From assembly GCA_027306915.1 (NCBI GenBank), contig DAHUYW010000033.1, positions 1 to 47,692 of the forward strand: a DNA stretch of 47,692 nt, in the 5' to 3' direction. The DNA is from Spirochaetales bacterium. GTDB lineage: Bacteria > Spirochaetota > Spirochaetia > DAHUYW01. Below the pieces are notes generated by a model. That model saw only the letters and a list, made by a program, of their open reading frames with translations, did not search any database and had not been told where the DNA came from. Both the position numbers and the translations under genes were made by a program. Positions 1 through 47,692 of this stretch are shown piece by piece. Within the stretch, counting starts at the first letter, position 1. Each line of letters begins with the position of its first letter.

Positions 1-914
1 CGAAGATCGGCAGTTTTCGTCGTCGCGCTCAGGGCGAGATAGATCTCGGCCTGCTCGCCGCAGGCCGCAAGCAGCTCCTGCATCTCGGCCAGCCGCGTGT
101 AATCCTTGGGGCTCTTGCCAATGGTGTCGATGAGAATCAGATCTACATCCTGGTAGAGGGCAAGCTTCTTCTTCAGCTCGAGGGTGGTTTCGGCGCAGGA
201 GACTGGGATCCCCATGATCTCCCCGTAGGTCTCAATCTGATTCTTGGCGCCGATGCGGTAGTTGTCGATGGTCAACATCCGGACGCTCTTCGCCTTCTTT
301 CCATCGCTTACGATGCCGTACACGGCGGCGAGCTTCGCGATTGTGGTAGTCTTGCCAACCCCTGTCGGACCAACGAGGATAATCATTCGAGGTTTGTTTT
401 TCGGAACGTCACGGTAGATCGAGATCTGCTCGCCGATCCAACCCATGACGGTAGTCTGCACCAGGCGATAATCGCCAAGATCCTCCAAGGTAAGGTCCTT
501 CTTCAGCCGTTCGATGATCCGAGTCACAAAGCTGCGGGCGAAGTCGTTTTCATAGAGGAGCTCCTCGATCTTCTCGAGGGAAGCAGGCAGCTCCTGACTC
601 TTCGCGGATCCCCCGTCGCTCTCGATTCTGCTCTTGATGGCCTGAACCTCGGCAAGCAGCTGCTGGAGGGTCTGCTCGCTCTTCACATCCCGCAGGATCT
701 TTTTCTTTTCCTCATCGAGATCCAGACGCTTCACGTAGGGAGCCTCTTGGCTGACGTAGCCGGCGATCTCCACCCCCTCTCTCGCGAAAAAGCCCATGAA
801 GCCGCCGATTCTGACGCTTTTCTGCGTCAGAATCTTCGCTCGCTCACCGTACTTCGAACGGATCCTGTCCATGACCTCCCTGTGGGTGGGAGCCTGTTCT
901 GTAAAGTACTCCAT
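1..914 (-). CDS. flhF: Flagellar SRP-family GTPase FlhF, C-terminal part cut by window edge
   Basis: This open frame runs off the left edge; about 304 codons are visible. FlhF is an SRP-type GTPase that helps set flagellar number and position and works at the membrane with the export gate. The N-terminus begins MEYFTEQ, the form I associate with spirochaete FlhF, followed by a basic/acidic linker to about residue 110. The P-loop GPTGVGKT is at about residues 182-189. The G3 region reads DTIGKSPKD, where other SRP GTPases usually have DTAGR. The ATG lies 3 nt after the flhA stop; the SD-like AGGAG abuts the ATG, which is unusually close, so translation may depend on coupling to flhA. The distal GTPase motifs are outside the window. 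Confidence 0.95.
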   Translation of the reverse strand, partial: MEYFTEQAPTHREVMDRIRSKYGERAKILTQKSVRIGGFMGFFAREGVEIAGYVSQEAPYVKRLDLDEEKKKILRDVKSEQTLQQLLAEVQAIKSRIESDGGSAKSQELPASLEKIEELLYENDFARSFVTRIIERLKKDLTLEDLGDYRLVQTTVMGWIGEQISIYRDVPKNKPRMIILVGPTGVGKTTTIAKLAAVYGIVSDGKKAKSVRMLTIDNYRIGAKNQIETYGEIMGIPVSCAETTLELKKKLALYQDVDLILIDTIGKSPKDYTRLAEMQELLAACGEQAEIYLALSATTKTADL

Positions 915-917
915 CTC

Positions 918-3011
918 CTATTTTCCCTCTCCCTCGATTCGAATTTCGCCGAGCGCTTCTACGCGAATGTCAGAGACTATCTCTGGAACGGAGAGCACTA
1001 CGAGGCTCGGAATCTCCCGCTCGGTGCTCGACTTCACGAGCGGCCGCGCGGCCTCCGAGGTTAACACGATGGCGAAATGACCTTGCTCTTGCACACGCTT
1101 GACGGCGTTGGTGAGGGCGTTGATCCAGGAGCGCTGGAGTGCGGGCTCCAAGGCCGCCACAGCCCCGCTTGTCGTTTCCACCCTTGAATCGATGATCTTC
1201 TGCTCGAGGCCGGGCTCGATGGTAAGCACCCGCAACACCTTCTCCTCAGCATACTGCAAACATATCTGCCTTCCAAGTGCTTGACGCACCTTCTCCACGA
1301 GGAATCCAACGTCCTTCGACACGCCGCCGTAGTCCGCAAGGGTCTCGAGAAGCACCACCATGTTGCGGATGGAGATCTGCTCGCGCAGGAGCCCCTGCAT
1401 GACCTTCTGAATCTCTCCGACGCTCAAGACCTTGCGAACCTCTTCGACTACCGCCGGGTAGTCGCCCTTGAGCGAGTCGAGGATGGCCTGGGTCTCCTGC
1501 CGACCGAGAATCTCGGCCGCGTAGCGCTTGATGATCTCGGTCAGGTGGGTCGCTATGATCGAGGGGGCATCGACAACGGTGTAGCCCGCACGCTCCGCCC
1601 GCTCGCGATCCTCCTCCGAGATCCAAAGGCCGGGAAGCCCAAAGGCCGGATCGGTCGTCCGCTCCCCTGGAAGCTCCTCGCGGGTGCCTCCGGGGTTGAT
1701 AGCTAAGTAGGAGCCGATCCGGATTGAGCCCCGCCCCACCTCGACCCCCTTGATCTTGAAGGAGTACTCGGAGGGCTCGAGGCGCATGTTGTCGATGATA
1801 CGGATGCGCGGCACCACGAGCCCGAGGTCGAGGGCTGACTCTCGGCGAATGCGGGTGATGCGGTCGAGGAGCTCCGCCCCCTGGTCCTTGTCCACGAGCG
1901 GAATCAGCCCGTAGCCGAGCTCGAGCGAAAGGGGATCGAGGGGCACCACAGGCGATATCTCGGGAGGGGCCTCCTTGGTAGTCGGGCCCGCCTCCTTCAG
2001 CTTGTCCCGTTCGGCGGCCGCGGCCTGTCGTGCCGAGAGCCTGTAGGCAAGGAAGGCGGTAGTCCCGGCCATCGGTATAAGAACGTACCAGGGGAAACCG
2101 GGGATGAACGCGAGCACGAACAGGAAGAAGGCCGCGATCCAGTAGATCCGTGCCTGACGTGAGAATTGGGTGGTTACGTCCGACCCGAAGGTCCCGTCGG
2201 ATATCGCCCTGGTGACAATCAGGCCGGTCGCGGTCGAGATGAGCAGCGCCGGGAACTGGGTCACCAGGCCATCACCTATCGAGAGCGAGATGTAGGTCTG
2301 CAGCGCCTGCTGAATCGACTCGCCGCGAATGGTAGTTCCCACGATGAAACCGCCGACGAGGTTGATTGCAGTGATGAGGATCCCGACCTTTACGTTGCCC
2401 GAAACGAACTTCGATGCGCCGTCCATCGCACCGTAGAAATCGACCTCGCGCTGGAGATCGTTCTTACGCTCGGTCGCCTCCTCCTCGGCAATCGCGCCCG
2501 AATTGTACTCGGCCTCAATCGCCATCTGTTTGCCGGGCAGCGAATCCAAGGTAAAACGGGCCGCAACCTCCGCGACGCGGGTCGCGCCCTTGGTTATGAC
2601 GACATACTGGACCGCAATGATGATGATGAAGATGATGAGACCGATCACGAGCCCGGCGCTGCCGCTTGTTCCTACCACGAACGTGGCAAAGGCGCGAATG
2701 ATGCGCCCGTTGAAGTGCGCTCCCTGCGACAGGATAAGTCGCGTGGAGCTGACGTTCAGTGCCAGCCCAAAGACCGTCGCGACGAGCAGAATGGTCGGAA
2801 AGACCGAGAACTCAAGCGCGTTCTTCGTGTAGAGAACGATGAGGATTATGAGCAGCGCGAGCATGAGATTGAAGGCGAGCAGGACATCGAGGAGCACGGT
2901 TGGCAGGGGGATAATCATCATCATCACGACGACGATGACGCCCGCCGCAACGAAGATGTCGCTCCGCTGGCTCAAGAACGAGCTCGAAATGACCCTTCGT
3001 ACGTCAGCCAT
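918..3011 (-). CDS. flhA: Flagellar export gate protein FlhA
   Basis: FlhA forms the nonameric export-gate ring of the flagellar type III secretion system in the inner membrane. The 697-residue length is normal for the family. The N-terminal half holds about eight hydrophobic segments (roughly residues 20-310). The FHIPEP signature region near residues 145-180 includes RVAEVAARFTLD and LPGKQMAIEAEYNSG. The C-terminal half, after a charged linker near residues 325-350, is the cytoplasmic domain that receives chaperone-substrate complexes. It lies between flhB and flhF, the usual spirochaete order, with 48 nt to flhB and 3 nt to flhF. Confidence 0.98.
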   Translation of the reverse strand: MADVRRVISSSFLSQRSDIFVAAGVIVVVMMMIIPLPTVLLDVLLAFNLMLALLIILIVLYTKNALEFSVFPTILLVATVFGLALNVSSTRLILSQGAHFNGRIIRAFATFVVGTSGSAGLVIGLIIFIIIIAVQYVVITKGATRVAEVAARFTLDSLPGKQMAIEAEYNSGAIAEEEATERKNDLQREVDFYGAMDGASKFVSGNVKVGILITAINLVGGFIVGTTIRGESIQQALQTYISLSIGDGLVTQFPALLISTATGLIVTRAISDGTFGSDVTTQFSRQARIYWIAAFFLFVLAFIPGFPWYVLIPMAGTTAFLAYRLSARQAAAAERDKLKEAGPTTKEAPPEISPVVPLDPLSLELGYGLIPLVDKDQGAELLDRITRIRRESALDLGLVVPRIRIIDNMRLEPSEYSFKIKGVEVGRGSIRIGSYLAINPGGTREELPGERTTDPAFGLPGLWISEEDRERAERAGYTVVDAPSIIATHLTEIIKRYAAEILGRQETQAILDSLKGDYPAVVEEVRKVLSVGEIQKVMQGLLREQISIRNMVVLLETLADYGGVSKDVGFLVEKVRQALGRQICLQYAEEKVLRVLTIEPGLEQKIIDSRVETTSGAVAALEPALQRSWINALTNAVKRVQEQGHFAIVLTSEAARPLVKSSTEREIPSLVVLSVPEIVSDIRVEALGEIRIEGEGK

Positions 3012-3059
3012 GACAGCTCCTTGTGATGCCCCGGCGGTTCCGCTCGCGATTCAGATCGA

Positions 3060-4331
3060 TCATACCGGCATCTCCGTGCCCTTGCCCGCCATGCGGTACA
3101 CCTGGGCGAGGATTATCGCCATCGCCTCGTAGTATTGCTCGGGGATGACGTCGCCAATCTCGACCTCCTCGTACAGCGCGCGCGCGAGGGGCCTATTTTC
3201 AATTATCGGTATATTGTTCGCCTCGGCGACCTCTCGGATGCGAAAGGCAATCAGGTCGGCGCCTTTGGCAACCATCATCGGCGCCGGCATTCGCTCGCGC
3301 TTCCACTCCATCGCCACCGCAAAGTGAGTCGGGTTGGTTATCACCACGTCCGCGCGCGGAACGTTCTGGATCATGTTGCGAGTCAGAAGCTCGCGCATCC
3401 GCTCCCTGAGTCGGCTGCGCACGCGCGGGTCTCCCTCCTGTTGCCTGCGCTCTTCCTTGACCTCCTGCTTGGTCATTTTCAAAGACTCGATGTGCAGCCG
3501 CCGCTGGAACATGTAGTCCGGAAGCGCGAGGACAAGCAAGGCGAGGGCGCTCTCCACCAGGATACGGAAGGCGATATTCGTGATGGTCGTGAGGCCCAGA
3601 AGAAAGGGCGTGTTGAGCAGGTGCGCGAGCTTCGGAAAGTCGCCGGCGATGTTGAGATAGGCGATCGCCCCGACGATCGCCACCTTCACAACCGACTTCG
3701 CAAGATTGAAGAGAGCCTCCCCCGAGAAGAAAGAGCGGCGCAAGAAGCGTCCCAGCCGCGGGGCAACCCGCGTGACGTCCGGGGTAATGGGCTTCGTGCT
3801 GAAGAGAAAGCCGACCTGCAGGACGTTGCCCATGATTGCGGCGATGAACGCGACAACGGCGACAGGAAAGGTCAGCTTGGCGAAATACGAGAGAAAAGTA
3901 GGAAAGAGCGTTGCATCGGACGTAACGTCGATCTTCGTGGAAGCGGTGAAGTAGTAGCGCAACATCTCGATCATGGTTTGCACGGTATAGGGTCCAAGGA
4001 GCGCAAGGGCGATGATCGGAAAGAGGATAACGAGCGCGCTCGGGAGCTCCGATGACTTCGCAACCTTCCCCTCCTCGCGCGCCTTGCGGATCTTCTGCTC
4101 GGTCGGCTCCTCGGTCCGCCCCTCGTCCTCCGCAGCGAACCACTGCAGATCGATGAAAAAGCGGGAGGATGCTCCCTCCCCGAGGTGCTCCACTGCGCGT
4201 CCGCCGGCCGCCGCGCGGCACTCGACCGCGGGCCTCGCCGACTGGGCGAAACCCGGCACCGAGCAGCCGATCCGATCGATGACGGCAAGCTCGCCGTCGC
4301 AAGCCTCTCGAAGCGGGTCGCCCGCGCTCAC
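3060..4331 (-). CDS. flhB: Flagellar export switch protein FlhB, with N-terminal extension
   Basis: FlhB is the membrane export component that switches substrate specificity from hook to filament proteins. The autocleavage motif NPTH is present (VVITNPTHFAVAMEW), and four hydrophobic segments precede the soluble C-terminal domain. The frame opens with GTG overlapping the fliR stop (GTGA), which suggests translational coupling. This gives a 423-residue protein, longer than the roughly 355-380 usual for the family. About 57 residues, Ala/Gly-rich with three cysteines, precede the conserved start region FIDLQWFAAEDEGRTEEPT. No ATG or well-placed SD lies between the GTG and the conserved region, so either the extension is real or a non-canonical start is used. 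Confidence 0.95.
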   Translation of the reverse strand: MSAGDPLREACDGELAVIDRIGCSVPGFAQSARPAVECRAAAGGRAVEHLGEGASSRFFIDLQWFAAEDEGRTEEPTEQKIRKAREEGKVAKSSELPSALVILFPIIALALLGPYTVQTMIEMLRYYFTASTKIDVTSDATLFPTFLSYFAKLTFPVAVVAFIAAIMGNVLQVGFLFSTKPITPDVTRVAPRLGRFLRRSFFSGEALFNLAKSVVKVAIVGAIAYLNIAGDFPKLAHLLNTPFLLGLTTITNIAFRILVESALALLVLALPDYMFQRRLHIESLKMTKQEVKEERRQQEGDPRVRSRLRERMRELLTRNMIQNVPRADVVITNPTHFAVAMEWKRERMPAPMMVAKGADLIAFRIREVAEANNIPIIENRPLARALYEEVEIGDVIPEQYYEAMAIILAQVYRMAGKGTEMPV

Positions 4332-5122
4332 GGCTTTGCTCCTTGAAGCAAGGTCAGCAGCCTTGCAATCGAATCGAAGCTCTTCTGGATGACAAGAGCC
4401 ATCGAATCGACCATGAACGGCGTGATGAGGAACAGAACGACGAACGATACCGTTATCGCGATGGGGAAGCCCATCATGAGGAGGTTCATCTGCGGTGCCG
4501 CCTTCCCGAGCAACCCCATCCCCACCGATACCAGGAGCAACGTCCCCACTACCGGAAGAGACATAACGAGCGCCGTCTGGAAGAGAACTCCCAGGCTGCC
4601 AAGAACCATCGGAAACAGATCGTTCCGGTGAAGAACGAGATCGACCGCGCGCACCTTATCGAAGCCCTGCGCGATTCCGAGCAGGAAGAGCTTCTGAAAG
4701 CCGCCTACCGCAATGAAGACATACATCGCGATTATGTTGATGAACTGCCCTTCGATTGGAATCTCCACCTGGGCCAGGACATCGAAGGTCTGTGTAAAGC
4801 CGAAGCCGGTCTGCACCGAGAAGAACTCTCCCACGGCGAGAAACGCCGAATAGATGACCACGAGGAAGAAGCTGATGATGATCCCGATCATCGCCTCCCC
4901 CAGCACCAGGAGGGCGTACTCGAGGGGGGCTTGCGGAATCGGGTAGCCCGCATGCATGACGTTCGGAAAAACGACGACGCCTGCAAAAAACGCCAAACCT
5001 ATCTTGGCTATCTGCGGCACGCCAACCGAGCTGATGACCGGCGCCAGCTCGATGATCGCCAGGATGCGCACGAAAACGAGGAGGAAGACCTGAGCGTTCT
5101 GGACGATGAAATCAAGCGCCAC
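4328..5122 (-). CDS. fliR: Flagellar export gate protein FliR
   Basis: FliR joins FliP and FliQ in the core export channel of the flagellar type III secretion apparatus. The 264-residue product is strongly hydrophobic, with about six membrane segments, and starts MALDFIVQNAQVFLLVFVRI, a typical FliR N-terminus. It follows fliQ after 11 nt and overlaps the flhB GTG start by 4 nt. FliP, FliQ, FliR, FlhB and FlhA are encoded consecutively, so the full membrane export gate is present here. Confidence 0.97.
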   Translation of the reverse strand: MALDFIVQNAQVFLLVFVRILAIIELAPVISSVGVPQIAKIGLAFFAGVVVFPNVMHAGYPIPQAPLEYALLVLGEAMIGIIISFFLVVIYSAFLAVGEFFSVQTGFGFTQTFDVLAQVEIPIEGQFINIIAMYVFIAVGGFQKLFLLGIAQGFDKVRAVDLVLHRNDLFPMVLGSLGVLFQTALVMSLPVVGTLLLVSVGMGLLGKAAPQMNLLMMGFPIAITVSFVVLFLITPFMVDSMALVIQKSFDSIARLLTLLQGAKP

Positions 5123-5133
5123 GCTTCATCCCC

Positions 5134-5403
5134 TTACTTGACCATGTCCGGTATTTGAGCAAACAGCGACTGCGTATACTGCACGAGGGTCGTGAACATC
5201 CACGGGCCAAACAGGATGAGCGCAAGGAGAATTGCGGCAATCTTCGGCACAAACGACAGTGTCTGCTCCTGTATGGAGGTAGTCGCTTGAATGATCGAGA
5301 TGATGAGGCCTACACCAAGCCCAATTATCAGTGCTGGGGCCGAGAGAAGGAGGACCTGTAGAACGCCGCTCCTCATCAAGTAGGATGCGAACCCAATGCT
5401 CAC
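5134..5403 (-). CDS. fliQ: Flagellar export gate protein FliQ
   Basis: FliQ is a small two-helix membrane protein that wraps around the FliP-FliR core of the export channel. The 89-residue length is the family norm. Two hydrophobic segments (about residues 15-40 and 52-75) flank the conserved ISIIQATTSIQEQTLSFVPK. It sits 12 nt after fliP and 11 nt before fliR in the usual P-Q-R order. Confidence 0.97.
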   Translation of the reverse strand: MSIGFASYLMRSGVLQVLLLSAPALIIGLGVGLIISIIQATTSIQEQTLSFVPKIAAILLALILFGPWMFTTLVQYTQSLFAQIPDMVK

Positions 5404-5415
5404 ATTGTCCTCCCT

Positions 5416-6219
5416 TTAGTGAAAGCTCAAGACGAGCTGTTGCGTAAGAAGATCCCACCCGTTCACCAGGACGAAGAGGATCAGCTTGAATGGAAGCGAG
5501 ATCATGACCGGAGGCAACATGATCATTCCCATGGACATGAGAATCGATGCCACGACCATATCGATGATGATGAACGGTATGAAAAGCAGTATCCCTATCT
5601 TGAAGGCCACCGTCATCTCGTGAAGAACAAACGCAGGAATAAGGACATAAGTCGGCACATCGGCAAGGGTCCTCGGTTTTGGAAGGCCCCGCATGCTCAT
5701 GAACAGGGCGATGTTTTTGGGATCACTCTGCATTTGCCGGAACATAAACACCCGCAAGGGTGCAATCCCTTTGGTGTACATCTGCTCGATGCCGATCTTT
5801 CCGTCGGCGAAGGGCTTGAACGAGTCGGTGTACATCTTGTCGAAGGTCGGCCACATGATGAAGAGAGTAAGAAAAAGCGATATTCCCATCATAACCTGCG
5901 TTTGCGGTACCTGCTGAAGCGAGAGTGCCCGCTTCACAAAGTCGAGAACGATTGCAATGCGCAGGAAGGATGTCATTAGGATGATGATTGACGGAGCCAG
6001 CGTAAGCACGGCAAGGAGGAGCAGCAGCTGAATGCTGAGCGCAACCTCCTTGTTGTTGGTCGGCTGGCGGACCGTTACGTTAACGAAAGGCACCTGCGGG
6101 ACGTTGCCGATCCCGTATTGGGTGGCGCTCCGGGTCACCGACTGGGCATAGACGCCAGTCGCACCCGCCATGCCCAGGGCGCACAGCAAGACCACCAGTG
6201 ACACAATCTTCTTGACCAT
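5416..6219 (-). CDS. fliP: Flagellar export channel protein FliP
   Basis: FliP forms the pentameric core of the flagellar export channel. I place the start at the ATG of MVKKIVSLVV because a strong SD (GGAGGGGG) lies just upstream and the product begins with a cleavable signal peptide, as FliP does; the frame stays open further upstream only across the fliO coding region. The predicted length is 267 residues. Conserved stretches include LAPSIIILMTSFLRIAIVL, a QVPQTQVMMGISLFLTLFIM region and the C-terminal MLPPVMISLPFKLILFVLVNGW. There is a 107-nt gap after fliO with no gene that I can support. Confidence 0.97.
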   Translation of the reverse strand: MVKKIVSLVVLLCALGMAGATGVYAQSVTRSATQYGIGNVPQVPFVNVTVRQPTNNKEVALSIQLLLLLAVLTLAPSIIILMTSFLRIAIVLDFVKRALSLQQVPQTQVMMGISLFLTLFIMWPTFDKMYTDSFKPFADGKIGIEQMYTKGIAPLRVFMFRQMQSDPKNIALFMSMRGLPKPRTLADVPTYVLIPAFVLHEMTVAFKIGILLFIPFIIIDMVVASILMSMGMIMLPPVMISLPFKLILFVLVNGWDLLTQQLVLSFH

Positions 6220-6326
6220 TCCCCCTCCCAGTTTCGAGTACGTTGCTACTGCGTCTTCACAACCATTTTCCCGGCGGACGCCCGCCCCCGCTCCTGTCTC
6301 CGGAGCCTCGAGCGGCGGCCGCCACT

Positions 6327-6986
6327 TTACATCTTCTTCAGCCGCTCGCGCTGCTGGCGGATGAAGCCAAAGGGGTCGATAGCCGGAGCGCCCAGCGGCG
6401 CCCCGCTCCCGCCGCGTACGAACATTCCACCGAAGACCTCGCGGAAGCTGCGCTTTGCGACTAAGGTTCCCCTCTCGGCGGCCTTGATTCGGATCTCGTC
6501 CATCGACTCTTTGTCGCGAATCTCGGCTACAAGCGCCACGCCGCTTTCGGATGAACCCACGAGGAACATCTGCTTTCCAACCTCCACCAGATGGAGGGAC
6601 CGATTGGCCTGAAGGACTTTCGTCGAAAGGAGCCCTATTACCTCGTTTTCCTGTTGTCGCGGCCCCCCCGCCCTTTTCAGGAAATAGAACAGCAGGTAGA
6701 TCCCCGCGATCACCAGGGCGAGAATGAGAAGCATCTGAACGAAGTCCCACACGCCGTAGCTCTTCACCGGCGTCGTGGCGGCCTTATTTCCCGAGGAATT
6801 GTCGTGAATAATGATGTTGCGCTCGTCCGGGAATTGCGTGCTCGGAGCTCCCCCCGCGGCGGCACCCACTTCCGTCGAGCTCGGGGAGTCGGAATGGTTG
6901 GACTTTGTCTGAACCGGCTGCGCTTGCGCCGCTGCAACGGCGCTCATGAGCAGAAGAATGGCAAATGCGGAGAACTTAATATTCAC
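6327..6986 (-). CDS. fliO: Flagellar biosynthesis protein FliO/FliZ
   Basis: FliO is a membrane protein needed for assembly of the FliP complex; spirochaete versions have been called FliZ. I choose the GTG start that follows the SD GGGAGGGG (product MNIKFSAFAILLLM), giving 219 residues; an upstream in-frame TTG would put the SD inside the gene. There is an N-terminal signal-peptide-like segment, a low-complexity Ser/Ala/Gly periplasmic stretch to about residue 75, one membrane helix near residues 80-105 (FVQMLLILALVIAGIYLLFY), and a cytoplasmic domain with the FliO-like VIGLLSTKVLQANRSLHLVEV. It lies between fliY and fliP. The assignment rests on topology and position as well as sequence. Confidence 0.88.
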   Translation of the reverse strand: MNIKFSAFAILLLMSAVAAAQAQPVQTKSNHSDSPSSTEVGAAAGGAPSTQFPDERNIIIHDNSSGNKAATTPVKSYGVWDFVQMLLILALVIAGIYLLFYFLKRAGGPRQQENEVIGLLSTKVLQANRSLHLVEVGKQMFLVGSSESGVALVAEIRDKESMDEIRIKAAERGTLVAKRSFREVFGGMFVRGGSGAPLGAPAIDPFGFIRQQRERLKKM

Positions 6987-7064
6987 ATCCCCTCCCAAGT
7001 GTTGAATATTGTCCCACGAAACTAAGTGCTTTTTACTGTCGAACCGAATGACTTGGAGCCTACT

Positions 7065-7072
7065 ACCTCCTT
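7065..7072 (-). other. Orphan perfect Shine-Dalgarno sequence
   Basis: A perfect AAGGAGGT lies in the 88-nt gap between the fliY stop and fliO. No ATG, GTG or TTG follows at a usable distance. fliO has its own SD (GGGAGGGG). It is probably a chance match or a remnant. Confidence 0.3.
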
Positions 7073-7074
7073 TG

Positions 7075-8208
7075 CTACATATCGGCTACCCGATCCATCG
7101 GGGAGACAATCTCGGTCACGCGAACCCCGAAGTTCTCGTCGATTACTACAACCTCTCCCTTTGCGATGAGCTTGTGGTTGACCAAGATATCGACGGGCTC
7201 GCCAGCGAGCTTGTCGAGCTCGATGATCGTGCCCTCTCCCATGCCCAAGATGTCCCGGATGAGCTTCTTCGTGCGCCCAAGCTCCACGGTCATCTCCATG
7301 TACACGTCCATGAGAAGACCGATGTTGCCCTGGTCCCCGGGGGTTGCGACCCCGCTCAAGCTCGGAAACTGCACCGGCTGGACGCTCGCCTGCTGCATGA
7401 TCGGGCTGCCTCCCTGGGGCGCGCCGTAGGTCGGTGGAGCGGCATAGGGGGACGCCTGGGGTGCATATCCCGGCTGCGGGGCATAGCCTCCCCCCGCAGG
7501 GGCTGCCTTTCGCTGCGCGGCTGCACGCTGGCCGGGCGCCGCCTGCCCCGCCCCCGCCGGCTTCATCATCGAAACCACCTGAGCCGCAGTCGGCGCGCCG
7601 AACAGCTCGATGATCTCCGCAGGAGCCTCCCCTTCCACGCTCACCGGGTAGGTGACCGCGACAAGGTAGTCCTCGGCCAGGCTCACGTCGTCGCGCCCGA
7701 CAAGGTGCGTCTCGCCCGCGGTAGTCGAAACCGATCCCCCGAGCCGATCGCTCAGCTCGGTGACGGTCGACCCCGCCATCGTGTTTCCGGCCTCCTCGAG
7801 CGCAGAGAGCGCGGCCTCATTCAGGTCGACACCATCCTGCCCCATCATGAGCCCAGCCACCATGGTTGCAGTCTGCGGCGAGAGGACGTAGGAATGCTCT
7901 CCCGCGGCCACTCCTGAGAAATCGATCCGAATCTCGACCACTTCGGCCGGAAGTTTTCCGACGAGATCCGCCCGCGATATCAGCTCCGCCTGAGGGGCTT
8001 CAACCTTCACTCCCTTGCCGAGCATTCCCGAAAGATTCGATCCCTGGGACGCGGTGAGCCCTGCGAGGAGGCTTGCGAAGCTCTGCACCTCCTTCGGGGA
8101 AAGAGGAGCTGCCTCCTGCGGAGCGGCGGAAGGCGCGCCGAAATCCATGCCGCCACCACCCTGAAGCAGTGCATCAATCTCGTCTTGGGACAGTGAACCG
8201 TCACTCAT
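7075..8208 (-). CDS. fliY: Flagellar motor switch protein FliY (FliN with CheC-like region)
   Basis: FliY is the spirochaete/Bacillus form of FliN in the cytoplasmic C ring, joining a switch domain to a CheC-like CheY-P phosphatase region. The N-terminal peptide SQDEIDALLQ matches the CheY-P-binding peptide of FliM/FliY. The middle part (about residues 30-200) holds one CheC-type site (ExxN in ALEEAGNTMAGS); I could not see the second site found in Bacillus FliY. A Pro/Ala/Gly/Gln-rich linker (about residues 205-275) precedes the C-terminal SpoA domain (MDVYMEMTVELGRTKKLIRD to the end). Length is 377 residues. It starts 3 nt after fliM. Confidence 0.95.
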   Translation of the reverse strand: MSDGSLSQDEIDALLQGGGGMDFGAPSAAPQEAAPLSPKEVQSFASLLAGLTASQGSNLSGMLGKGVKVEAPQAELISRADLVGKLPAEVVEIRIDFSGVAAGEHSYVLSPQTATMVAGLMMGQDGVDLNEAALSALEEAGNTMAGSTVTELSDRLGGSVSTTAGETHLVGRDDVSLAEDYLVAVTYPVSVEGEAPAEIIELFGAPTAAQVVSMMKPAGAGQAAPGQRAAAQRKAAPAGGGYAPQPGYAPQASPYAAPPTYGAPQGGSPIMQQASVQPVQFPSLSGVATPGDQGNIGLLMDVYMEMTVELGRTKKLIRDILGMGEGTIIELDKLAGEPVDILVNHKLIAKGEVVVIDENFGVRVTEIVSPMDRVADM

Positions 8209-8211
8209 CTC

Positions 8212-9237
8212 CTACTCCTCTCCTTCGGCCGCGAGCTCTTCGAATTCCTCTTTGCTTACATCTTCGAGCTTTCGCACAATCTGCACCGCTATCTTGTTGC
8301 CAACGACGCCGGGGCGGCAGAGAAACTTCTCGCGATTACCCACCTTCAGGACCATCGCGTCGCCGACCCTGACGTTCGGCAGGCGAATAACGTCTCCGTT
8401 GCGCAGAAGGAGAACCTCCCGCACCGTGAGATTCATGCTTCCCACCTCGGCGACGACAGGAACATCGATGGTCGAGATTCGATCCTTCAGGATATTGAGG
8501 TTCTCCGTAGTCGCGCCGCTGCGAACCGACGAATACATGTACTGAGCCGACAGCTTCGAGATGATCGGCTCGATCGTCAGGTAGGGAATGCAGAAGTTCA
8601 TCATCCCCTCGACCTCCCCGACCTTCGTCTCGAGGGTTACGAGCACGACCATCTCGGTTGGAGGTACGATCTGAGCGAACTGAGGATTGGTCTCGATCTG
8701 TCCGAGACGCGGCCGCAGATCGATGACCTGGCTCCAGGCCTCTCGGAGATTGCCGAGGATTCGCACGATGATCCCTTCCATCACCGATTGCTCGATGTCG
8801 GAAAGGTCCCGCGAAACCTTCGCCCCCTCGCCCTTACCGCCGAAAAGGCGGTCGATGATCGTGAAGGTTACCGCCGGATCGATCTCGAGGACGGATGAAC
8901 CCTTCAGCGGGTCCATGTTGATGATGCCGAGGGTAGTGGGGTTGGGGATCGAGCGAATGAACTCTTCGTAGGTAAGCTGGTCGACGGAGGCGACGTGAAC
9001 GTGGACCATGCTGCGCAGCTGCGCCGAGAGGGCGGTCGTCGTCAACCGCGCGAAGGTTTCGTGCATGATGGAGACCGTTCGGATCTGCTCTTTGGAGAAC
9101 TTGTCAGGCCGCTTGAAGTCGTAGATCTTGATCTTGCGCTGATCTGCTGCCTGGCTGACCTCCTCAGTTTCTATGTCGCCCGTCGAAATCGCGGTCAAGA
9201 GCTGGTCGATCTCGTCCTGCGACAGTACCTCGTTCAT
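8212..9237 (-). CDS. fliM: Flagellar motor switch protein FliM
   Basis: FliM is the C-ring protein that binds CheY-P and, with FliG and FliY, controls rotation direction. The 341-residue product has the N-terminal CheY-P-binding peptide (VLSQDEIDQLL), a CheC-like middle domain with the FliG-contact loop GGKGEG, and a C-terminal SpoA domain (ISTIDVPVVAEVGSMNLTVRE). The ATG follows a good SD (GAGGGGGAAG). It lies between fliL and fliY, the conserved spirochaete order. Confidence 0.98.
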   Translation of the reverse strand: MNEVLSQDEIDQLLTAISTGDIETEEVSQAADQRKIKIYDFKRPDKFSKEQIRTVSIMHETFARLTTTALSAQLRSMVHVHVASVDQLTYEEFIRSIPNPTTLGIINMDPLKGSSVLEIDPAVTFTIIDRLFGGKGEGAKVSRDLSDIEQSVMEGIIVRILGNLREAWSQVIDLRPRLGQIETNPQFAQIVPPTEMVVLVTLETKVGEVEGMMNFCIPYLTIEPIISKLSAQYMYSSVRSGATTENLNILKDRISTIDVPVVAEVGSMNLTVREVLLLRNGDVIRLPNVRVGDAMVLKVGNREKFLCRPGVVGNKIAVQIVRKLEDVSKEEFEELAAEGEE

Positions 9238-9259
9238 CTTCCCCCTCGTAAAGACAAAC

Positions 9260-9808
9260 TCATAGCGGGACTACGTTGAACTCCAGGAAGAGCACCTCTT
9301 GTATCTTCCCGGATGTCATGATCCTGTTGATCTCCTCTTTCAACTGGGCTTTCAGCTCCTCCTCATGATCCGCGGAGAGCTGATCGGATGTGCGCTCGGC
9401 GAAAAACGACCGAACGATGTCCTGCAGCTGCGGCGCCCGTGCGACGAGCTCCGACTGCACTGCCTTGTCATTCAGGTCATAGCCGAGGCTTACCTGGGCG
9501 ATAAAGGTTGTAGGATTGACGTCCGCGGTCCGCCCGCGGATCTCCGGAATGGAAAAGTACGAAAGGATGGGGACTGTCCCCTGGTAGGCTTGGGAGGCCG
9601 CGGGATAACCGGCCTGAGCTTGGCCGCGGTTCATGATGCTGACGGTGATGACTACCACGGTGACAATGAAGATTACCGCAGCGATCCCGAGAGCCGCCCA
9701 CTTGAGTATTTTGATGGCGGCGGCCGGAATGAATCCGACCTTGCGTCCGACCTCGATGTCCTGTCCCGCGTCGGACTCACTCTCCATGAAGCTCTCTTCG
9801 TCGCCCAT
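9260..9808 (-). CDS. fliL: Flagellar basal body protein FliL
   Basis: FliL is a single-pass inner-membrane protein around the stator that supports motor torque. The 182-residue product has an acidic cytoplasmic N-terminus, one membrane helix near residues 35-60 (LGIAAVIFIVTVVVITVSIM) and a periplasmic domain ending EVLFLEFNVVPL, close to the family consensus end. The ATG follows GGGAG. In other spirochaetes motA and motB come directly before fliL; here the preceding gene is flbD. Confidence 0.94.
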   Translation of the reverse strand: MGDEESFMESESDAGQDIEVGRKVGFIPAAAIKILKWAALGIAAVIFIVTVVVITVSIMNRGQAQAGYPAASQAYQGTVPILSYFSIPEIRGRTADVNPTTFIAQVSLGYDLNDKAVQSELVARAPQLQDIVRSFFAERTSDQLSADHEEELKAQLKEEINRIMTSGKIQEVLFLEFNVVPL

Positions 9809-9833
9809 GTCACGCTCCCACGTCCCTACCTAA

Positions 9834-9863
9834 AATTTACCAAACTTCGTACAGTTGTGTAAA
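9834..9863 (-). promoter_or_regulatory. Candidate sigma-70 promoter ahead of fliL
   Basis: On the minus strand TTTACA and TAAATT are separated by 18 nt, in an AT-richer patch of the 95-nt flbD-fliL gap. It would start transcription shortly before fliL. The box matches are 5/6 and 4/6; there is no supporting evidence beyond sequence and place. Confidence 0.35.
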
Positions 9864-9903
9864 CCCCTTCCTGTACCGTCGGCTGTCGGGCGAGTGAAAG
9901 AAC

Positions 9904-10101
9904 CTACTCTTCATTCTTGAAGGCGCCTATCATTCGGCGGTACTCTACGATCCGGTTAAAAACAGACTGGTCGTCCTCGAGGACTACCAGTCGCTTGCCT
10001 GAGAGCATGATCAAGGTCGTGTCAGGGTTGGTCTCAATGTATTCAATCTGATGCGGGTTCACATAGAAGACCTTCCCGTCAAGACGCGTTACTTGGATCA
10101 T
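9904..10101 (-). CDS. flbD: Flagellar protein FlbD
   Basis: This is a 65-residue protein of the FlbD family, small proteins found between flgE and motA in spirochaetes and some Firmicutes and linked to motility. It begins MIQVTRLDGKVFYVNPHQIE, the typical family opening, and has the conserved IETNPDTTLIMLSGKRLVV stretch. It lies 11 nt after flgE. Its biochemical role is not known to me. The next gene is fliL rather than motA. Confidence 0.93.
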   Translation of the reverse strand: MIQVTRLDGKVFYVNPHQIEYIETNPDTTLIMLSGKRLVVLEDDQSVFNRIVEYRRMIGAFKNEE

Positions 10102-10112
10102 TCACCTTCCTG

Positions 10113-11501
10113 CTACCTCTTCAAGGTCAGGATGTCCTGCAGCATCTGGTCGGAAGTCTGGATCGTCTTCGTGTTTGCCTCGAAGCCGCGCTGCGTAACG
10201 ATCATGTCGGCGAACTCTTGCGCGAGGTCGACGTTACTCATCTCAAGCGCTCCGGCAATAATTTTGCCCTTCCCGGCGACGCCGCTTTGGGTAACATTCG
10301 GATCACCCGAGTTGTTTGTCACCACGTAGGTGCTCTCACCGGCCTTCTCCAAACCGCCCGGATTCGTGAAGCTTGCGAGGGCTATCTGCCCGAGCAGCCG
10401 GGTCGTTCCGTTCGTATAGACGCCCGTTATGTCACCCTGCTGGTCAATCCGGAACCCTTCCATGTAGCCCATCGGATAGCCGTTCTGCTTGAAGGCCTTC
10501 GTGGAGCTCCGCGCGGCAAACTGCGTTATGGTGTTCACGACGCTGCCGACCTGGCCAAGGTTGAGATTGAAGGTTTGGCGGATGGGCGCACCAGCGGGTC
10601 CGGGGGTAGTTCCCGGCACGTCGAAGGAAACCGCCGCCACCAGGTTGCCGGCGTTCACGGTGTTGCCCTGGGCGTCAACAGCAGACTCAAGCGTCCCGAG
10701 ATTGCTGAAGTTGACCGTAAAGGCATTCTGAACCCCGGCCCCCGCGCCGATATTGACCGACGTAGCAGTCGGCGTCGCGGAGTTTGGATCGACGATGACC
10801 TGGGCGCGCCAGCTGTTCGGCGCGCCTGGCACACGGGTGAAGTTGATTTGCATCGTGTGCTCGTTTCCGAAGGTGTCGAAAATCGTTTTGTCCACGGTCC
10901 ATGTCCCCGCGGCGACATCGGCCGGAGAGGCTCCCGGCAGGATGTCGGGGGTGCGCTTGTCCAGATTGCACGCGAGGTCAACCTCGCTGGTTGCGGCCGC
11001 GGGATCCTTCCCTCCGACCGGAATCACGAGATCGCCGGGCTCGGAAGAGGGATTGACGAAGGTGCGCCCGGCGACGGTCTGGGCGGACCACCCTTGAACC
11101 CTCATTCCGTCGGCCGGATTGACGAGAGTTCCGTTCTCGTCGAGCCCGAAGTCCCCGGCCCGCGTGTAGAAGGTGCGGTTGCCGTCCTTGAGGACGAAAA
11201 AGCCGTTGCCTTCGATCGCAAGGTCGTCCATCTTGCCGGTCGTCTCGAGCGATCCCTGGGTGAAGATGGTGTCGATCGAGGCGATCTGCATCCCCAGGCC
11301 GACCTGCTGCGGATTTACCCCCCCAAGCTCCTGCGTGGGGGAGGCGGCTCCTTGCATTGTCTGGGAGAGCATGTCTTCGAAATTCACTCTGCCTTTCTTG
11401 AAGCCGACGGTGTTGACATTCGAGATGTTGTTTCCGATGACATCCATCCTCGTCTGATGGTTCTCAAGTCCGGAAACTCCCGAATAGAGCGCTCGCATCA
11501 T
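10113..11501 (-). CDS. flgE: Flagellar hook protein FlgE with lysinoalanine cross-link residues
   Basis: FlgE polymerises into the hook that joins the motor to the filament. The 462-residue product opens MMRALYSGVSGLENHQTRMD and ends with the family C-terminal helix (EFADMIVTQRGFEANTKTIQ). In spirochaetes hook subunits are covalently linked by lysinoalanine, formed in Treponema denticola between Lys165 and Cys178. Counting from the first Met, this protein has Lys at 165 (VGGKDPA) and Cys at 178 (DLACNLDKR), the same numbers and spacing. The ATG-ATG start follows GGAGGG by 9 nt. It is followed by flbD and preceded by flgD. Confidence 0.98.
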   Translation of the reverse strand: MMRALYSGVSGLENHQTRMDVIGNNISNVNTVGFKKGRVNFEDMLSQTMQGAASPTQELGGVNPQQVGLGMQIASIDTIFTQGSLETTGKMDDLAIEGNGFFVLKDGNRTFYTRAGDFGLDENGTLVNPADGMRVQGWSAQTVAGRTFVNPSSEPGDLVIPVGGKDPAAATSEVDLACNLDKRTPDILPGASPADVAAGTWTVDKTIFDTFGNEHTMQINFTRVPGAPNSWRAQVIVDPNSATPTATSVNIGAGAGVQNAFTVNFSNLGTLESAVDAQGNTVNAGNLVAAVSFDVPGTTPGPAGAPIRQTFNLNLGQVGSVVNTITQFAARSSTKAFKQNGYPMGYMEGFRIDQQGDITGVYTNGTTRLLGQIALASFTNPGGLEKAGESTYVVTNNSGDPNVTQSGVAGKGKIIAGALEMSNVDLAQEFADMIVTQRGFEANTKTIQTSDQMLQDILTLKR

Positions 11502-11516
11502 AGAACTACGCCCTCC

Positions 11517-11957
11517 TTATTCCAGGACCTTCGAAAGTTGCGAATAGTCGTAGTAGCTCCCGTCCACGAGAAGCTGCGGAAAGTCCTGCCCGCTCACTGC
11601 CTCGACGACTCCCTTCACGACCTTAGTGCCCTCGGTGACCTCGACCTTCTTGCCCAACAGGTTGACTGCCTGATTCAGCTGCAGGAGGTTCTTCAGCTTC
11701 CCGAACTCGGCGCTCATGTTCGTCATTTGCTCCAGGGTCGAGAATTGCGCCATCTGCGCGATGAACTCCCGGTCGTTCATCGGCGCGGTTGGGTCTTGAT
11801 GAGTGAGCTGCATGATGAGGAGCTTGAGGAAGTCTTCCTTCCCCAAGGTTCCGTGCGGTTTCTTCGTGGCGGTCTGCCCGAGGGCGGAATTGAGGCTTTC
11901 TACCTCGGCCTTTGTCTTGGCAAGATCCGCTGCGGAGAGGTTCATCGAGAAGTTCAT
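11517..11957 (-). CDS. flgD: Hook cap assembly protein FlgD
   Basis: FlgD caps the growing hook and helps FlgE polymerise; it is exported and later discarded. The 146-residue product has the signature LGKEDFLKLLIMQLTHQDP followed by MNDREFIAQMAQFSTLEQM. The protein ends shortly after a small beta domain and lacks the long C-terminal FLG/Fn3-like region of enteric FlgD, as is common in spirochaetes. The SD GGAGG precedes the ATG. It sits between fliK and flgE. Confidence 0.96.
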   Translation of the reverse strand: MNFSMNLSAADLAKTKAEVESLNSALGQTATKKPHGTLGKEDFLKLLIMQLTHQDPTAPMNDREFIAQMAQFSTLEQMTNMSAEFGKLKNLLQLNQAVNLLGKKVEVTEGTKVVKGVVEAVSGQDFPQLLVDGSYYDYSQLSKVLE

Positions 11958-11975
11958 ACTTTCGTTCCTCCGTGA

Positions 11976-13583
11976 CTACACGACAAGATTAACAAGCGAC
12001 TCTCCCCTCCCGATCACTTGAAGGTCGGGAATGTGATCTGCGAGGCTCTTAAGCCCCGAGATTGCCTCCGCGCCGGGAAGGCCTGAATACCGTCCCTTCT
12101 CCCGAGTCCCCGTGCCGTTTCCGCCGACGCTTACGTTGAGGGCCCCTGTCGAGAAGCCGCTTTCCTGGAAGGCTCGGTACAGCGACTCGAGATTCTGTTG
12201 AAAGAGCTGTCGCACGCTCTGATTTTCGACGACAATCTTCCCGCTTATGAGACTATCCTTCATCTCGAGCTGGATCCGAACGCTCCCGAGATGCTCGGGT
12301 TTGAGGACCAGCCGAATCTCCCCGCTCTCATTGTCCCGCATCACGATGCCGGCGCTTTTCACAACCTGATTCATGAGCGGGCCCCAGCTCTGCTGGAGGG
12401 TGTTCACCGCATCCTGCCGGGAAGGGAGGATGAGTGAATCGTTTCGGACGAAGGAATCGGGAGCTGCCCTCCCCCCGGTGTCGATCCCAAACAAACGGAC
12501 CTCGAAGCTCTGATGTTTGGGCTCGCCTCCGCCGGGCTGCAGCCCGGAATCCGGAGACTGGGGGACGACATCGTGACGGGCTGCGCCGCGGAGGTCGATC
12601 ACGGTAAGCTGAGGCGATGTCGTGCTCTTCGCCACGCCCTGGCCGGCTTGAATGCCGTCGTTCCGCTTTGCGCCCGATTCTCCCGCTTCCTTCTTCCCCG
12701 GCCCGGCGCCTTCTGCGGCGGAAGCCGCCTTGTCGGTCTTCACAAGCTGCCCTGCAAGGAGCGCGGCTGTGAGCGCTTCGGCGCCATCGCCTTTCTTCGG
12801 CCGCTTCTCGGTGACGCCGGCCGCGGGCTTTTGCTCCGCTCCTTCGATGGCGATTTTCGGCTGAGCGCCCGCTCGGATCGCCACGGCTGCTTTCGCAGCA
12901 GCAGCCGCCTTCTCGTGCGCGAGGATCGCAGCGGGGTCGGTGCCGACCTCGGCCCCCTTGATCTTGGCCTTCTTCGAAGAGAGGGCGTCCTTCGAAGAAG
13001 CGTCCGACGCTGCCGCTCCCGGCGAGCGCTCCGCGAGCTTGGTCTCTTCTTCCGGGGGCGAGCGTTTTGCCGTTCCCTCGTCCTCGCTCTTGGCGGGGTG
13101 CGCCGAGGCAGCCTGAGCCTTGTCCGAAGCGGCCTTCTCCGATGCCGCCTCTTTCGCCGGGCCGTGTTCCGTCGCCGGCTGGCTTGCCTTATCGGCCTCC
13201 GCCCCGGCGTTCCTGGAACCGCTTTCCCGAGCGGGCTTTGCATCCGCATCCTTCGCGGCATTCCGGTCGGCGCTGGCGGTGGACCGAGAGGGCTCGTCGT
13301 AGGCTCGCGCCTCGATAGGGCTCCTCTCGCTTGCGAGTTGCGGGCTACGAGACGAAACGTCCCTGGCGCGATCCAACACCGCGCCGAAATCCCGCTGCGG
13401 CTCTGGCATGCGTGACCGAGTGGGCGGCCCATCGAGCATCTGCACCGGCGAGAGATCGCGCTGCACCGGTAGATTGGTCACTCTGCCTCCACGCCCGCGA
13501 GCTTGCGGGCCATTGCGCGAGATCGCGCTTTTGTCGTCCGCGGACACTAGCGCGAGATCGCGCTCGATTCGGTCGCGCCGCAA
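11976..13583 (-). CDS. fliK: Flagellar hook-length control protein FliK
   Basis: FliK measures hook length and triggers the FlhB substrate switch. The 535-residue product has a long low-complexity N-terminal and middle region (about residues 50-340), rich in Ala, Lys, Glu, Ser and Pro. The C-terminal hook domain contains SGEIRLVLKPEHLGSVRIQL and IVVENQSVRQLFQQNLESL. I accept the TTG start because GGAGG lies 5 nt upstream. The frame sits between flbB and flgD, where spirochaetes encode FliK. The N-terminal coding region contains short repeated DNA motifs described among the findings. Confidence 0.93.
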   Translation of the reverse strand: MRRDRIERDLALVSADDKSAISRNGPQARGRGGRVTNLPVQRDLSPVQMLDGPPTRSRMPEPQRDFGAVLDRARDVSSRSPQLASERSPIEARAYDEPSRSTASADRNAAKDADAKPARESGSRNAGAEADKASQPATEHGPAKEAASEKAASDKAQAASAHPAKSEDEGTAKRSPPEEETKLAERSPGAAASDASSKDALSSKKAKIKGAEVGTDPAAILAHEKAAAAAKAAVAIRAGAQPKIAIEGAEQKPAAGVTEKRPKKGDGAEALTAALLAGQLVKTDKAASAAEGAGPGKKEAGESGAKRNDGIQAGQGVAKSTTSPQLTVIDLRGAARHDVVPQSPDSGLQPGGGEPKHQSFEVRLFGIDTGGRAAPDSFVRNDSLILPSRQDAVNTLQQSWGPLMNQVVKSAGIVMRDNESGEIRLVLKPEHLGSVRIQLEMKDSLISGKIVVENQSVRQLFQQNLESLYRAFQESGFSTGALNVSVGGNGTGTREKGRYSGLPGAEAISGLKSLADHIPDLQVIGRGESLVNLVV

Positions 13584-13607
13584 GCTGTCCTCCGCGCAAC
13601 CACGATG

Positions 13608-14276
13608 CTACGGCCCGCCTTGGCCCGCCTGACCGGCCAGGACCGGTTGGCCAAGCATCGGCTGAAGCTTCAGCATCTTGCGGCTTATTGCCGCGGCGCG
13701 ATCAGCCGGCATCAGCGACAGCCAGTATGGAACGATCGAGGTCTGGCCGTTTGCGGCCGCGATCTGATCCGTAGCCTGGAGTATGTCGATGACGTCCTGG
13801 TCGCTCATCCCGACCAATCGGTCGACTGCTTTCGGCGGCGGCATCCCCATGAGGTTCGCCGCCACCCGCTGCAGGTTGGCACTTCTATTCTCGTACTGTC
13901 GCACCGAATCGTTGAATGATTTTTCTCGCGCCGCGAGAGCCTTCTGCTGCTCGTCGAGAGCGGCCAGCTTCTGCTGGACCTCGGCCTCTTTCTGCTGAAC
14001 CGCCTTTTCGCGGGCCGCTAGCTGCTCGGTGCGGAGATCGAGCGCTTCGAAGCGGCTCTTCAAGCGCTCCTTCTCGAGAAGCAGGGGATCCTCGGCATTC
14101 TCTATCTTGGAGGGCGCCGTAACCCCGACCAGGCGGAGCACCGGGGCAAGGGTCTGTTTTACATCGATGAGACCCAGATAGTCGAACCAGATGAGCCCGC
14201 CGAGGGCAAGCGCGATGATGAGGAGCAACAGAACGATGATTCGAGGGGCAGCACCCACTCCGCCGTAGCTTGCCAT
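13608..14276 (-). CDS. flbB: FlbB-type periplasmic flagellar collar protein
   Basis: The position between fliJ and fliK and the architecture match spirochaete FlbB, a structural part of the collar that surrounds the periplasmic flagellar motor in Borrelia and helps recruit stators. The 222-residue product has one N-terminal membrane helix (about residues 12-30), a coiled coil of heptad Gln/Glu/Lys/Ala repeats (about 62-130), and a C-terminal MgtE-N-like helical segment (KAVDRLVGMSDQDVIDILQA and LSLMPADRAAAISRKML). Collar function is inferred from Borrelia; the sequence itself shows membrane anchor, coiled coil and the C-terminal domain. Confidence 0.85.
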   Translation of the reverse strand: MASYGGVGAAPRIIVLLLLIIALALGGLIWFDYLGLIDVKQTLAPVLRLVGVTAPSKIENAEDPLLLEKERLKSRFEALDLRTEQLAAREKAVQQKEAEVQQKLAALDEQQKALAAREKSFNDSVRQYENRSANLQRVAANLMGMPPPKAVDRLVGMSDQDVIDILQATDQIAAANGQTSIVPYWLSLMPADRAAAISRKMLKLQPMLGQPVLAGQAGQGGP

Positions 14277-14284
14277 GATACCCC

Positions 14285-14740
14285 CTATGCCTCCGGCCGT
14301 CCGCTTGGACGCTGCGCGCTGCGCGCGTTTGTCAGATCGTCAGAGTTTGAAATCTCCTCCAGAAGCCCCTCTCGGTAGTGCTGCTCTTCGCGTTTTTCCT
14401 TCAGACGATCCAGGACCTTGCGGTCCCGCGAGGCGATGAGGTACTGGTCGCGCACCTCGTCTCGTTCTCGCTCGCGCTCGCTCAAGAGGCGGGCTTTCTT
14501 CTCGCTCGTTTGGGCGATCCTCCGCAGATAGAGCTCCGAGCGGAGTAGGAAATCGACGCTTCCGCCCGCGAGGGCGAAACGAGTCGATAGGGTCTTTCCG
14601 CGCTCGCTCGCAAGCTCCTTGAGCTCGTTCTGAAGGGCGATGCAGCGACCCGCGGCGACTGCGAGCTTGAGCTCCCACTCGAGCTCATGATGCTTGCGCA
14701 GGCGGAGAACCCGCTCAAGAGTGAACCGGTACTTCTTCAC
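14285..14740 (-). CDS. fliJ: Flagellar export chaperone FliJ
   Basis: FliJ is the coiled-coil stalk protein of the flagellar export ATPase and also escorts export substrates. The 151-residue product opens MKKYRFTLERVLRLRKHHE, a typical FliJ start, and is helical and highly charged throughout. The start codon is GTG, located inside the last 26 nt of fliI, so the two are probably coupled. Gene order fliH-fliI-fliJ is standard. Confidence 0.92.
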   Translation of the reverse strand: MKKYRFTLERVLRLRKHHELEWELKLAVAAGRCIALQNELKELASERGKTLSTRFALAGGSVDFLLRSELYLRRIAQTSEKKARLLSERERERDEVRDQYLIASRDRKVLDRLKEKREEQHYREGLLEEISNSDDLTNARSAQRPSGRPEA

Positions 14741-16127
14741 GGAAGATATCCTCTACGGGAATCGCGACCCCCGCGATTTCGCCGGCCCGTCGCAGGGTGT
14801 CCCGGATGTCGACCCTCTCCTCGACGGCCTGGGCGAGAAAGCTCCGGATTGCGTAAATCTTCGAGATCGCAAGATCTATATCGGCGTTGGTTCCGTTCGC
14901 ATAGGCGCCGACGTTGATGAGATCCTCTGCCTCGCTGTACACGGCGAGGATTTTCCGGATGATCCCCGCGGCCTCCCGTTCGGCTGCGGTCGCGACGCGC
15001 GGGGCGAGTCGCGAAAGGGAGTCGAGAACGTCAATGGCGGGATATTGGTAGCGCTGGGCAATCCGCCGGCTCAGGATGATGTGGCCGTCGAGAATTCCGC
15101 GCACGTTGTCCGAAACCGGCTCGTCCATGTCATCGCCGTCCACCAGGATCGTGTAGAAGCCGGTGATGGTTCCGCGCTCGGAGGTTCCGCAGCGCTCGAG
15201 GAGCTTCGGCAGAACCGAAAAAACCGAGGGCGTGTAGCCTCGGGTAGCGGGGGGCTCGCCAATCGAGAGGCCGATCTCGCGTTGAGCGCGCGCGAAACGG
15301 GTCACGCTGTCGAACAGGAGCATAACGTCCTTGCCCTGGTCTCGGAAGTATTCCGCGATTGCCGTCGCGACATAGGCGCCCTTTAACCGGGCGAGGGGCG
15401 GGGTATCCGAGGTGGAGACGACCACCACGGAGCGCGCAAGGCCCTCGGGACCGAGATCGTGATCGATGAACTCCTGTACCTCGCGCCCGCGTTCGCCTAT
15501 GAGCGCAATGACGTTTACGTCCGCGCTCGTGTTCCGCGCGATCATGCCGAGGAGCGTCGATTTGCCCACACCGCTGGCCGAGAAGATGCCGAGGCGCTGC
15601 CCCTTTCCGACGGGGGTGAGCGCGTCGATGGCACGGATCCCTGTCACGATCCGCTCGGCGATCTTCTTTCGCTTGAGCACATGGGGTGGGCGAGCGTGGG
15701 CGCTGTACATCGCCTCTGTCCCGATCGGTCCCTTGCCGTCGATAGGCCTCCCAAGACTGTCCAGCACCCTTCCAAGCAGTGCCGGGGAGACCGGCACCGA
15801 GAGCGGCGCACCCGTCGCAACAACAACGCACCCGACCTCGATGCCCTCCATGTCGTCGCACGGCATGAGCTGGACCACGTTGCCCCGCAGCCCAACCACC
15901 TCGGCGAGGATCTCAGTCTCTCGATCAGGGATGAGAATCTGGCAGAGCTCCCCAATGACGGCCTGAGGTCCCCGGCTCTCGATGAGAAGTCCGGTCACTC
16001 GCTCGACCACCCCGGTGTATTTGATGGGATCCACCCCCTTCAGGGCGGAGAGATACTTTCCGAAGAGCGCCGCCGCCTCCGCAGCCTTTGCGCCTTTGGC
16101 CCGGGGGAGAAGTCCGGGGCCGCTCAT
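14715..16127 (-). CDS. fliI: Flagellum-specific export ATPase FliI
   Basis: FliI is the hexameric ATPase that energises and prepares substrates for flagellar export; it resembles the F1 beta subunit. The 470-residue product has the Walker A loop SASGVGKST near residues 183-191, the downstream IGERGREVQEF motif and the Walker B-type VMLLFDSVTRFA. Its ATG overlaps the fliH stop by 4 nt, and its end overlaps fliJ by 26 nt. Confidence 0.98.
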   Translation of the reverse strand: MSGPGLLPRAKGAKAAEAAALFGKYLSALKGVDPIKYTGVVERVTGLLIESRGPQAVIGELCQILIPDRETEILAEVVGLRGNVVQLMPCDDMEGIEVGCVVVATGAPLSVPVSPALLGRVLDSLGRPIDGKGPIGTEAMYSAHARPPHVLKRKKIAERIVTGIRAIDALTPVGKGQRLGIFSASGVGKSTLLGMIARNTSADVNVIALIGERGREVQEFIDHDLGPEGLARSVVVVSTSDTPPLARLKGAYVATAIAEYFRDQGKDVMLLFDSVTRFARAQREIGLSIGEPPATRGYTPSVFSVLPKLLERCGTSERGTITGFYTILVDGDDMDEPVSDNVRGILDGHIILSRRIAQRYQYPAIDVLDSLSRLAPRVATAAEREAAGIIRKILAVYSEAEDLINVGAYANGTNADIDLAISKIYAIRSFLAQAVEERVDIRDTLRRAGEIAGVAIPVEDIFREEVPVHS

Positions 16128-17047
16128 TCTTGTTCGCCCTTGATACGAATCGGCGCAAGCTCCAAAATGCGCTCCTCGATCTCATGTAGCTGCGAGCTCA
16201 CCCTCGCGTCGATCTGACCAAAGTCGGTCTCGATGATGCAGCCGCCTTTGTCTACGGTCGAATCCTCCATCACGCTTATCGAGCGCACATTCTCAACCAT
16301 CCGCATGAAATCCTTCACGTGCTCCGAGGTGAGCTGGACGTCGGCAAGGTTGACGCGAATGACGACGTCCCCGCGAGTCTTCAGCTTCCGCAGGGCCTGG
16401 ATGACGTTGTTCACGACGACATTCTTTTGGTTTTCCGAGATCACCTTGACGACCTTCTTCGCAATCAGCAGCACCAGGTTGATGAGCTGCGTCTCCGATT
16501 CCGCGATGATCTCCGCGCGTTTCTCGATAGCGGCGTTGATTATCGAATGCAATCGCTCCACGAGACGCTCGACCTCGGCCTTTCCCTCGGCGTATCCCTC
16601 CTCGCGGCCTGCCTCGGAGCCCTCCTTGTGTGCCTTCTTCGTGATATCGTCCCGCCCTGCCTCGGCGACTGATAGCTCTTCCGCCGCGTTGGCGCGCGCC
16701 TCGTCGATGATCCGCCGCGACTCGTCCTCGGCCTGTTGGCGAGCCTTTTGGGCCTGATCGGTCTGACGCTTTACCTCTTCGAAGGCCTTTTCTTGGGCCT
16801 CCTTCACGATGGTGTCGGCCTCGTCTCGCGCGGCCTGGATCATCCCCGCCTTTTCCGCTTCCCAGCGCTCTTTGAACAGCTCAGCCTCGCGTCGGAGATC
16901 GTCGGCCGTCGGACCCAGGTACTCCTCGAGTGGTCCAGGCTCGACGGGTTTCGGCTGGGGCTTCACCTCCGCCTTGAAGGGAGACTCGATTATCACCCTG
17001 CTTCCGAGGTTGACGACCTCCTGGGCACGGAATACGTTCTTCGCCAC
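16124..17047 (-). CDS. fliH: Flagellar assembly protein FliH
   Basis: FliH is the peripheral-stalk partner of the FliI ATPase and links it to the C ring. The 307-residue product has a proline-rich N-terminal piece, a long charged coiled coil (about residues 45-175), a glycine-repeat segment of the GxxxG type typical of FliH (EGSEAGREEGYAEGKAEVE), and a C-terminal FliH/V-type ATPase E-like domain. It starts 11 nt after fliG and overlaps fliI by 4 nt. Confidence 0.94.
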   Translation of the reverse strand: MAKNVFRAQEVVNLGSRVIIESPFKAEVKPQPKPVEPGPLEEYLGPTADDLRREAELFKERWEAEKAGMIQAARDEADTIVKEAQEKAFEEVKRQTDQAQKARQQAEDESRRIIDEARANAAEELSVAEAGRDDITKKAHKEGSEAGREEGYAEGKAEVERLVERLHSIINAAIEKRAEIIAESETQLINLVLLIAKKVVKVISENQKNVVVNNVIQALRKLKTRGDVVIRVNLADVQLTSEHVKDFMRMVENVRSISVMEDSTVDKGGCIIETDFGQIDARVSSQLHEIEERILELAPIRIKGEQE

Positions 17048-17058
17048 CTAAGGCCTCC

Positions 17059-18138
17059 CTAAACCACCATCTCGTCCTCACCGGAGCGTGCAACGACGAT
17101 CTCGCCCTGGTCCTCGAGCTTTCGGATGATCGAGACGATCTTCTGCTGCGTTTCCTCGACGTCCTTCAAGCGGACCGGCCCCATGTACTCCATTTCTTCC
17201 TTGAGCAGGGCGGCTGCCCGCTTCGACATGTTGCGGAAGATCTTGTCCTGCACCTCGGCCTCTACACCGCGAAGGGCCTTTGCCAACTCGGCGGTATCGA
17301 CCTCTCGAAGCACCTTCTGGATTGCCCGATCGTCGAGAAGGACAATATCCTCGAAGACGAACATTCGCTTCTTGATCTCCTCGGCGAGTTCAGGATCCTC
17401 CTCTTCCAAAGACTCGATGATAGTTTTTTCCGTCGAGCGGTCGACCATGTTGAGGATCTCGACGATGTTCTCGACGCCGCCGGCGATGGTGTAGTCTTCC
17501 GAGCTTAAAGTAGATAGCTTCTTTTCCAGGACGCGCTCCACCTCGCGCAGGACGTTGGGATCGGTGCGGTCCATCGTCGCGATCCGCTTTGCAACGTCCG
17601 ATTGGATCTCATGAGGCAGGCTTCCGAGGATAATCGATGCCTTTTGCGGCTCGAGGTAGGCAAGGATGAGGGCAATCGTCTGCGGATGCTCCTGCTGAAT
17701 AAAATTGAGGAGGTGGGCGGGGTCGGTGCGCCGTATGAAATCGAAGGGTCGAACCTGCAGCGAGGAGGTAAGGCGGTTGATGATGTCCACCGCCTTCTGC
17801 GACCCGAGCGACTTTTCGAGAAGCTCCCGGGCGTAGTCGATGCCTCCGCTCGTGATGAAGTCCTGAGCCATCATGAGCTCTTTGAACTCCATCAGCACCG
17901 AATCGCGCTCGTCGGGCTCGATGGTGTCGAGGCGCGCGATCTCGAAGGTGAGCGCCTCGATCTCGTCCTCCCGGAGATGCTTGAAGATCTCTGCGGAGAT
18001 CTCCGAGCCGAGGGTGACGAGAAAGACCGCAGCTTTCTGCCTGCCGGTCATGTCTTTCTTGTGGCCGCCGGTAGCCTTTCTCGCAGGAGGAGCTCCTTGG
18101 GCCGGCGCTGCGCCGCCTGTAGGTGCGGTCTTGGCCAT
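17059..18138 (-). CDS. fliG: Flagellar motor switch protein FliG
   Basis: FliG is the C-ring protein that contacts the stator and generates torque. The 359-residue product has the EHPQT motif (FIQQEHPQTIALILAYLEP) in the middle domain and a C-terminal torque helix region with charged residues (LDDRAIQKVLREVDTAELAKAL). An Ala/Pro/Gly-rich extension of about 28 residues precedes the first conserved helix. Spirochaetes often carry two FliG paralogues; position between fliF and fliH marks this as the copy that works in the switch. It starts 3 nt after fliF. Confidence 0.98.
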   Translation of the reverse strand: MAKTAPTGGAAPAQGAPPARKATGGHKKDMTGRQKAAVFLVTLGSEISAEIFKHLREDEIEALTFEIARLDTIEPDERDSVLMEFKELMMAQDFITSGGIDYARELLEKSLGSQKAVDIINRLTSSLQVRPFDFIRRTDPAHLLNFIQQEHPQTIALILAYLEPQKASIILGSLPHEIQSDVAKRIATMDRTDPNVLREVERVLEKKLSTLSSEDYTIAGGVENIVEILNMVDRSTEKTIIESLEEEDPELAEEIKKRMFVFEDIVLLDDRAIQKVLREVDTAELAKALRGVEAEVQDKIFRNMSKRAAALLKEEMEYMGPVRLKDVEETQQKIVSIIRKLEDQGEIVVARSGEDEMVV

Positions 18139-18141
18139 GAT

Positions 18142-19851
18142 CTATTCCTCCACCAGCCAGGTTCGGATCAGCTGGGCGACGTCCTCGGGGTGCTCGCGGG
18201 CCATGTTTATCGCATTCTCCTGCATCTCGAGGCGGGCGCGCTCTTCAACCGACATCTGCACCTCCACCCCTTCCTCCTCGGCGGCCCTGAGAGCCGCTTC
18301 CCGCATCGCCTGGTGCTGGCGGGAAAGCTCTTCCTCGCGGAGCCGGCGGCGGCGCTCGACCTCGCGAGCGATGAGCCGGAAGATGATGAAGGCGACAAGC
18401 ACGAGGGCAAGCCCCAGGACGGAGTAAAGGATCGCCTCCTGCAGCCTGCGCGCATTGCGAATCTGCTCGTCTTCCTTTGCGAATTGTGCCGAACGGTCGA
18501 ACTGGATGGTCTGAACGGTAACGCTGTCTCCGCGAATTCGGTTGTACCCGACTGCATTCTCGACGAGCGCGGTCGCCTTGGCTAAATCTGCGGCCGAAAC
18601 TGGCGTGTATTTGCGCATCACACTACCATCTGGATTGAACCTCAGATTGCCCTTTGAATCATATTCCTTCGTCCAGGTACCGTCAATTGCGACGCCGACC
18701 GTGACCCGCTTGATGCTATAGGGCTGCGCCACTTCCTGAGTCTTGCGAGTATTCACGTCATAGTTGGTTGTCTCGACCTGGTTGGAGTACTTCCCGACGA
18801 GATTGCTGAGATCCTTGTATGCCGGCGGCGTCTGCCCCTCCTGTCCGGGCGGCCCTTCGGGATTGAAGCCGGTGCCCTCGAATTTCTCGTTCTTCGTCTG
18901 CTGGGAGATCGCGATAGAGTTAACCACTTCCGAGTTGTCATAGGGAAGGGTCGGATCGCGCGCCTTGATGGTGATCGGGAAATGCTCCGTCGTGTCGATG
19001 GTCTTCTTGCTCATATCGAGCTCGATATCCACCTTCATGACCCGGACACGGTCCGTTCCGAAGATCTGGCCGAGGGTCTGCTGGATAGCCTCGCGGTACT
19101 GGTTCTCGAGGGTGAGCTTTTCCTGGATCTCCCGCTTTGCCAGATCGAGGCGGTCGATGGGTTCGAGATTCGCGAAATTGTTGAGAACGTTCCCCTGGTT
19201 GTCGGTAATGACGATGTTGTCGTCCTTCAAGCCGGGCACGGCGAACTTCACGAGCTTCTGGATTCCTTCGATTTTGTTGCGGTTCGTCGTGATGTCGGAG
19301 CCGGGCGAGGGGGTGAGAATGATGGATGCGGAGACGGGGTTTTGGTCCTCTTTGAAGAGGGTTTCCTGCGGCAGCACCAGGCTGACATTTGCGGAGTCGA
19401 TCCCCTGGATCGCCTCGATGTGCAGCTGGAGGGCCTTCGTTATCGCCCGCTGGAGGTTGACGTTCCGCTCGAAGTCGGTCGTCGTCCACTGATTCATCTG
19501 GAAGACGTCCCACGGCGAGGCGTTCTTCGGAACCAGGTTCTCTCGAAAGAGGAGCATCCGCATCGCCCGCGCGGTCTGCTCGTTTTTCACCATGATGATG
19601 CCCGAAGGGGTAATCGTGTGCGTCACCCCCTCCTGATCCAGCCGCAGCGAGATCTGGTCGCGAAGTGACTGTTCGGTGATCGGGGTGGTAATCAAGGGTA
19701 CCATGGATGGCGCCGAGCTGAAGCCTATAAGCAGGATAATCCCCAGAAGCGCCGCGCCGATAACGGACAGGAATATTGCTTTTTGGGTGGAAGTCCACTT
19801 CCCCCATAGGGTCTTGATCTGCTCAATGACCCTCTTGAACCATGCGTTCAT
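18142..19851 (-). CDS. fliF: Flagellar MS-ring protein FliF
   Basis: FliF forms the MS ring in the inner membrane, the base for rod, C ring and export gate. The 569-residue product has an N-terminal membrane helix (about residues 25-45), ring-building motifs in the periplasmic region (ITPSGIIMVKNEQTARAMRM, RNKIEGIQKLVKFAVPGL), and a C-terminal helix near residues 465-485 followed by a cytoplasmic tail that binds FliG. The ATG follows the SD GGGAGGGGAA. It is 60 nt downstream of fliE. Confidence 0.98.
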   Translation of the reverse strand: MNAWFKRVIEQIKTLWGKWTSTQKAIFLSVIGAALLGIILLIGFSSAPSMVPLITTPITEQSLRDQISLRLDQEGVTHTITPSGIIMVKNEQTARAMRMLLFRENLVPKNASPWDVFQMNQWTTTDFERNVNLQRAITKALQLHIEAIQGIDSANVSLVLPQETLFKEDQNPVSASIILTPSPGSDITTNRNKIEGIQKLVKFAVPGLKDDNIVITDNQGNVLNNFANLEPIDRLDLAKREIQEKLTLENQYREAIQQTLGQIFGTDRVRVMKVDIELDMSKKTIDTTEHFPITIKARDPTLPYDNSEVVNSIAISQQTKNEKFEGTGFNPEGPPGQEGQTPPAYKDLSNLVGKYSNQVETTNYDVNTRKTQEVAQPYSIKRVTVGVAIDGTWTKEYDSKGNLRFNPDGSVMRKYTPVSAADLAKATALVENAVGYNRIRGDSVTVQTIQFDRSAQFAKEDEQIRNARRLQEAILYSVLGLALVLVAFIIFRLIAREVERRRRLREEELSRQHQAMREAALRAAEEEGVEVQMSVEERARLEMQENAINMAREHPEDVAQLIRTWLVEE

Positions 19852-19911
19852 TTCCCCTCCCAGTGAAAGAACGTGTGCGCTGTTTTGTCAGCCACTCCTC
19901 GTCATTTGCTG

Positions 19912-20250
19912 CTACCGCACGTTGATGATGTCCTGATAGGCCCGGATGACGCGGTCAACGATCGCCTTCGTCATGGACAATGCAAGATTCGCCTCCCCAA
20001 GGGCTATCGTCACGTCGTGAGCGTTGACGCTTTGGGGCGCGACCACCATCTGCTGCTCGAGGGAGAGGCTCTTCTGCGTTATGCCGTTCACCCCGTCGAG
20101 CGCCCGCAGCACCAGGCCCTGAAAGCCTCCGGTCTCATCCTTCGCGGAGGCCGCGGCTCCTGAAAGACCTTCCGAGTCGAGGTGGAGCGGATTGGTTCGC
20201 TTGAGCGTCACCACGTCACCGCTCACCTGGCTCAGTCCAAAAAGGGACAT
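19912..20250 (-). CDS. fliE: Flagellar hook-basal body protein FliE
   Basis: FliE connects the MS ring to the proximal rod. The 112-residue product carries the family C-terminal pattern SLSLEQQMVVAPQSVNAHDV and ALSMTKAIVDRVIRAYQDI. It follows flgC after 5 nt in the standard flgB-flgC-fliE group. Confidence 0.96.
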   Translation of the reverse strand: MSLFGLSQVSGDVVTLKRTNPLHLDSEGLSGAAASAKDETGGFQGLVLRALDGVNGITQKSLSLEQQMVVAPQSVNAHDVTIALGEANLALSMTKAIVDRVIRAYQDIINVR

Positions 20251-20255
20251 CTATG

Positions 20256-20714
20256 CTACCTCCCTATATCCAGGGCCTTGAGAAACATGCTCTTCGACCC
20301 ATCCACGATCGCGACATTCGCCTCGTACGAGCGGGAGGCGTCGATCATGTCGACCATCTCGCTCACAATGTTGACGTTGGGGTACTCCACGTACCCCTTG
20401 TCGGGTCCCGACTTTATCGCGTCGGGGTGAGTAGGATCCCAGACCAGCTTCGGGGGGTCCCTGCGGTCCTTCTCGATCGACACGATCCGGACCCCTCTCC
20501 CTATCCCGTTGTCGAGGAACTCCGGCAGGAAGGGGCTCCGCCAGTAGGGCTCGGAAACCCGCGGGGCGAAGATCACCCGGCTTCGCAGAAATGGCCCGCC
20601 CGACGGGGTGCGCGTCGTATCGACGTTGGCGATGTTATTCGAGATAACATCCAGCCGAGTCCGCTGGGCGGTGAGCCCCGTCGCAGCTATGTTGATGCTC
20701 GTGAAAAGTCCCAT
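20256..20714 (-). CDS. flgC: Proximal rod protein FlgC
   Basis: FlgC is a proximal rod protein in the periplasm. The 152-residue product has the N-terminal rod motif INIAATGLTAQRTRLDVISN followed by NNIANVDTTRTP and the C-terminal rod/hook helix (VNIVSEMVDMIDASRSYEAN). It begins 3 nt after flgB and ends 5 nt before fliE. Confidence 0.98.
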   Translation of the reverse strand: MGLFTSINIAATGLTAQRTRLDVISNNIANVDTTRTPSGGPFLRSRVIFAPRVSEPYWRSPFLPEFLDNGIGRGVRIVSIEKDRRDPPKLVWDPTHPDAIKSGPDKGYVEYPNVNIVSEMVDMIDASRSYEANVAIVDGSKSMFLKALDIGR

Positions 20715-20717
20715 ACC

Positions 20718-21143
20718 TTACCTCAGTACCAGATTGAGCTGCGCGAACTGGCTCGACACCGCCTGAGCCATCAATTGGTACTCCAACTGATTGTTCAGAC
20801 CGTCCATCATCTCCTGCTCAAGATCGACGTTGTTGCCGTTGTTGTCGGAGGTACTCCAGTAGTCGAGAATTCGACGGGGTCCGACTGTCCGGTAGTCGAT
20901 CGACCGAAAGAAGGGGATGTCGCGCTTGTCGGTCATCTTCGCCTCGAGGGCTCCCGGCGGAGGGTTTTCCGACGCCAGTGCCCGTCCGAGCTGCGACTCG
21001 AAGTCAACGACCGACCGCTTGAAGTTCGGGGTGTCGGCGTTCGCAATGTTGTTCGCGATCACCTGCCGGCGAAGGACTGCAACGTCCATCTCCCGTTGGA
21101 GAATGTCCATCGTCTTTCCCCAGCCTGTGTCTACGAACAACAT
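20718..21143 (-). CDS. flgB: Proximal rod protein FlgB
   Basis: FlgB is the first proximal rod protein. The 141-residue product has the rod motif RRQVIANNIANADTPNFKRS and ends with a helix that completes the rod coiled coil. The ATG follows GAGGAG by 9 nt. The 99-nt gap to hslU is the widest junction in the hslU-to-fliF stretch and contains a candidate promoter, so flgB probably opens the flagellar transcription unit. Confidence 0.97.
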   Translation of the reverse strand: MLFVDTGWGKTMDILQREMDVAVLRRQVIANNIANADTPNFKRSVVDFESQLGRALASENPPPGALEAKMTDKRDIPFFRSIDYRTVGPRRILDYWSTSDNNGNNVDLEQEMMDGLNNQLEYQLMAQAVSSQFAQLNLVLR

Positions 21144-21175
21144 GGTAATACGCTCCTCATTGTCATCACCTTCTA

Positions 21176-21202
21176 TTCTCGGCCGCTTTCCCTTGCGAAT
21201 TA
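21176..21202 (-). promoter_or_regulatory. Candidate sigma-28 (FliA)-type promoter ahead of flgB
   Basis: On the minus strand TAAT, 15 nt, then GCCGAGAA. The flagellar sigma-28 consensus is TAAA-N15-GCCGATAA, so 10 of 12 core positions match with exact spacing. The predicted transcript would start about 26 nt before the flgB ATG. The outer -35 positions (GTTT in enterics) do not match. Confidence 0.45.
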
Positions 21203-21211
21203 GCTCAACCT

Positions 21212-21235
21212 GCGGTCGCTGTTCGGCTCGACCGC
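21212..21235. other. Inverted repeat between hslU and flgB
   Basis: GCGGTCG and CGACCGC, separated by 10 nt, could form a 7-bp hairpin just after the hslU stop. No T-run follows on either strand, so it is not a classical terminator; it might protect the hslU 3' end or act in attenuation. Confidence 0.45.
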
Positions 21236-21242
21236 GGGCTTC

Positions 21243-22637
21243 CTAAAGGATGAACCTGCTCAGGTCTTGGTTCTGGACCACATCCTTCAGCCGTTCGTCA
21301 ACATATCCCTCCGTTATCGTTATGGTTTGTCCCTTCAAGTCAGGCGCGTTGAAGGAGATATCCTCCAGAAGCAGCTCCATGATCGTGTGCAGCCGCCTGG
21401 CGCCGATATTCTCCGACCGAGCGTTGACCTCCGCCGCAATCTCCGAAAGCCGCCGCGTGGCCTCTTGCGTGAAAACGAGACCGACTCCTTCGGTCTCGAG
21501 GAGCGCGGTGTACTGGGTGGTCAGGGCGTTCTGGGGTTGCGTCAGGATCTTCTCGAAGTCTTTGCTGGTGAGATCCGTCAGCTCTACCCGCAGGGGAAAG
21601 CGGCCCTGAAGCTCCGGGATGAGGTCCGATGGCTTGGTCATATGAAAAGCGCCCGCTGCTATGAAGAGAATGTGCCCAGTGTCCACCATCCCGTACTTGG
21701 TGTTCACCTTGCTTCCCTCGACGATCGGGAGGATGTCCCGCTGGACACCTTCGCGCGAGACATCGGGCCCGCCCGCCGTGCGCCCCTCTTTCGAGGCAAT
21801 CTTGTCGATTTCGTCCACGAAGACGATCCCCATCTCCTCGACCCGCTCGCGGGCAAGCTCCGAAACCCGATCGCTATCGATGAGCTTGTCCATCTCCTCG
21901 GCGAGGATAATCTCCCGCGCCTGGCGGACCGTTACCCGTTTCTTCTTCTTCCGTCCACCCCCGAGCATGTTGGTGATGTTGCCAAGGTTGACATCCATCT
22001 CTTCGAAGCTGGTTCCCGAAAAGATCTCGATCGACGGAAAAGCGCTCTTCGTGACGTTGACCTCGACCAACTTCTCTTCGAGCAGCCCGGCGCGCAGGCG
22101 TTGGCGGAACTTCTCCCTGGTATCCGAGCTCGCGCTCGACCCGACGGCGGGCTGGACGAAGCCTGCCGTCACGTCCTTTGCCTCGCTTGGATCGGAGGTC
22201 TGCTCACCGATCCCCGGCAGAAGAAGGTCTAGAAGCTGATCCTCGGTCCGACGCTCCGCCTCTTCGCGCACCCCCTCCGAAAGCTCCGCCTTCACGAGCG
22301 AGACCCCGACCGACATGAGGTCCCTGATCATAGACTCGACGTCGCGCCCGACATAGCCTACCTCGGTGTACTTCGTCGCCTCCACCTTGATGAAAGGCGC
22401 GCCCGAGAGCTTCGCCAGCCGCCTGGCGATCTCGGTCTTGCCGACACCGGTCGGCCCGATCATGATGATATTCTTCGGGGCTATCTCGTCGCGCATCTCC
22501 TTCGGAAGCTTTTGGCGCCTGGTGCGGTTTCGAAGCGCGATGGCGACCGCTTTTTTTGCCCGGCTCTGCCCGATGATATACTTGTCCAGCTCGGCCACAA
22601 TCTCCTTGGGCGTGAGCTTATCAAGGTCCGGTTTCAT
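21243..22637 (-). CDS. hslU: ATP-dependent protease ATPase subunit HslU (ClpY)
   Basis: HslU is the AAA+ unfoldase of the HslUV protease. The 464-residue product has Walker A ([12 protein letters not shown]) near residues 61-72, the pore-loop context ([14 protein letters not shown], with the GYVG loop), an intermediate domain (about 110-235), Walker B ([11 protein letters not shown]) and a C-terminal end LSRFIL, the tail that docks into HslV to activate it. The start overlaps the hslV stop by 4 nt (ATGA). Confidence 0.98.
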
Positions 22638-23176
22638 GGAAGCTCCTCAACTACAACATTCTGGTTGGTATAGATGCAGATGTCCGCTGCAATCTTGATC
22701 GACCGGAGCGCGATCTCCCGCGCGGTGAGCTCCGCTCCCGTGTCGAGATAGGCGAGCGCTGCGGCAGAGGCGAAACTCCCTCCGGAGCCGATCGCAAGCA
22801 CGCCCCCGTCGGGCTCAATGACGTCGCCGGTGCCGGAGATGAGGAGCATGCGGCCCACGTCGGCGACAAGGAGCATCGCTTCGAGACGGCGAAGGATTCG
22901 ATCGGTACGCCAATCTTTGGCAAGCTCTACCGCAGCCCGCGTGATGTCCCCGCCGTACTCCTTCACCTTGCCCTCGAAGCGCTCGAACAGGGTAAAGGCG
23001 TCGGCGGTTGCGCCGGCGAAGCCGACAACGATCTTTCCGTCGTATATCTTGCGGACCTTGCGCGCGTTTCCTTTCATCACCGTGTTCCCGAGCGTGACCT
23101 GCCCGTCGCCGGCCATGGCTATCGATTCTCCCTTCTTCACGGCCACCACCGTGGTCCCTTCAAACGTCGTCACCAT
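22634..23176 (-). CDS. hslV: ATP-dependent protease peptidase subunit HslV (ClpQ)
   Basis: HslV is the proteasome-beta-like threonine peptidase of HslUV. I choose the ATG giving [15 protein letters not shown], because it restores the usual 180-residue length; the frame is open upstream only through xerC. Removal of a short propeptide would expose Thr8 as the N-terminal nucleophile. Other family marks are [20 protein letters not shown] and the [13 protein letters not shown] segment. The start overlaps xerC by 17 nt. Confidence 0.97.
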
Positions 23177-24137
23177 TGCTCTCCTTCGATTCCGTTGTGC
23201 CCCTCTCGGCTCGGCGAGCCCCACCAATACCCTGGTATGCTCCTCCGTGCGGGTGTGCCTTTGCGTAGACTGCCTTGAGCCGCTCGATCCCGACGTGGGT
23301 ATATACCTGGGTCGTCGAGAGGTTCGAATGGCCGAGCATCTCCTGAACCGCCCGGATGTCGGCTCCGCGGTTGAGGAGATGCGTGGCGAAGCTGTGGCGG
23401 AAGGTATGCGGGCCGACCCGCGCGGGCAACGCGCCCGATGCACCCTGCCGTTCCCGTTCCGTGAGCTGCGCGATAAGGAAGAAGACGCCCCGCGCCGTGA
23501 GGCGATGCCCGCGGGCGCTCAAGAGCAGGGCTCTCACGGCATCATCGTTCTCACTGTCGACCCGCGCTTCCCGCAAGGGAAGATAGCCGGATAGGGCTTC
23601 CCGTGCCTTCGAGCCGATGTAAACAATTCGCTCTTTGTTTCCCTTCCCGCGAACCTTGACGCTCCCCTCCACCCTGCTCACGTCCTTCAGGTTGATCCCC
23701 ACGAGCTCCGAGACCCGGCATCCCGTGCTGTAGAGAAGCTCCACAACGAGGCGATTGCGCACGGAGCCGAAATCTCCGGTTCCATCCTGAAGATAGAGCT
23801 CCACCTCACCTTCAGTGAGCACGGTCGGAAGGACAGCCGGCTCTTTCTGACTGCGGATTCCCGCCGCGGGATTCACGCTCACGCGGCCCTTGCGCACGAG
23901 GAAGCGGTAAAACCCCTTCAGCGTGGACAGGGCACGATTGACCGATGCGGGGGCGAGCCGGTCGCGCGTCAATCGCGCAACGAAGTGGCGCACCGCAGTC
24001 CGGTCGACGGCAACCGGATCAAGCCCCTCCTGCTTGAGGAAGTCCATGAAGCGTTCCAGATCGTGGCGATACGAGGCGAGCGTTGCCGGTGAAAGCCCGC
24101 GGACACCCTTGAGGTAGCCAAGGTACTCTTCAGTCAC
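23160..24137 (-). CDS. xerC: Tyrosine recombinase XerC
   Basis: XerC-type recombinases resolve chromosome dimers at dif together with XerD. I choose the GTG start ([14 protein letters not shown]), overlapping the topA stop by 8 nt and preceded by GGAGGAGG. The result is 325 residues. The SAM-like N-terminal DNA-binding domain covers about residues 1-90; catalytic residues are Arg141, Lys165, His244, Arg247, His270 and Tyr279. A tail of about 30 residues after the usual end, rich in Gly, Glu and Ser, overlaps the hslV start. Position ahead of hslVU matches the codV-clpQ-clpY arrangement of Bacillus. Confidence 0.93.
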
Positions 24138-26244
24138 CGGCGTCCTCCTCCCCGTCTTCCTGTGAATGCAGGAAGGTGCAATCGGGATTGATGCATGCCT
24201 TGTAGTTTCCGCGCTTCTTGTCGGCCTTCTCGACAAGGAACCAGCCGCACCCCGGGCACTTCGATGAGGTGGGCTTGTAGTGGGTGATGAAATCGCAGGT
24301 CGGATAGTTCGTGCAGCCGTAAAACTCTTTCCCCCTTCCGCCCTGCTTCCGCCGCGCAACAATCTGACCTCCGCATCCGGGACGCGGGCAATCGGCGAGA
24401 GGAATCGATTTGGTGTTCATGCACTCGGGAAAGCCCGAACAGGCGAGAAAGAACCCGTAGCGCCCCAGCTTCTTCACCATGGGCCGCCCGCATTTTTCAC
24501 ACTTGAAATCAGTCTGCTCGTCGAGCACCCCCTTGATCGACTCAAGGGTGTCCATGACGTGGTCGACCTTGTGCTTGAAAGGGCCGTAGAACTCCCGGAT
24601 CATCCGGTGCCACTCTTCCTTGTTCTCTTCGACCTCGTCGAGACGCTTTTCCATGTCGGCGGTAAAATGGACCTCGACGATATCGGGAAAGGAATCGGTT
24701 AGAATCTCACTGATGATCCTGCCGAGGGTCGTCGGCTGGAGCTGCTTGTTCTTGCGCACCACGTAGTAGCGGTCGAGGAGGACCGAGATAATCGGGGCGT
24801 AGGTCGAAGGCCTTCCGATCCCCAGCTCCTCAAGGGTTTTCACGATGCTCGCGTCGGTGTAGCGTGCGGGCCCAGTCGTGAAGTGCTGCTCAGGGAGAAA
24901 TCTCAAGAATTCCAGACTCTCCCCCTCCGCCATCGCCGGAAGCCGTTTCGTGCCATCCTCCTCCTTGCTCTTGAGCACCTTCAACACCTTCTGATAGCCC
25001 GGCACAGCCGTCGAGGTCGCGTTTGCGCGAAAGAGAGCGTCGCCCGCCGCGATGTCAATGGAAAGGGTCTTGGTAACCGCCGGCGTCATTTGCGAGGACA
25101 CGAACCGCTCCCAGATTATCGAATAAAGGCGAAGCTGGTCTTTCGAGAGATACTCCTTGACGGCCGCAGGGGTGTAGCTGACGTAGGTGGGACGAATCGC
25201 TTCGTGTGCGTCCTGGGCGCCCTTGCCGACCGCATAGAAGTTCGGGGCCTCAGGAAGCTCCTTTGGGTACTCCTTGGCAAGGAATTCCCTCACCTCATGG
25301 ATTGCCTGGTTGGAGATTCGAGTCGAGTCGGTTCGCATGTAGGTGATGAGCCCGATCCGATTCTGTCCGATGTTGACGCCCTCGTAGAGCTGCTGGGCTA
25401 TCTGCATGGTCTTCTTCGACGTGAAGCCGAGACGGTTGGCCGCAGTCTGCTGCAGGGTCGAGGTGGTAAAGGGTGGGCGAGGGCGAAGGTTCTTTTCGCT
25501 TTCCTTGACGGCCTTGACGACGAAGCTCTTCCCGGTCAGAGCCGTGATGATCCGCATCGCCGCCGCCTCATTCGGAATGCTAAGCTTCTCCTCTCCATAC
25601 TTGACGATCGAAGCGGTGAATGCGGCCTTGCCCTTCTTGAGCTCGACGTCGAGCGACCAGTACTCCTCAGGGATGAAGCTCTCGACCTCTTTCTCGCGCT
25701 CGCAGATCAGGCGCAGAGCGACCGACTGCACCCTTCCCGCCGAAAGCCCGTTCTTCACCTTCTTCCAGAGCAGCGGCGAAAGGTTGTAACCCACGAGCCG
25801 GTCGAGCACTCGTCGCGCCTTCTGCGCGTTGACCTTCGTGTTGTCGATGTCCATCGGATTCTCGACCGCTTTGCGAATGGCGTCCGGGGTGATCTCATTG
25901 AAGACGATCCGACCGATCCGGAGGTTCGGATTCTTCTTCAGCATCGCGTTTCTGATATGGTAGGAAATGGCCTCTCCCTCGCGATCGTTATCAGAAGCGA
26001 GGAGGACGTTGCCGGTCTTGTTGGCTTTCGTCTGGAGCTCTTTGAGAATCTTGGCTTTCCCTCGAACGGTGATGTACTCGGGCTCAAAGCCATTGTCGAC
26101 GTCGACGGCCACCCGCGACTTCGGCAAGTCGATGAGATGTCCCATCGAGGCCGCTACCGTGTAGCCCGAACCGAGGTATCGCTCGATTGTTTTCGCCTTT
26201 GCCGGCGACTCTACCACCAAAAGTGTATGCGGTTTGTCAGCCAT
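24130..26244 (-). CDS. topA: DNA topoisomerase I
   Basis: TopA relaxes negative supercoils through a 5'-phosphotyrosine intermediate. The 704-residue product has the Toprim start LLVVESPAKAKTI and DNDREGEAIS motifs, the active-site Tyr302 in ITYMRTDSTRIS, and C-terminal zinc ribbons beginning CEKCGRP, CPRPGCGG and CPGCGW. The tail is acidic (EEDAGD). It begins 1 nt after dprA and ends inside the xerC start, suggesting a co-transcribed dprA-topA-xerC-hslV-hslU unit. Confidence 0.98.
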   Translation of the reverse strand: MADKPHTLLVVESPAKAKTIERYLGSGYTVAASMGHLIDLPKSRVAVDVDNGFEPEYITVRGKAKILKELQTKANKTGNVLLASDNDREGEAISYHIRNAMLKKNPNLRIGRIVFNEITPDAIRKAVENPMDIDNTKVNAQKARRVLDRLVGYNLSPLLWKKVKNGLSAGRVQSVALRLICEREKEVESFIPEEYWSLDVELKKGKAAFTASIVKYGEEKLSIPNEAAAMRIITALTGKSFVVKAVKESEKNLRPRPPFTTSTLQQTAANRLGFTSKKTMQIAQQLYEGVNIGQNRIGLITYMRTDSTRISNQAIHEVREFLAKEYPKELPEAPNFYAVGKGAQDAHEAIRPTYVSYTPAAVKEYLSKDQLRLYSIIWERFVSSQMTPAVTKTLSIDIAAGDALFRANATSTAVPGYQKVLKVLKSKEEDGTKRLPAMAEGESLEFLRFLPEQHFTTGPARYTDASIVKTLEELGIGRPSTYAPIISVLLDRYYVVRKNKQLQPTTLGRIISEILTDSFPDIVEVHFTADMEKRLDEVEENKEEWHRMIREFYGPFKHKVDHVMDTLESIKGVLDEQTDFKCEKCGRPMVKKLGRYGFFLACSGFPECMNTKSIPLADCPRPGCGGQIVARRKQGGRGKEFYGCTNYPTCDFITHYKPTSSKCPGCGWFLVEKADKKRGNYKACINPDCTFLHSQEDGEEDAGD

Positions 26245-26245
26245 A

Positions 26246-27253
26246 TCAGATTCTCCTGAAGTATTCCCCCTGATGTCGCACCAGCTTCCCCGCCAACTCG
26301 TCTGCGAGCAACTGTGCCATCGCCGCAGCGCTTTCTTCCGGCTCGCTCACCCTCCGCATATCCCTCATCCTTTCGATCCCCCAATCGGCCAGGAGATCGG
26401 CGGCTCCGGTGATCGTCGGCGCTCCCTCTGCAGCGAGGCGGCGGGCGCCTTCCCCCGCTGCTCCCGCGAGTCCCTCGCTATGGACAAAAAGGTCGCGTCC
26501 CTGCTCGAGAGCATAGTCGGCCGTTATGAGGGCGCCGGATCGCTCGGGGGCTTCAACCACGACCACTCCGCGGGCAAGCCCGGCAAGGATACGATTGCGC
26601 TCCGGGAAATGGTAGCGCAAGGCCGCGGCTCCTGGAGGATATTCGCTGATGATGGCCCCTCCTGTCTGCAGGATCCTCAAGGCGAGCTCGCGGTTGATGC
26701 TCGGATACACGAAATCGATCCCGCATCCGAGAACCGCGACGGTCTTACCGCCCCCCGCGATATTGCCGTCATGGGCAGCCCCGTCGATTCCCCGCGCCAG
26801 GCCCGAGACGACTCCGATCCCCTCCGCCCCGAGCTCGAAACCGAGGCTATAGGAAGCCTGTCGGCCTCTTCCCGTCGGGCTTCGTGTGCCAACCACCCCG
26901 GCGAGTGGCTTCTCGTAGTCCGGAAGAACGCCACGGTAGAAAAGAAGGAAAGGAGGGTCGAAAATCTCCCGGAGCTGGGGAGGATAGGAGCTGTCCCGAT
27001 AAAAGGTGTATGCAATTCCCTTCCTGGTCAAGATATTTCGGTCATGCTCAGCTGCCTCGAGAAGCTCGGCGGGCGCAAAGCTTTCCGCGCGCAGCCTTCG
27101 CTGAACTATTTCCTCGATGTCGGTAAGCGTGAGCGAGAGAAAGAGAGCTTCCGTGTCGATGAGATCGAGAAGCAGGAGCTTCTCCGGAGTCTTGAGAAAC
27201 CCGGCGCGTGCGATTGCCAACAGCATCTCAGATTGTGCCATTGCCGTTCTCAT
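26246..27253 (-). CDS. dprA: DNA processing protein DprA (Smf)
   Basis: DprA loads RecA on incoming single-stranded DNA during natural transformation. The 335-residue product has an N-terminal helical region, a Rossmann-like core with GVVGTRSPTGRGRQASY, SGLARGIDGAAH, TVAVLGCGID and FPERNRILAGLA, and a short C-terminal winged-helix-like part. The ATG has no strong SD; a second ATG four codons later is possible. The presence of DprA does not by itself show competence. Confidence 0.95.
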   Translation of the reverse strand: MRTAMAQSEMLLAIARAGFLKTPEKLLLLDLIDTEALFLSLTLTDIEEIVQRRLRAESFAPAELLEAAEHDRNILTRKGIAYTFYRDSSYPPQLREIFDPPFLLFYRGVLPDYEKPLAGVVGTRSPTGRGRQASYSLGFELGAEGIGVVSGLARGIDGAAHDGNIAGGGKTVAVLGCGIDFVYPSINRELALRILQTGGAIISEYPPGAAALRYHFPERNRILAGLARGVVVVEAPERSGALITADYALEQGRDLFVHSEGLAGAAGEGARRLAAEGAPTITGAADLLADWGIERMRDMRRVSEPEESAAAMAQLLADELAGKLVRHQGEYFRRI

Positions 27254-27287
27254 ACTCGCGGAATCGGACAGTCACTTCATTTCTTCC

Positions 27288-28175
27288 TCATGCCCTCGGA
27301 TGAAAGGTCCGATGGTACCGCTTCAGGTCTTCGCGGTCCAGATGGGTGTAAACCTGGGTGGTGCTGATGTCCGCGTGTCCCAGGAGCTCTTGGACCGTGC
27401 GAAGATCCGCTCCCCCTTGAAGGAGATGGGTCGCAAAGGAATGGCGGAGCGTGTGCACCTTCGCCTCCAGTCCGGCGCGGGCCGCTGTCTCTTTGAAGCG
27501 CTTCCAAATACCCTTCCGGGAGAGCCCAGCGCCGTTCCGCCCGACGAAGAGGCGGTCGGTCATGCGGCGACTCGAGAGAAGAGCCGGGCGACCGAGCTTG
27601 AGATAGGCGTCGAGCCACCTTAGCGCCACATCTCCCAGGGGGATGAACCTCTCCTTGCTGCCCTTGCCTACGACGCGAATCACCCCGTCGGAGCGCGCCA
27701 GGTTGGCCATGGTGAGCTCCACCGCCTCGGAAACCCGCAGACCGCAGGAATAGATGAGCTCGAAGAGCGCCCGGTCCCGCAGCCCGAGCGGCGTGTCATA
27801 GGGAATAGCCGCAAGGAAAACATCCACGTCATCAGCCGAAAGAACCTCAGGGATCCGCCGCGGGAGCTTCGGCGTCTCTACGATCTCCGATGGGTTGTCT
27901 TTGCGCACGCCCTCGACAACGAGGAATCCCTGGAAGGAGCGAATCGCGCTCAACGCCTTCGATATTGTTCGTTGATCGACTCGCTCCCTCCGCTCGCTCA
28001 AGTAGGCAATGATGTCTTCGGTCGAGGCGCCCTCGCCTTCGACGCCGTTCGCCTCGAGAAACTCGAGGTAGGCCGCCGTCTCCCGGAGATAGGTTTCGAC
28101 GCTCATGGCGGCGAGGCGGAGCTCGACGCGGAGATAGTCGCCGTAACGCTCAAGGATTCTTCGTCTGACCATCAT
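27288..28175 (-). CDS. xerD: Tyrosine recombinase XerD
   Basis: This is the second Xer-type recombinase of the window, the likely partner of the upstream-annotated XerC at dif. The 295-residue length is standard. The core-binding domain spans about residues 1-100; catalytic residues are Arg147, Lys171, His241, Arg244, His267 and Tyr276. It begins 3 nt after ftsZ, which ties dimer resolution to the division genes. I name it XerD by length and its neighbours; XerC and XerD names could be swapped. Confidence 0.92.
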   Translation of the reverse strand: MMVRRRILERYGDYLRVELRLAAMSVETYLRETAAYLEFLEANGVEGEGASTEDIIAYLSERRERVDQRTISKALSAIRSFQGFLVVEGVRKDNPSEIVETPKLPRRIPEVLSADDVDVFLAAIPYDTPLGLRDRALFELIYSCGLRVSEAVELTMANLARSDGVIRVVGKGSKERFIPLGDVALRWLDAYLKLGRPALLSSRRMTDRLFVGRNGAGLSRKGIWKRFKETAARAGLEAKVHTLRHSFATHLLQGGADLRTVQELLGHADISTTQVYTHLDREDLKRYHRTFHPRA

Positions 28176-28178
28176 GCC

Positions 28179-29345
28179 TTACTCATCGAGCTGGCCCACC
28201 GGCTTGTCCCGGAGCACGGTCGGAATCCCCAAGTCCGCCTCCGGGGAGTTGCGTCCGAGAAGGTAATCCCGCGGCGCTCGCGAAACGATCCCCTCGCGCA
28301 TCTTCAGCCATTCGTCGTAGCGGATGGTCTCGCTCTTGGCGGAGCTCACCGGCTCCTCGGCATGCTTCATGCCCTTCTTTCGGTCTTGCGAGAAGCCGGT
28401 CGCGATCACAGTGACCTTCACCTCGTCGTCGAGGGAGGCATCGATGGTGCTCCCCGGGATGATGAGGGCGTCGGAGTCGGAATTCGCCGTGATGATCTTC
28501 ACGACCTCTTCGTATTCGGTGAGCGCAAAGTTCTCTCCGCCCGTCACGTTGACCAGAATTCCCTTCGCTCCCTCGATGTGCGCATCCTCGAGGAGCGGGT
28601 TGTTGATCGCGTTCGTCGCTGCATCGACCGCACGATTGTCGCCCCTGCCCACACCGATGCCCATGAGGGCGTCGCCCTGTCCCTTCATGATGGTCCGCAC
28701 GTCGGCGAAATCGATGTTGATCTCCCCCGGGACGGTGATCAGGTCCGAGATCCCTGCGACCCCTTGGCGCAGCACGTCGTCCGCCATGAGGAAGGCCTCG
28801 CGAATGGGGGTCCGCCGTTCCACGATCTTGAGTAGATACTGATTGGGGATGATGATGAGGGTGTCGACCGTTTCCCGAAGGCGAGCGATCCCCTCCTCGG
28901 CAAGCTGCATCTTGCGGCGACCCTCGAAGTCGAAGGGCTTGGTGACCACCGCAACGGTAAGCGCGTCCATCTCGCGGGCGATGCGCGCCACCACGGGTGC
29001 GGCTCCGGTCCCCGTGCCGCCGCCCATGCCGGCGGTGATGAAGACCATGTCCGCGCCTTTCAGGATCTCCTTGATCTGCTCCTGGTCCTCCAGTGCCGCT
29101 TTTTCCCCGATCTCGGGGATCCCGCCCGCGCCCAGTCCTCCCGTCAGCTTGGAGCCAAGCGGAAGCTTGGTTTCCGCATGGGAAAGCTTGAGTGCCTGGA
29201 GGTCGGTGTTGGCCCCGACGAACTGGACGTTCCTGAGTCCGCTCGCGATCATGCGGTTTACCGCATTGCTGCCGCCGCCGCCGACACCGATGACCTTGAT
29301 GATCGTCGGATCCGCCGTATTGCCGTCTAAAACTTCTATCCGCAT
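28179..29345 (-). CDS. ftsZ: Cell division protein FtsZ
   Basis: FtsZ is the tubulin-like GTPase that forms the division ring. The 388-residue product has the glycine-rich start [18 protein letters not shown], the tubulin signature GGGTGTG at residues 108-114 and the T7 loop NIDFAD. After a linker of about 50 residues the C-terminal peptide reads [12 protein letters not shown], the site that binds FtsA. The ATG follows the SD GGGAGGGGG. It lies 75 nt after ftsA, the largest gap in the division block. Confidence 0.99.
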
Positions 29346-29358
29346 TGCCCCCTCCCAG

Positions 29359-29371
29359 AGCTTTCAAAGCT
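29359..29371. other. Inverted repeat in the ftsZ leader
   Basis: AGCTTTCAAAGCT is a perfect 6-1-6 inverted repeat located just upstream of the ftsZ ribosome binding site. It could be an operator or a small hairpin that affects translation. A GTACGTACGT motif lies about 20 nt further upstream. I know of no regulator that binds this sequence. Confidence 0.3.
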
Positions 29372-29420
29372 TTTCGAAATCACTCGGTATGTACGTACGT
29401 CCGCTTTTTCTCGCTGCGAT

Positions 29421-30656
29421 CTAGAAGAACTCCTTCATCCAATCCTTCAGCTTCACGATGAAGCCGTCGGCCGTGCGCTTGGTCGGTCCCAGCTCGTAGC
29501 GCTCCGCTGCCGCCGAAGCCGCCCCGTAGAGTACCAGGCCGACCGCTGTCGCAAAGATCGGGCTCTGGTACTCCGAGGCGAGCCCCCCTACCTTGGCCGG
29601 ATATCCGACCCGCGCGGGAAGCCCGAAGACCTCCTGGGCCAGCTCGGCCGTTCCGGCGAGAAGGGAGCCTCCCCCGGTGAGCACGATCCCTCCTCCGAGC
29701 ATCCCGAGATAGCTCTTCTTCTGCAGCTGCTCCTTGACCAGGTTGAATATCTCGGTCATGCGCGGCTGGACAATTCGGCAGATCTCCTTGCGGGGAATCG
29801 CCTGCGCGGGCCAGTTGCCGACACCGGGAATGACGACCTCCTCATCCGACTCCACCAGCGGCATGTAGCAGCACCCCGACTCCTTCTTTATCCGCTCTGC
29901 GGCATCCTGCGGGGTCTTCAGCATTATTGCGAGGTCGCTCGTAACCTGATTCCCTCCTACCGCAATCACAGTCGTGTGATAGGGCGCCCCCTCGAGATGA
30001 ACCAGCACATCGGTGGTACCGCCGCCCAGGTCGATGAGCAGACAGCCAAGCTCCTTCTCGTCCGGCGATACCACCGCCTGCGCGCTCGCCAGTGATTGAA
30101 GGACAATGTCGTTTACCCGGAAGCCGGCTCGATTCACGCACTTGAGCAGATTCTGCGCCGAGGTCACCGAGCCCGTGATGATATGCACCTCGGCCTCCAG
30201 GCGAATGCCGATCATGTCGATCGGATCCTTGACGCCGCCCTGGTCGTCGACGATGAACTCCTGCGGAATCACATGGAGCACCTCGCGGTCCATCGGGATA
30301 ACGACCGCCTTCGCGGCGTCGATGACACGATCGACATCCTCCTTGGTAATCTCGCGCCCCCGGCCGGTAACCGCCACTACGCCGCGCGAGTTGATTCCCT
30401 CGATGTGCGCCCCCGCGATGCCGGTGTAGACGCTCGTGACCTCACGGCCCGACATCATCTCCGCGGATTCGATAGCCTGGGCGACCGAGCGGAGCGTTGA
30501 TTCGATGTTGATGACCACGCCGCGCCTGAGTCCAAACGACGGGCACAGACCTACCCCCGTAATCTCGAGGGCACCCTGTTCGTTGTACTCCCCGATAACG
30601 GCGCAGACCTTGGTTGTGCCGATATCGAGCCCGACGATCAAATTGTCAGCAGGCAA
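29421..30656 (-). CDS. ftsA: Cell division protein FtsA
   Basis: FtsA is the actin-like ATPase that tethers FtsZ to the membrane. The 411-residue product has phosphate-binding loops VGLDIGTTKVCAVIG and IDLGGGTTDVLVHLEG, the SHS2-type 1C domain between them, and a C-terminal amphipathic helix (VKLKDWMKEFF) that should bind the membrane. The start is TTG, 1 nt after the ftsQ stop, with the SD GGAGGGGGG in front, so the rare start is well supported. Confidence 0.97.
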   Translation of the reverse strand: MPADNLIVGLDIGTTKVCAVIGEYNEQGALEITGVGLCPSFGLRRGVVINIESTLRSVAQAIESAEMMSGREVTSVYTGIAGAHIEGINSRGVVAVTGRGREITKEDVDRVIDAAKAVVIPMDREVLHVIPQEFIVDDQGGVKDPIDMIGIRLEAEVHIITGSVTSAQNLLKCVNRAGFRVNDIVLQSLASAQAVVSPDEKELGCLLIDLGGGTTDVLVHLEGAPYHTTVIAVGGNQVTSDLAIMLKTPQDAAERIKKESGCCYMPLVESDEEVVIPGVGNWPAQAIPRKEICRIVQPRMTEIFNLVKEQLQKKSYLGMLGGGIVLTGGGSLLAGTAELAQEVFGLPARVGYPAKVGGLASEYQSPIFATAVGLVLYGAASAAAERYELGPTKRTADGFIVKLKDWMKEFF

Positions 30657-30657
30657 G

Positions 30658-31485
30658 TCATCCCCCCTCCTTTAGCTTGTAGATGACCTGGCCGGTGCGA
30701 AAATCTAGCTCGTCAACCTTGTTGATCATCCCCTGACGCGCGGTCACCTCGAGCACCATCATAATATACGAAAGCTCACGCGCGTCTATGGTGTTGCCGA
30801 TCCGAACCCGGATGCGGTAGTCCCGAGGATAGAGGATGACGTCGAAATCGGAACCGCCCAACCGGATGAACCGAACCTCGGAGATGGCGGCAAAAAGAGC
30901 GGGCGATTGATCCTGGATCTGCTGCAGCTCGCGGAGAAATGCGACTAGCTCGCTCGGCAGTCGCATGCCGACCTGAATGGCCGGGATGGAAACCCCGGAA
31001 ATGATCGGAAGGTCGCTGCGGCCGATTGCGCTCTCGCCGACCCGGATCACCACGCCCTGGTCATCGAAGGCGACCGGGACCGACCCCGATCCCGAATCGA
31101 CAAGCGACACTGCGAAGGGCATCCGCGGCTGGAGCGATATCGAGAGACTATTCGGGAAGATCTTCCGCACCGTAGCATCCTTGACGAGCGGATAGGCAGC
31201 AAGACGTGCGCGAACTTGGGCCGCGTTGAGGGAGAAGTAGTACTCCGTCTGATCGAGCCCCGCTATCGCAAGGATCTGCGCATCCGTAAGGGGAAAACCC
31301 TGACCCGCGGTGATCTGGATTCGATCGATGACGAGCTTTGGAGCTATGAAAAAGTGAAAGGCCAACTCGAGAACCAGCACTACGGACAGCAGCCCAACTA
31401 TGAGAATCAGGAACCGATCGAGACCCGCCTTTCTCGCGAGTGTTGTCCGTTCCTGTTTGTAGTCGAGTATGGCAATGCTACTCAT
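30658..31485 (-). CDS. ftsQ: Cell division protein FtsQ/DivIB
   Basis: FtsQ/DivIB is a bitopic divisome protein that binds FtsL and FtsB. The 275-residue product has a short cytoplasmic N-terminus, one membrane helix near residues 27-52 and a POTRA-like domain starting VIDRIQITAGQGFPLTDAQI, followed by the FtsQ beta domain (VRKIFPNSLSISLQPRMPFA). It overlaps the ftsW stop by 8 nt. Sequence similarity in this family is weak, so position between ftsW and ftsA adds to the call. Confidence 0.9.
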   Translation of the reverse strand: MSSIAILDYKQERTTLARKAGLDRFLILIVGLLSVVLVLELAFHFFIAPKLVIDRIQITAGQGFPLTDAQILAIAGLDQTEYYFSLNAAQVRARLAAYPLVKDATVRKIFPNSLSISLQPRMPFAVSLVDSGSGSVPVAFDDQGVVIRVGESAIGRSDLPIISGVSIPAIQVGMRLPSELVAFLRELQQIQDQSPALFAAISEVRFIRLGGSDFDVILYPRDYRIRVRIGNTIDARELSYIMMVLEVTARQGMINKVDELDFRTGQVIYKLKEGG

Positions 31486-32656
31486 GGCCGGGATACTCCC
31501 TTCTTGTAAGGCTCTGGCGCGAAAGATTCATGATGAGGCCGCATCCGGCGAGCGTTACCAGGATCGAGGAGCCTCCCGACGAAAAAAACGGAAGCGGAAT
31601 GCCGGTGGCCGGAACGAGGCCGGCGACAACCGCCATGTTGAAGAGTCCCTGAAAGAGTATGTAGGTGGTGATCCCGAAGGCAAGATAATAGCCAAAGCGA
31701 TCCTTGGATATGAATCCGATCATGTAGCCCTTCACCGCAAAGGCAAGAAACAGCGCGAGGACAAATACCACACCGATGAATCCCGCCTCCTCTCCAACGA
31801 CGGCAAAAACGAAATCAGAGTGAACCTCCGGCAGCCCCCCGAACTTGCGCGTTCCTCGGCCGAACCCGCGCCCCCAAAGCCCCCCGTGGGTGAGAGCCGT
31901 CTGGGAGGCGGCAATTTGATATCCGCGGCCGAGGGGATCACTGTTGGGGTCCCAGAAGGCGAGAAAGCGCACGACTCGGTGCTCCTTGGCGAACAAAAGG
32001 AGGCCGGAAAGCGGAACGAGGATCAGGGCGAGAAGCGAAAAGTGCGCGATCCGGATCCGCCCGACGTAGAACATCGCAAGGCTCAGGAAAAGGATGAAAA
32101 CCGCGGTAGAGAAATCGTTTTGGAGGTAGACCAGCGTGACAAAGCACAGCGCGACGAGAAGCGGGGGCAGCACGCCAGTCGTCAGATCGCTCACCTTGTC
32201 CTCCTTCTTGGCGAGAACGTGGGCAAGGTAGAGGATGATCGTGAGCTTCACCAGCTCGGACGGCTGGAAGGTGTATCCGAACAGACGTATCCATCTCCTG
32301 GCTCCAAGGACCTCGATGCTCAGCCCAGGTATGAAGGTCATGAGCACAAGGAACAGGGTGATGAAGACAAGGGCAGGGATGGCCCTACGAACGAGGTCGA
32401 GCGAGATCCGCGAAAGAATGAAGGAGAGCACCAGCCCCACCGCGCCGTAGACCAGCTGGTGATAGAAGAAGTACTCGGCGTTGTTAAAGAGGCGCGTCCC
32501 GGTGTAGTACGAGGCCGAGAAGAGCGTGGACAGACCGAGGCCAAGGAGCAATGTGAGAAGCGCCAGGAGCGTGTAGTCGCCCGTTTTCTGCCCAACCCTT
32601 TCGGCCGCAAACCTGTCGTTCATCCGCTTTCCAATCACGTCGCCTCGCGGCGCCAT
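31478..32656 (-). CDS. ftsW: SEDS peptidoglycan polymerase FtsW
   Basis: FtsW is the multi-pass septal peptidoglycan glycosyltransferase. I choose the ATG of MAPRGDVIGK, 5 nt after mraY, preceded by AGGAG; the frame stays open upstream only through mraY. This gives 392 residues with about ten membrane segments. Family marks are GARRWIRLFGYTFQPSELVK, the region with GRGYQIAASQTALTHGG, HSDFVFAVVGEEAGFIG and the C-terminal GIPLPFFSSGGSS. A later ATG (32623) is a possible start. Confidence 0.96.
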   Translation of the reverse strand: MAPRGDVIGKRMNDRFAAERVGQKTGDYTLLALLTLLLGLGLSTLFSASYYTGTRLFNNAEYFFYHQLVYGAVGLVLSFILSRISLDLVRRAIPALVFITLFLVLMTFIPGLSIEVLGARRWIRLFGYTFQPSELVKLTIILYLAHVLAKKEDKVSDLTTGVLPPLLVALCFVTLVYLQNDFSTAVFILFLSLAMFYVGRIRIAHFSLLALILVPLSGLLLFAKEHRVVRFLAFWDPNSDPLGRGYQIAASQTALTHGGLWGRGFGRGTRKFGGLPEVHSDFVFAVVGEEAGFIGVVFVLALFLAFAVKGYMIGFISKDRFGYYLAFGITTYILFQGLFNMAVVAGLVPATGIPLPFFSSGGSSILVTLAGCGLIMNLSRQSLTRREYPGHE

Positions 32657-32661
32657 GTCTC

Positions 32662-33747
32662 CTATTGGATCTTGAGCGTTGAAAGGCTCAAAATCGTAAA
32701 CATCCCGCCAAGAATCCAGAAGCGCGTCACAACCTTGCTTTCCGCCCATCCGCTCTTTTCAAAGTGATGGTGCAGCGGTGCCATCTTGAAGACCCTCTTT
32801 CCGGTCAGCTTGTAACCGACTACCTGGATGGCCACGGAGAGCGTCTCGAGGACGAATACGCCGCCAATGATCACCAGGAGAATCTCTTTCTTCAAAAGCA
32901 GAGCAACCACACCAATGATGCCTCCGAGAGCGAGACTCCCGGTGTCTCCCATAAAAATCTCGGCAGGATGGGAGTTGTACCAAAGGAAGCCGACGCAAGC
33001 TCCGACGAGCGCGAAGCAGAGGATCGTCAGCTCGCCCGAGCCCACGACGTAAGGTATCTGCAGGTACGCGGCGAAATCCGATCGGCCCGTGAGGTATGAG
33101 ATGACCGCGAATCCGATCCCCACCATGATGACGAGCCCCGTCGCCAGCCCGTCGAGTCCGTCGGTGAGATTCACGGCATTCGATGCGGATACCAGGAGGA
33201 TCACGCCAAAGGGTATATAGAAATAGGTGAGATCGAGCACCGGACGCTTGAAGAACGGAAGATACAGGTAGGTCGTGTAATCGTTTCGGTTAATGTATAT
33301 GAAGATCACAATGATCAGCGATAGAATCGTCTGACTCGTGAACTTGTAGCTTGCCTGCATCCCGTCCGAGCTCTTGCGAAAAACCTTCAGATAATCGTCG
33401 ACGAATCCGATTGCGCCGAATCCAAGAATCCCGAAGAGCGCAATCCAGGTAAAAGGGTTGTGGAGATCCTGCCAGAGAAGCATCGAGACTGTGACTGCGA
33501 CTATGATGAGAATCCCGCCCATCGTTGGTGTTCCCGATTTTGAAAGGTGAGAGCTCGGACCGTCGGCGCGAATCTCCTGACCTGCCTTCCGCCGCTTCAG
33601 TATTCGAATCAACACCGGCCCAAATATGAAGGAAATAACGAGCGCGGTGATCGCGGCATACGCCGCACGAAAGGTGATGTATTGAAAGACATTGAAGAAC
33701 GTATAGGTCTTGACCAAGGGATAAAGCAGGTCCTTGAGCACGCTCAT
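32662..33747 (-). CDS. mraY: Phospho-N-acetylmuramoyl-pentapeptide transferase MraY
   Basis: MraY makes lipid I from UDP-MurNAc-pentapeptide and undecaprenyl phosphate. The 361-residue product has about ten membrane segments and the family motifs GTPTMGG, FVDDYLKV, NAVNLTDGLDGLA, FMGDTGSLALGG and MAPLHHHFE. The ATG overlaps the murF stop by 4 nt (ATGA). Confidence 0.99.
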   Translation of the reverse strand: MSVLKDLLYPLVKTYTFFNVFQYITFRAAYAAITALVISFIFGPVLIRILKRRKAGQEIRADGPSSHLSKSGTPTMGGILIIVAVTVSMLLWQDLHNPFTWIALFGILGFGAIGFVDDYLKVFRKSSDGMQASYKFTSQTILSLIIVIFIYINRNDYTTYLYLPFFKRPVLDLTYFYIPFGVILLVSASNAVNLTDGLDGLATGLVIMVGIGFAVISYLTGRSDFAAYLQIPYVVGSGELTILCFALVGACVGFLWYNSHPAEIFMGDTGSLALGGIIGVVALLLKKEILLVIIGGVFVLETLSVAIQVVGYKLTGKRVFKMAPLHHHFEKSGWAESKVVTRFWILGGMFTILSLSTLKIQ

Positions 33748-35174
33748 CCTCCTTCGTGAAGGGGCCGCCGCTCATCCGTCAGGTCGGGAAGGAGCCGCTC
33801 GAGCGCCATGCTGCGGGAACCCTTCAGCAGAACGATGTCACCCTCCCTGACAAAATCAAGCACCGCCCTTCGTAGCTCTTCAAACTCTGTCGTCCAGAAA
33901 ACGGTGGACTTGCTGCCCCGACACTGCAGGTAAGCCGCCTCCGCCTCTGCGCCAAAAAGAAAGAGAGCGTCGGCGGTGGACTCGGCAAGAAGCGTCCCGA
34001 CCCGTGCGTGGGCTTCGGCGCTCACGTGCCCCAGCTCCTTCATGGAGCCGGCCACGATGACCTTTCTCCCCTCCCAGGGAAGGTCACCGAGAAAATCCAC
34101 CGCCTTCGCAAAAGACTCAGGATTCGCATTGTAGGAATCCTGCACAACAGTGACGCGGCCCCGTAAGACCTCTCCCCTCCCCGAGACCGGTCGAACGGCT
34201 TCCAACCCCTCCTGGACGTCAGCGAGGGGGACGCCGAGGTGTTCGGCAATTGAGATCGCACAAAGAGCGTTATGGAGGTTGTGTTTCCCGACAAGCGCAA
34301 GTCTCATCGGTCTGCCCCGAACCCGAAGATCGAAACCTTCGATTCCGAGGCCGACACTGCCCTCGTAGCCCGGAGTGGTTGTGGGGCCGTAGGGCAGGAC
34401 ACTCCCTCGTATCCCGTCCTTAAGAAACGAAAAATAGGGCTCCTCTTCAAAGACGAAGCCGGTTTGATTGCCGTCGAAAAGTGAAAAGATCTTCCTCTTC
34501 TCAGCCGCGATTGCGTCCCTCGTTCCCAGAAATCCAATGTGAGCCGTACCGATATTCGTGATCGCGGCAAGATCGGGGCGCACGATGTCGACGAGGACAT
34601 CCATCTCTCCCCGATGATTCATCCCCATCTCAAAGACCGCGAAGCGATCGCTCTTCTGAACCCGGAACGCCGAAAGCGGCAGTCCAATCTCCGAGTTCAG
34701 GTTGCCCTCGCTTACAAAGGTGCTCGCGCCGCGCCCCAGTATCGATCCGACGAGATCCTTCGTCGTCGTCTTGCCGCTGCTACCGGTGATCCCTACCCTG
34801 ACGACGCCAGAAAGCCGTCGCATATGGAAGCGCGCGAGACCCTGCAGCGCGCGGAGCGTGTCCGGCACCGCGACGAACCCCGCCTTCATTTTCTCCGCGA
34901 GAAGAGCTATTTTTTGTTTATTCTCCTGCGCAAACGTCCGATTGACGAGTGTGAGGGAGGCCCCTCTTCGGAGGGCATCCTCGATAAATAAGTGACCGTC
35001 CGTCCGCTCACCGGGCAGCGCTACGAAAAGACACTCGCGCGAGCATTGGCGTGAGTCCACGACAACGGATGCGGCAAAGCCCTTGTTGCCCAACGCGACA
35101 ACTTCGCCCCCGGTCGCTCGAATGATCTCGACAATCGTCAAGAGCGGCTCGCGTCGCGCATCCATCGCCCTCAC
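33744..35174 (-). CDS. murF: UDP-MurNAc-tripeptide:D-Ala-D-Ala ligase MurF
   Basis: MurF adds D-Ala-D-Ala to the peptidoglycan precursor. The 476-residue product has an N-terminal substrate domain with a VVDSRQCSRECLFVALPGER-type segment, the ATP loop GITGSSGKTTTKD near residues 129-141, the central MGMNHRGEMD motif, and the ligase C-domain with QDSYNANPESFAKA. The GTG start overlaps the ftsL stop by 3 nt; an ATG three codons later could also be used. MurC, MurD and MurE must be encoded elsewhere. Confidence 0.98.
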   Translation of the reverse strand: MRAMDARREPLLTIVEIIRATGGEVVALGNKGFAASVVVDSRQCSRECLFVALPGERTDGHLFIEDALRRGASLTLVNRTFAQENKQKIALLAEKMKAGFVAVPDTLRALQGLARFHMRRLSGVVRVGITGSSGKTTTKDLVGSILGRGASTFVSEGNLNSEIGLPLSAFRVQKSDRFAVFEMGMNHRGEMDVLVDIVRPDLAAITNIGTAHIGFLGTRDAIAAEKRKIFSLFDGNQTGFVFEEEPYFSFLKDGIRGSVLPYGPTTTPGYEGSVGLGIEGFDLRVRGRPMRLALVGKHNLHNALCAISIAEHLGVPLADVQEGLEAVRPVSGRGEVLRGRVTVVQDSYNANPESFAKAVDFLGDLPWEGRKVIVAGSMKELGHVSAEAHARVGTLLAESTADALFLFGAEAEAAYLQCRGSKSTVFWTTEFEELRRAVLDFVREGDIVLLKGSRSMALERLLPDLTDERRPLHEGG

Positions 35175-35464
35175 CCTTCCCCGCCATGACGCCCAGCATC
35201 GGGCACCCGGATCTGAAGCGTCGGCTGACGGTCGTCCCTTGTGAGGCCCAGCTTGTTCTTGGCGATCTGCTCAATCCGCTGTGGGGCGCTCAAGACCGCG
35301 ATACCCGCGATCATCCGTTTGTTCTCCTCAAGCCAGCTCTTCTGCTGGCTGCTGAGAAACGCCACCGATCGCTCGATGGTCTGGTAGCGATAGGTTTGGT
35401 AGACGTTCACGAAGACGAAGAGAGGGACTGTTGCCAAAAGCAATAATCGAAGCTTACTCTTCAC
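35171..35464 (-). CDS. ftsL: FtsL-like cell division protein
   Basis: This 97-residue product has a single membrane helix near residues 5-23, then a short periplasmic coiled-coil-like segment ending in IEQIAKNKLGLTRDD, which resembles the septum-formation initiator/FtsL pattern. The start is GTG with GAGGAG a few nucleotides upstream. Position directly after rsmH, before the mur genes, is where ftsL normally lies. The family diverges quickly, so the call leans on topology and place. The expected next gene, ftsI, is absent. Confidence 0.8.
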   Translation of the reverse strand: MKSKLRLLLLATVPLFVFVNVYQTYRYQTIERSVAFLSSQQKSWLEENKRMIAGIAVLSAPQRIEQIAKNKLGLTRDDRQPTLQIRVPDAGRHGGEG

Positions 35465-35468
35465 CCCT

Positions 35469-36467
35469 TCACTCCTCTGCGAGCTTTACGACGACTCGGA
35501 GCTTGGCGCTCCGGGAGGGGGGATTCGCAAGCCGTTCCTCTTCCCCGGGCACGACCGGCTTCTTGGTGACGATCTCCAAGATGCGCCTGCCTTCACAATT
35601 ACAGATCGGTTGCTCAGGAGGGCAGGTACAGGACTTATTCTTCTCCCGGAAAAAGCGCTTGACGATCCGATCCTCGAGTGAATGGAAGGAGATCACGCCG
35701 ATTCTCCCGTCAACCTTGAGAACAGTCAGGGCAGAGGCGAGCCCCGCCTCCAGGCGCATGAGCTCGCCGTTGACTGCAATCCGGAGTGCCTGGAAGGAGC
35801 GGGTGGCGGGATGGATCCTGCCGTTTCGATATTTGGCCGGGACTGCCCGCACGATGATCTCGGCCAGCTCTCGCGTCGTCTGAATCCGGCCTCGCTCCCG
35901 GGCATTCACGATGGCCCTCGCTATCGGCCGTGAGAGTCGTTCCTCTCCGTATTCGAATATGATGTCTGCCAGCGCGCCCTCCGGATAGTCGTTGACTATG
36001 TCGGCGGCGGACGTCTCCAGGTCTTCACCGAGGCGCATGTCGAGTGGCTCATCCTTGCGAAAGCTGAAACCGCGACCAGAAAGCTCGAAGTGAAAGCTCG
36101 AGATTCCAAGATCGAAAAGGATGGTGTCGGGTCGATCGAGCTCGGGTGGATAGTCCTTGAAAAACAGGTTGAACCAATTGTTGTAGTATCCGACGCGCTC
36201 TCCGAAGGCTGAGAGGCGCTGCCGTGCGATCCCCAGAATCACCGGGTCTGCGTCGAGCCCAATCAGCCGCAGGCTGCTATACCTGCGTAGGAGGATCTCG
36301 GCATGCCCGCCCTCCCCTATCGTTGCGTCGATCATCAGCTCGCGTCGACCGCGCGGCTTGAGGTAAGCAACAACCTCGTCCCGCAGCACGGGGAAATGGA
36401 CTGACTCCACCGCCGTGCTGCCGGCGCGTCCCTGGCCGGCCTCGGAGCCTCGTCCCGTCTTCGTCAT
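35469..36467 (-). CDS. rsmH: 16S rRNA (cytosine1402-N4)-methyltransferase RsmH (MraW)
   Basis: RsmH methylates N4 of C1402 in 16S rRNA using SAM. I choose the ATG that overlaps the mraZ stop (ATGA); the frame continues upstream only through mraZ. This gives 332 residues. Marks are HFPVLRDEVVAYL at the start, the SAM site IDATIGEGGHAEILL, LFDLGISSFHFE, the PATRSFQALRIAVNGEL motif and the C-terminal ISFHSLEDRIVKRFFRE. Confidence 0.98.
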   Translation of the reverse strand: MTKTGRGSEAGQGRAGSTAVESVHFPVLRDEVVAYLKPRGRRELMIDATIGEGGHAEILLRRYSSLRLIGLDADPVILGIARQRLSAFGERVGYYNNWFNLFFKDYPPELDRPDTILFDLGISSFHFELSGRGFSFRKDEPLDMRLGEDLETSAADIVNDYPEGALADIIFEYGEERLSRPIARAIVNARERGRIQTTRELAEIIVRAVPAKYRNGRIHPATRSFQALRIAVNGELMRLEAGLASALTVLKVDGRIGVISFHSLEDRIVKRFFREKNKSCTCPPEQPICNCEGRRILEIVTKKPVVPGEEERLANPPSRSAKLRVVVKLAEE

Positions 36468-36904
36468 AGGGTGATGACCTTCCCGAGTTCCTCTGCGGCC
36501 TCCTGGAACTCGGACTCTTTGTCCGCCCACCACTCCCGGTAGACGGACTCATCCCAAACTTCGATGTAGTTCTTAATCCCGAGGATCACCGCGTCCTTCG
36601 TGAGACCTGCGTAGTCTCGAAGGGTCGGCGAGATATTGATGCGGCCGCTCTTGTCTATCTCGGTTTCCTGAGCGGGCGCGACGATGCGACGCTGGATGAG
36701 ACGGGCGCGCGACTGAAAGATGGAGGTCGAGGTCATCAAGTTGTCCGAAATGCGTTTCCACTCGTCCGGCGGAAAGAGCCACAGACACTTATCGACCCCT
36801 TGGGTGATGACCAGCAGATTACCGGGAATCTCGGTGCGGATACGGGATGGAATCAGCAGTCGCCCCTTTTCATCGAGGGTGTTCCGGTACTCCCCGGTTA
36901 TCAT
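36464..36904 (-). CDS. mraZ: Transcriptional regulator MraZ
   Basis: MraZ is a ring-forming DNA-binding protein that represses the division/cell-wall cluster. The 146-residue product has two AbrB/SpoVT-like domains, each with the DxxGR motif (LDEKGRLLIPSRIR and IDKSGRINISPTLRDYA). It is the first gene of the cluster, with a promoter and a set of MraZ-box repeats directly upstream; the last repeat runs to 3 nt before the ATG, so binding would block both transcription and translation start. Confidence 0.98.
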   Translation of the reverse strand: MITGEYRNTLDEKGRLLIPSRIRTEIPGNLLVITQGVDKCLWLFPPDEWKRISDNLMTSTSIFQSRARLIQRRIVAPAQETEIDKSGRINISPTLRDYAGLTKDAVILGIKNYIEVWDESVYREWWADKESEFQEAAEELGKVITL

Positions 36905-36906
36905 CT

Positions 36907-36946
36907 ATTTTTCCACTTTCTGGTACAAGCTGCCACTTTCCGCCAC
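36907..36946 (-). promoter_or_regulatory. MraZ-box operator: four 10-bp repeats
   Basis: Read on the minus strand the block is GTGGCGGAAA, GTGGCAGCTT, GTACCAGAAA, GTGGAAAAAT: four units in exact 10-bp phase, three starting GTGG and the third decayed to GTAC. MraZ in other bacteria binds direct TGGG/GTGG-type repeats at 10-bp spacing upstream of mraZ. The block lies between the -10 box and the mraZ start, a position suited to autorepression. Confidence 0.8.
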
Positions 36947-36959
36947 ATAATACCCCTAC

Positions 36960-36987
36960 ATACTAACGCAGCAAGCACCCTTGTCAA
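36960..36987 (-). promoter_or_regulatory. Sigma-70 promoter of the mraZ division cluster
   Basis: A perfect -35 TTGACA (36982-36987) and TAGTAT (36960-36965) are spaced by 16 nt on the minus strand. The next 14 nt lead into the MraZ-box repeats. No other comparably good promoter lies upstream of mraZ. Confidence 0.65.
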
Positions 36988-37249
36988 CCGAGGTTTCTTT
37001 CCCTTGATATCGAAAAAACGGCGGAGGACAGAATATGTGGCAACATCCGTTAAGTAGTTGTTCTTTCCCACTCGGAGTTAGCTAATGCGGAGCGGAAGGA
37101 GGAATCCCGGTGCGAGCAGGAAAGAAGGCTTCCCTCGGGGCGGGATGGCCCAATTCAGAGCATCCCTATGTCTTTTCCATCAAAGACTTTGCGGTAGAGC
37201 CGTTGCAGTCGCCGCCGTTGCCCCGGGAGACCGGCGGGGCGGACTCACC
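36988..37249. other. Intergenic region between mraZ promoter and small plus-strand gene
   Basis: About 260 nt with no gene that I can support. The plus-strand frame of the next gene stays open back to 37085, but that part is arginine/glycine-rich with no family pattern, so I treat it as non-coding. The stretch includes purine-rich runs (GGAAGGAGGAA) and could be a structured leader, but it matches no riboswitch or small RNA that I recognise. Confidence 0.4.
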
Positions 37250-37489
37250 ATGACGATCTACACCCGGCAGATCGTCTATCCCGAGGGCGACACCCAGGAA
37301 ATCGACCATGAGCTGCGCGTGAACCAGATTGTCGACCTCAACGGAATCACTCTTCCCCTTCCTCTTCCCACGGTGCGGATGATCGCCTACAGGGTCTACA
37401 AGGTCTCGACGCGCGAAAACATTGGTGAATCGATCACCCTCTACTATCTCGAGCTCCTCACCCGCGATCAGATGATCGAATACACGTAG
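37250..37489 (+). CDS. Small uncharacterised protein, 79 residues, divergent from mraZ
   Basis: I do not recognise a characterised family. I place the start at the ATG giving MTIYTRQIVYPEGDTQEIDH, since the protein-like composition begins here; the upstream in-frame part looks non-coding. The product is soluble and mixed alpha/beta by composition, with no membrane segment and no cysteine, and contains a hydrophobic Leu-Pro alternation (GITLPLPLPTVRMIAYRVYK) and a C-terminal segment SITLYYLELLTRDQM. It is transcribed away from mraZ and ends 15 nt before the convergent GH57 gene. Codon use fits a real gene. I suspect a spirochaete-conserved small protein. Confidence 0.7.
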   Translation: MTIYTRQIVYPEGDTQEIDHELRVNQIVDLNGITLPLPLPTVRMIAYRVYKVSTRENIGESITLYYLELLTRDQMIEYT

Positions 37490-37504
37490 GGAAGATGGCG
37501 GCGC

Positions 37505-39133
37505 CTAGTGCCGGGTGAGCGGCCCCGACTGGGTCGTCGTGCGCTCTTGTCCGAAGATGCGGTAGTCGATGTCCGGGAAAATGTTGTTCTTCTTTTCGAT
37601 TCCCGTCAGCCACTCGGTGTTCACGGTGTTGCGGCTCAGGTTCTCATAGATCCGGTTGAAGTTGTAGATGTGCTCCTTCACCCGCTTGGTTGCGTATGGC
37701 ACCGTCGTGCCCATCTTCATGATGAAGGGCCAGTCGGAGGCTTGACTGAGCATCACCTCTCGCGCCGCCTGGTTCAAGACCCGGCGCTTCAGTCCCTGTT
37801 CGTCGGGGAACCTTTTGACCAATTCGCTCATCCGGTCGATGGCTTTGTGGATGTGACGGTAGATCCAGTCATTGCTCCCGTCGAGCCAGACTTCGGCGTA
37901 GCCCTTGTTGCCCCAACTCGAAAACGAGGGTTGCGCCACCTGGTTGTCGGGATATCGATCGAGATAGTCGCCGGCGGTGACCATCGTCAGATTCCCTTCC
38001 GAAGCCGCGACGTCCAGCTTTCGAAGCAGGAACTCGACCCATTGAGGTCCCTCGAACCACCAGTGACCGAACAGCTCGGCGTCGTAGGGCGAGACGATGA
38101 TGGGCGGTCGATCCATGAGGGTCGAAAGCTTTTTTACCTGTTTGAGGCGGTTGTACAGGAAGTTCTCGGCGTGCTCCTCGGCTTTCCGTCGCGCCTCCTC
38201 CGGTTTGTAGGGCTTTTTGTCGTCGGTCTTTCCGGTGATCGCATAGTACTTGAATCCAGTGTTGATCCGAATCGCCCCCTCGTGAATGTAGGGACCGACA
38301 TAGTCGAGCGGAAGATCAAAGCCGATGTCCCGGTAGAACTCGCGGTAGGAGAAGTCGCCCGGATAGCCGTCCTCCGCGGACCAGACCGCGCGCGAAGAGG
38401 GGATGTCCCGGGCAAAGACCGCCACGCCATTCGGGCACGCGAGCGGAGCGTAGACCCCGGAGCGCGGTTTCTGGTCGGCCGCAAGGAGCGCGTGAGCCGC
38501 AGCGTAGAAATAGCGGATATTGCTTGCATGGAGGTGCCGCTCAAGGCCCGGGTAGTAACCGCCGTCCGGAAGCCAGAAACCCGGGGAGTCGCATCCGAAG
38601 ATCCTCCCATGCGAGATCACGGCAGTGTGCACCTGCGCTTCGACGGCCTCGGGATAGTTCTCGTATAGCGGAAGGAAGGCATTCGTTGCCGCGGTGGTGA
38701 CGATCTCGATAAAGCCCTCCTTCTCCAGCGCACGGAAACCCTTCAGGATATTGCGCCGATAGGTCTCCGTGAAGTCCACCATGTTCTGAGTGAAAAGCTC
38801 CTTGTACATCTGCGCAAGTGGATGGAAGCTGTTGTCGTTCGCCGTACGAGCGAGCTCTTTTTCGGCGAGCTCGAGTAGCATCTCCAGATGCTTTATGTAG
38901 CGGCTCTGCAGAAGCTCATCGGTCAGCATCGAGGCAAGAGTCGGAGAGAAGGACATGGTGAGTCGGAACTTGACCCCGTCGTCGCGAAGTCGATTGAAGA
39001 CTCGGAGAAGCGGGAGATAGCTCTCAGAGATCGCTTCAAAAAGCCACATCTCCTCGAGGAAGCGCTCGTACATCGGATGGCGCACATAGGGGAGATGCGC
39101 GTGGAGTACGAGATTGAAGAATCCTTTGCTCAT
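37505..39133 (-). CDS. GH57 (DUF1957) glycoside hydrolase/branching-enzyme-like protein with altered nucleophile
   Basis: The family includes bacterial GH57 glycogen branching enzymes, which form alpha-1,6 branches. The 542-residue product starts with the GH57 region 1 LVLHAHLPYVRHP. Region 3 reads GFWLPDGGYYPG: Asp190 stands where active branching enzymes have the nucleophile Glu (WLPE). Region 4 keeps the acid/base Asp351 in SPYDAELFGHWWFEGP. A C-terminal helical domain (about residues 415-510) includes SSWGNKGYAEVWLDGSNDW. The preceding gene is DUF4912, 21 nt away; the two families often occur together. Full activity is uncertain because of the Glu-to-Asp change. Confidence 0.9.
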   Translation of the reverse strand: MSKGFFNLVLHAHLPYVRHPMYERFLEEMWLFEAISESYLPLLRVFNRLRDDGVKFRLTMSFSPTLASMLTDELLQSRYIKHLEMLLELAEKELARTANDNSFHPLAQMYKELFTQNMVDFTETYRRNILKGFRALEKEGFIEIVTTAATNAFLPLYENYPEAVEAQVHTAVISHGRIFGCDSPGFWLPDGGYYPGLERHLHASNIRYFYAAAHALLAADQKPRSGVYAPLACPNGVAVFARDIPSSRAVWSAEDGYPGDFSYREFYRDIGFDLPLDYVGPYIHEGAIRINTGFKYYAITGKTDDKKPYKPEEARRKAEEHAENFLYNRLKQVKKLSTLMDRPPIIVSPYDAELFGHWWFEGPQWVEFLLRKLDVAASEGNLTMVTAGDYLDRYPDNQVAQPSFSSWGNKGYAEVWLDGSNDWIYRHIHKAIDRMSELVKRFPDEQGLKRRVLNQAAREVMLSQASDWPFIMKMGTTVPYATKRVKEHIYNFNRIYENLSRNTVNTEWLTGIEKKNNIFPDIDYRIFGQERTTTQSGPLTRH

Positions 39134-39154
39134 GCTAGTGCCTCACGTTTCTCT

Positions 39155-39895
39155 CTACCCGTTGTTTTCGAGATAATCGTCGTTTACCATCGATAGGATC
39201 CGTTGGGGGATCTTGTCCCGAAGGGACGTAAGGGTGCTTTCGTTTAGCCCGGCAAGCGTCAGCACGTCGCTGTCCGCTCCGTCCAACATGTCATGAATGT
39301 AGTCCAGAGCCACCCCTCCAAGGGGGCTTCTGATGGTGTTGGAGCGACAGAGGATGTGCTCCTTCTCGTCGACGCTCCAGCACAGCTCAATCCAGTAGAG
39401 CTCTCCCGGGTTTGGGAGATTTATGTACCAGCTCGAATCATTCAGTTTCACGGGGATGTCGAAGAAGCTTTCGTTCTCTCCGGCTTGGCTTTTGTCCGCA
39501 GACGCCTCATGAACGCGGAGGAATAGGTCACCGAAATCGGGGGAGCTTTGAATCGGCTCGATGTCCGAGTCACTCAGGTCCCAGTAAGCGAAGGCCCACA
39601 GCGGATCACGGAGAAGAGCCACGATCCTCGTCTCGTTGTAGCGGTCGGGAAGGGGATAGTCGGTCTTCTCCTGGGGCTCGAGCTCCTCATCCTGGATGAC
39701 ATCGTACTTCTTCTCTTTGATGCGCATCGCAGAGTTGTTCGATTGCTCGCGCTCGTCGCGATCCTCCTCGAGCGCCTCCTGTATCTCCTCGATCAGCGTC
39801 TCTCTGTCCATTCCTTCCGGAACCGTGATGCCTTCCTTGACAGCAATGTCGAGAAGCGACGATAAGGGCAACCTCTGCAGCCGTTCCTTTGTCAT
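39155..39895 (-). CDS. DUF4912 domain protein with Rho_N/SAP-like N-terminus
   Basis: The function of DUF4912 is not known to me. I choose the ATG of MTKERLQRLPLSS, since GGGGAGG lies just upstream; an ATG nine codons earlier would place the SD inside the gene. The 246-residue product has an N-terminal Rho_N/SAP-like helical motif (LQRLPLSSLLDIAVKEGI to LIEEIQEAL), an acidic linker, and the DUF4912 core (YPLPDRYNETRIVALLRDP, FAYWDLSD, ELYWIELCWSVDEK). It precedes the GH57 gene and shares its promoter. A role in polysaccharide or glycogen metabolism is inferred from this pairing only. Confidence 0.85.
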   Translation of the reverse strand: MTKERLQRLPLSSLLDIAVKEGITVPEGMDRETLIEEIQEALEEDRDEREQSNNSAMRIKEKKYDVIQDEELEPQEKTDYPLPDRYNETRIVALLRDPLWAFAYWDLSDSDIEPIQSSPDFGDLFLRVHEASADKSQAGENESFFDIPVKLNDSSWYINLPNPGELYWIELCWSVDEKEHILCRSNTIRSPLGGVALDYIHDMLDGADSDVLTLAGLNESTLTSLRDKIPQRILSMVNDDYLENNG

Positions 39896-39920
39896 GTAAC
39901 CTCCCCTTTTTCTGTCGACC

Positions 39921-39950
39921 ATCCTATGGACATCACAGAAAACCTGTCAA
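39921..39950 (-). promoter_or_regulatory. Candidate sigma-70 promoter of the DUF4912-GH57 unit
   Basis: Perfect TTGACA and TAGGAT, 18 nt apart on the minus strand, placed about 25 nt before the DUF4912 ATG. The same TAGGAT box with 18-nt spacing recurs ahead of the methyltransferase gene. Confidence 0.55.
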
Positions 39951-39990
39951 TGCAGGAGCAACAGTCTCCGATTTCTCTTTGCCTCCCCTA

Positions 39991-40833
39991 CTACTCCTCC
40001 TTCCTCTGGCAAAGGTAGATCATAACATCCCCGAAATTCAAGCGCTTCGCCATCCGGTCAAAGAGATCCTTGATCGGCTTGGGAGCCGTTCCTACCGCAA
40101 GCCCTCCCCAGGTCTTTCCACGCATGACCCGAAGGCCCGAATCCTCGAGAAGACGCCGCAAGGTGCGTCGCGCGAAGAGGTACATGTGATCGTCGATCAT
40201 CGACCGCCACTCCCCCCCGAACAGGCGGGCCTGAAAGCCATCGGCGTTGGGTGTGGCAACGATGAAGTAGCCGCCCGGAGCAAGGATTCGCCGCACCTCG
40301 TGAACAAAACCCCGCGGATTGGTGAGGTGCTCGATCAGGTGGGAGCAATGCACTACGTCAAATGAACCTTCAGGAAAACGCGCCTCTTCAAGCGTGCCGA
40401 TGAAGATCTGGAGGCCGCGCTCGCGGATCCCAAGCTCCGCGGCGGGACGACAGACTTCGACCCCCTGTTCGCGCCATCCCCGGGCCTTCATCCGGGCAAT
40501 CAGCATCCCCGTGGCGCACCCGATGTCGAGGAACGATCGCGCCGGCGAAAGACTTCCCTCGATAGCGCCAAAATCGATATCGGCGAGGCCCATCTCCATG
40601 AGATCCAAGAATTGGCGCTCGTTCTCGGTTTCGTACCTGAAGTACTCCTCGTCGTAACGATCGACAAGCTCTGCCTGGACGGGTTGGGGATTCTGAAAGA
40701 TGAGCCCGCAGCCACGGCACTTCACAAACAGCGATTCCCGACCGTTCCACCGGCGAAAGTCGGAACCACCGCACAGCGCGCACGCAATCTCACGCACGCG
40801 CTCGCTGCCCGCTTCCTTTGAAAAGGTCTTCAT
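39991..40833 (-). CDS. Class I SAM-dependent methyltransferase with N-terminal zinc ribbon
   Basis: The 280-residue product has an N-terminal pair of CxxC motifs (CALCGG and CRGCG, about residues 18-43), a likely zinc ribbon, then a class I methyltransferase fold with the SAM loop FLDIGCATGMLIARM, acidic motif IIs near GVEV, and FDVVHCSHLIEHLTNPRGFV. The C-terminal part has IVATPNADGFQARLFG. This layout is common in methyltransferases acting on sugars, lipids or cell-envelope precursors (Methyltransf_11/23 types); the substrate is not evident. It is divergent from cdd. Confidence 0.85.
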   Translation of the reverse strand: MKTFSKEAGSERVREIACALCGGSDFRRWNGRESLFVKCRGCGLIFQNPQPVQAELVDRYDEEYFRYETENERQFLDLMEMGLADIDFGAIEGSLSPARSFLDIGCATGMLIARMKARGWREQGVEVCRPAAELGIRERGLQIFIGTLEEARFPEGSFDVVHCSHLIEHLTNPRGFVHEVRRILAPGGYFIVATPNADGFQARLFGGEWRSMIDDHMYLFARRTLRRLLEDSGLRVMRGKTWGGLAVGTAPKPIKDLFDRMAKRLNFGDVMIYLCQRKEE

Positions 40834-40892
40834 TGCCGATTCCGTCCGACCAGGGTGCAGCTCCTCTTCTCGCGCCTGCCTACGGCGGGCGT

Positions 40893-40926
40893 TTGCATCC
40901 TATCCTTTCCCATGGGATACTGTAAA
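40893..40926. promoter_or_regulatory. Overlapping divergent candidate promoters with palindrome
   Basis: Minus strand: TTTACA-N18-TAGGAT (40897-40926), directed to the methyltransferase. Plus strand: TTGCAT-N17-GATACT (40893-40921), directed to cdd, a weaker match. The 10-bp palindrome TCCCATGGGA (40908-40917) lies in the shared spacer. The two promoters could not be used at once. Confidence 0.4.
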
Positions 40927-41052
40927 GTGCGGGTCGGCGGCTGCGTCGACTGCGACTTCACCGCCGCCCTTGACCCCACGGTCCCGCGCGCTCGGCCAGT
41001 CCGACCAGCGACTGGCCTGGCGACCTCGGGGCAACAAGGAGTGAAGCGATCC

Positions 41053-41454
41053 ATGGAACCCGATGTGCTCATTGCAGAAGCCCGGCGCGCCGCCGAGCGC
41101 GCCTACGCCCCTTACTCGAAATTCCGGGTCGGTGCCGCTCTCCTCTGTGACGACGGCAGCGTGGTGACGGCGGGAAATGTCGAGAACAGGTCCTACGGCA
41201 TGACGATCTGCGCCGAGCGAAGCGCAATCGTGAAGGCCCTTTCGGAAGGCAAGCGGACCTTCGTGGCCCTCGCCGTTTCCTGTCCGGACGCGGACTATGC
41301 AGTCTCGCCGTGCGGTGCGTGCCGTCAGGTGGTTAGCGAGTTTGCCGGGATGGATCTCCCGGTCTATTTCGCAGGCAGAGCGGGCAAAATCCGCTCGGTC
41401 ACCCTCGGCGAGCTTTTCCCGCTTGACGCGCTCCACGAGCTGAAAGATCGATAG
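41053..41454 (+). CDS. cdd: Cytidine deaminase
   Basis: Cdd deaminates cytidine and deoxycytidine to uridine and deoxyuridine in pyrimidine salvage. The ATG start (MEPDVLIAEARRAAERAYAP) gives 133 residues, the normal length; AAGGAG lies 11 nt upstream and an in-frame GTG four codons earlier is less likely because it overlaps the SD. Zinc-site motifs are present: TICAERSAI (Cys and catalytic Glu) and SPCGACRQVV (two further Cys). It is a single plus-strand gene with no downstream partner. Confidence 0.96.
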   Translation: MEPDVLIAEARRAAERAYAPYSKFRVGAALLCDDGSVVTAGNVENRSYGMTICAERSAIVKALSEGKRTFVALAVSCPDADYAVSPCGACRQVVSEFAGMDLPVYFAGRAGKIRSVTLGELFPLDALHELKDR

Positions 41455-41496
41455 GACGGCTCGCGAGGGGGCGGATGGGGATAGAGGCGGGTTGGG

Positions 41497-42333
41497 CTAC
41501 TTTCTCGGCTGCGGGGCGGACTTGTCGTCGCGAACTCCCGCCTCGCGCTTTCGCAGATCGGTTTCCATCTTGGCCTTCCACACGTCTATCTTCTTGCGCA
41601 GGCTGTCGGCGTCCTCAGCCTCGCCCAAGATCATGTGAATTCTCCGCAGGGCGGAGAGGTAGCTGATTGCGAGCTTGAAGTCATCGATGCGCAGAGTCGA
41701 GAGCTCATACTTCTGTCGATAACCATCCGCCGCCTGCTGGAGGAGCCGCTTCACAAGCGTCAGATGGGCGGTTCGCTCTTCGTAGCCGGGAACGCGGGGA
41801 TCCATGCCAGCAACGAGAGTCTTGAGGTTGAGAAGGTTCTTCGTCACCGTTGCGTACCGCCCTTCGAGCTCCACGAAGGACCATTTCCACTTGGAATTGT
41901 CGCCAAAATCGTCAACAACGGACTGAATAGCGAGACCCAACTTTCGAACGAGCCGGTATCTACTCGCTTCGTCGAAGCTTGCGAGTCGAACAAGGTGCTC
42001 TTCATAATCCGCGAAGGGCACGTCAATAAACGGCGTCACCGCTTCCTCGAGATAGATGATGCTCTTGTAGCACCCTTTGCGAGCATCGTTGAGAAAGGCC
42101 TCGTTCTTGACGCCGAGCAGAGTGACCGAAAGAGCATTCATAAGAACAAGGTGGGAAACCATGTTCACGTTCTCCTCGGCAAGCGTAACGCGTCTTGACT
42201 CGTTGTCCTTGTTCTCTTTGCGAATGACCTGGAGGAGGCCGGCCTCTTGCTTGAGGATCTGCTCGATGGCGCCCTTGTATTCCTTGATTCGCTCGAAGTA
42301 GCGCCTCTTTGCCTCTTCGTTGATCTTACCCAC
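41497..42333 (-). CDS. Uncharacterised 278-residue protein downstream of recN
   Basis: I do not recognise the family. The GTG start follows GAGGGG by 8 nt and lies 12 nt after the recN stop. The product is soluble, largely helical, with a charged N-terminal helix (residues about 1-55), a short more hydrophobic helix (NMVSHLVLMNALSVTLLGVK), repeated basic/acidic amphipathic stretches, and a Lys/Arg-rich tail. There is no signal peptide, membrane segment or catalytic motif that I can see. Operon position after nadK and recN suggests co-expression only. Confidence 0.85.
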   Translation of the reverse strand: MGKINEEAKRRYFERIKEYKGAIEQILKQEAGLLQVIRKENKDNESRRVTLAEENVNMVSHLVLMNALSVTLLGVKNEAFLNDARKGCYKSIIYLEEAVTPFIDVPFADYEEHLVRLASFDEASRYRLVRKLGLAIQSVVDDFGDNSKWKWSFVELEGRYATVTKNLLNLKTLVAGMDPRVPGYEERTAHLTLVKRLLQQAADGYRQKYELSTLRIDDFKLAISYLSALRRIHMILGEAEDADSLRKKIDVWKAKMETDLRKREAGVRDDKSAPQPRK

Positions 42334-42345
42334 CGCTGCAACCCC

Positions 42346-44046
42346 TCACTTCCGCAGCGATGCTCGGCTGAACTTCCGCAGCATCTCTTGGGCATGGGTA
42401 AGGGAAACCTCGCCAAGGCTGTCGCCGGCAAGCATTCGGGCGATTTCCTTGACTCGGGCTTCCTTGCTGACGCTCTCGACCCCCGTGTAAGTGCGGTTGT
42501 CCTTCACGAACTTCTCCACCTTGAGGTGATTATCGGCACGGGCCGCGATGGTTGCAAGATGGGTGATGCAAAGCACCTGTTTTCGACGGGCAAGCTCCTG
42601 GAGGTGCTCCCCAACCGCCACGGCAACCTCACCCCCGATCCCAGTATCGATCTCGTCGAATATCAACGAGCCAATCTGATCCGCCTCCGCGATGACCGAC
42701 TTAATGGCAAGCATAATCCGGGAGAGCTCACCTCCCGATGCGATCGAGCGAAGCGGTTTAGGCGGCTCGCCCGGGTTTGCCGAGATAAGAAGCTCGATCT
42801 GGTCGATCCCATGCGGGCCGCAGGTTGGCTTGCCCTCCTCCGAGACCCTGCGGCGGAGGTCCACCGAAAAGATCGCCTTGGGCATGCCGAGCGCTCTCAG
42901 ACGCTCCTGAACCAGCGCGGTCAGACGGCCGGCGGCCTCCTTGCGCTTAGCGGAGAGATCCAGGGCAACCTGCAGTACCGACTTCTCCCTCTCCGCGATT
43001 TCCCGCTGGAGCTTTTCTTTGTCTTCCTGCCAGGTCTCCATGCTCGCAAGCTGCTCGCGACTTTCGCTTGCGTACTTCAGAACCTCTTCGATCGAATCGC
43101 CATACTTCTTTTCAAGGCGATGGATAAGCGTCAACCGCTCCTCGCACTCCTCAAGCCGATCGGGCCGGAATTGAACGCCAAGCTGGTATTTCCGAACCTC
43201 TTCGACGACGTCCTCGACCTCGAAGAAGGCGTCCTCGAGACGCTTCGCGAGGCCGGCGAGCTCCGGGTTGATGGCGATAATCCCTTCCATTGCCGACCGG
43301 GCCTCGCGGAGAGAGGAGAGGCTGCCGCGCTTGCTTTCGGCGGTGTTTTCATTGAACTGCTCGAGGAGCGTGTAGAGCCGTTCGTATTGGGAGAGAATGC
43401 GCTTCTCCTGATCGAGCTCTTCCTCCTCGCCCGAACGGAGCCCAGCCTCTTCGATCTCCTTCACCGCGAAGGAAAGGATGTCCATCTCGCGCAGCTGAGT
43501 CCTTTCGCTCGTGAGCATCTTCTCGTAGCGCTTCTTCACCGCCGTGAGCGCTTGAAAGTCCTCGAAGAGCTTGGCGGCCAGCGCCTCGGTATCGCCGAAG
43601 CGGTCGAGGAGGATCCGCTGGTTGTCCGGGTCGAGGAGCGATTGGTGCTCGTGTTGGCCATGAACGTCAAAAAGCAGGGCGGTGATCGCCTCCAGATCTG
43701 CGCGCGTCGCGGGCGTCGATTGGATGAAGAGAGAGCCGCGTCCTCCGCGCTTGAGAACCCTCCGAATGATGATCGAACCGTCCTCGGCCTCGATCGCATG
43801 CTCGGCAAGCCACTTGAGCGCCTGCGGATTCTCTCCAACCTTGACGACACCGGTGACAACCGATTCTTCCGCACCGGTGCGAATGGATTCGGGGTCCCCC
43901 TTCGCCCCGAGAAGCAGGCCCAGGGCCCCGATCAGAATCGATTTGCCGGCGCCAGTTTCGCCAGTAAGTACGTTGAAGCCGTCTCCAAATCGTACCGTGG
44001 CGCGGTCGATGAGGGCATAGTTCTGGACCGAAAGCTCCTCAAGCAT
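42346..44046 (-). CDS. recN: DNA repair protein RecN
   Basis: RecN is an SMC-like ATPase acting early in double-strand break repair. The 566-residue product has an N-terminal Walker A (LTGETGAGKSILIGALGLLL), the RecN motif VHGQHEHQSLLDP, two long coiled-coil arms (about residues 155-360), and a C-terminal head with the ABC signature region IASGGELSRIMLAIK and Walker B SLIFDEIDTGIGG. It overlaps the nadK stop by 8 nt. Confidence 0.98.
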   Translation of the reverse strand: MLEELSVQNYALIDRATVRFGDGFNVLTGETGAGKSILIGALGLLLGAKGDPESIRTGAEESVVTGVVKVGENPQALKWLAEHAIEAEDGSIIIRRVLKRGGRGSLFIQSTPATRADLEAITALLFDVHGQHEHQSLLDPDNQRILLDRFGDTEALAAKLFEDFQALTAVKKRYEKMLTSERTQLREMDILSFAVKEIEEAGLRSGEEEELDQEKRILSQYERLYTLLEQFNENTAESKRGSLSSLREARSAMEGIIAINPELAGLAKRLEDAFFEVEDVVEEVRKYQLGVQFRPDRLEECEERLTLIHRLEKKYGDSIEEVLKYASESREQLASMETWQEDKEKLQREIAEREKSVLQVALDLSAKRKEAAGRLTALVQERLRALGMPKAIFSVDLRRRVSEEGKPTCGPHGIDQIELLISANPGEPPKPLRSIASGGELSRIMLAIKSVIAEADQIGSLIFDEIDTGIGGEVAVAVGEHLQELARRKQVLCITHLATIAARADNHLKVEKFVKDNRTYTGVESVSKEARVKEIARMLAGDSLGEVSLTHAQEMLRKFSRASLRK

Positions 44047-44890
44047 CAGGACCTCCAGCCCACTTCAGCTTGGCCCGGAGCACATCGTAGAAATTGCGCT
44101 TGTCCGATCGGACGATGAGTGCCCGGTAGTCAGCCTGCTTGACCTCGACGATGTCCCCGACCACAAGGGGGCAAACTACCTGCCCGTCGAGGGTGAGGTT
44201 TACATCCGCCTTCTGTTCCTCCACCACAATGGAAATCGTGTTGTGGCCGGGAACGACCAGAGGACGGTTTGAAAGCGTGAAGGGGCTCACGGGCACCAAG
44301 ACCATCGCATCCATCTCGGGCGAGAGGATCGGCCCGCCGGCCGCCATGGAATAGGCAGTGGAACCGGTCGGAGAGGCGACGAGGACTCCGTCGGCGCGAT
44401 AGCGTCCAAGCTCAGTGTCGGAGATGCTCACGTCGAGCCTGACCACCTTCGAGACATTGTGAGCGCTGATGAGCGCATCGTTCAGGGCGCAATAGGGACC
44501 GACAAGGGCGCCGTTGCGGCGGACCGAGACTGCAAGCATCAGGCGCTCGCTCACACCGAGCTCCCCGGAGGTGTACCGTTCGAAGGCAGTCTTCCATTCC
44601 AGTTTCGAGACCTCGGTTATGAATCCAAAATCTCCAATGTTCACCGCGAGGATGGGAACCCGCCGGGAGGCAAGAAGTCGCGCGGAGAAAAGAACGGTTC
44701 CGTCCCCCCCGAGCGAAAGCGCCAGATCGATGTCGCCCTCCAAGTGGGGAACCTCGGGCTTTCCCTTGAAGCCTAACAACCGAGCCTCGATGCCCTTCGC
44801 TTCAAGGTATTCCCGGATAGCAGTCACGAGCTCGCCCGAATCACTCTTCAGCATGTTCGCGACGATCAGAGCACTTTTGACTGTCCGCAT
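44039..44890 (-). CDS. nadK: NAD kinase
   Basis: NadK phosphorylates NAD to NADP. I choose the ATG giving MRTVKSALIVANMLKSDSG because it restores normal length (283 residues); the frame is open upstream only through the DegT-like gene. Motifs: GGDGT at residues 61-65, ALNDALISAHN (NE/D motif), and YRADGVLVASPTGSTAYSM. The start is 23 nt after the preceding gene. The association with recN is common in bacteria. Confidence 0.97.
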   Translation of the reverse strand: MRTVKSALIVANMLKSDSGELVTAIREYLEAKGIEARLLGFKGKPEVPHLEGDIDLALSLGGDGTVLFSARLLASRRVPILAVNIGDFGFITEVSKLEWKTAFERYTSGELGVSERLMLAVSVRRNGALVGPYCALNDALISAHNVSKVVRLDVSISDTELGRYRADGVLVASPTGSTAYSMAAGGPILSPEMDAMVLVPVSPFTLSNRPLVVPGHNTISIVVEEQKADVNLTLDGQVVCPLVVGDIVEVKQADYRALIVRSDKRNFYDVLRAKLKWAGGPDA

Positions 44891-44913
44891 AGTTCCGTGT
44901 CCGTCTCCGAGGC

Positions 44914-45936
44914 TCACGGCAGCGTAGAAAGCACCTTCGCGACGTGCGCCGAGTTTTGCCTGCCCAACGATGGATAGAGCGGAAAAAGCACGCAACGGAG
45001 AAAGAGCGCCCGCGCGTTGGGCAGCTGTGCGTTCTCGAAATCGAGCCTCGAAGCGATTGTACCTTGAAAACCCGCAACTGTCTCGACTCCCTTCTTGCGG
45101 GCGTATTGGACTACCTCTTTCATTCCTCCCGATAGAAGGACCGGAAACGAAAACCAGATGTTCTCGCTGTCGCCGATCGGAACAAGGCCCTTGTGTCGAG
45201 TCTTCATCAAGGCCTGTTGGTAGACCTGGGCGATCTCCTTCCGACGCTGAATGAACTGCTCGACCGCTCCAAGCTGAATGAGCCCGAGGGCGGCATTCAT
45301 GTCTGCGAGAAGGTATGAATGCGGAAGGCTCTGCGTCACTTGCCTCAGCTCCGCAAGCTCCTTCTTTCCCGCGGCAAGCAGGAGCGCTCCACCGCCACTT
45401 GTGATGATGTCCTCCTGCTCGAGCCCGACTATCGCGTAGCGCCCGTAGCTGCCGCATCGTCTCTCGCCGACGTTGGCGCCGAAGGAAGTCGAGATGTCCT
45501 CGATGAGCGGCACCCCGAGCGCCGCAAGCGCCTCCATGTCAGGCGTGAATCCGACAGAGGTGGTTACTATCATCGCGGCGGGCTGCTCCCCGAGCAAGCG
45601 CTCGGCCTCCGGAGCCGAGAGTGCACCGTTCTCCGCATTCACATCCACGTAAAGGGGCACCAGTTCCCTCTCGGCCATGACGTCTGCGTAGAAGGCGGGT
45701 GCGAGCGGCGAGATCACCACTTTTGATCCTGGCCCTATCGCCATCGCGTCGAGGGCAAGATGCACTGCGCGGCTATGCTCCCGCAGGGCAATCCCTCCCG
45801 CCAGACCGAGGTAACTCGCCGCCTCCGAGGCCAACCTCCGGGCCTGCTCGCCATGCGCAAGGCTGTCGGAAACCATGCAGGTGAGGACGGCGTCCATATC
45901 CTTTCGTCGAATTGAGGGCTTGAACACCGGTATCAT
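44914..45936 (-). CDS. DegT/DnrJ/EryC1-like protein lacking the PLP lysine
   Basis: The family holds PLP-dependent sugar aminotransferases. The 340-residue product has the fold's landmarks: MIPVFKPSIRRKDMDAVLTC at the start, a cofactor-region acidic PLIEDISTSFGANV (Asp147), and the domain boundary near residue 215. At the site of the Schiff-base lysine (K in xxKNITxGEGG) it reads LEQEDIITSGGG, so Glu175 replaces Lys. Without it, transamination is not expected. It may be a binding protein or a reduced-PLP-type dehydratase relative. The gene sits between cheW and nadK. Confidence 0.8.
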   Translation of the reverse strand: MIPVFKPSIRRKDMDAVLTCMVSDSLAHGEQARRLASEAASYLGLAGGIALREHSRAVHLALDAMAIGPGSKVVISPLAPAFYADVMAERELVPLYVDVNAENGALSAPEAERLLGEQPAAMIVTTSVGFTPDMEALAALGVPLIEDISTSFGANVGERRCGSYGRYAIVGLEQEDIITSGGGALLLAAGKKELAELRQVTQSLPHSYLLADMNAALGLIQLGAVEQFIQRRKEIAQVYQQALMKTRHKGLVPIGDSENIWFSFPVLLSGGMKEVVQYARKKGVETVAGFQGTIASRLDFENAQLPNARALFLRCVLFPLYPSLGRQNSAHVAKVLSTLP

Positions 45937-45958
45937 GATATTCGGTGAGTGGCTGCGC

Positions 45959-46438
45959 TCAACTCGCGATCCGTCCGAGTTGCTGAAGTTCCTTGGGATT
46001 GAAGAGCCGCTGTATGTTCAGAATGATGAGGTAGCCGTTCTTTTCATTGATGACGCCTTGAATGTACTCCGCACCGATTCCCGTCATCATTTGGGGAGGA
46101 GGCTGAATCTGTTTCGCCTGAGCAGTGACGACTCTCGAGACCTTGTCGATGACTACGCCCAGCTCCCGACCGCCAAGGTCGATAATGATGAACCCGCTCA
46201 GAAGGCGATCGTCCTCGTTGAGGAGGGCGCGCTTGAGCTGGAAGCGCTTGTGGAGATTGATGATGGGGATGATGTCTCCCCGAAGGTTGAAGATACCCTC
46301 TACGTACGACGGTGCATTGGGGATTGGTCGCACCTCCTGAATGCGCACGATCTCGCGCACATCCATGATGTCGATCCCGTAATGCTCTTCGCCAAGCTGG
46401 AACGTAACAAGTTGGATCTGCTTCTCGGATTCGGCCAT
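45959..46438 (-). CDS. cheW: Chemotaxis coupling protein CheW
   Basis: CheW links chemoreceptors to the CheA kinase. The 159-residue product has two SH3-like CheW subdomains: IQLVTFQLGEEHYGIDIMDV with the RPIPNAPSYVEGIFNLRGDI segment, and the later ELGVVIDKVSRVV. It lies 22 nt ahead of the DegT-like gene and 53 nt after uspA. No cheA or receptor gene is in the window. Confidence 0.97.
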   Translation of the reverse strand: MAESEKQIQLVTFQLGEEHYGIDIMDVREIVRIQEVRPIPNAPSYVEGIFNLRGDIIPIINLHKRFQLKRALLNEDDRLLSGFIIIDLGGRELGVVIDKVSRVVTAQAKQIQPPPQMMTGIGAEYIQGVINEKNGYLIILNIQRLFNPKELQQLGRIAS

Positions 46439-46453
46439 TGGCGCTCCTACTAC

Positions 46454-46482
46454 ACCTTAGTTCAGTTGCAGGGCTTTGGCAA
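46454..46482 (-). promoter_or_regulatory. Candidate promoter ahead of cheW
   Basis: TTGCCA-N17-TAAGGT in the 53-nt gap between uspA and cheW on the minus strand. The -35 match is 5/6; the -10 is weak (3/6). It would give a 5' leader of only about 10 nt. Confidence 0.25.
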
Positions 46483-46491
46483 TAGGGCCTT

Positions 46492-47349
46492 CTAGTAGAC
46501 AATGAGGACAGGTACGGTACTCTTCCGCAAAAGATGGGCGGTCGTTGTGCCAAGGATGTAGGCCTTTATCTTGTGCTTCCCGTAGGCCCCCGTCAGAATC
46601 AGGTCGGTTCCTTCGCGCTCGGCCAGGTCAATCACGGAAAGGTTCGGCTCGTCCGAGCGCCGAATCAGGCGGGCGGTGATTCCGTGGTTCTTGAGAAGCG
46701 TAACCTCTTCGATCGCGCTGTCGGGAGCCTCGGGTTCTTCCACTTCGAAGAGGACAAAGTCCTCTGCAAGATCTTTCATTGCATTAACGTAGAAGCGGAG
46801 TGCGTTTTCCGAAGTCCTCCCCCCGTCATAGACGGAAAGGACGCGCTTAATTTCCTGGCGGCGGGCCGGAACGACGAGTATCGGAAGCGGTGCGGTGCGC
46901 ACTAGATCCTCGGTGGTTGATCCAACGATAGCCCTGCGGTATTGGGCGTTCTCTCCCTTCTGGCCGACAACGAGCACGTCACCCGACCTTCCCTCCGCGC
47001 ACAGCTCTGCGGTCGGGAATCCTTCCCGAATGACGGAAGATCCCGAAACCCCCATCTTCTCGCATCGATCGAGGCAAATCTCCAGACATCTCTTTGCGAA
47101 TGCGCGGAGGTCCTCCCCGATACGGGCATAGTAGTCTTTGAGGTTCGGGTCGAGGGGGAGATAGATGCGCTCGAGTGAGATGTCGAAGGAGCTTCCGGTG
47201 TAAACTATTGGAACCTCGGTCTTGCGGGAATCGACCACGTAGACGCACTTGATTGAAGCCCCGGTCCGGCGCGATAGCTGCAGCGCCTGTTCGAAGGCTT
47301 CGAACGAAGCGGGTGAACCGTCGACGCCAACGACCAGCTGCTCCATCAT
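46492..47349 (-). CDS. Tandem universal stress protein (UspA family)
   Basis: This 285-residue protein has two UspA-type domains. The first (about residues 1-162) starts LVVGVDGSPASFEAFEQALQ and ends TAPLPILVVP. The second starts near residue 165 and ends KSTVPVLIVY. The second keeps the G-2x-G-9x-G(S/T) ATP-binding pattern (TGAYGKHKIKAYILGTT); the first has a similar loop with one residue more (GQKGENAQYRRAIVGST). The ATG-ATG start follows AAGGAG. Its stress signal is unknown; its gene lies just downstream of a 5S rRNA. Confidence 0.93.
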   Translation of the reverse strand: MMEQLVVGVDGSPASFEAFEQALQLSRRTGASIKCVYVVDSRKTEVPIVYTGSSFDISLERIYLPLDPNLKDYYARIGEDLRAFAKRCLEICLDRCEKMGVSGSSVIREGFPTAELCAEGRSGDVLVVGQKGENAQYRRAIVGSTTEDLVRTAPLPILVVPARRQEIKRVLSVYDGGRTSENALRFYVNAMKDLAEDFVLFEVEEPEAPDSAIEEVTLLKNHGITARLIRRSDEPNLSVIDLAEREGTDLILTGAYGKHKIKAYILGTTTAHLLRKSTVPVLIVY

Positions 47350-47374
47350 GGCCGATTAGGCTCCTTTGCGAAGT

Positions 47375-47403
47375 ATCGTAATACGATTGATGAAATTCAG
47401 CAA
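47375..47403 (-). promoter_or_regulatory. Candidate sigma-70 promoter of uspA
   Basis: TTGCTG-N17-TACGAT on the minus strand, in an AT-rich patch about 25 nt before the first uspA ATG. Matches are 3/6 and 4/6, with ideal spacing. Confidence 0.35.
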
Positions 47404-47580
47404 CCGAAAACTCGGCTCTCGCGAAGAGCGCGCCCTCTCGGAACCTCCCCGCGGAAATGCTTGGCCTCTCGGCGTTTCACCTGCGGTGAGCCGCCTTCCG
47501 GCCCCCGCACGCCGAAGCCGGCGTGATTGGGGCAGCCGGGCGTTTTTTCGGTCGGCTCCAAACGGTCCGCATGAGCCGCC
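47404..47580. other. Intergenic region between uspA promoter and rRNA terminator
   Basis: No gene that I can support. A 7-bp hairpin CACGCCG-AAGC-CGGCGTG lies at 47508-47525, without a T-run after it on either strand. The sequence is GC-rich with short CTCTCGG repeats. Confidence 0.4.
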
Positions 47581-47605
47581 AAAAACAAAAAGCCTCCGGG
47601 CAGGC
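47581..47605 (-). terminator. Rho-independent terminator after the 5S rRNA
   Basis: On the minus strand GCCT-GCCCGG-AGGC forms a 4-bp GC-rich stem with a 6-nt loop, followed by TTTTTGTTTTT. A second stem (TTTGCC/GGCAAA, about 47647-47663) lies directly after the 5S end. Confidence 0.75.
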
Positions 47606-47670
47606 ACCCTACCTTGCAAGAACGCGACGTGGCTTGCGGGTCTTTTTTTGCCGTTCGGGCAAAGAAAATG

Positions 47671-47692
47671 CCTGGCAACGTCCTACTCTCCC
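47671..47692 (-). rRNA. 5S ribosomal RNA, 3' end only
   Basis: The last 22 nt of the window, read on the minus strand, begin GGGAGAGTAGGACG and end TTGCCAGG, the conserved 3' end of bacterial 5S rRNA. The rest lies beyond the right edge. A ribosomal RNA operon on the minus strand should continue there. Confidence 0.85.

Follow-up and report, generated by a model that had tools for sequence, protein, structure and literature searches.

A Cys-type spirochaete FlgE with the lysinoalanine cross-link residues of the Treponema denticola hook protein, and the occurrence of cysteine and serine at position 178 across Spirochaetota

The window, meaning the whole stretch of 47,692 nucleotides analysed here from a Spirochaetales bacterium (contig DAHUYW010000033.1), has a GC content of 59.6%; an earlier note made from the sequence alone called the organism a high-GC spirochaete. 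The minus strand of positions 10113-11501 encodes a 462-residue flagellar hook protein, FlgE, with the N-terminus MMRALYSG, whose translation begins MMRALYSGVSGLENHQTRMD. Frame 1 of the plus strand over the same interval was rejected, as its translation is not FlgE. The minus-strand product carries the FlgE domain architecture, with Flg_bb_rod, LlgE_F_G_D1, FlgE_D2, and Flg_bbr_C all scoring over the curated Pfam cut-offs. The earlier note had assigned this open reading frame to FlgE while naming no strand, and that identity is confirmed on the minus strand. Among the 120 listed proteins of 7999 database matches, every one with a named organism is from a spirochaete, supporting a spirochaete origin. 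The five best genome contigs, 63-94% identical to the window FlgE, are labelled Spirochaetes or Spirochaetales, and six further contigs, 31-52% identical, are of Desulfovibrio type or Clostridia. The features are as follows, with row counts referring to the 320 spirochaete FlgE rows described below.

10113..11501, minus strand: flgE, flagellar hook protein, 462 aa (translation; Pfam; solved relative 6ndx_B at E 3.4e-115)
11007..11009, minus strand: codon AAG of Lys165, in T. denticola the Michael donor of the lysinoalanine link (Lys in 320/320 covering rows)
10968..10970, minus strand: codon TGC of Cys178, in T. denticola the dehydroalanine precursor (column Cys 222, Ser 98 of 320)
10965..10967, minus strand: codon AAT of Asn179, a structural residue beside the cross-link Cys (Asn in 320/320 spirochaete rows)
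10503..10505, minus strand: codon of Ser333, aligned with T. denticola Thr334 (column Thr 209, Ser 111 of 320)
10497..10499, minus strand: codon of Lys335, aligned with T. denticola Lys336 (column restricted to Lys or Arg among the 222 Cys-type rows)
11517..11957, minus strand: flgD, hook cap, immediately upstream of flgE (Pfam FlgD, E 3e-23)
11976..13583, minus strand: fliK, hook-length control (Pfam Flg_hook, E 3.2e-18)

The flgE gene lies in a long flagellar cluster whose gene names were assigned from Pfam matches; flgD and fliK immediately precede it, and fliL, fliM, and a fliN-type gene follow downstream. The cluster also includes flhA, flhB, fliR, fliP, fliJ, fliI, fliH, fliG, fliF, and fliE, together with two rod genes resembling flgC and flgB. 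At 21243-36904 on the minus strand it continues into HslU/HslV-like, Xer-type recombinase, topoisomerase I, and DprA genes, and into FtsZ, FtsA, FtsQ-like, FtsW-type, MraY, Mur ligase, MraW, and MraZ genes (Pfam names), placing flagellar and cell-division genes side by side. The space between flgE and fliL, at 9809-10112, holds only one short open frame, presumably flbD-like. The corresponding space in L001, a 94% identical relative, is about as small (3985-4290), and locus L003 carries motA and motB between flgE and fliL (7614-9131). When the L003 proteins were used as tblastn queries (E up to 1), neither gene was found in the window or across 9981 bases of L001.

Among solved structures, phmmer found the best relative of the window FlgE to be 6ndx_B, a crystal construct of T. 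denticola FlgE. The alignment starts at residue 93 and runs without a gap through the cross-link site, the first gap falling after residue 283. The entry 6NDX is taken here, in line with PMC9254593, to be the T. denticola cross-link structure, and its chain has Ala at position 178. Over the first 102 aligned residues of 6ndx_B, locus L254 differs only in having Cys in place of Ala at 178; it starts MMRSLFSG, and its own count gives Lys165, Cys178, Asn179, Thr334, and Lys336. This count, combined with the gap-free register, therefore places the Lys and Cys of the window FlgE at the published cross-link site. The window protein has one residue fewer near 283, so that Thr334 and Lys336 of T. denticola correspond to Ser333 and Lys335. 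The two proteins thus share Lys165, Cys178, Asn179, and Lys336 (335 in the window) as well as the site register, and differ in the replacement of Thr334 by Ser333.

Conservation across the phylum was assessed in 392 spirochaete genomes, of which 338 gave a FlgE match at E 1e-40 or better. The alignment contains 320 rows covering the site, 317 of them from 315 of the 338 genomes and three from genomes outside the sample. Excluded were L012, which duplicates L001, six loci from outside the spirochaetes, the ten loci L211-L220, which are FlgG-like or fragmentary, and the fragments L071, L101, L191, and L210 from four genomes, which miss residue 178, with L191 nonetheless showing the Lys. Also left out were 19 matching genomes of 0.9 to 1.6 Mb (E from 4e-152 to 1e-148), apparently Borrelia-like. 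Eleven of the 54 unmatched genomes were re-searched at 1e-10, ten giving short, FlgG-/FlgF-like or fragmentary matches and one giving none.

Lys165 and Asn179 are invariant in all 320 rows, while residue 178 is Cys in 222 and Ser in 98, with no third residue (219 Cys and 96 Ser when counted over the 315 genomes). The columns flanking the lysine, 164 and 166, are variable. The alignment of FlgE across spirochaetes proposed in the earlier note returns a lysine in every covering row and a mixture of Cys and Ser, and its view that the trait is old in the phylum fits rows that all keep Lys plus an eliminable Cys or Ser. Cysteine is otherwise scarce: Cys178 is the sole cysteine of the window FlgE, 216 of the 222 Cys-type rows contain one in total, 92 of the 98 Ser-type rows contain none as far as the rows reach, and any column other than 178 holds at most four. 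The Lys336 column has Lys in 277 rows, Arg in 26, and another residue in 17. The 120 listed database proteins plus the window protein agree, with Lys in 121/121 and residue 178 as Cys in 104 and Ser in 17. Two genomes, G125 (L144, L341) and G207 (L202, L221), have two FlgE copies each, all of Ser type, representing either paralogues or mixed bins. The exceptionless rule of Lys plus Cys or Ser in the sampled rows and the single-cysteine fact, together with the repeated Cys/Ser exchange described below, constitute the useful increment.

The outgroup comprised 66 non-spirochaete rows: the 30 best from each of two phyla, that of a Desulfovibrio MAG (297 genomes) and that of a Clostridiales MAG (299 genomes), together with L006-L011; these were picked by likeness to the window and represent two phyla, not all bacteria. 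Proteins of these phyla share the hook protein family and the Asn of the NL motif, but the pair of Lys165 with Cys or Ser at 178 occurs in 0/66 rows in a local-pair MAFFT alignment, with Lys at 165 alone in three rows and Ser at 178 alone in one. The alignment of L008-L011 is unstable owing to long inserts, the three site columns reading K-S-D in a first MAFFT run versus A-V-N in the local-pair run for L008 and K-A-N versus S-G-N for L009, and the counts follow the local-pair run. Asn of the 179 column is kept in 66/66 outgroup rows lacking the pair and is therefore not specific to the cross-link.

FlgE lysinoalanine (Lal) cross-linking is reported as conserved across Spirochaetota in PMC10691653, which describes the mass-spectrometric identification of Lal in Treponema, Borreliella, Brachyspira, and Leptospira. 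Mutants of T. denticola and B. burgdorferi unable to form the link are nonmotile according to PMC10691653, PMC9254593, and PMC4032328. By homology to these published systems, exported FlgE subunits would oligomerise into the hook, and Cys178 of one subunit would eliminate sulfide to yield dehydroalanine. Lys165 of the adjacent subunit would then add to the dehydroalanine to form lysinoalanine, converting the hook into a covalent lysinoalanine-linked polymer that would transmit torque to the periplasmic flagella. The window FlgE is very probably (about 0.93) an ordinary Cys-type spirochaete FlgE whose hook subunits become lysinoalanine-linked, and we infer cross-linking in this organism from sequence and by analogy with its relatives. 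This reading draws on the gap-free register, the invariance of Lys165 and Asn179, the restriction of position 178 to Cys or Ser, the spacing of 13, the lack of the pair in all outgroup rows, the sole cysteine of nearly all Cys-type rows (216/222), the Ser and Lys at the Thr334 and Lys336 columns, the surrounding flagellar cluster, and the published biochemistry of relatives. Counted against it are the change of Thr334 to Ser, found in the window as in 111/320 rows, and the failure to find motA and motB in the window, which leaves the motility of this lineage unproven. Leptospira interrogans provides a second comparison: it shares the Lys at the corresponding place, with Lal demonstrated by mass spectrometry, but is of a Ser179 type with several Lal isoforms and alternative lysines according to PMC10691653, whereas the window protein is of Cys type.

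The same conservation could arise in a window FlgE that does not cross-link, either through common descent or because the pair serves folding, subunit packing, or metal or disulfide chemistry. Close relatives do share most of FlgE, the listed matches including sequences more than 90% identical, and Asn179 persists in every outgroup row even where any cross-link pair is missing. Such an explanation is nevertheless quite improbable, as Lys165 is retained in every row over a far wider divergence while its neighbours at 164 and 166 vary, and position 178 is limited to two residues, both of which are known to form Lal in relatives (for Ser, from PMC10691653). A disulfide role in particular is hard to reconcile with a lone cysteine whose place is taken by Ser in 98 rows.

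A chance agreement of residue numbers, with the Lys or Cys lying off the true site, has a negligible probability and is refuted, since phmmer and MAFFT agree in aligning the two residues gap-free with the cross-link columns, even though only 186/320 rows count 165/178. The earlier note had placed Lys165 and Cys178 by counting from the first Met, and codons AAG and TGC stand at exactly those counts; it had also named an alignment away from the T. denticola site as grounds for abandoning its claim, and both alignments place the residues at that site. Of the conserved numbers and spacing on which it relied, the spacing of 13 between Lys and residue 178 recurs in 320/320 rows, but identical numbers are weak evidence. 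Counted from the aligned start, the pair falls at 165/178 in those 186 rows, at 166/179 in 103, and at 167/180 in 22, so the argument rests on the aligned column and the constant interval of 13, and little on the absolute numbers.

A FastTree phylogeny built from 320 genome rows and 121 proteins (441 rows in total), with column 178 excluded, needs 13 Cys/Ser changes and yields eight independent Cys/Ser pairs when restricted to supported branches and 13 when all branches are used. On the same tree the genome rows alone need eight changes, giving four supported pairs and eight in all. An IQ-TREE 'quick' tree of 97 rows (86 genome rows and 11 proteins) under a mixture model needs 12 changes, with eight supported pairs. 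The totals of 12-13 changes rest on trees that include metagenomic proteins, and branch support from quick tree methods is less sure than that from a careful search. Serine codons at 178 comprise 65 TCN and 33 AGY of 98 and are mixed even within single Ser clades, which fits repeated passage through Cys; double changes would also explain it. Some proteins with about 70% identity to the window FlgE have serine at this position.

The consulted portions of PMC10691653 name the FlgE of Leptospira and Brevinema as Ser-bearing and contain no statement on repeated Cys/Ser exchange. No other paper on such exchange was found from titles and abstract openings in a search without most subscription journals. 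The balance leans slightly toward a position 178 open only to dehydroalanine precursors, at which Cys and Ser have switched on about eight or more independent occasions in the phylum, some of them among relatives of about 70% identity to the window FlgE, with Lys165 constant. If true, lysinoalanine cross-linking would be universal in flagellated Spirochaetota, a faster Cys and a slower Ser chemistry would interconvert repeatedly, and the Lys336 neighbour would be relaxed only in some Ser lineages.

Two correlates of the Ser type were considered, the first being aerobic life, as gauged by the heme-copper oxidase family PF00115, matched in 75/392 sample genomes. At E 1e-90 or better, a line picked after the list was seen, raw counts give a match for 47/98 Ser rows versus 9/219 Cys rows (Fisher p 7e-20), and any match for 50/98 versus 20/219. 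A link of the Ser type to aerobic life was rejected, as it fails once kinship is counted: the tree offers only four independent, supported Cys/Ser contrasts, of which about 0.6 on average also show a difference in the oxidase, and the association is therefore clade-bound and without support. The genome nearest to the window, G001, has a Cys-type FlgE and also gives a match to the oxidase family.

The second correlate is the Lys336 column, where a residue other than Lys or Arg occurs in 17/98 Ser-type versus 0/222 Cys-type rows. The exceptions are His, Ser, Glu, Tyr, or Gly, five of them being His, which may be charged. This relaxation needs five changes on the 441-row tree, where an independent-pair test is without power, and the aligned sequences are suggestive of its confinement to the Ser type. 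The extra lysines of Leptospira (Lys145, Lys148) form no general Ser-type mark at window columns 144 and 147, the choice of columns assuming an offset of one that is possibly wrong where gaps lie nearby.

The conservation of the cross-link and its phylum-wide inference are already published (PMC10691653), and the present locus adds a further, probably environmental, lineage to the known range of this spirochaete trait, with no covering FlgE row in the sample being without the site. The cross-link pair is already published for the group; the repeated swap of cysteine for serine is the only fresh point. The exchange amounts to a natural experiment that could show which of the two residues is sufficient for autocatalytic cross-linking and what the cost is, and Cys/Ser pairs from environmental species would allow this to be measured without pathogens.
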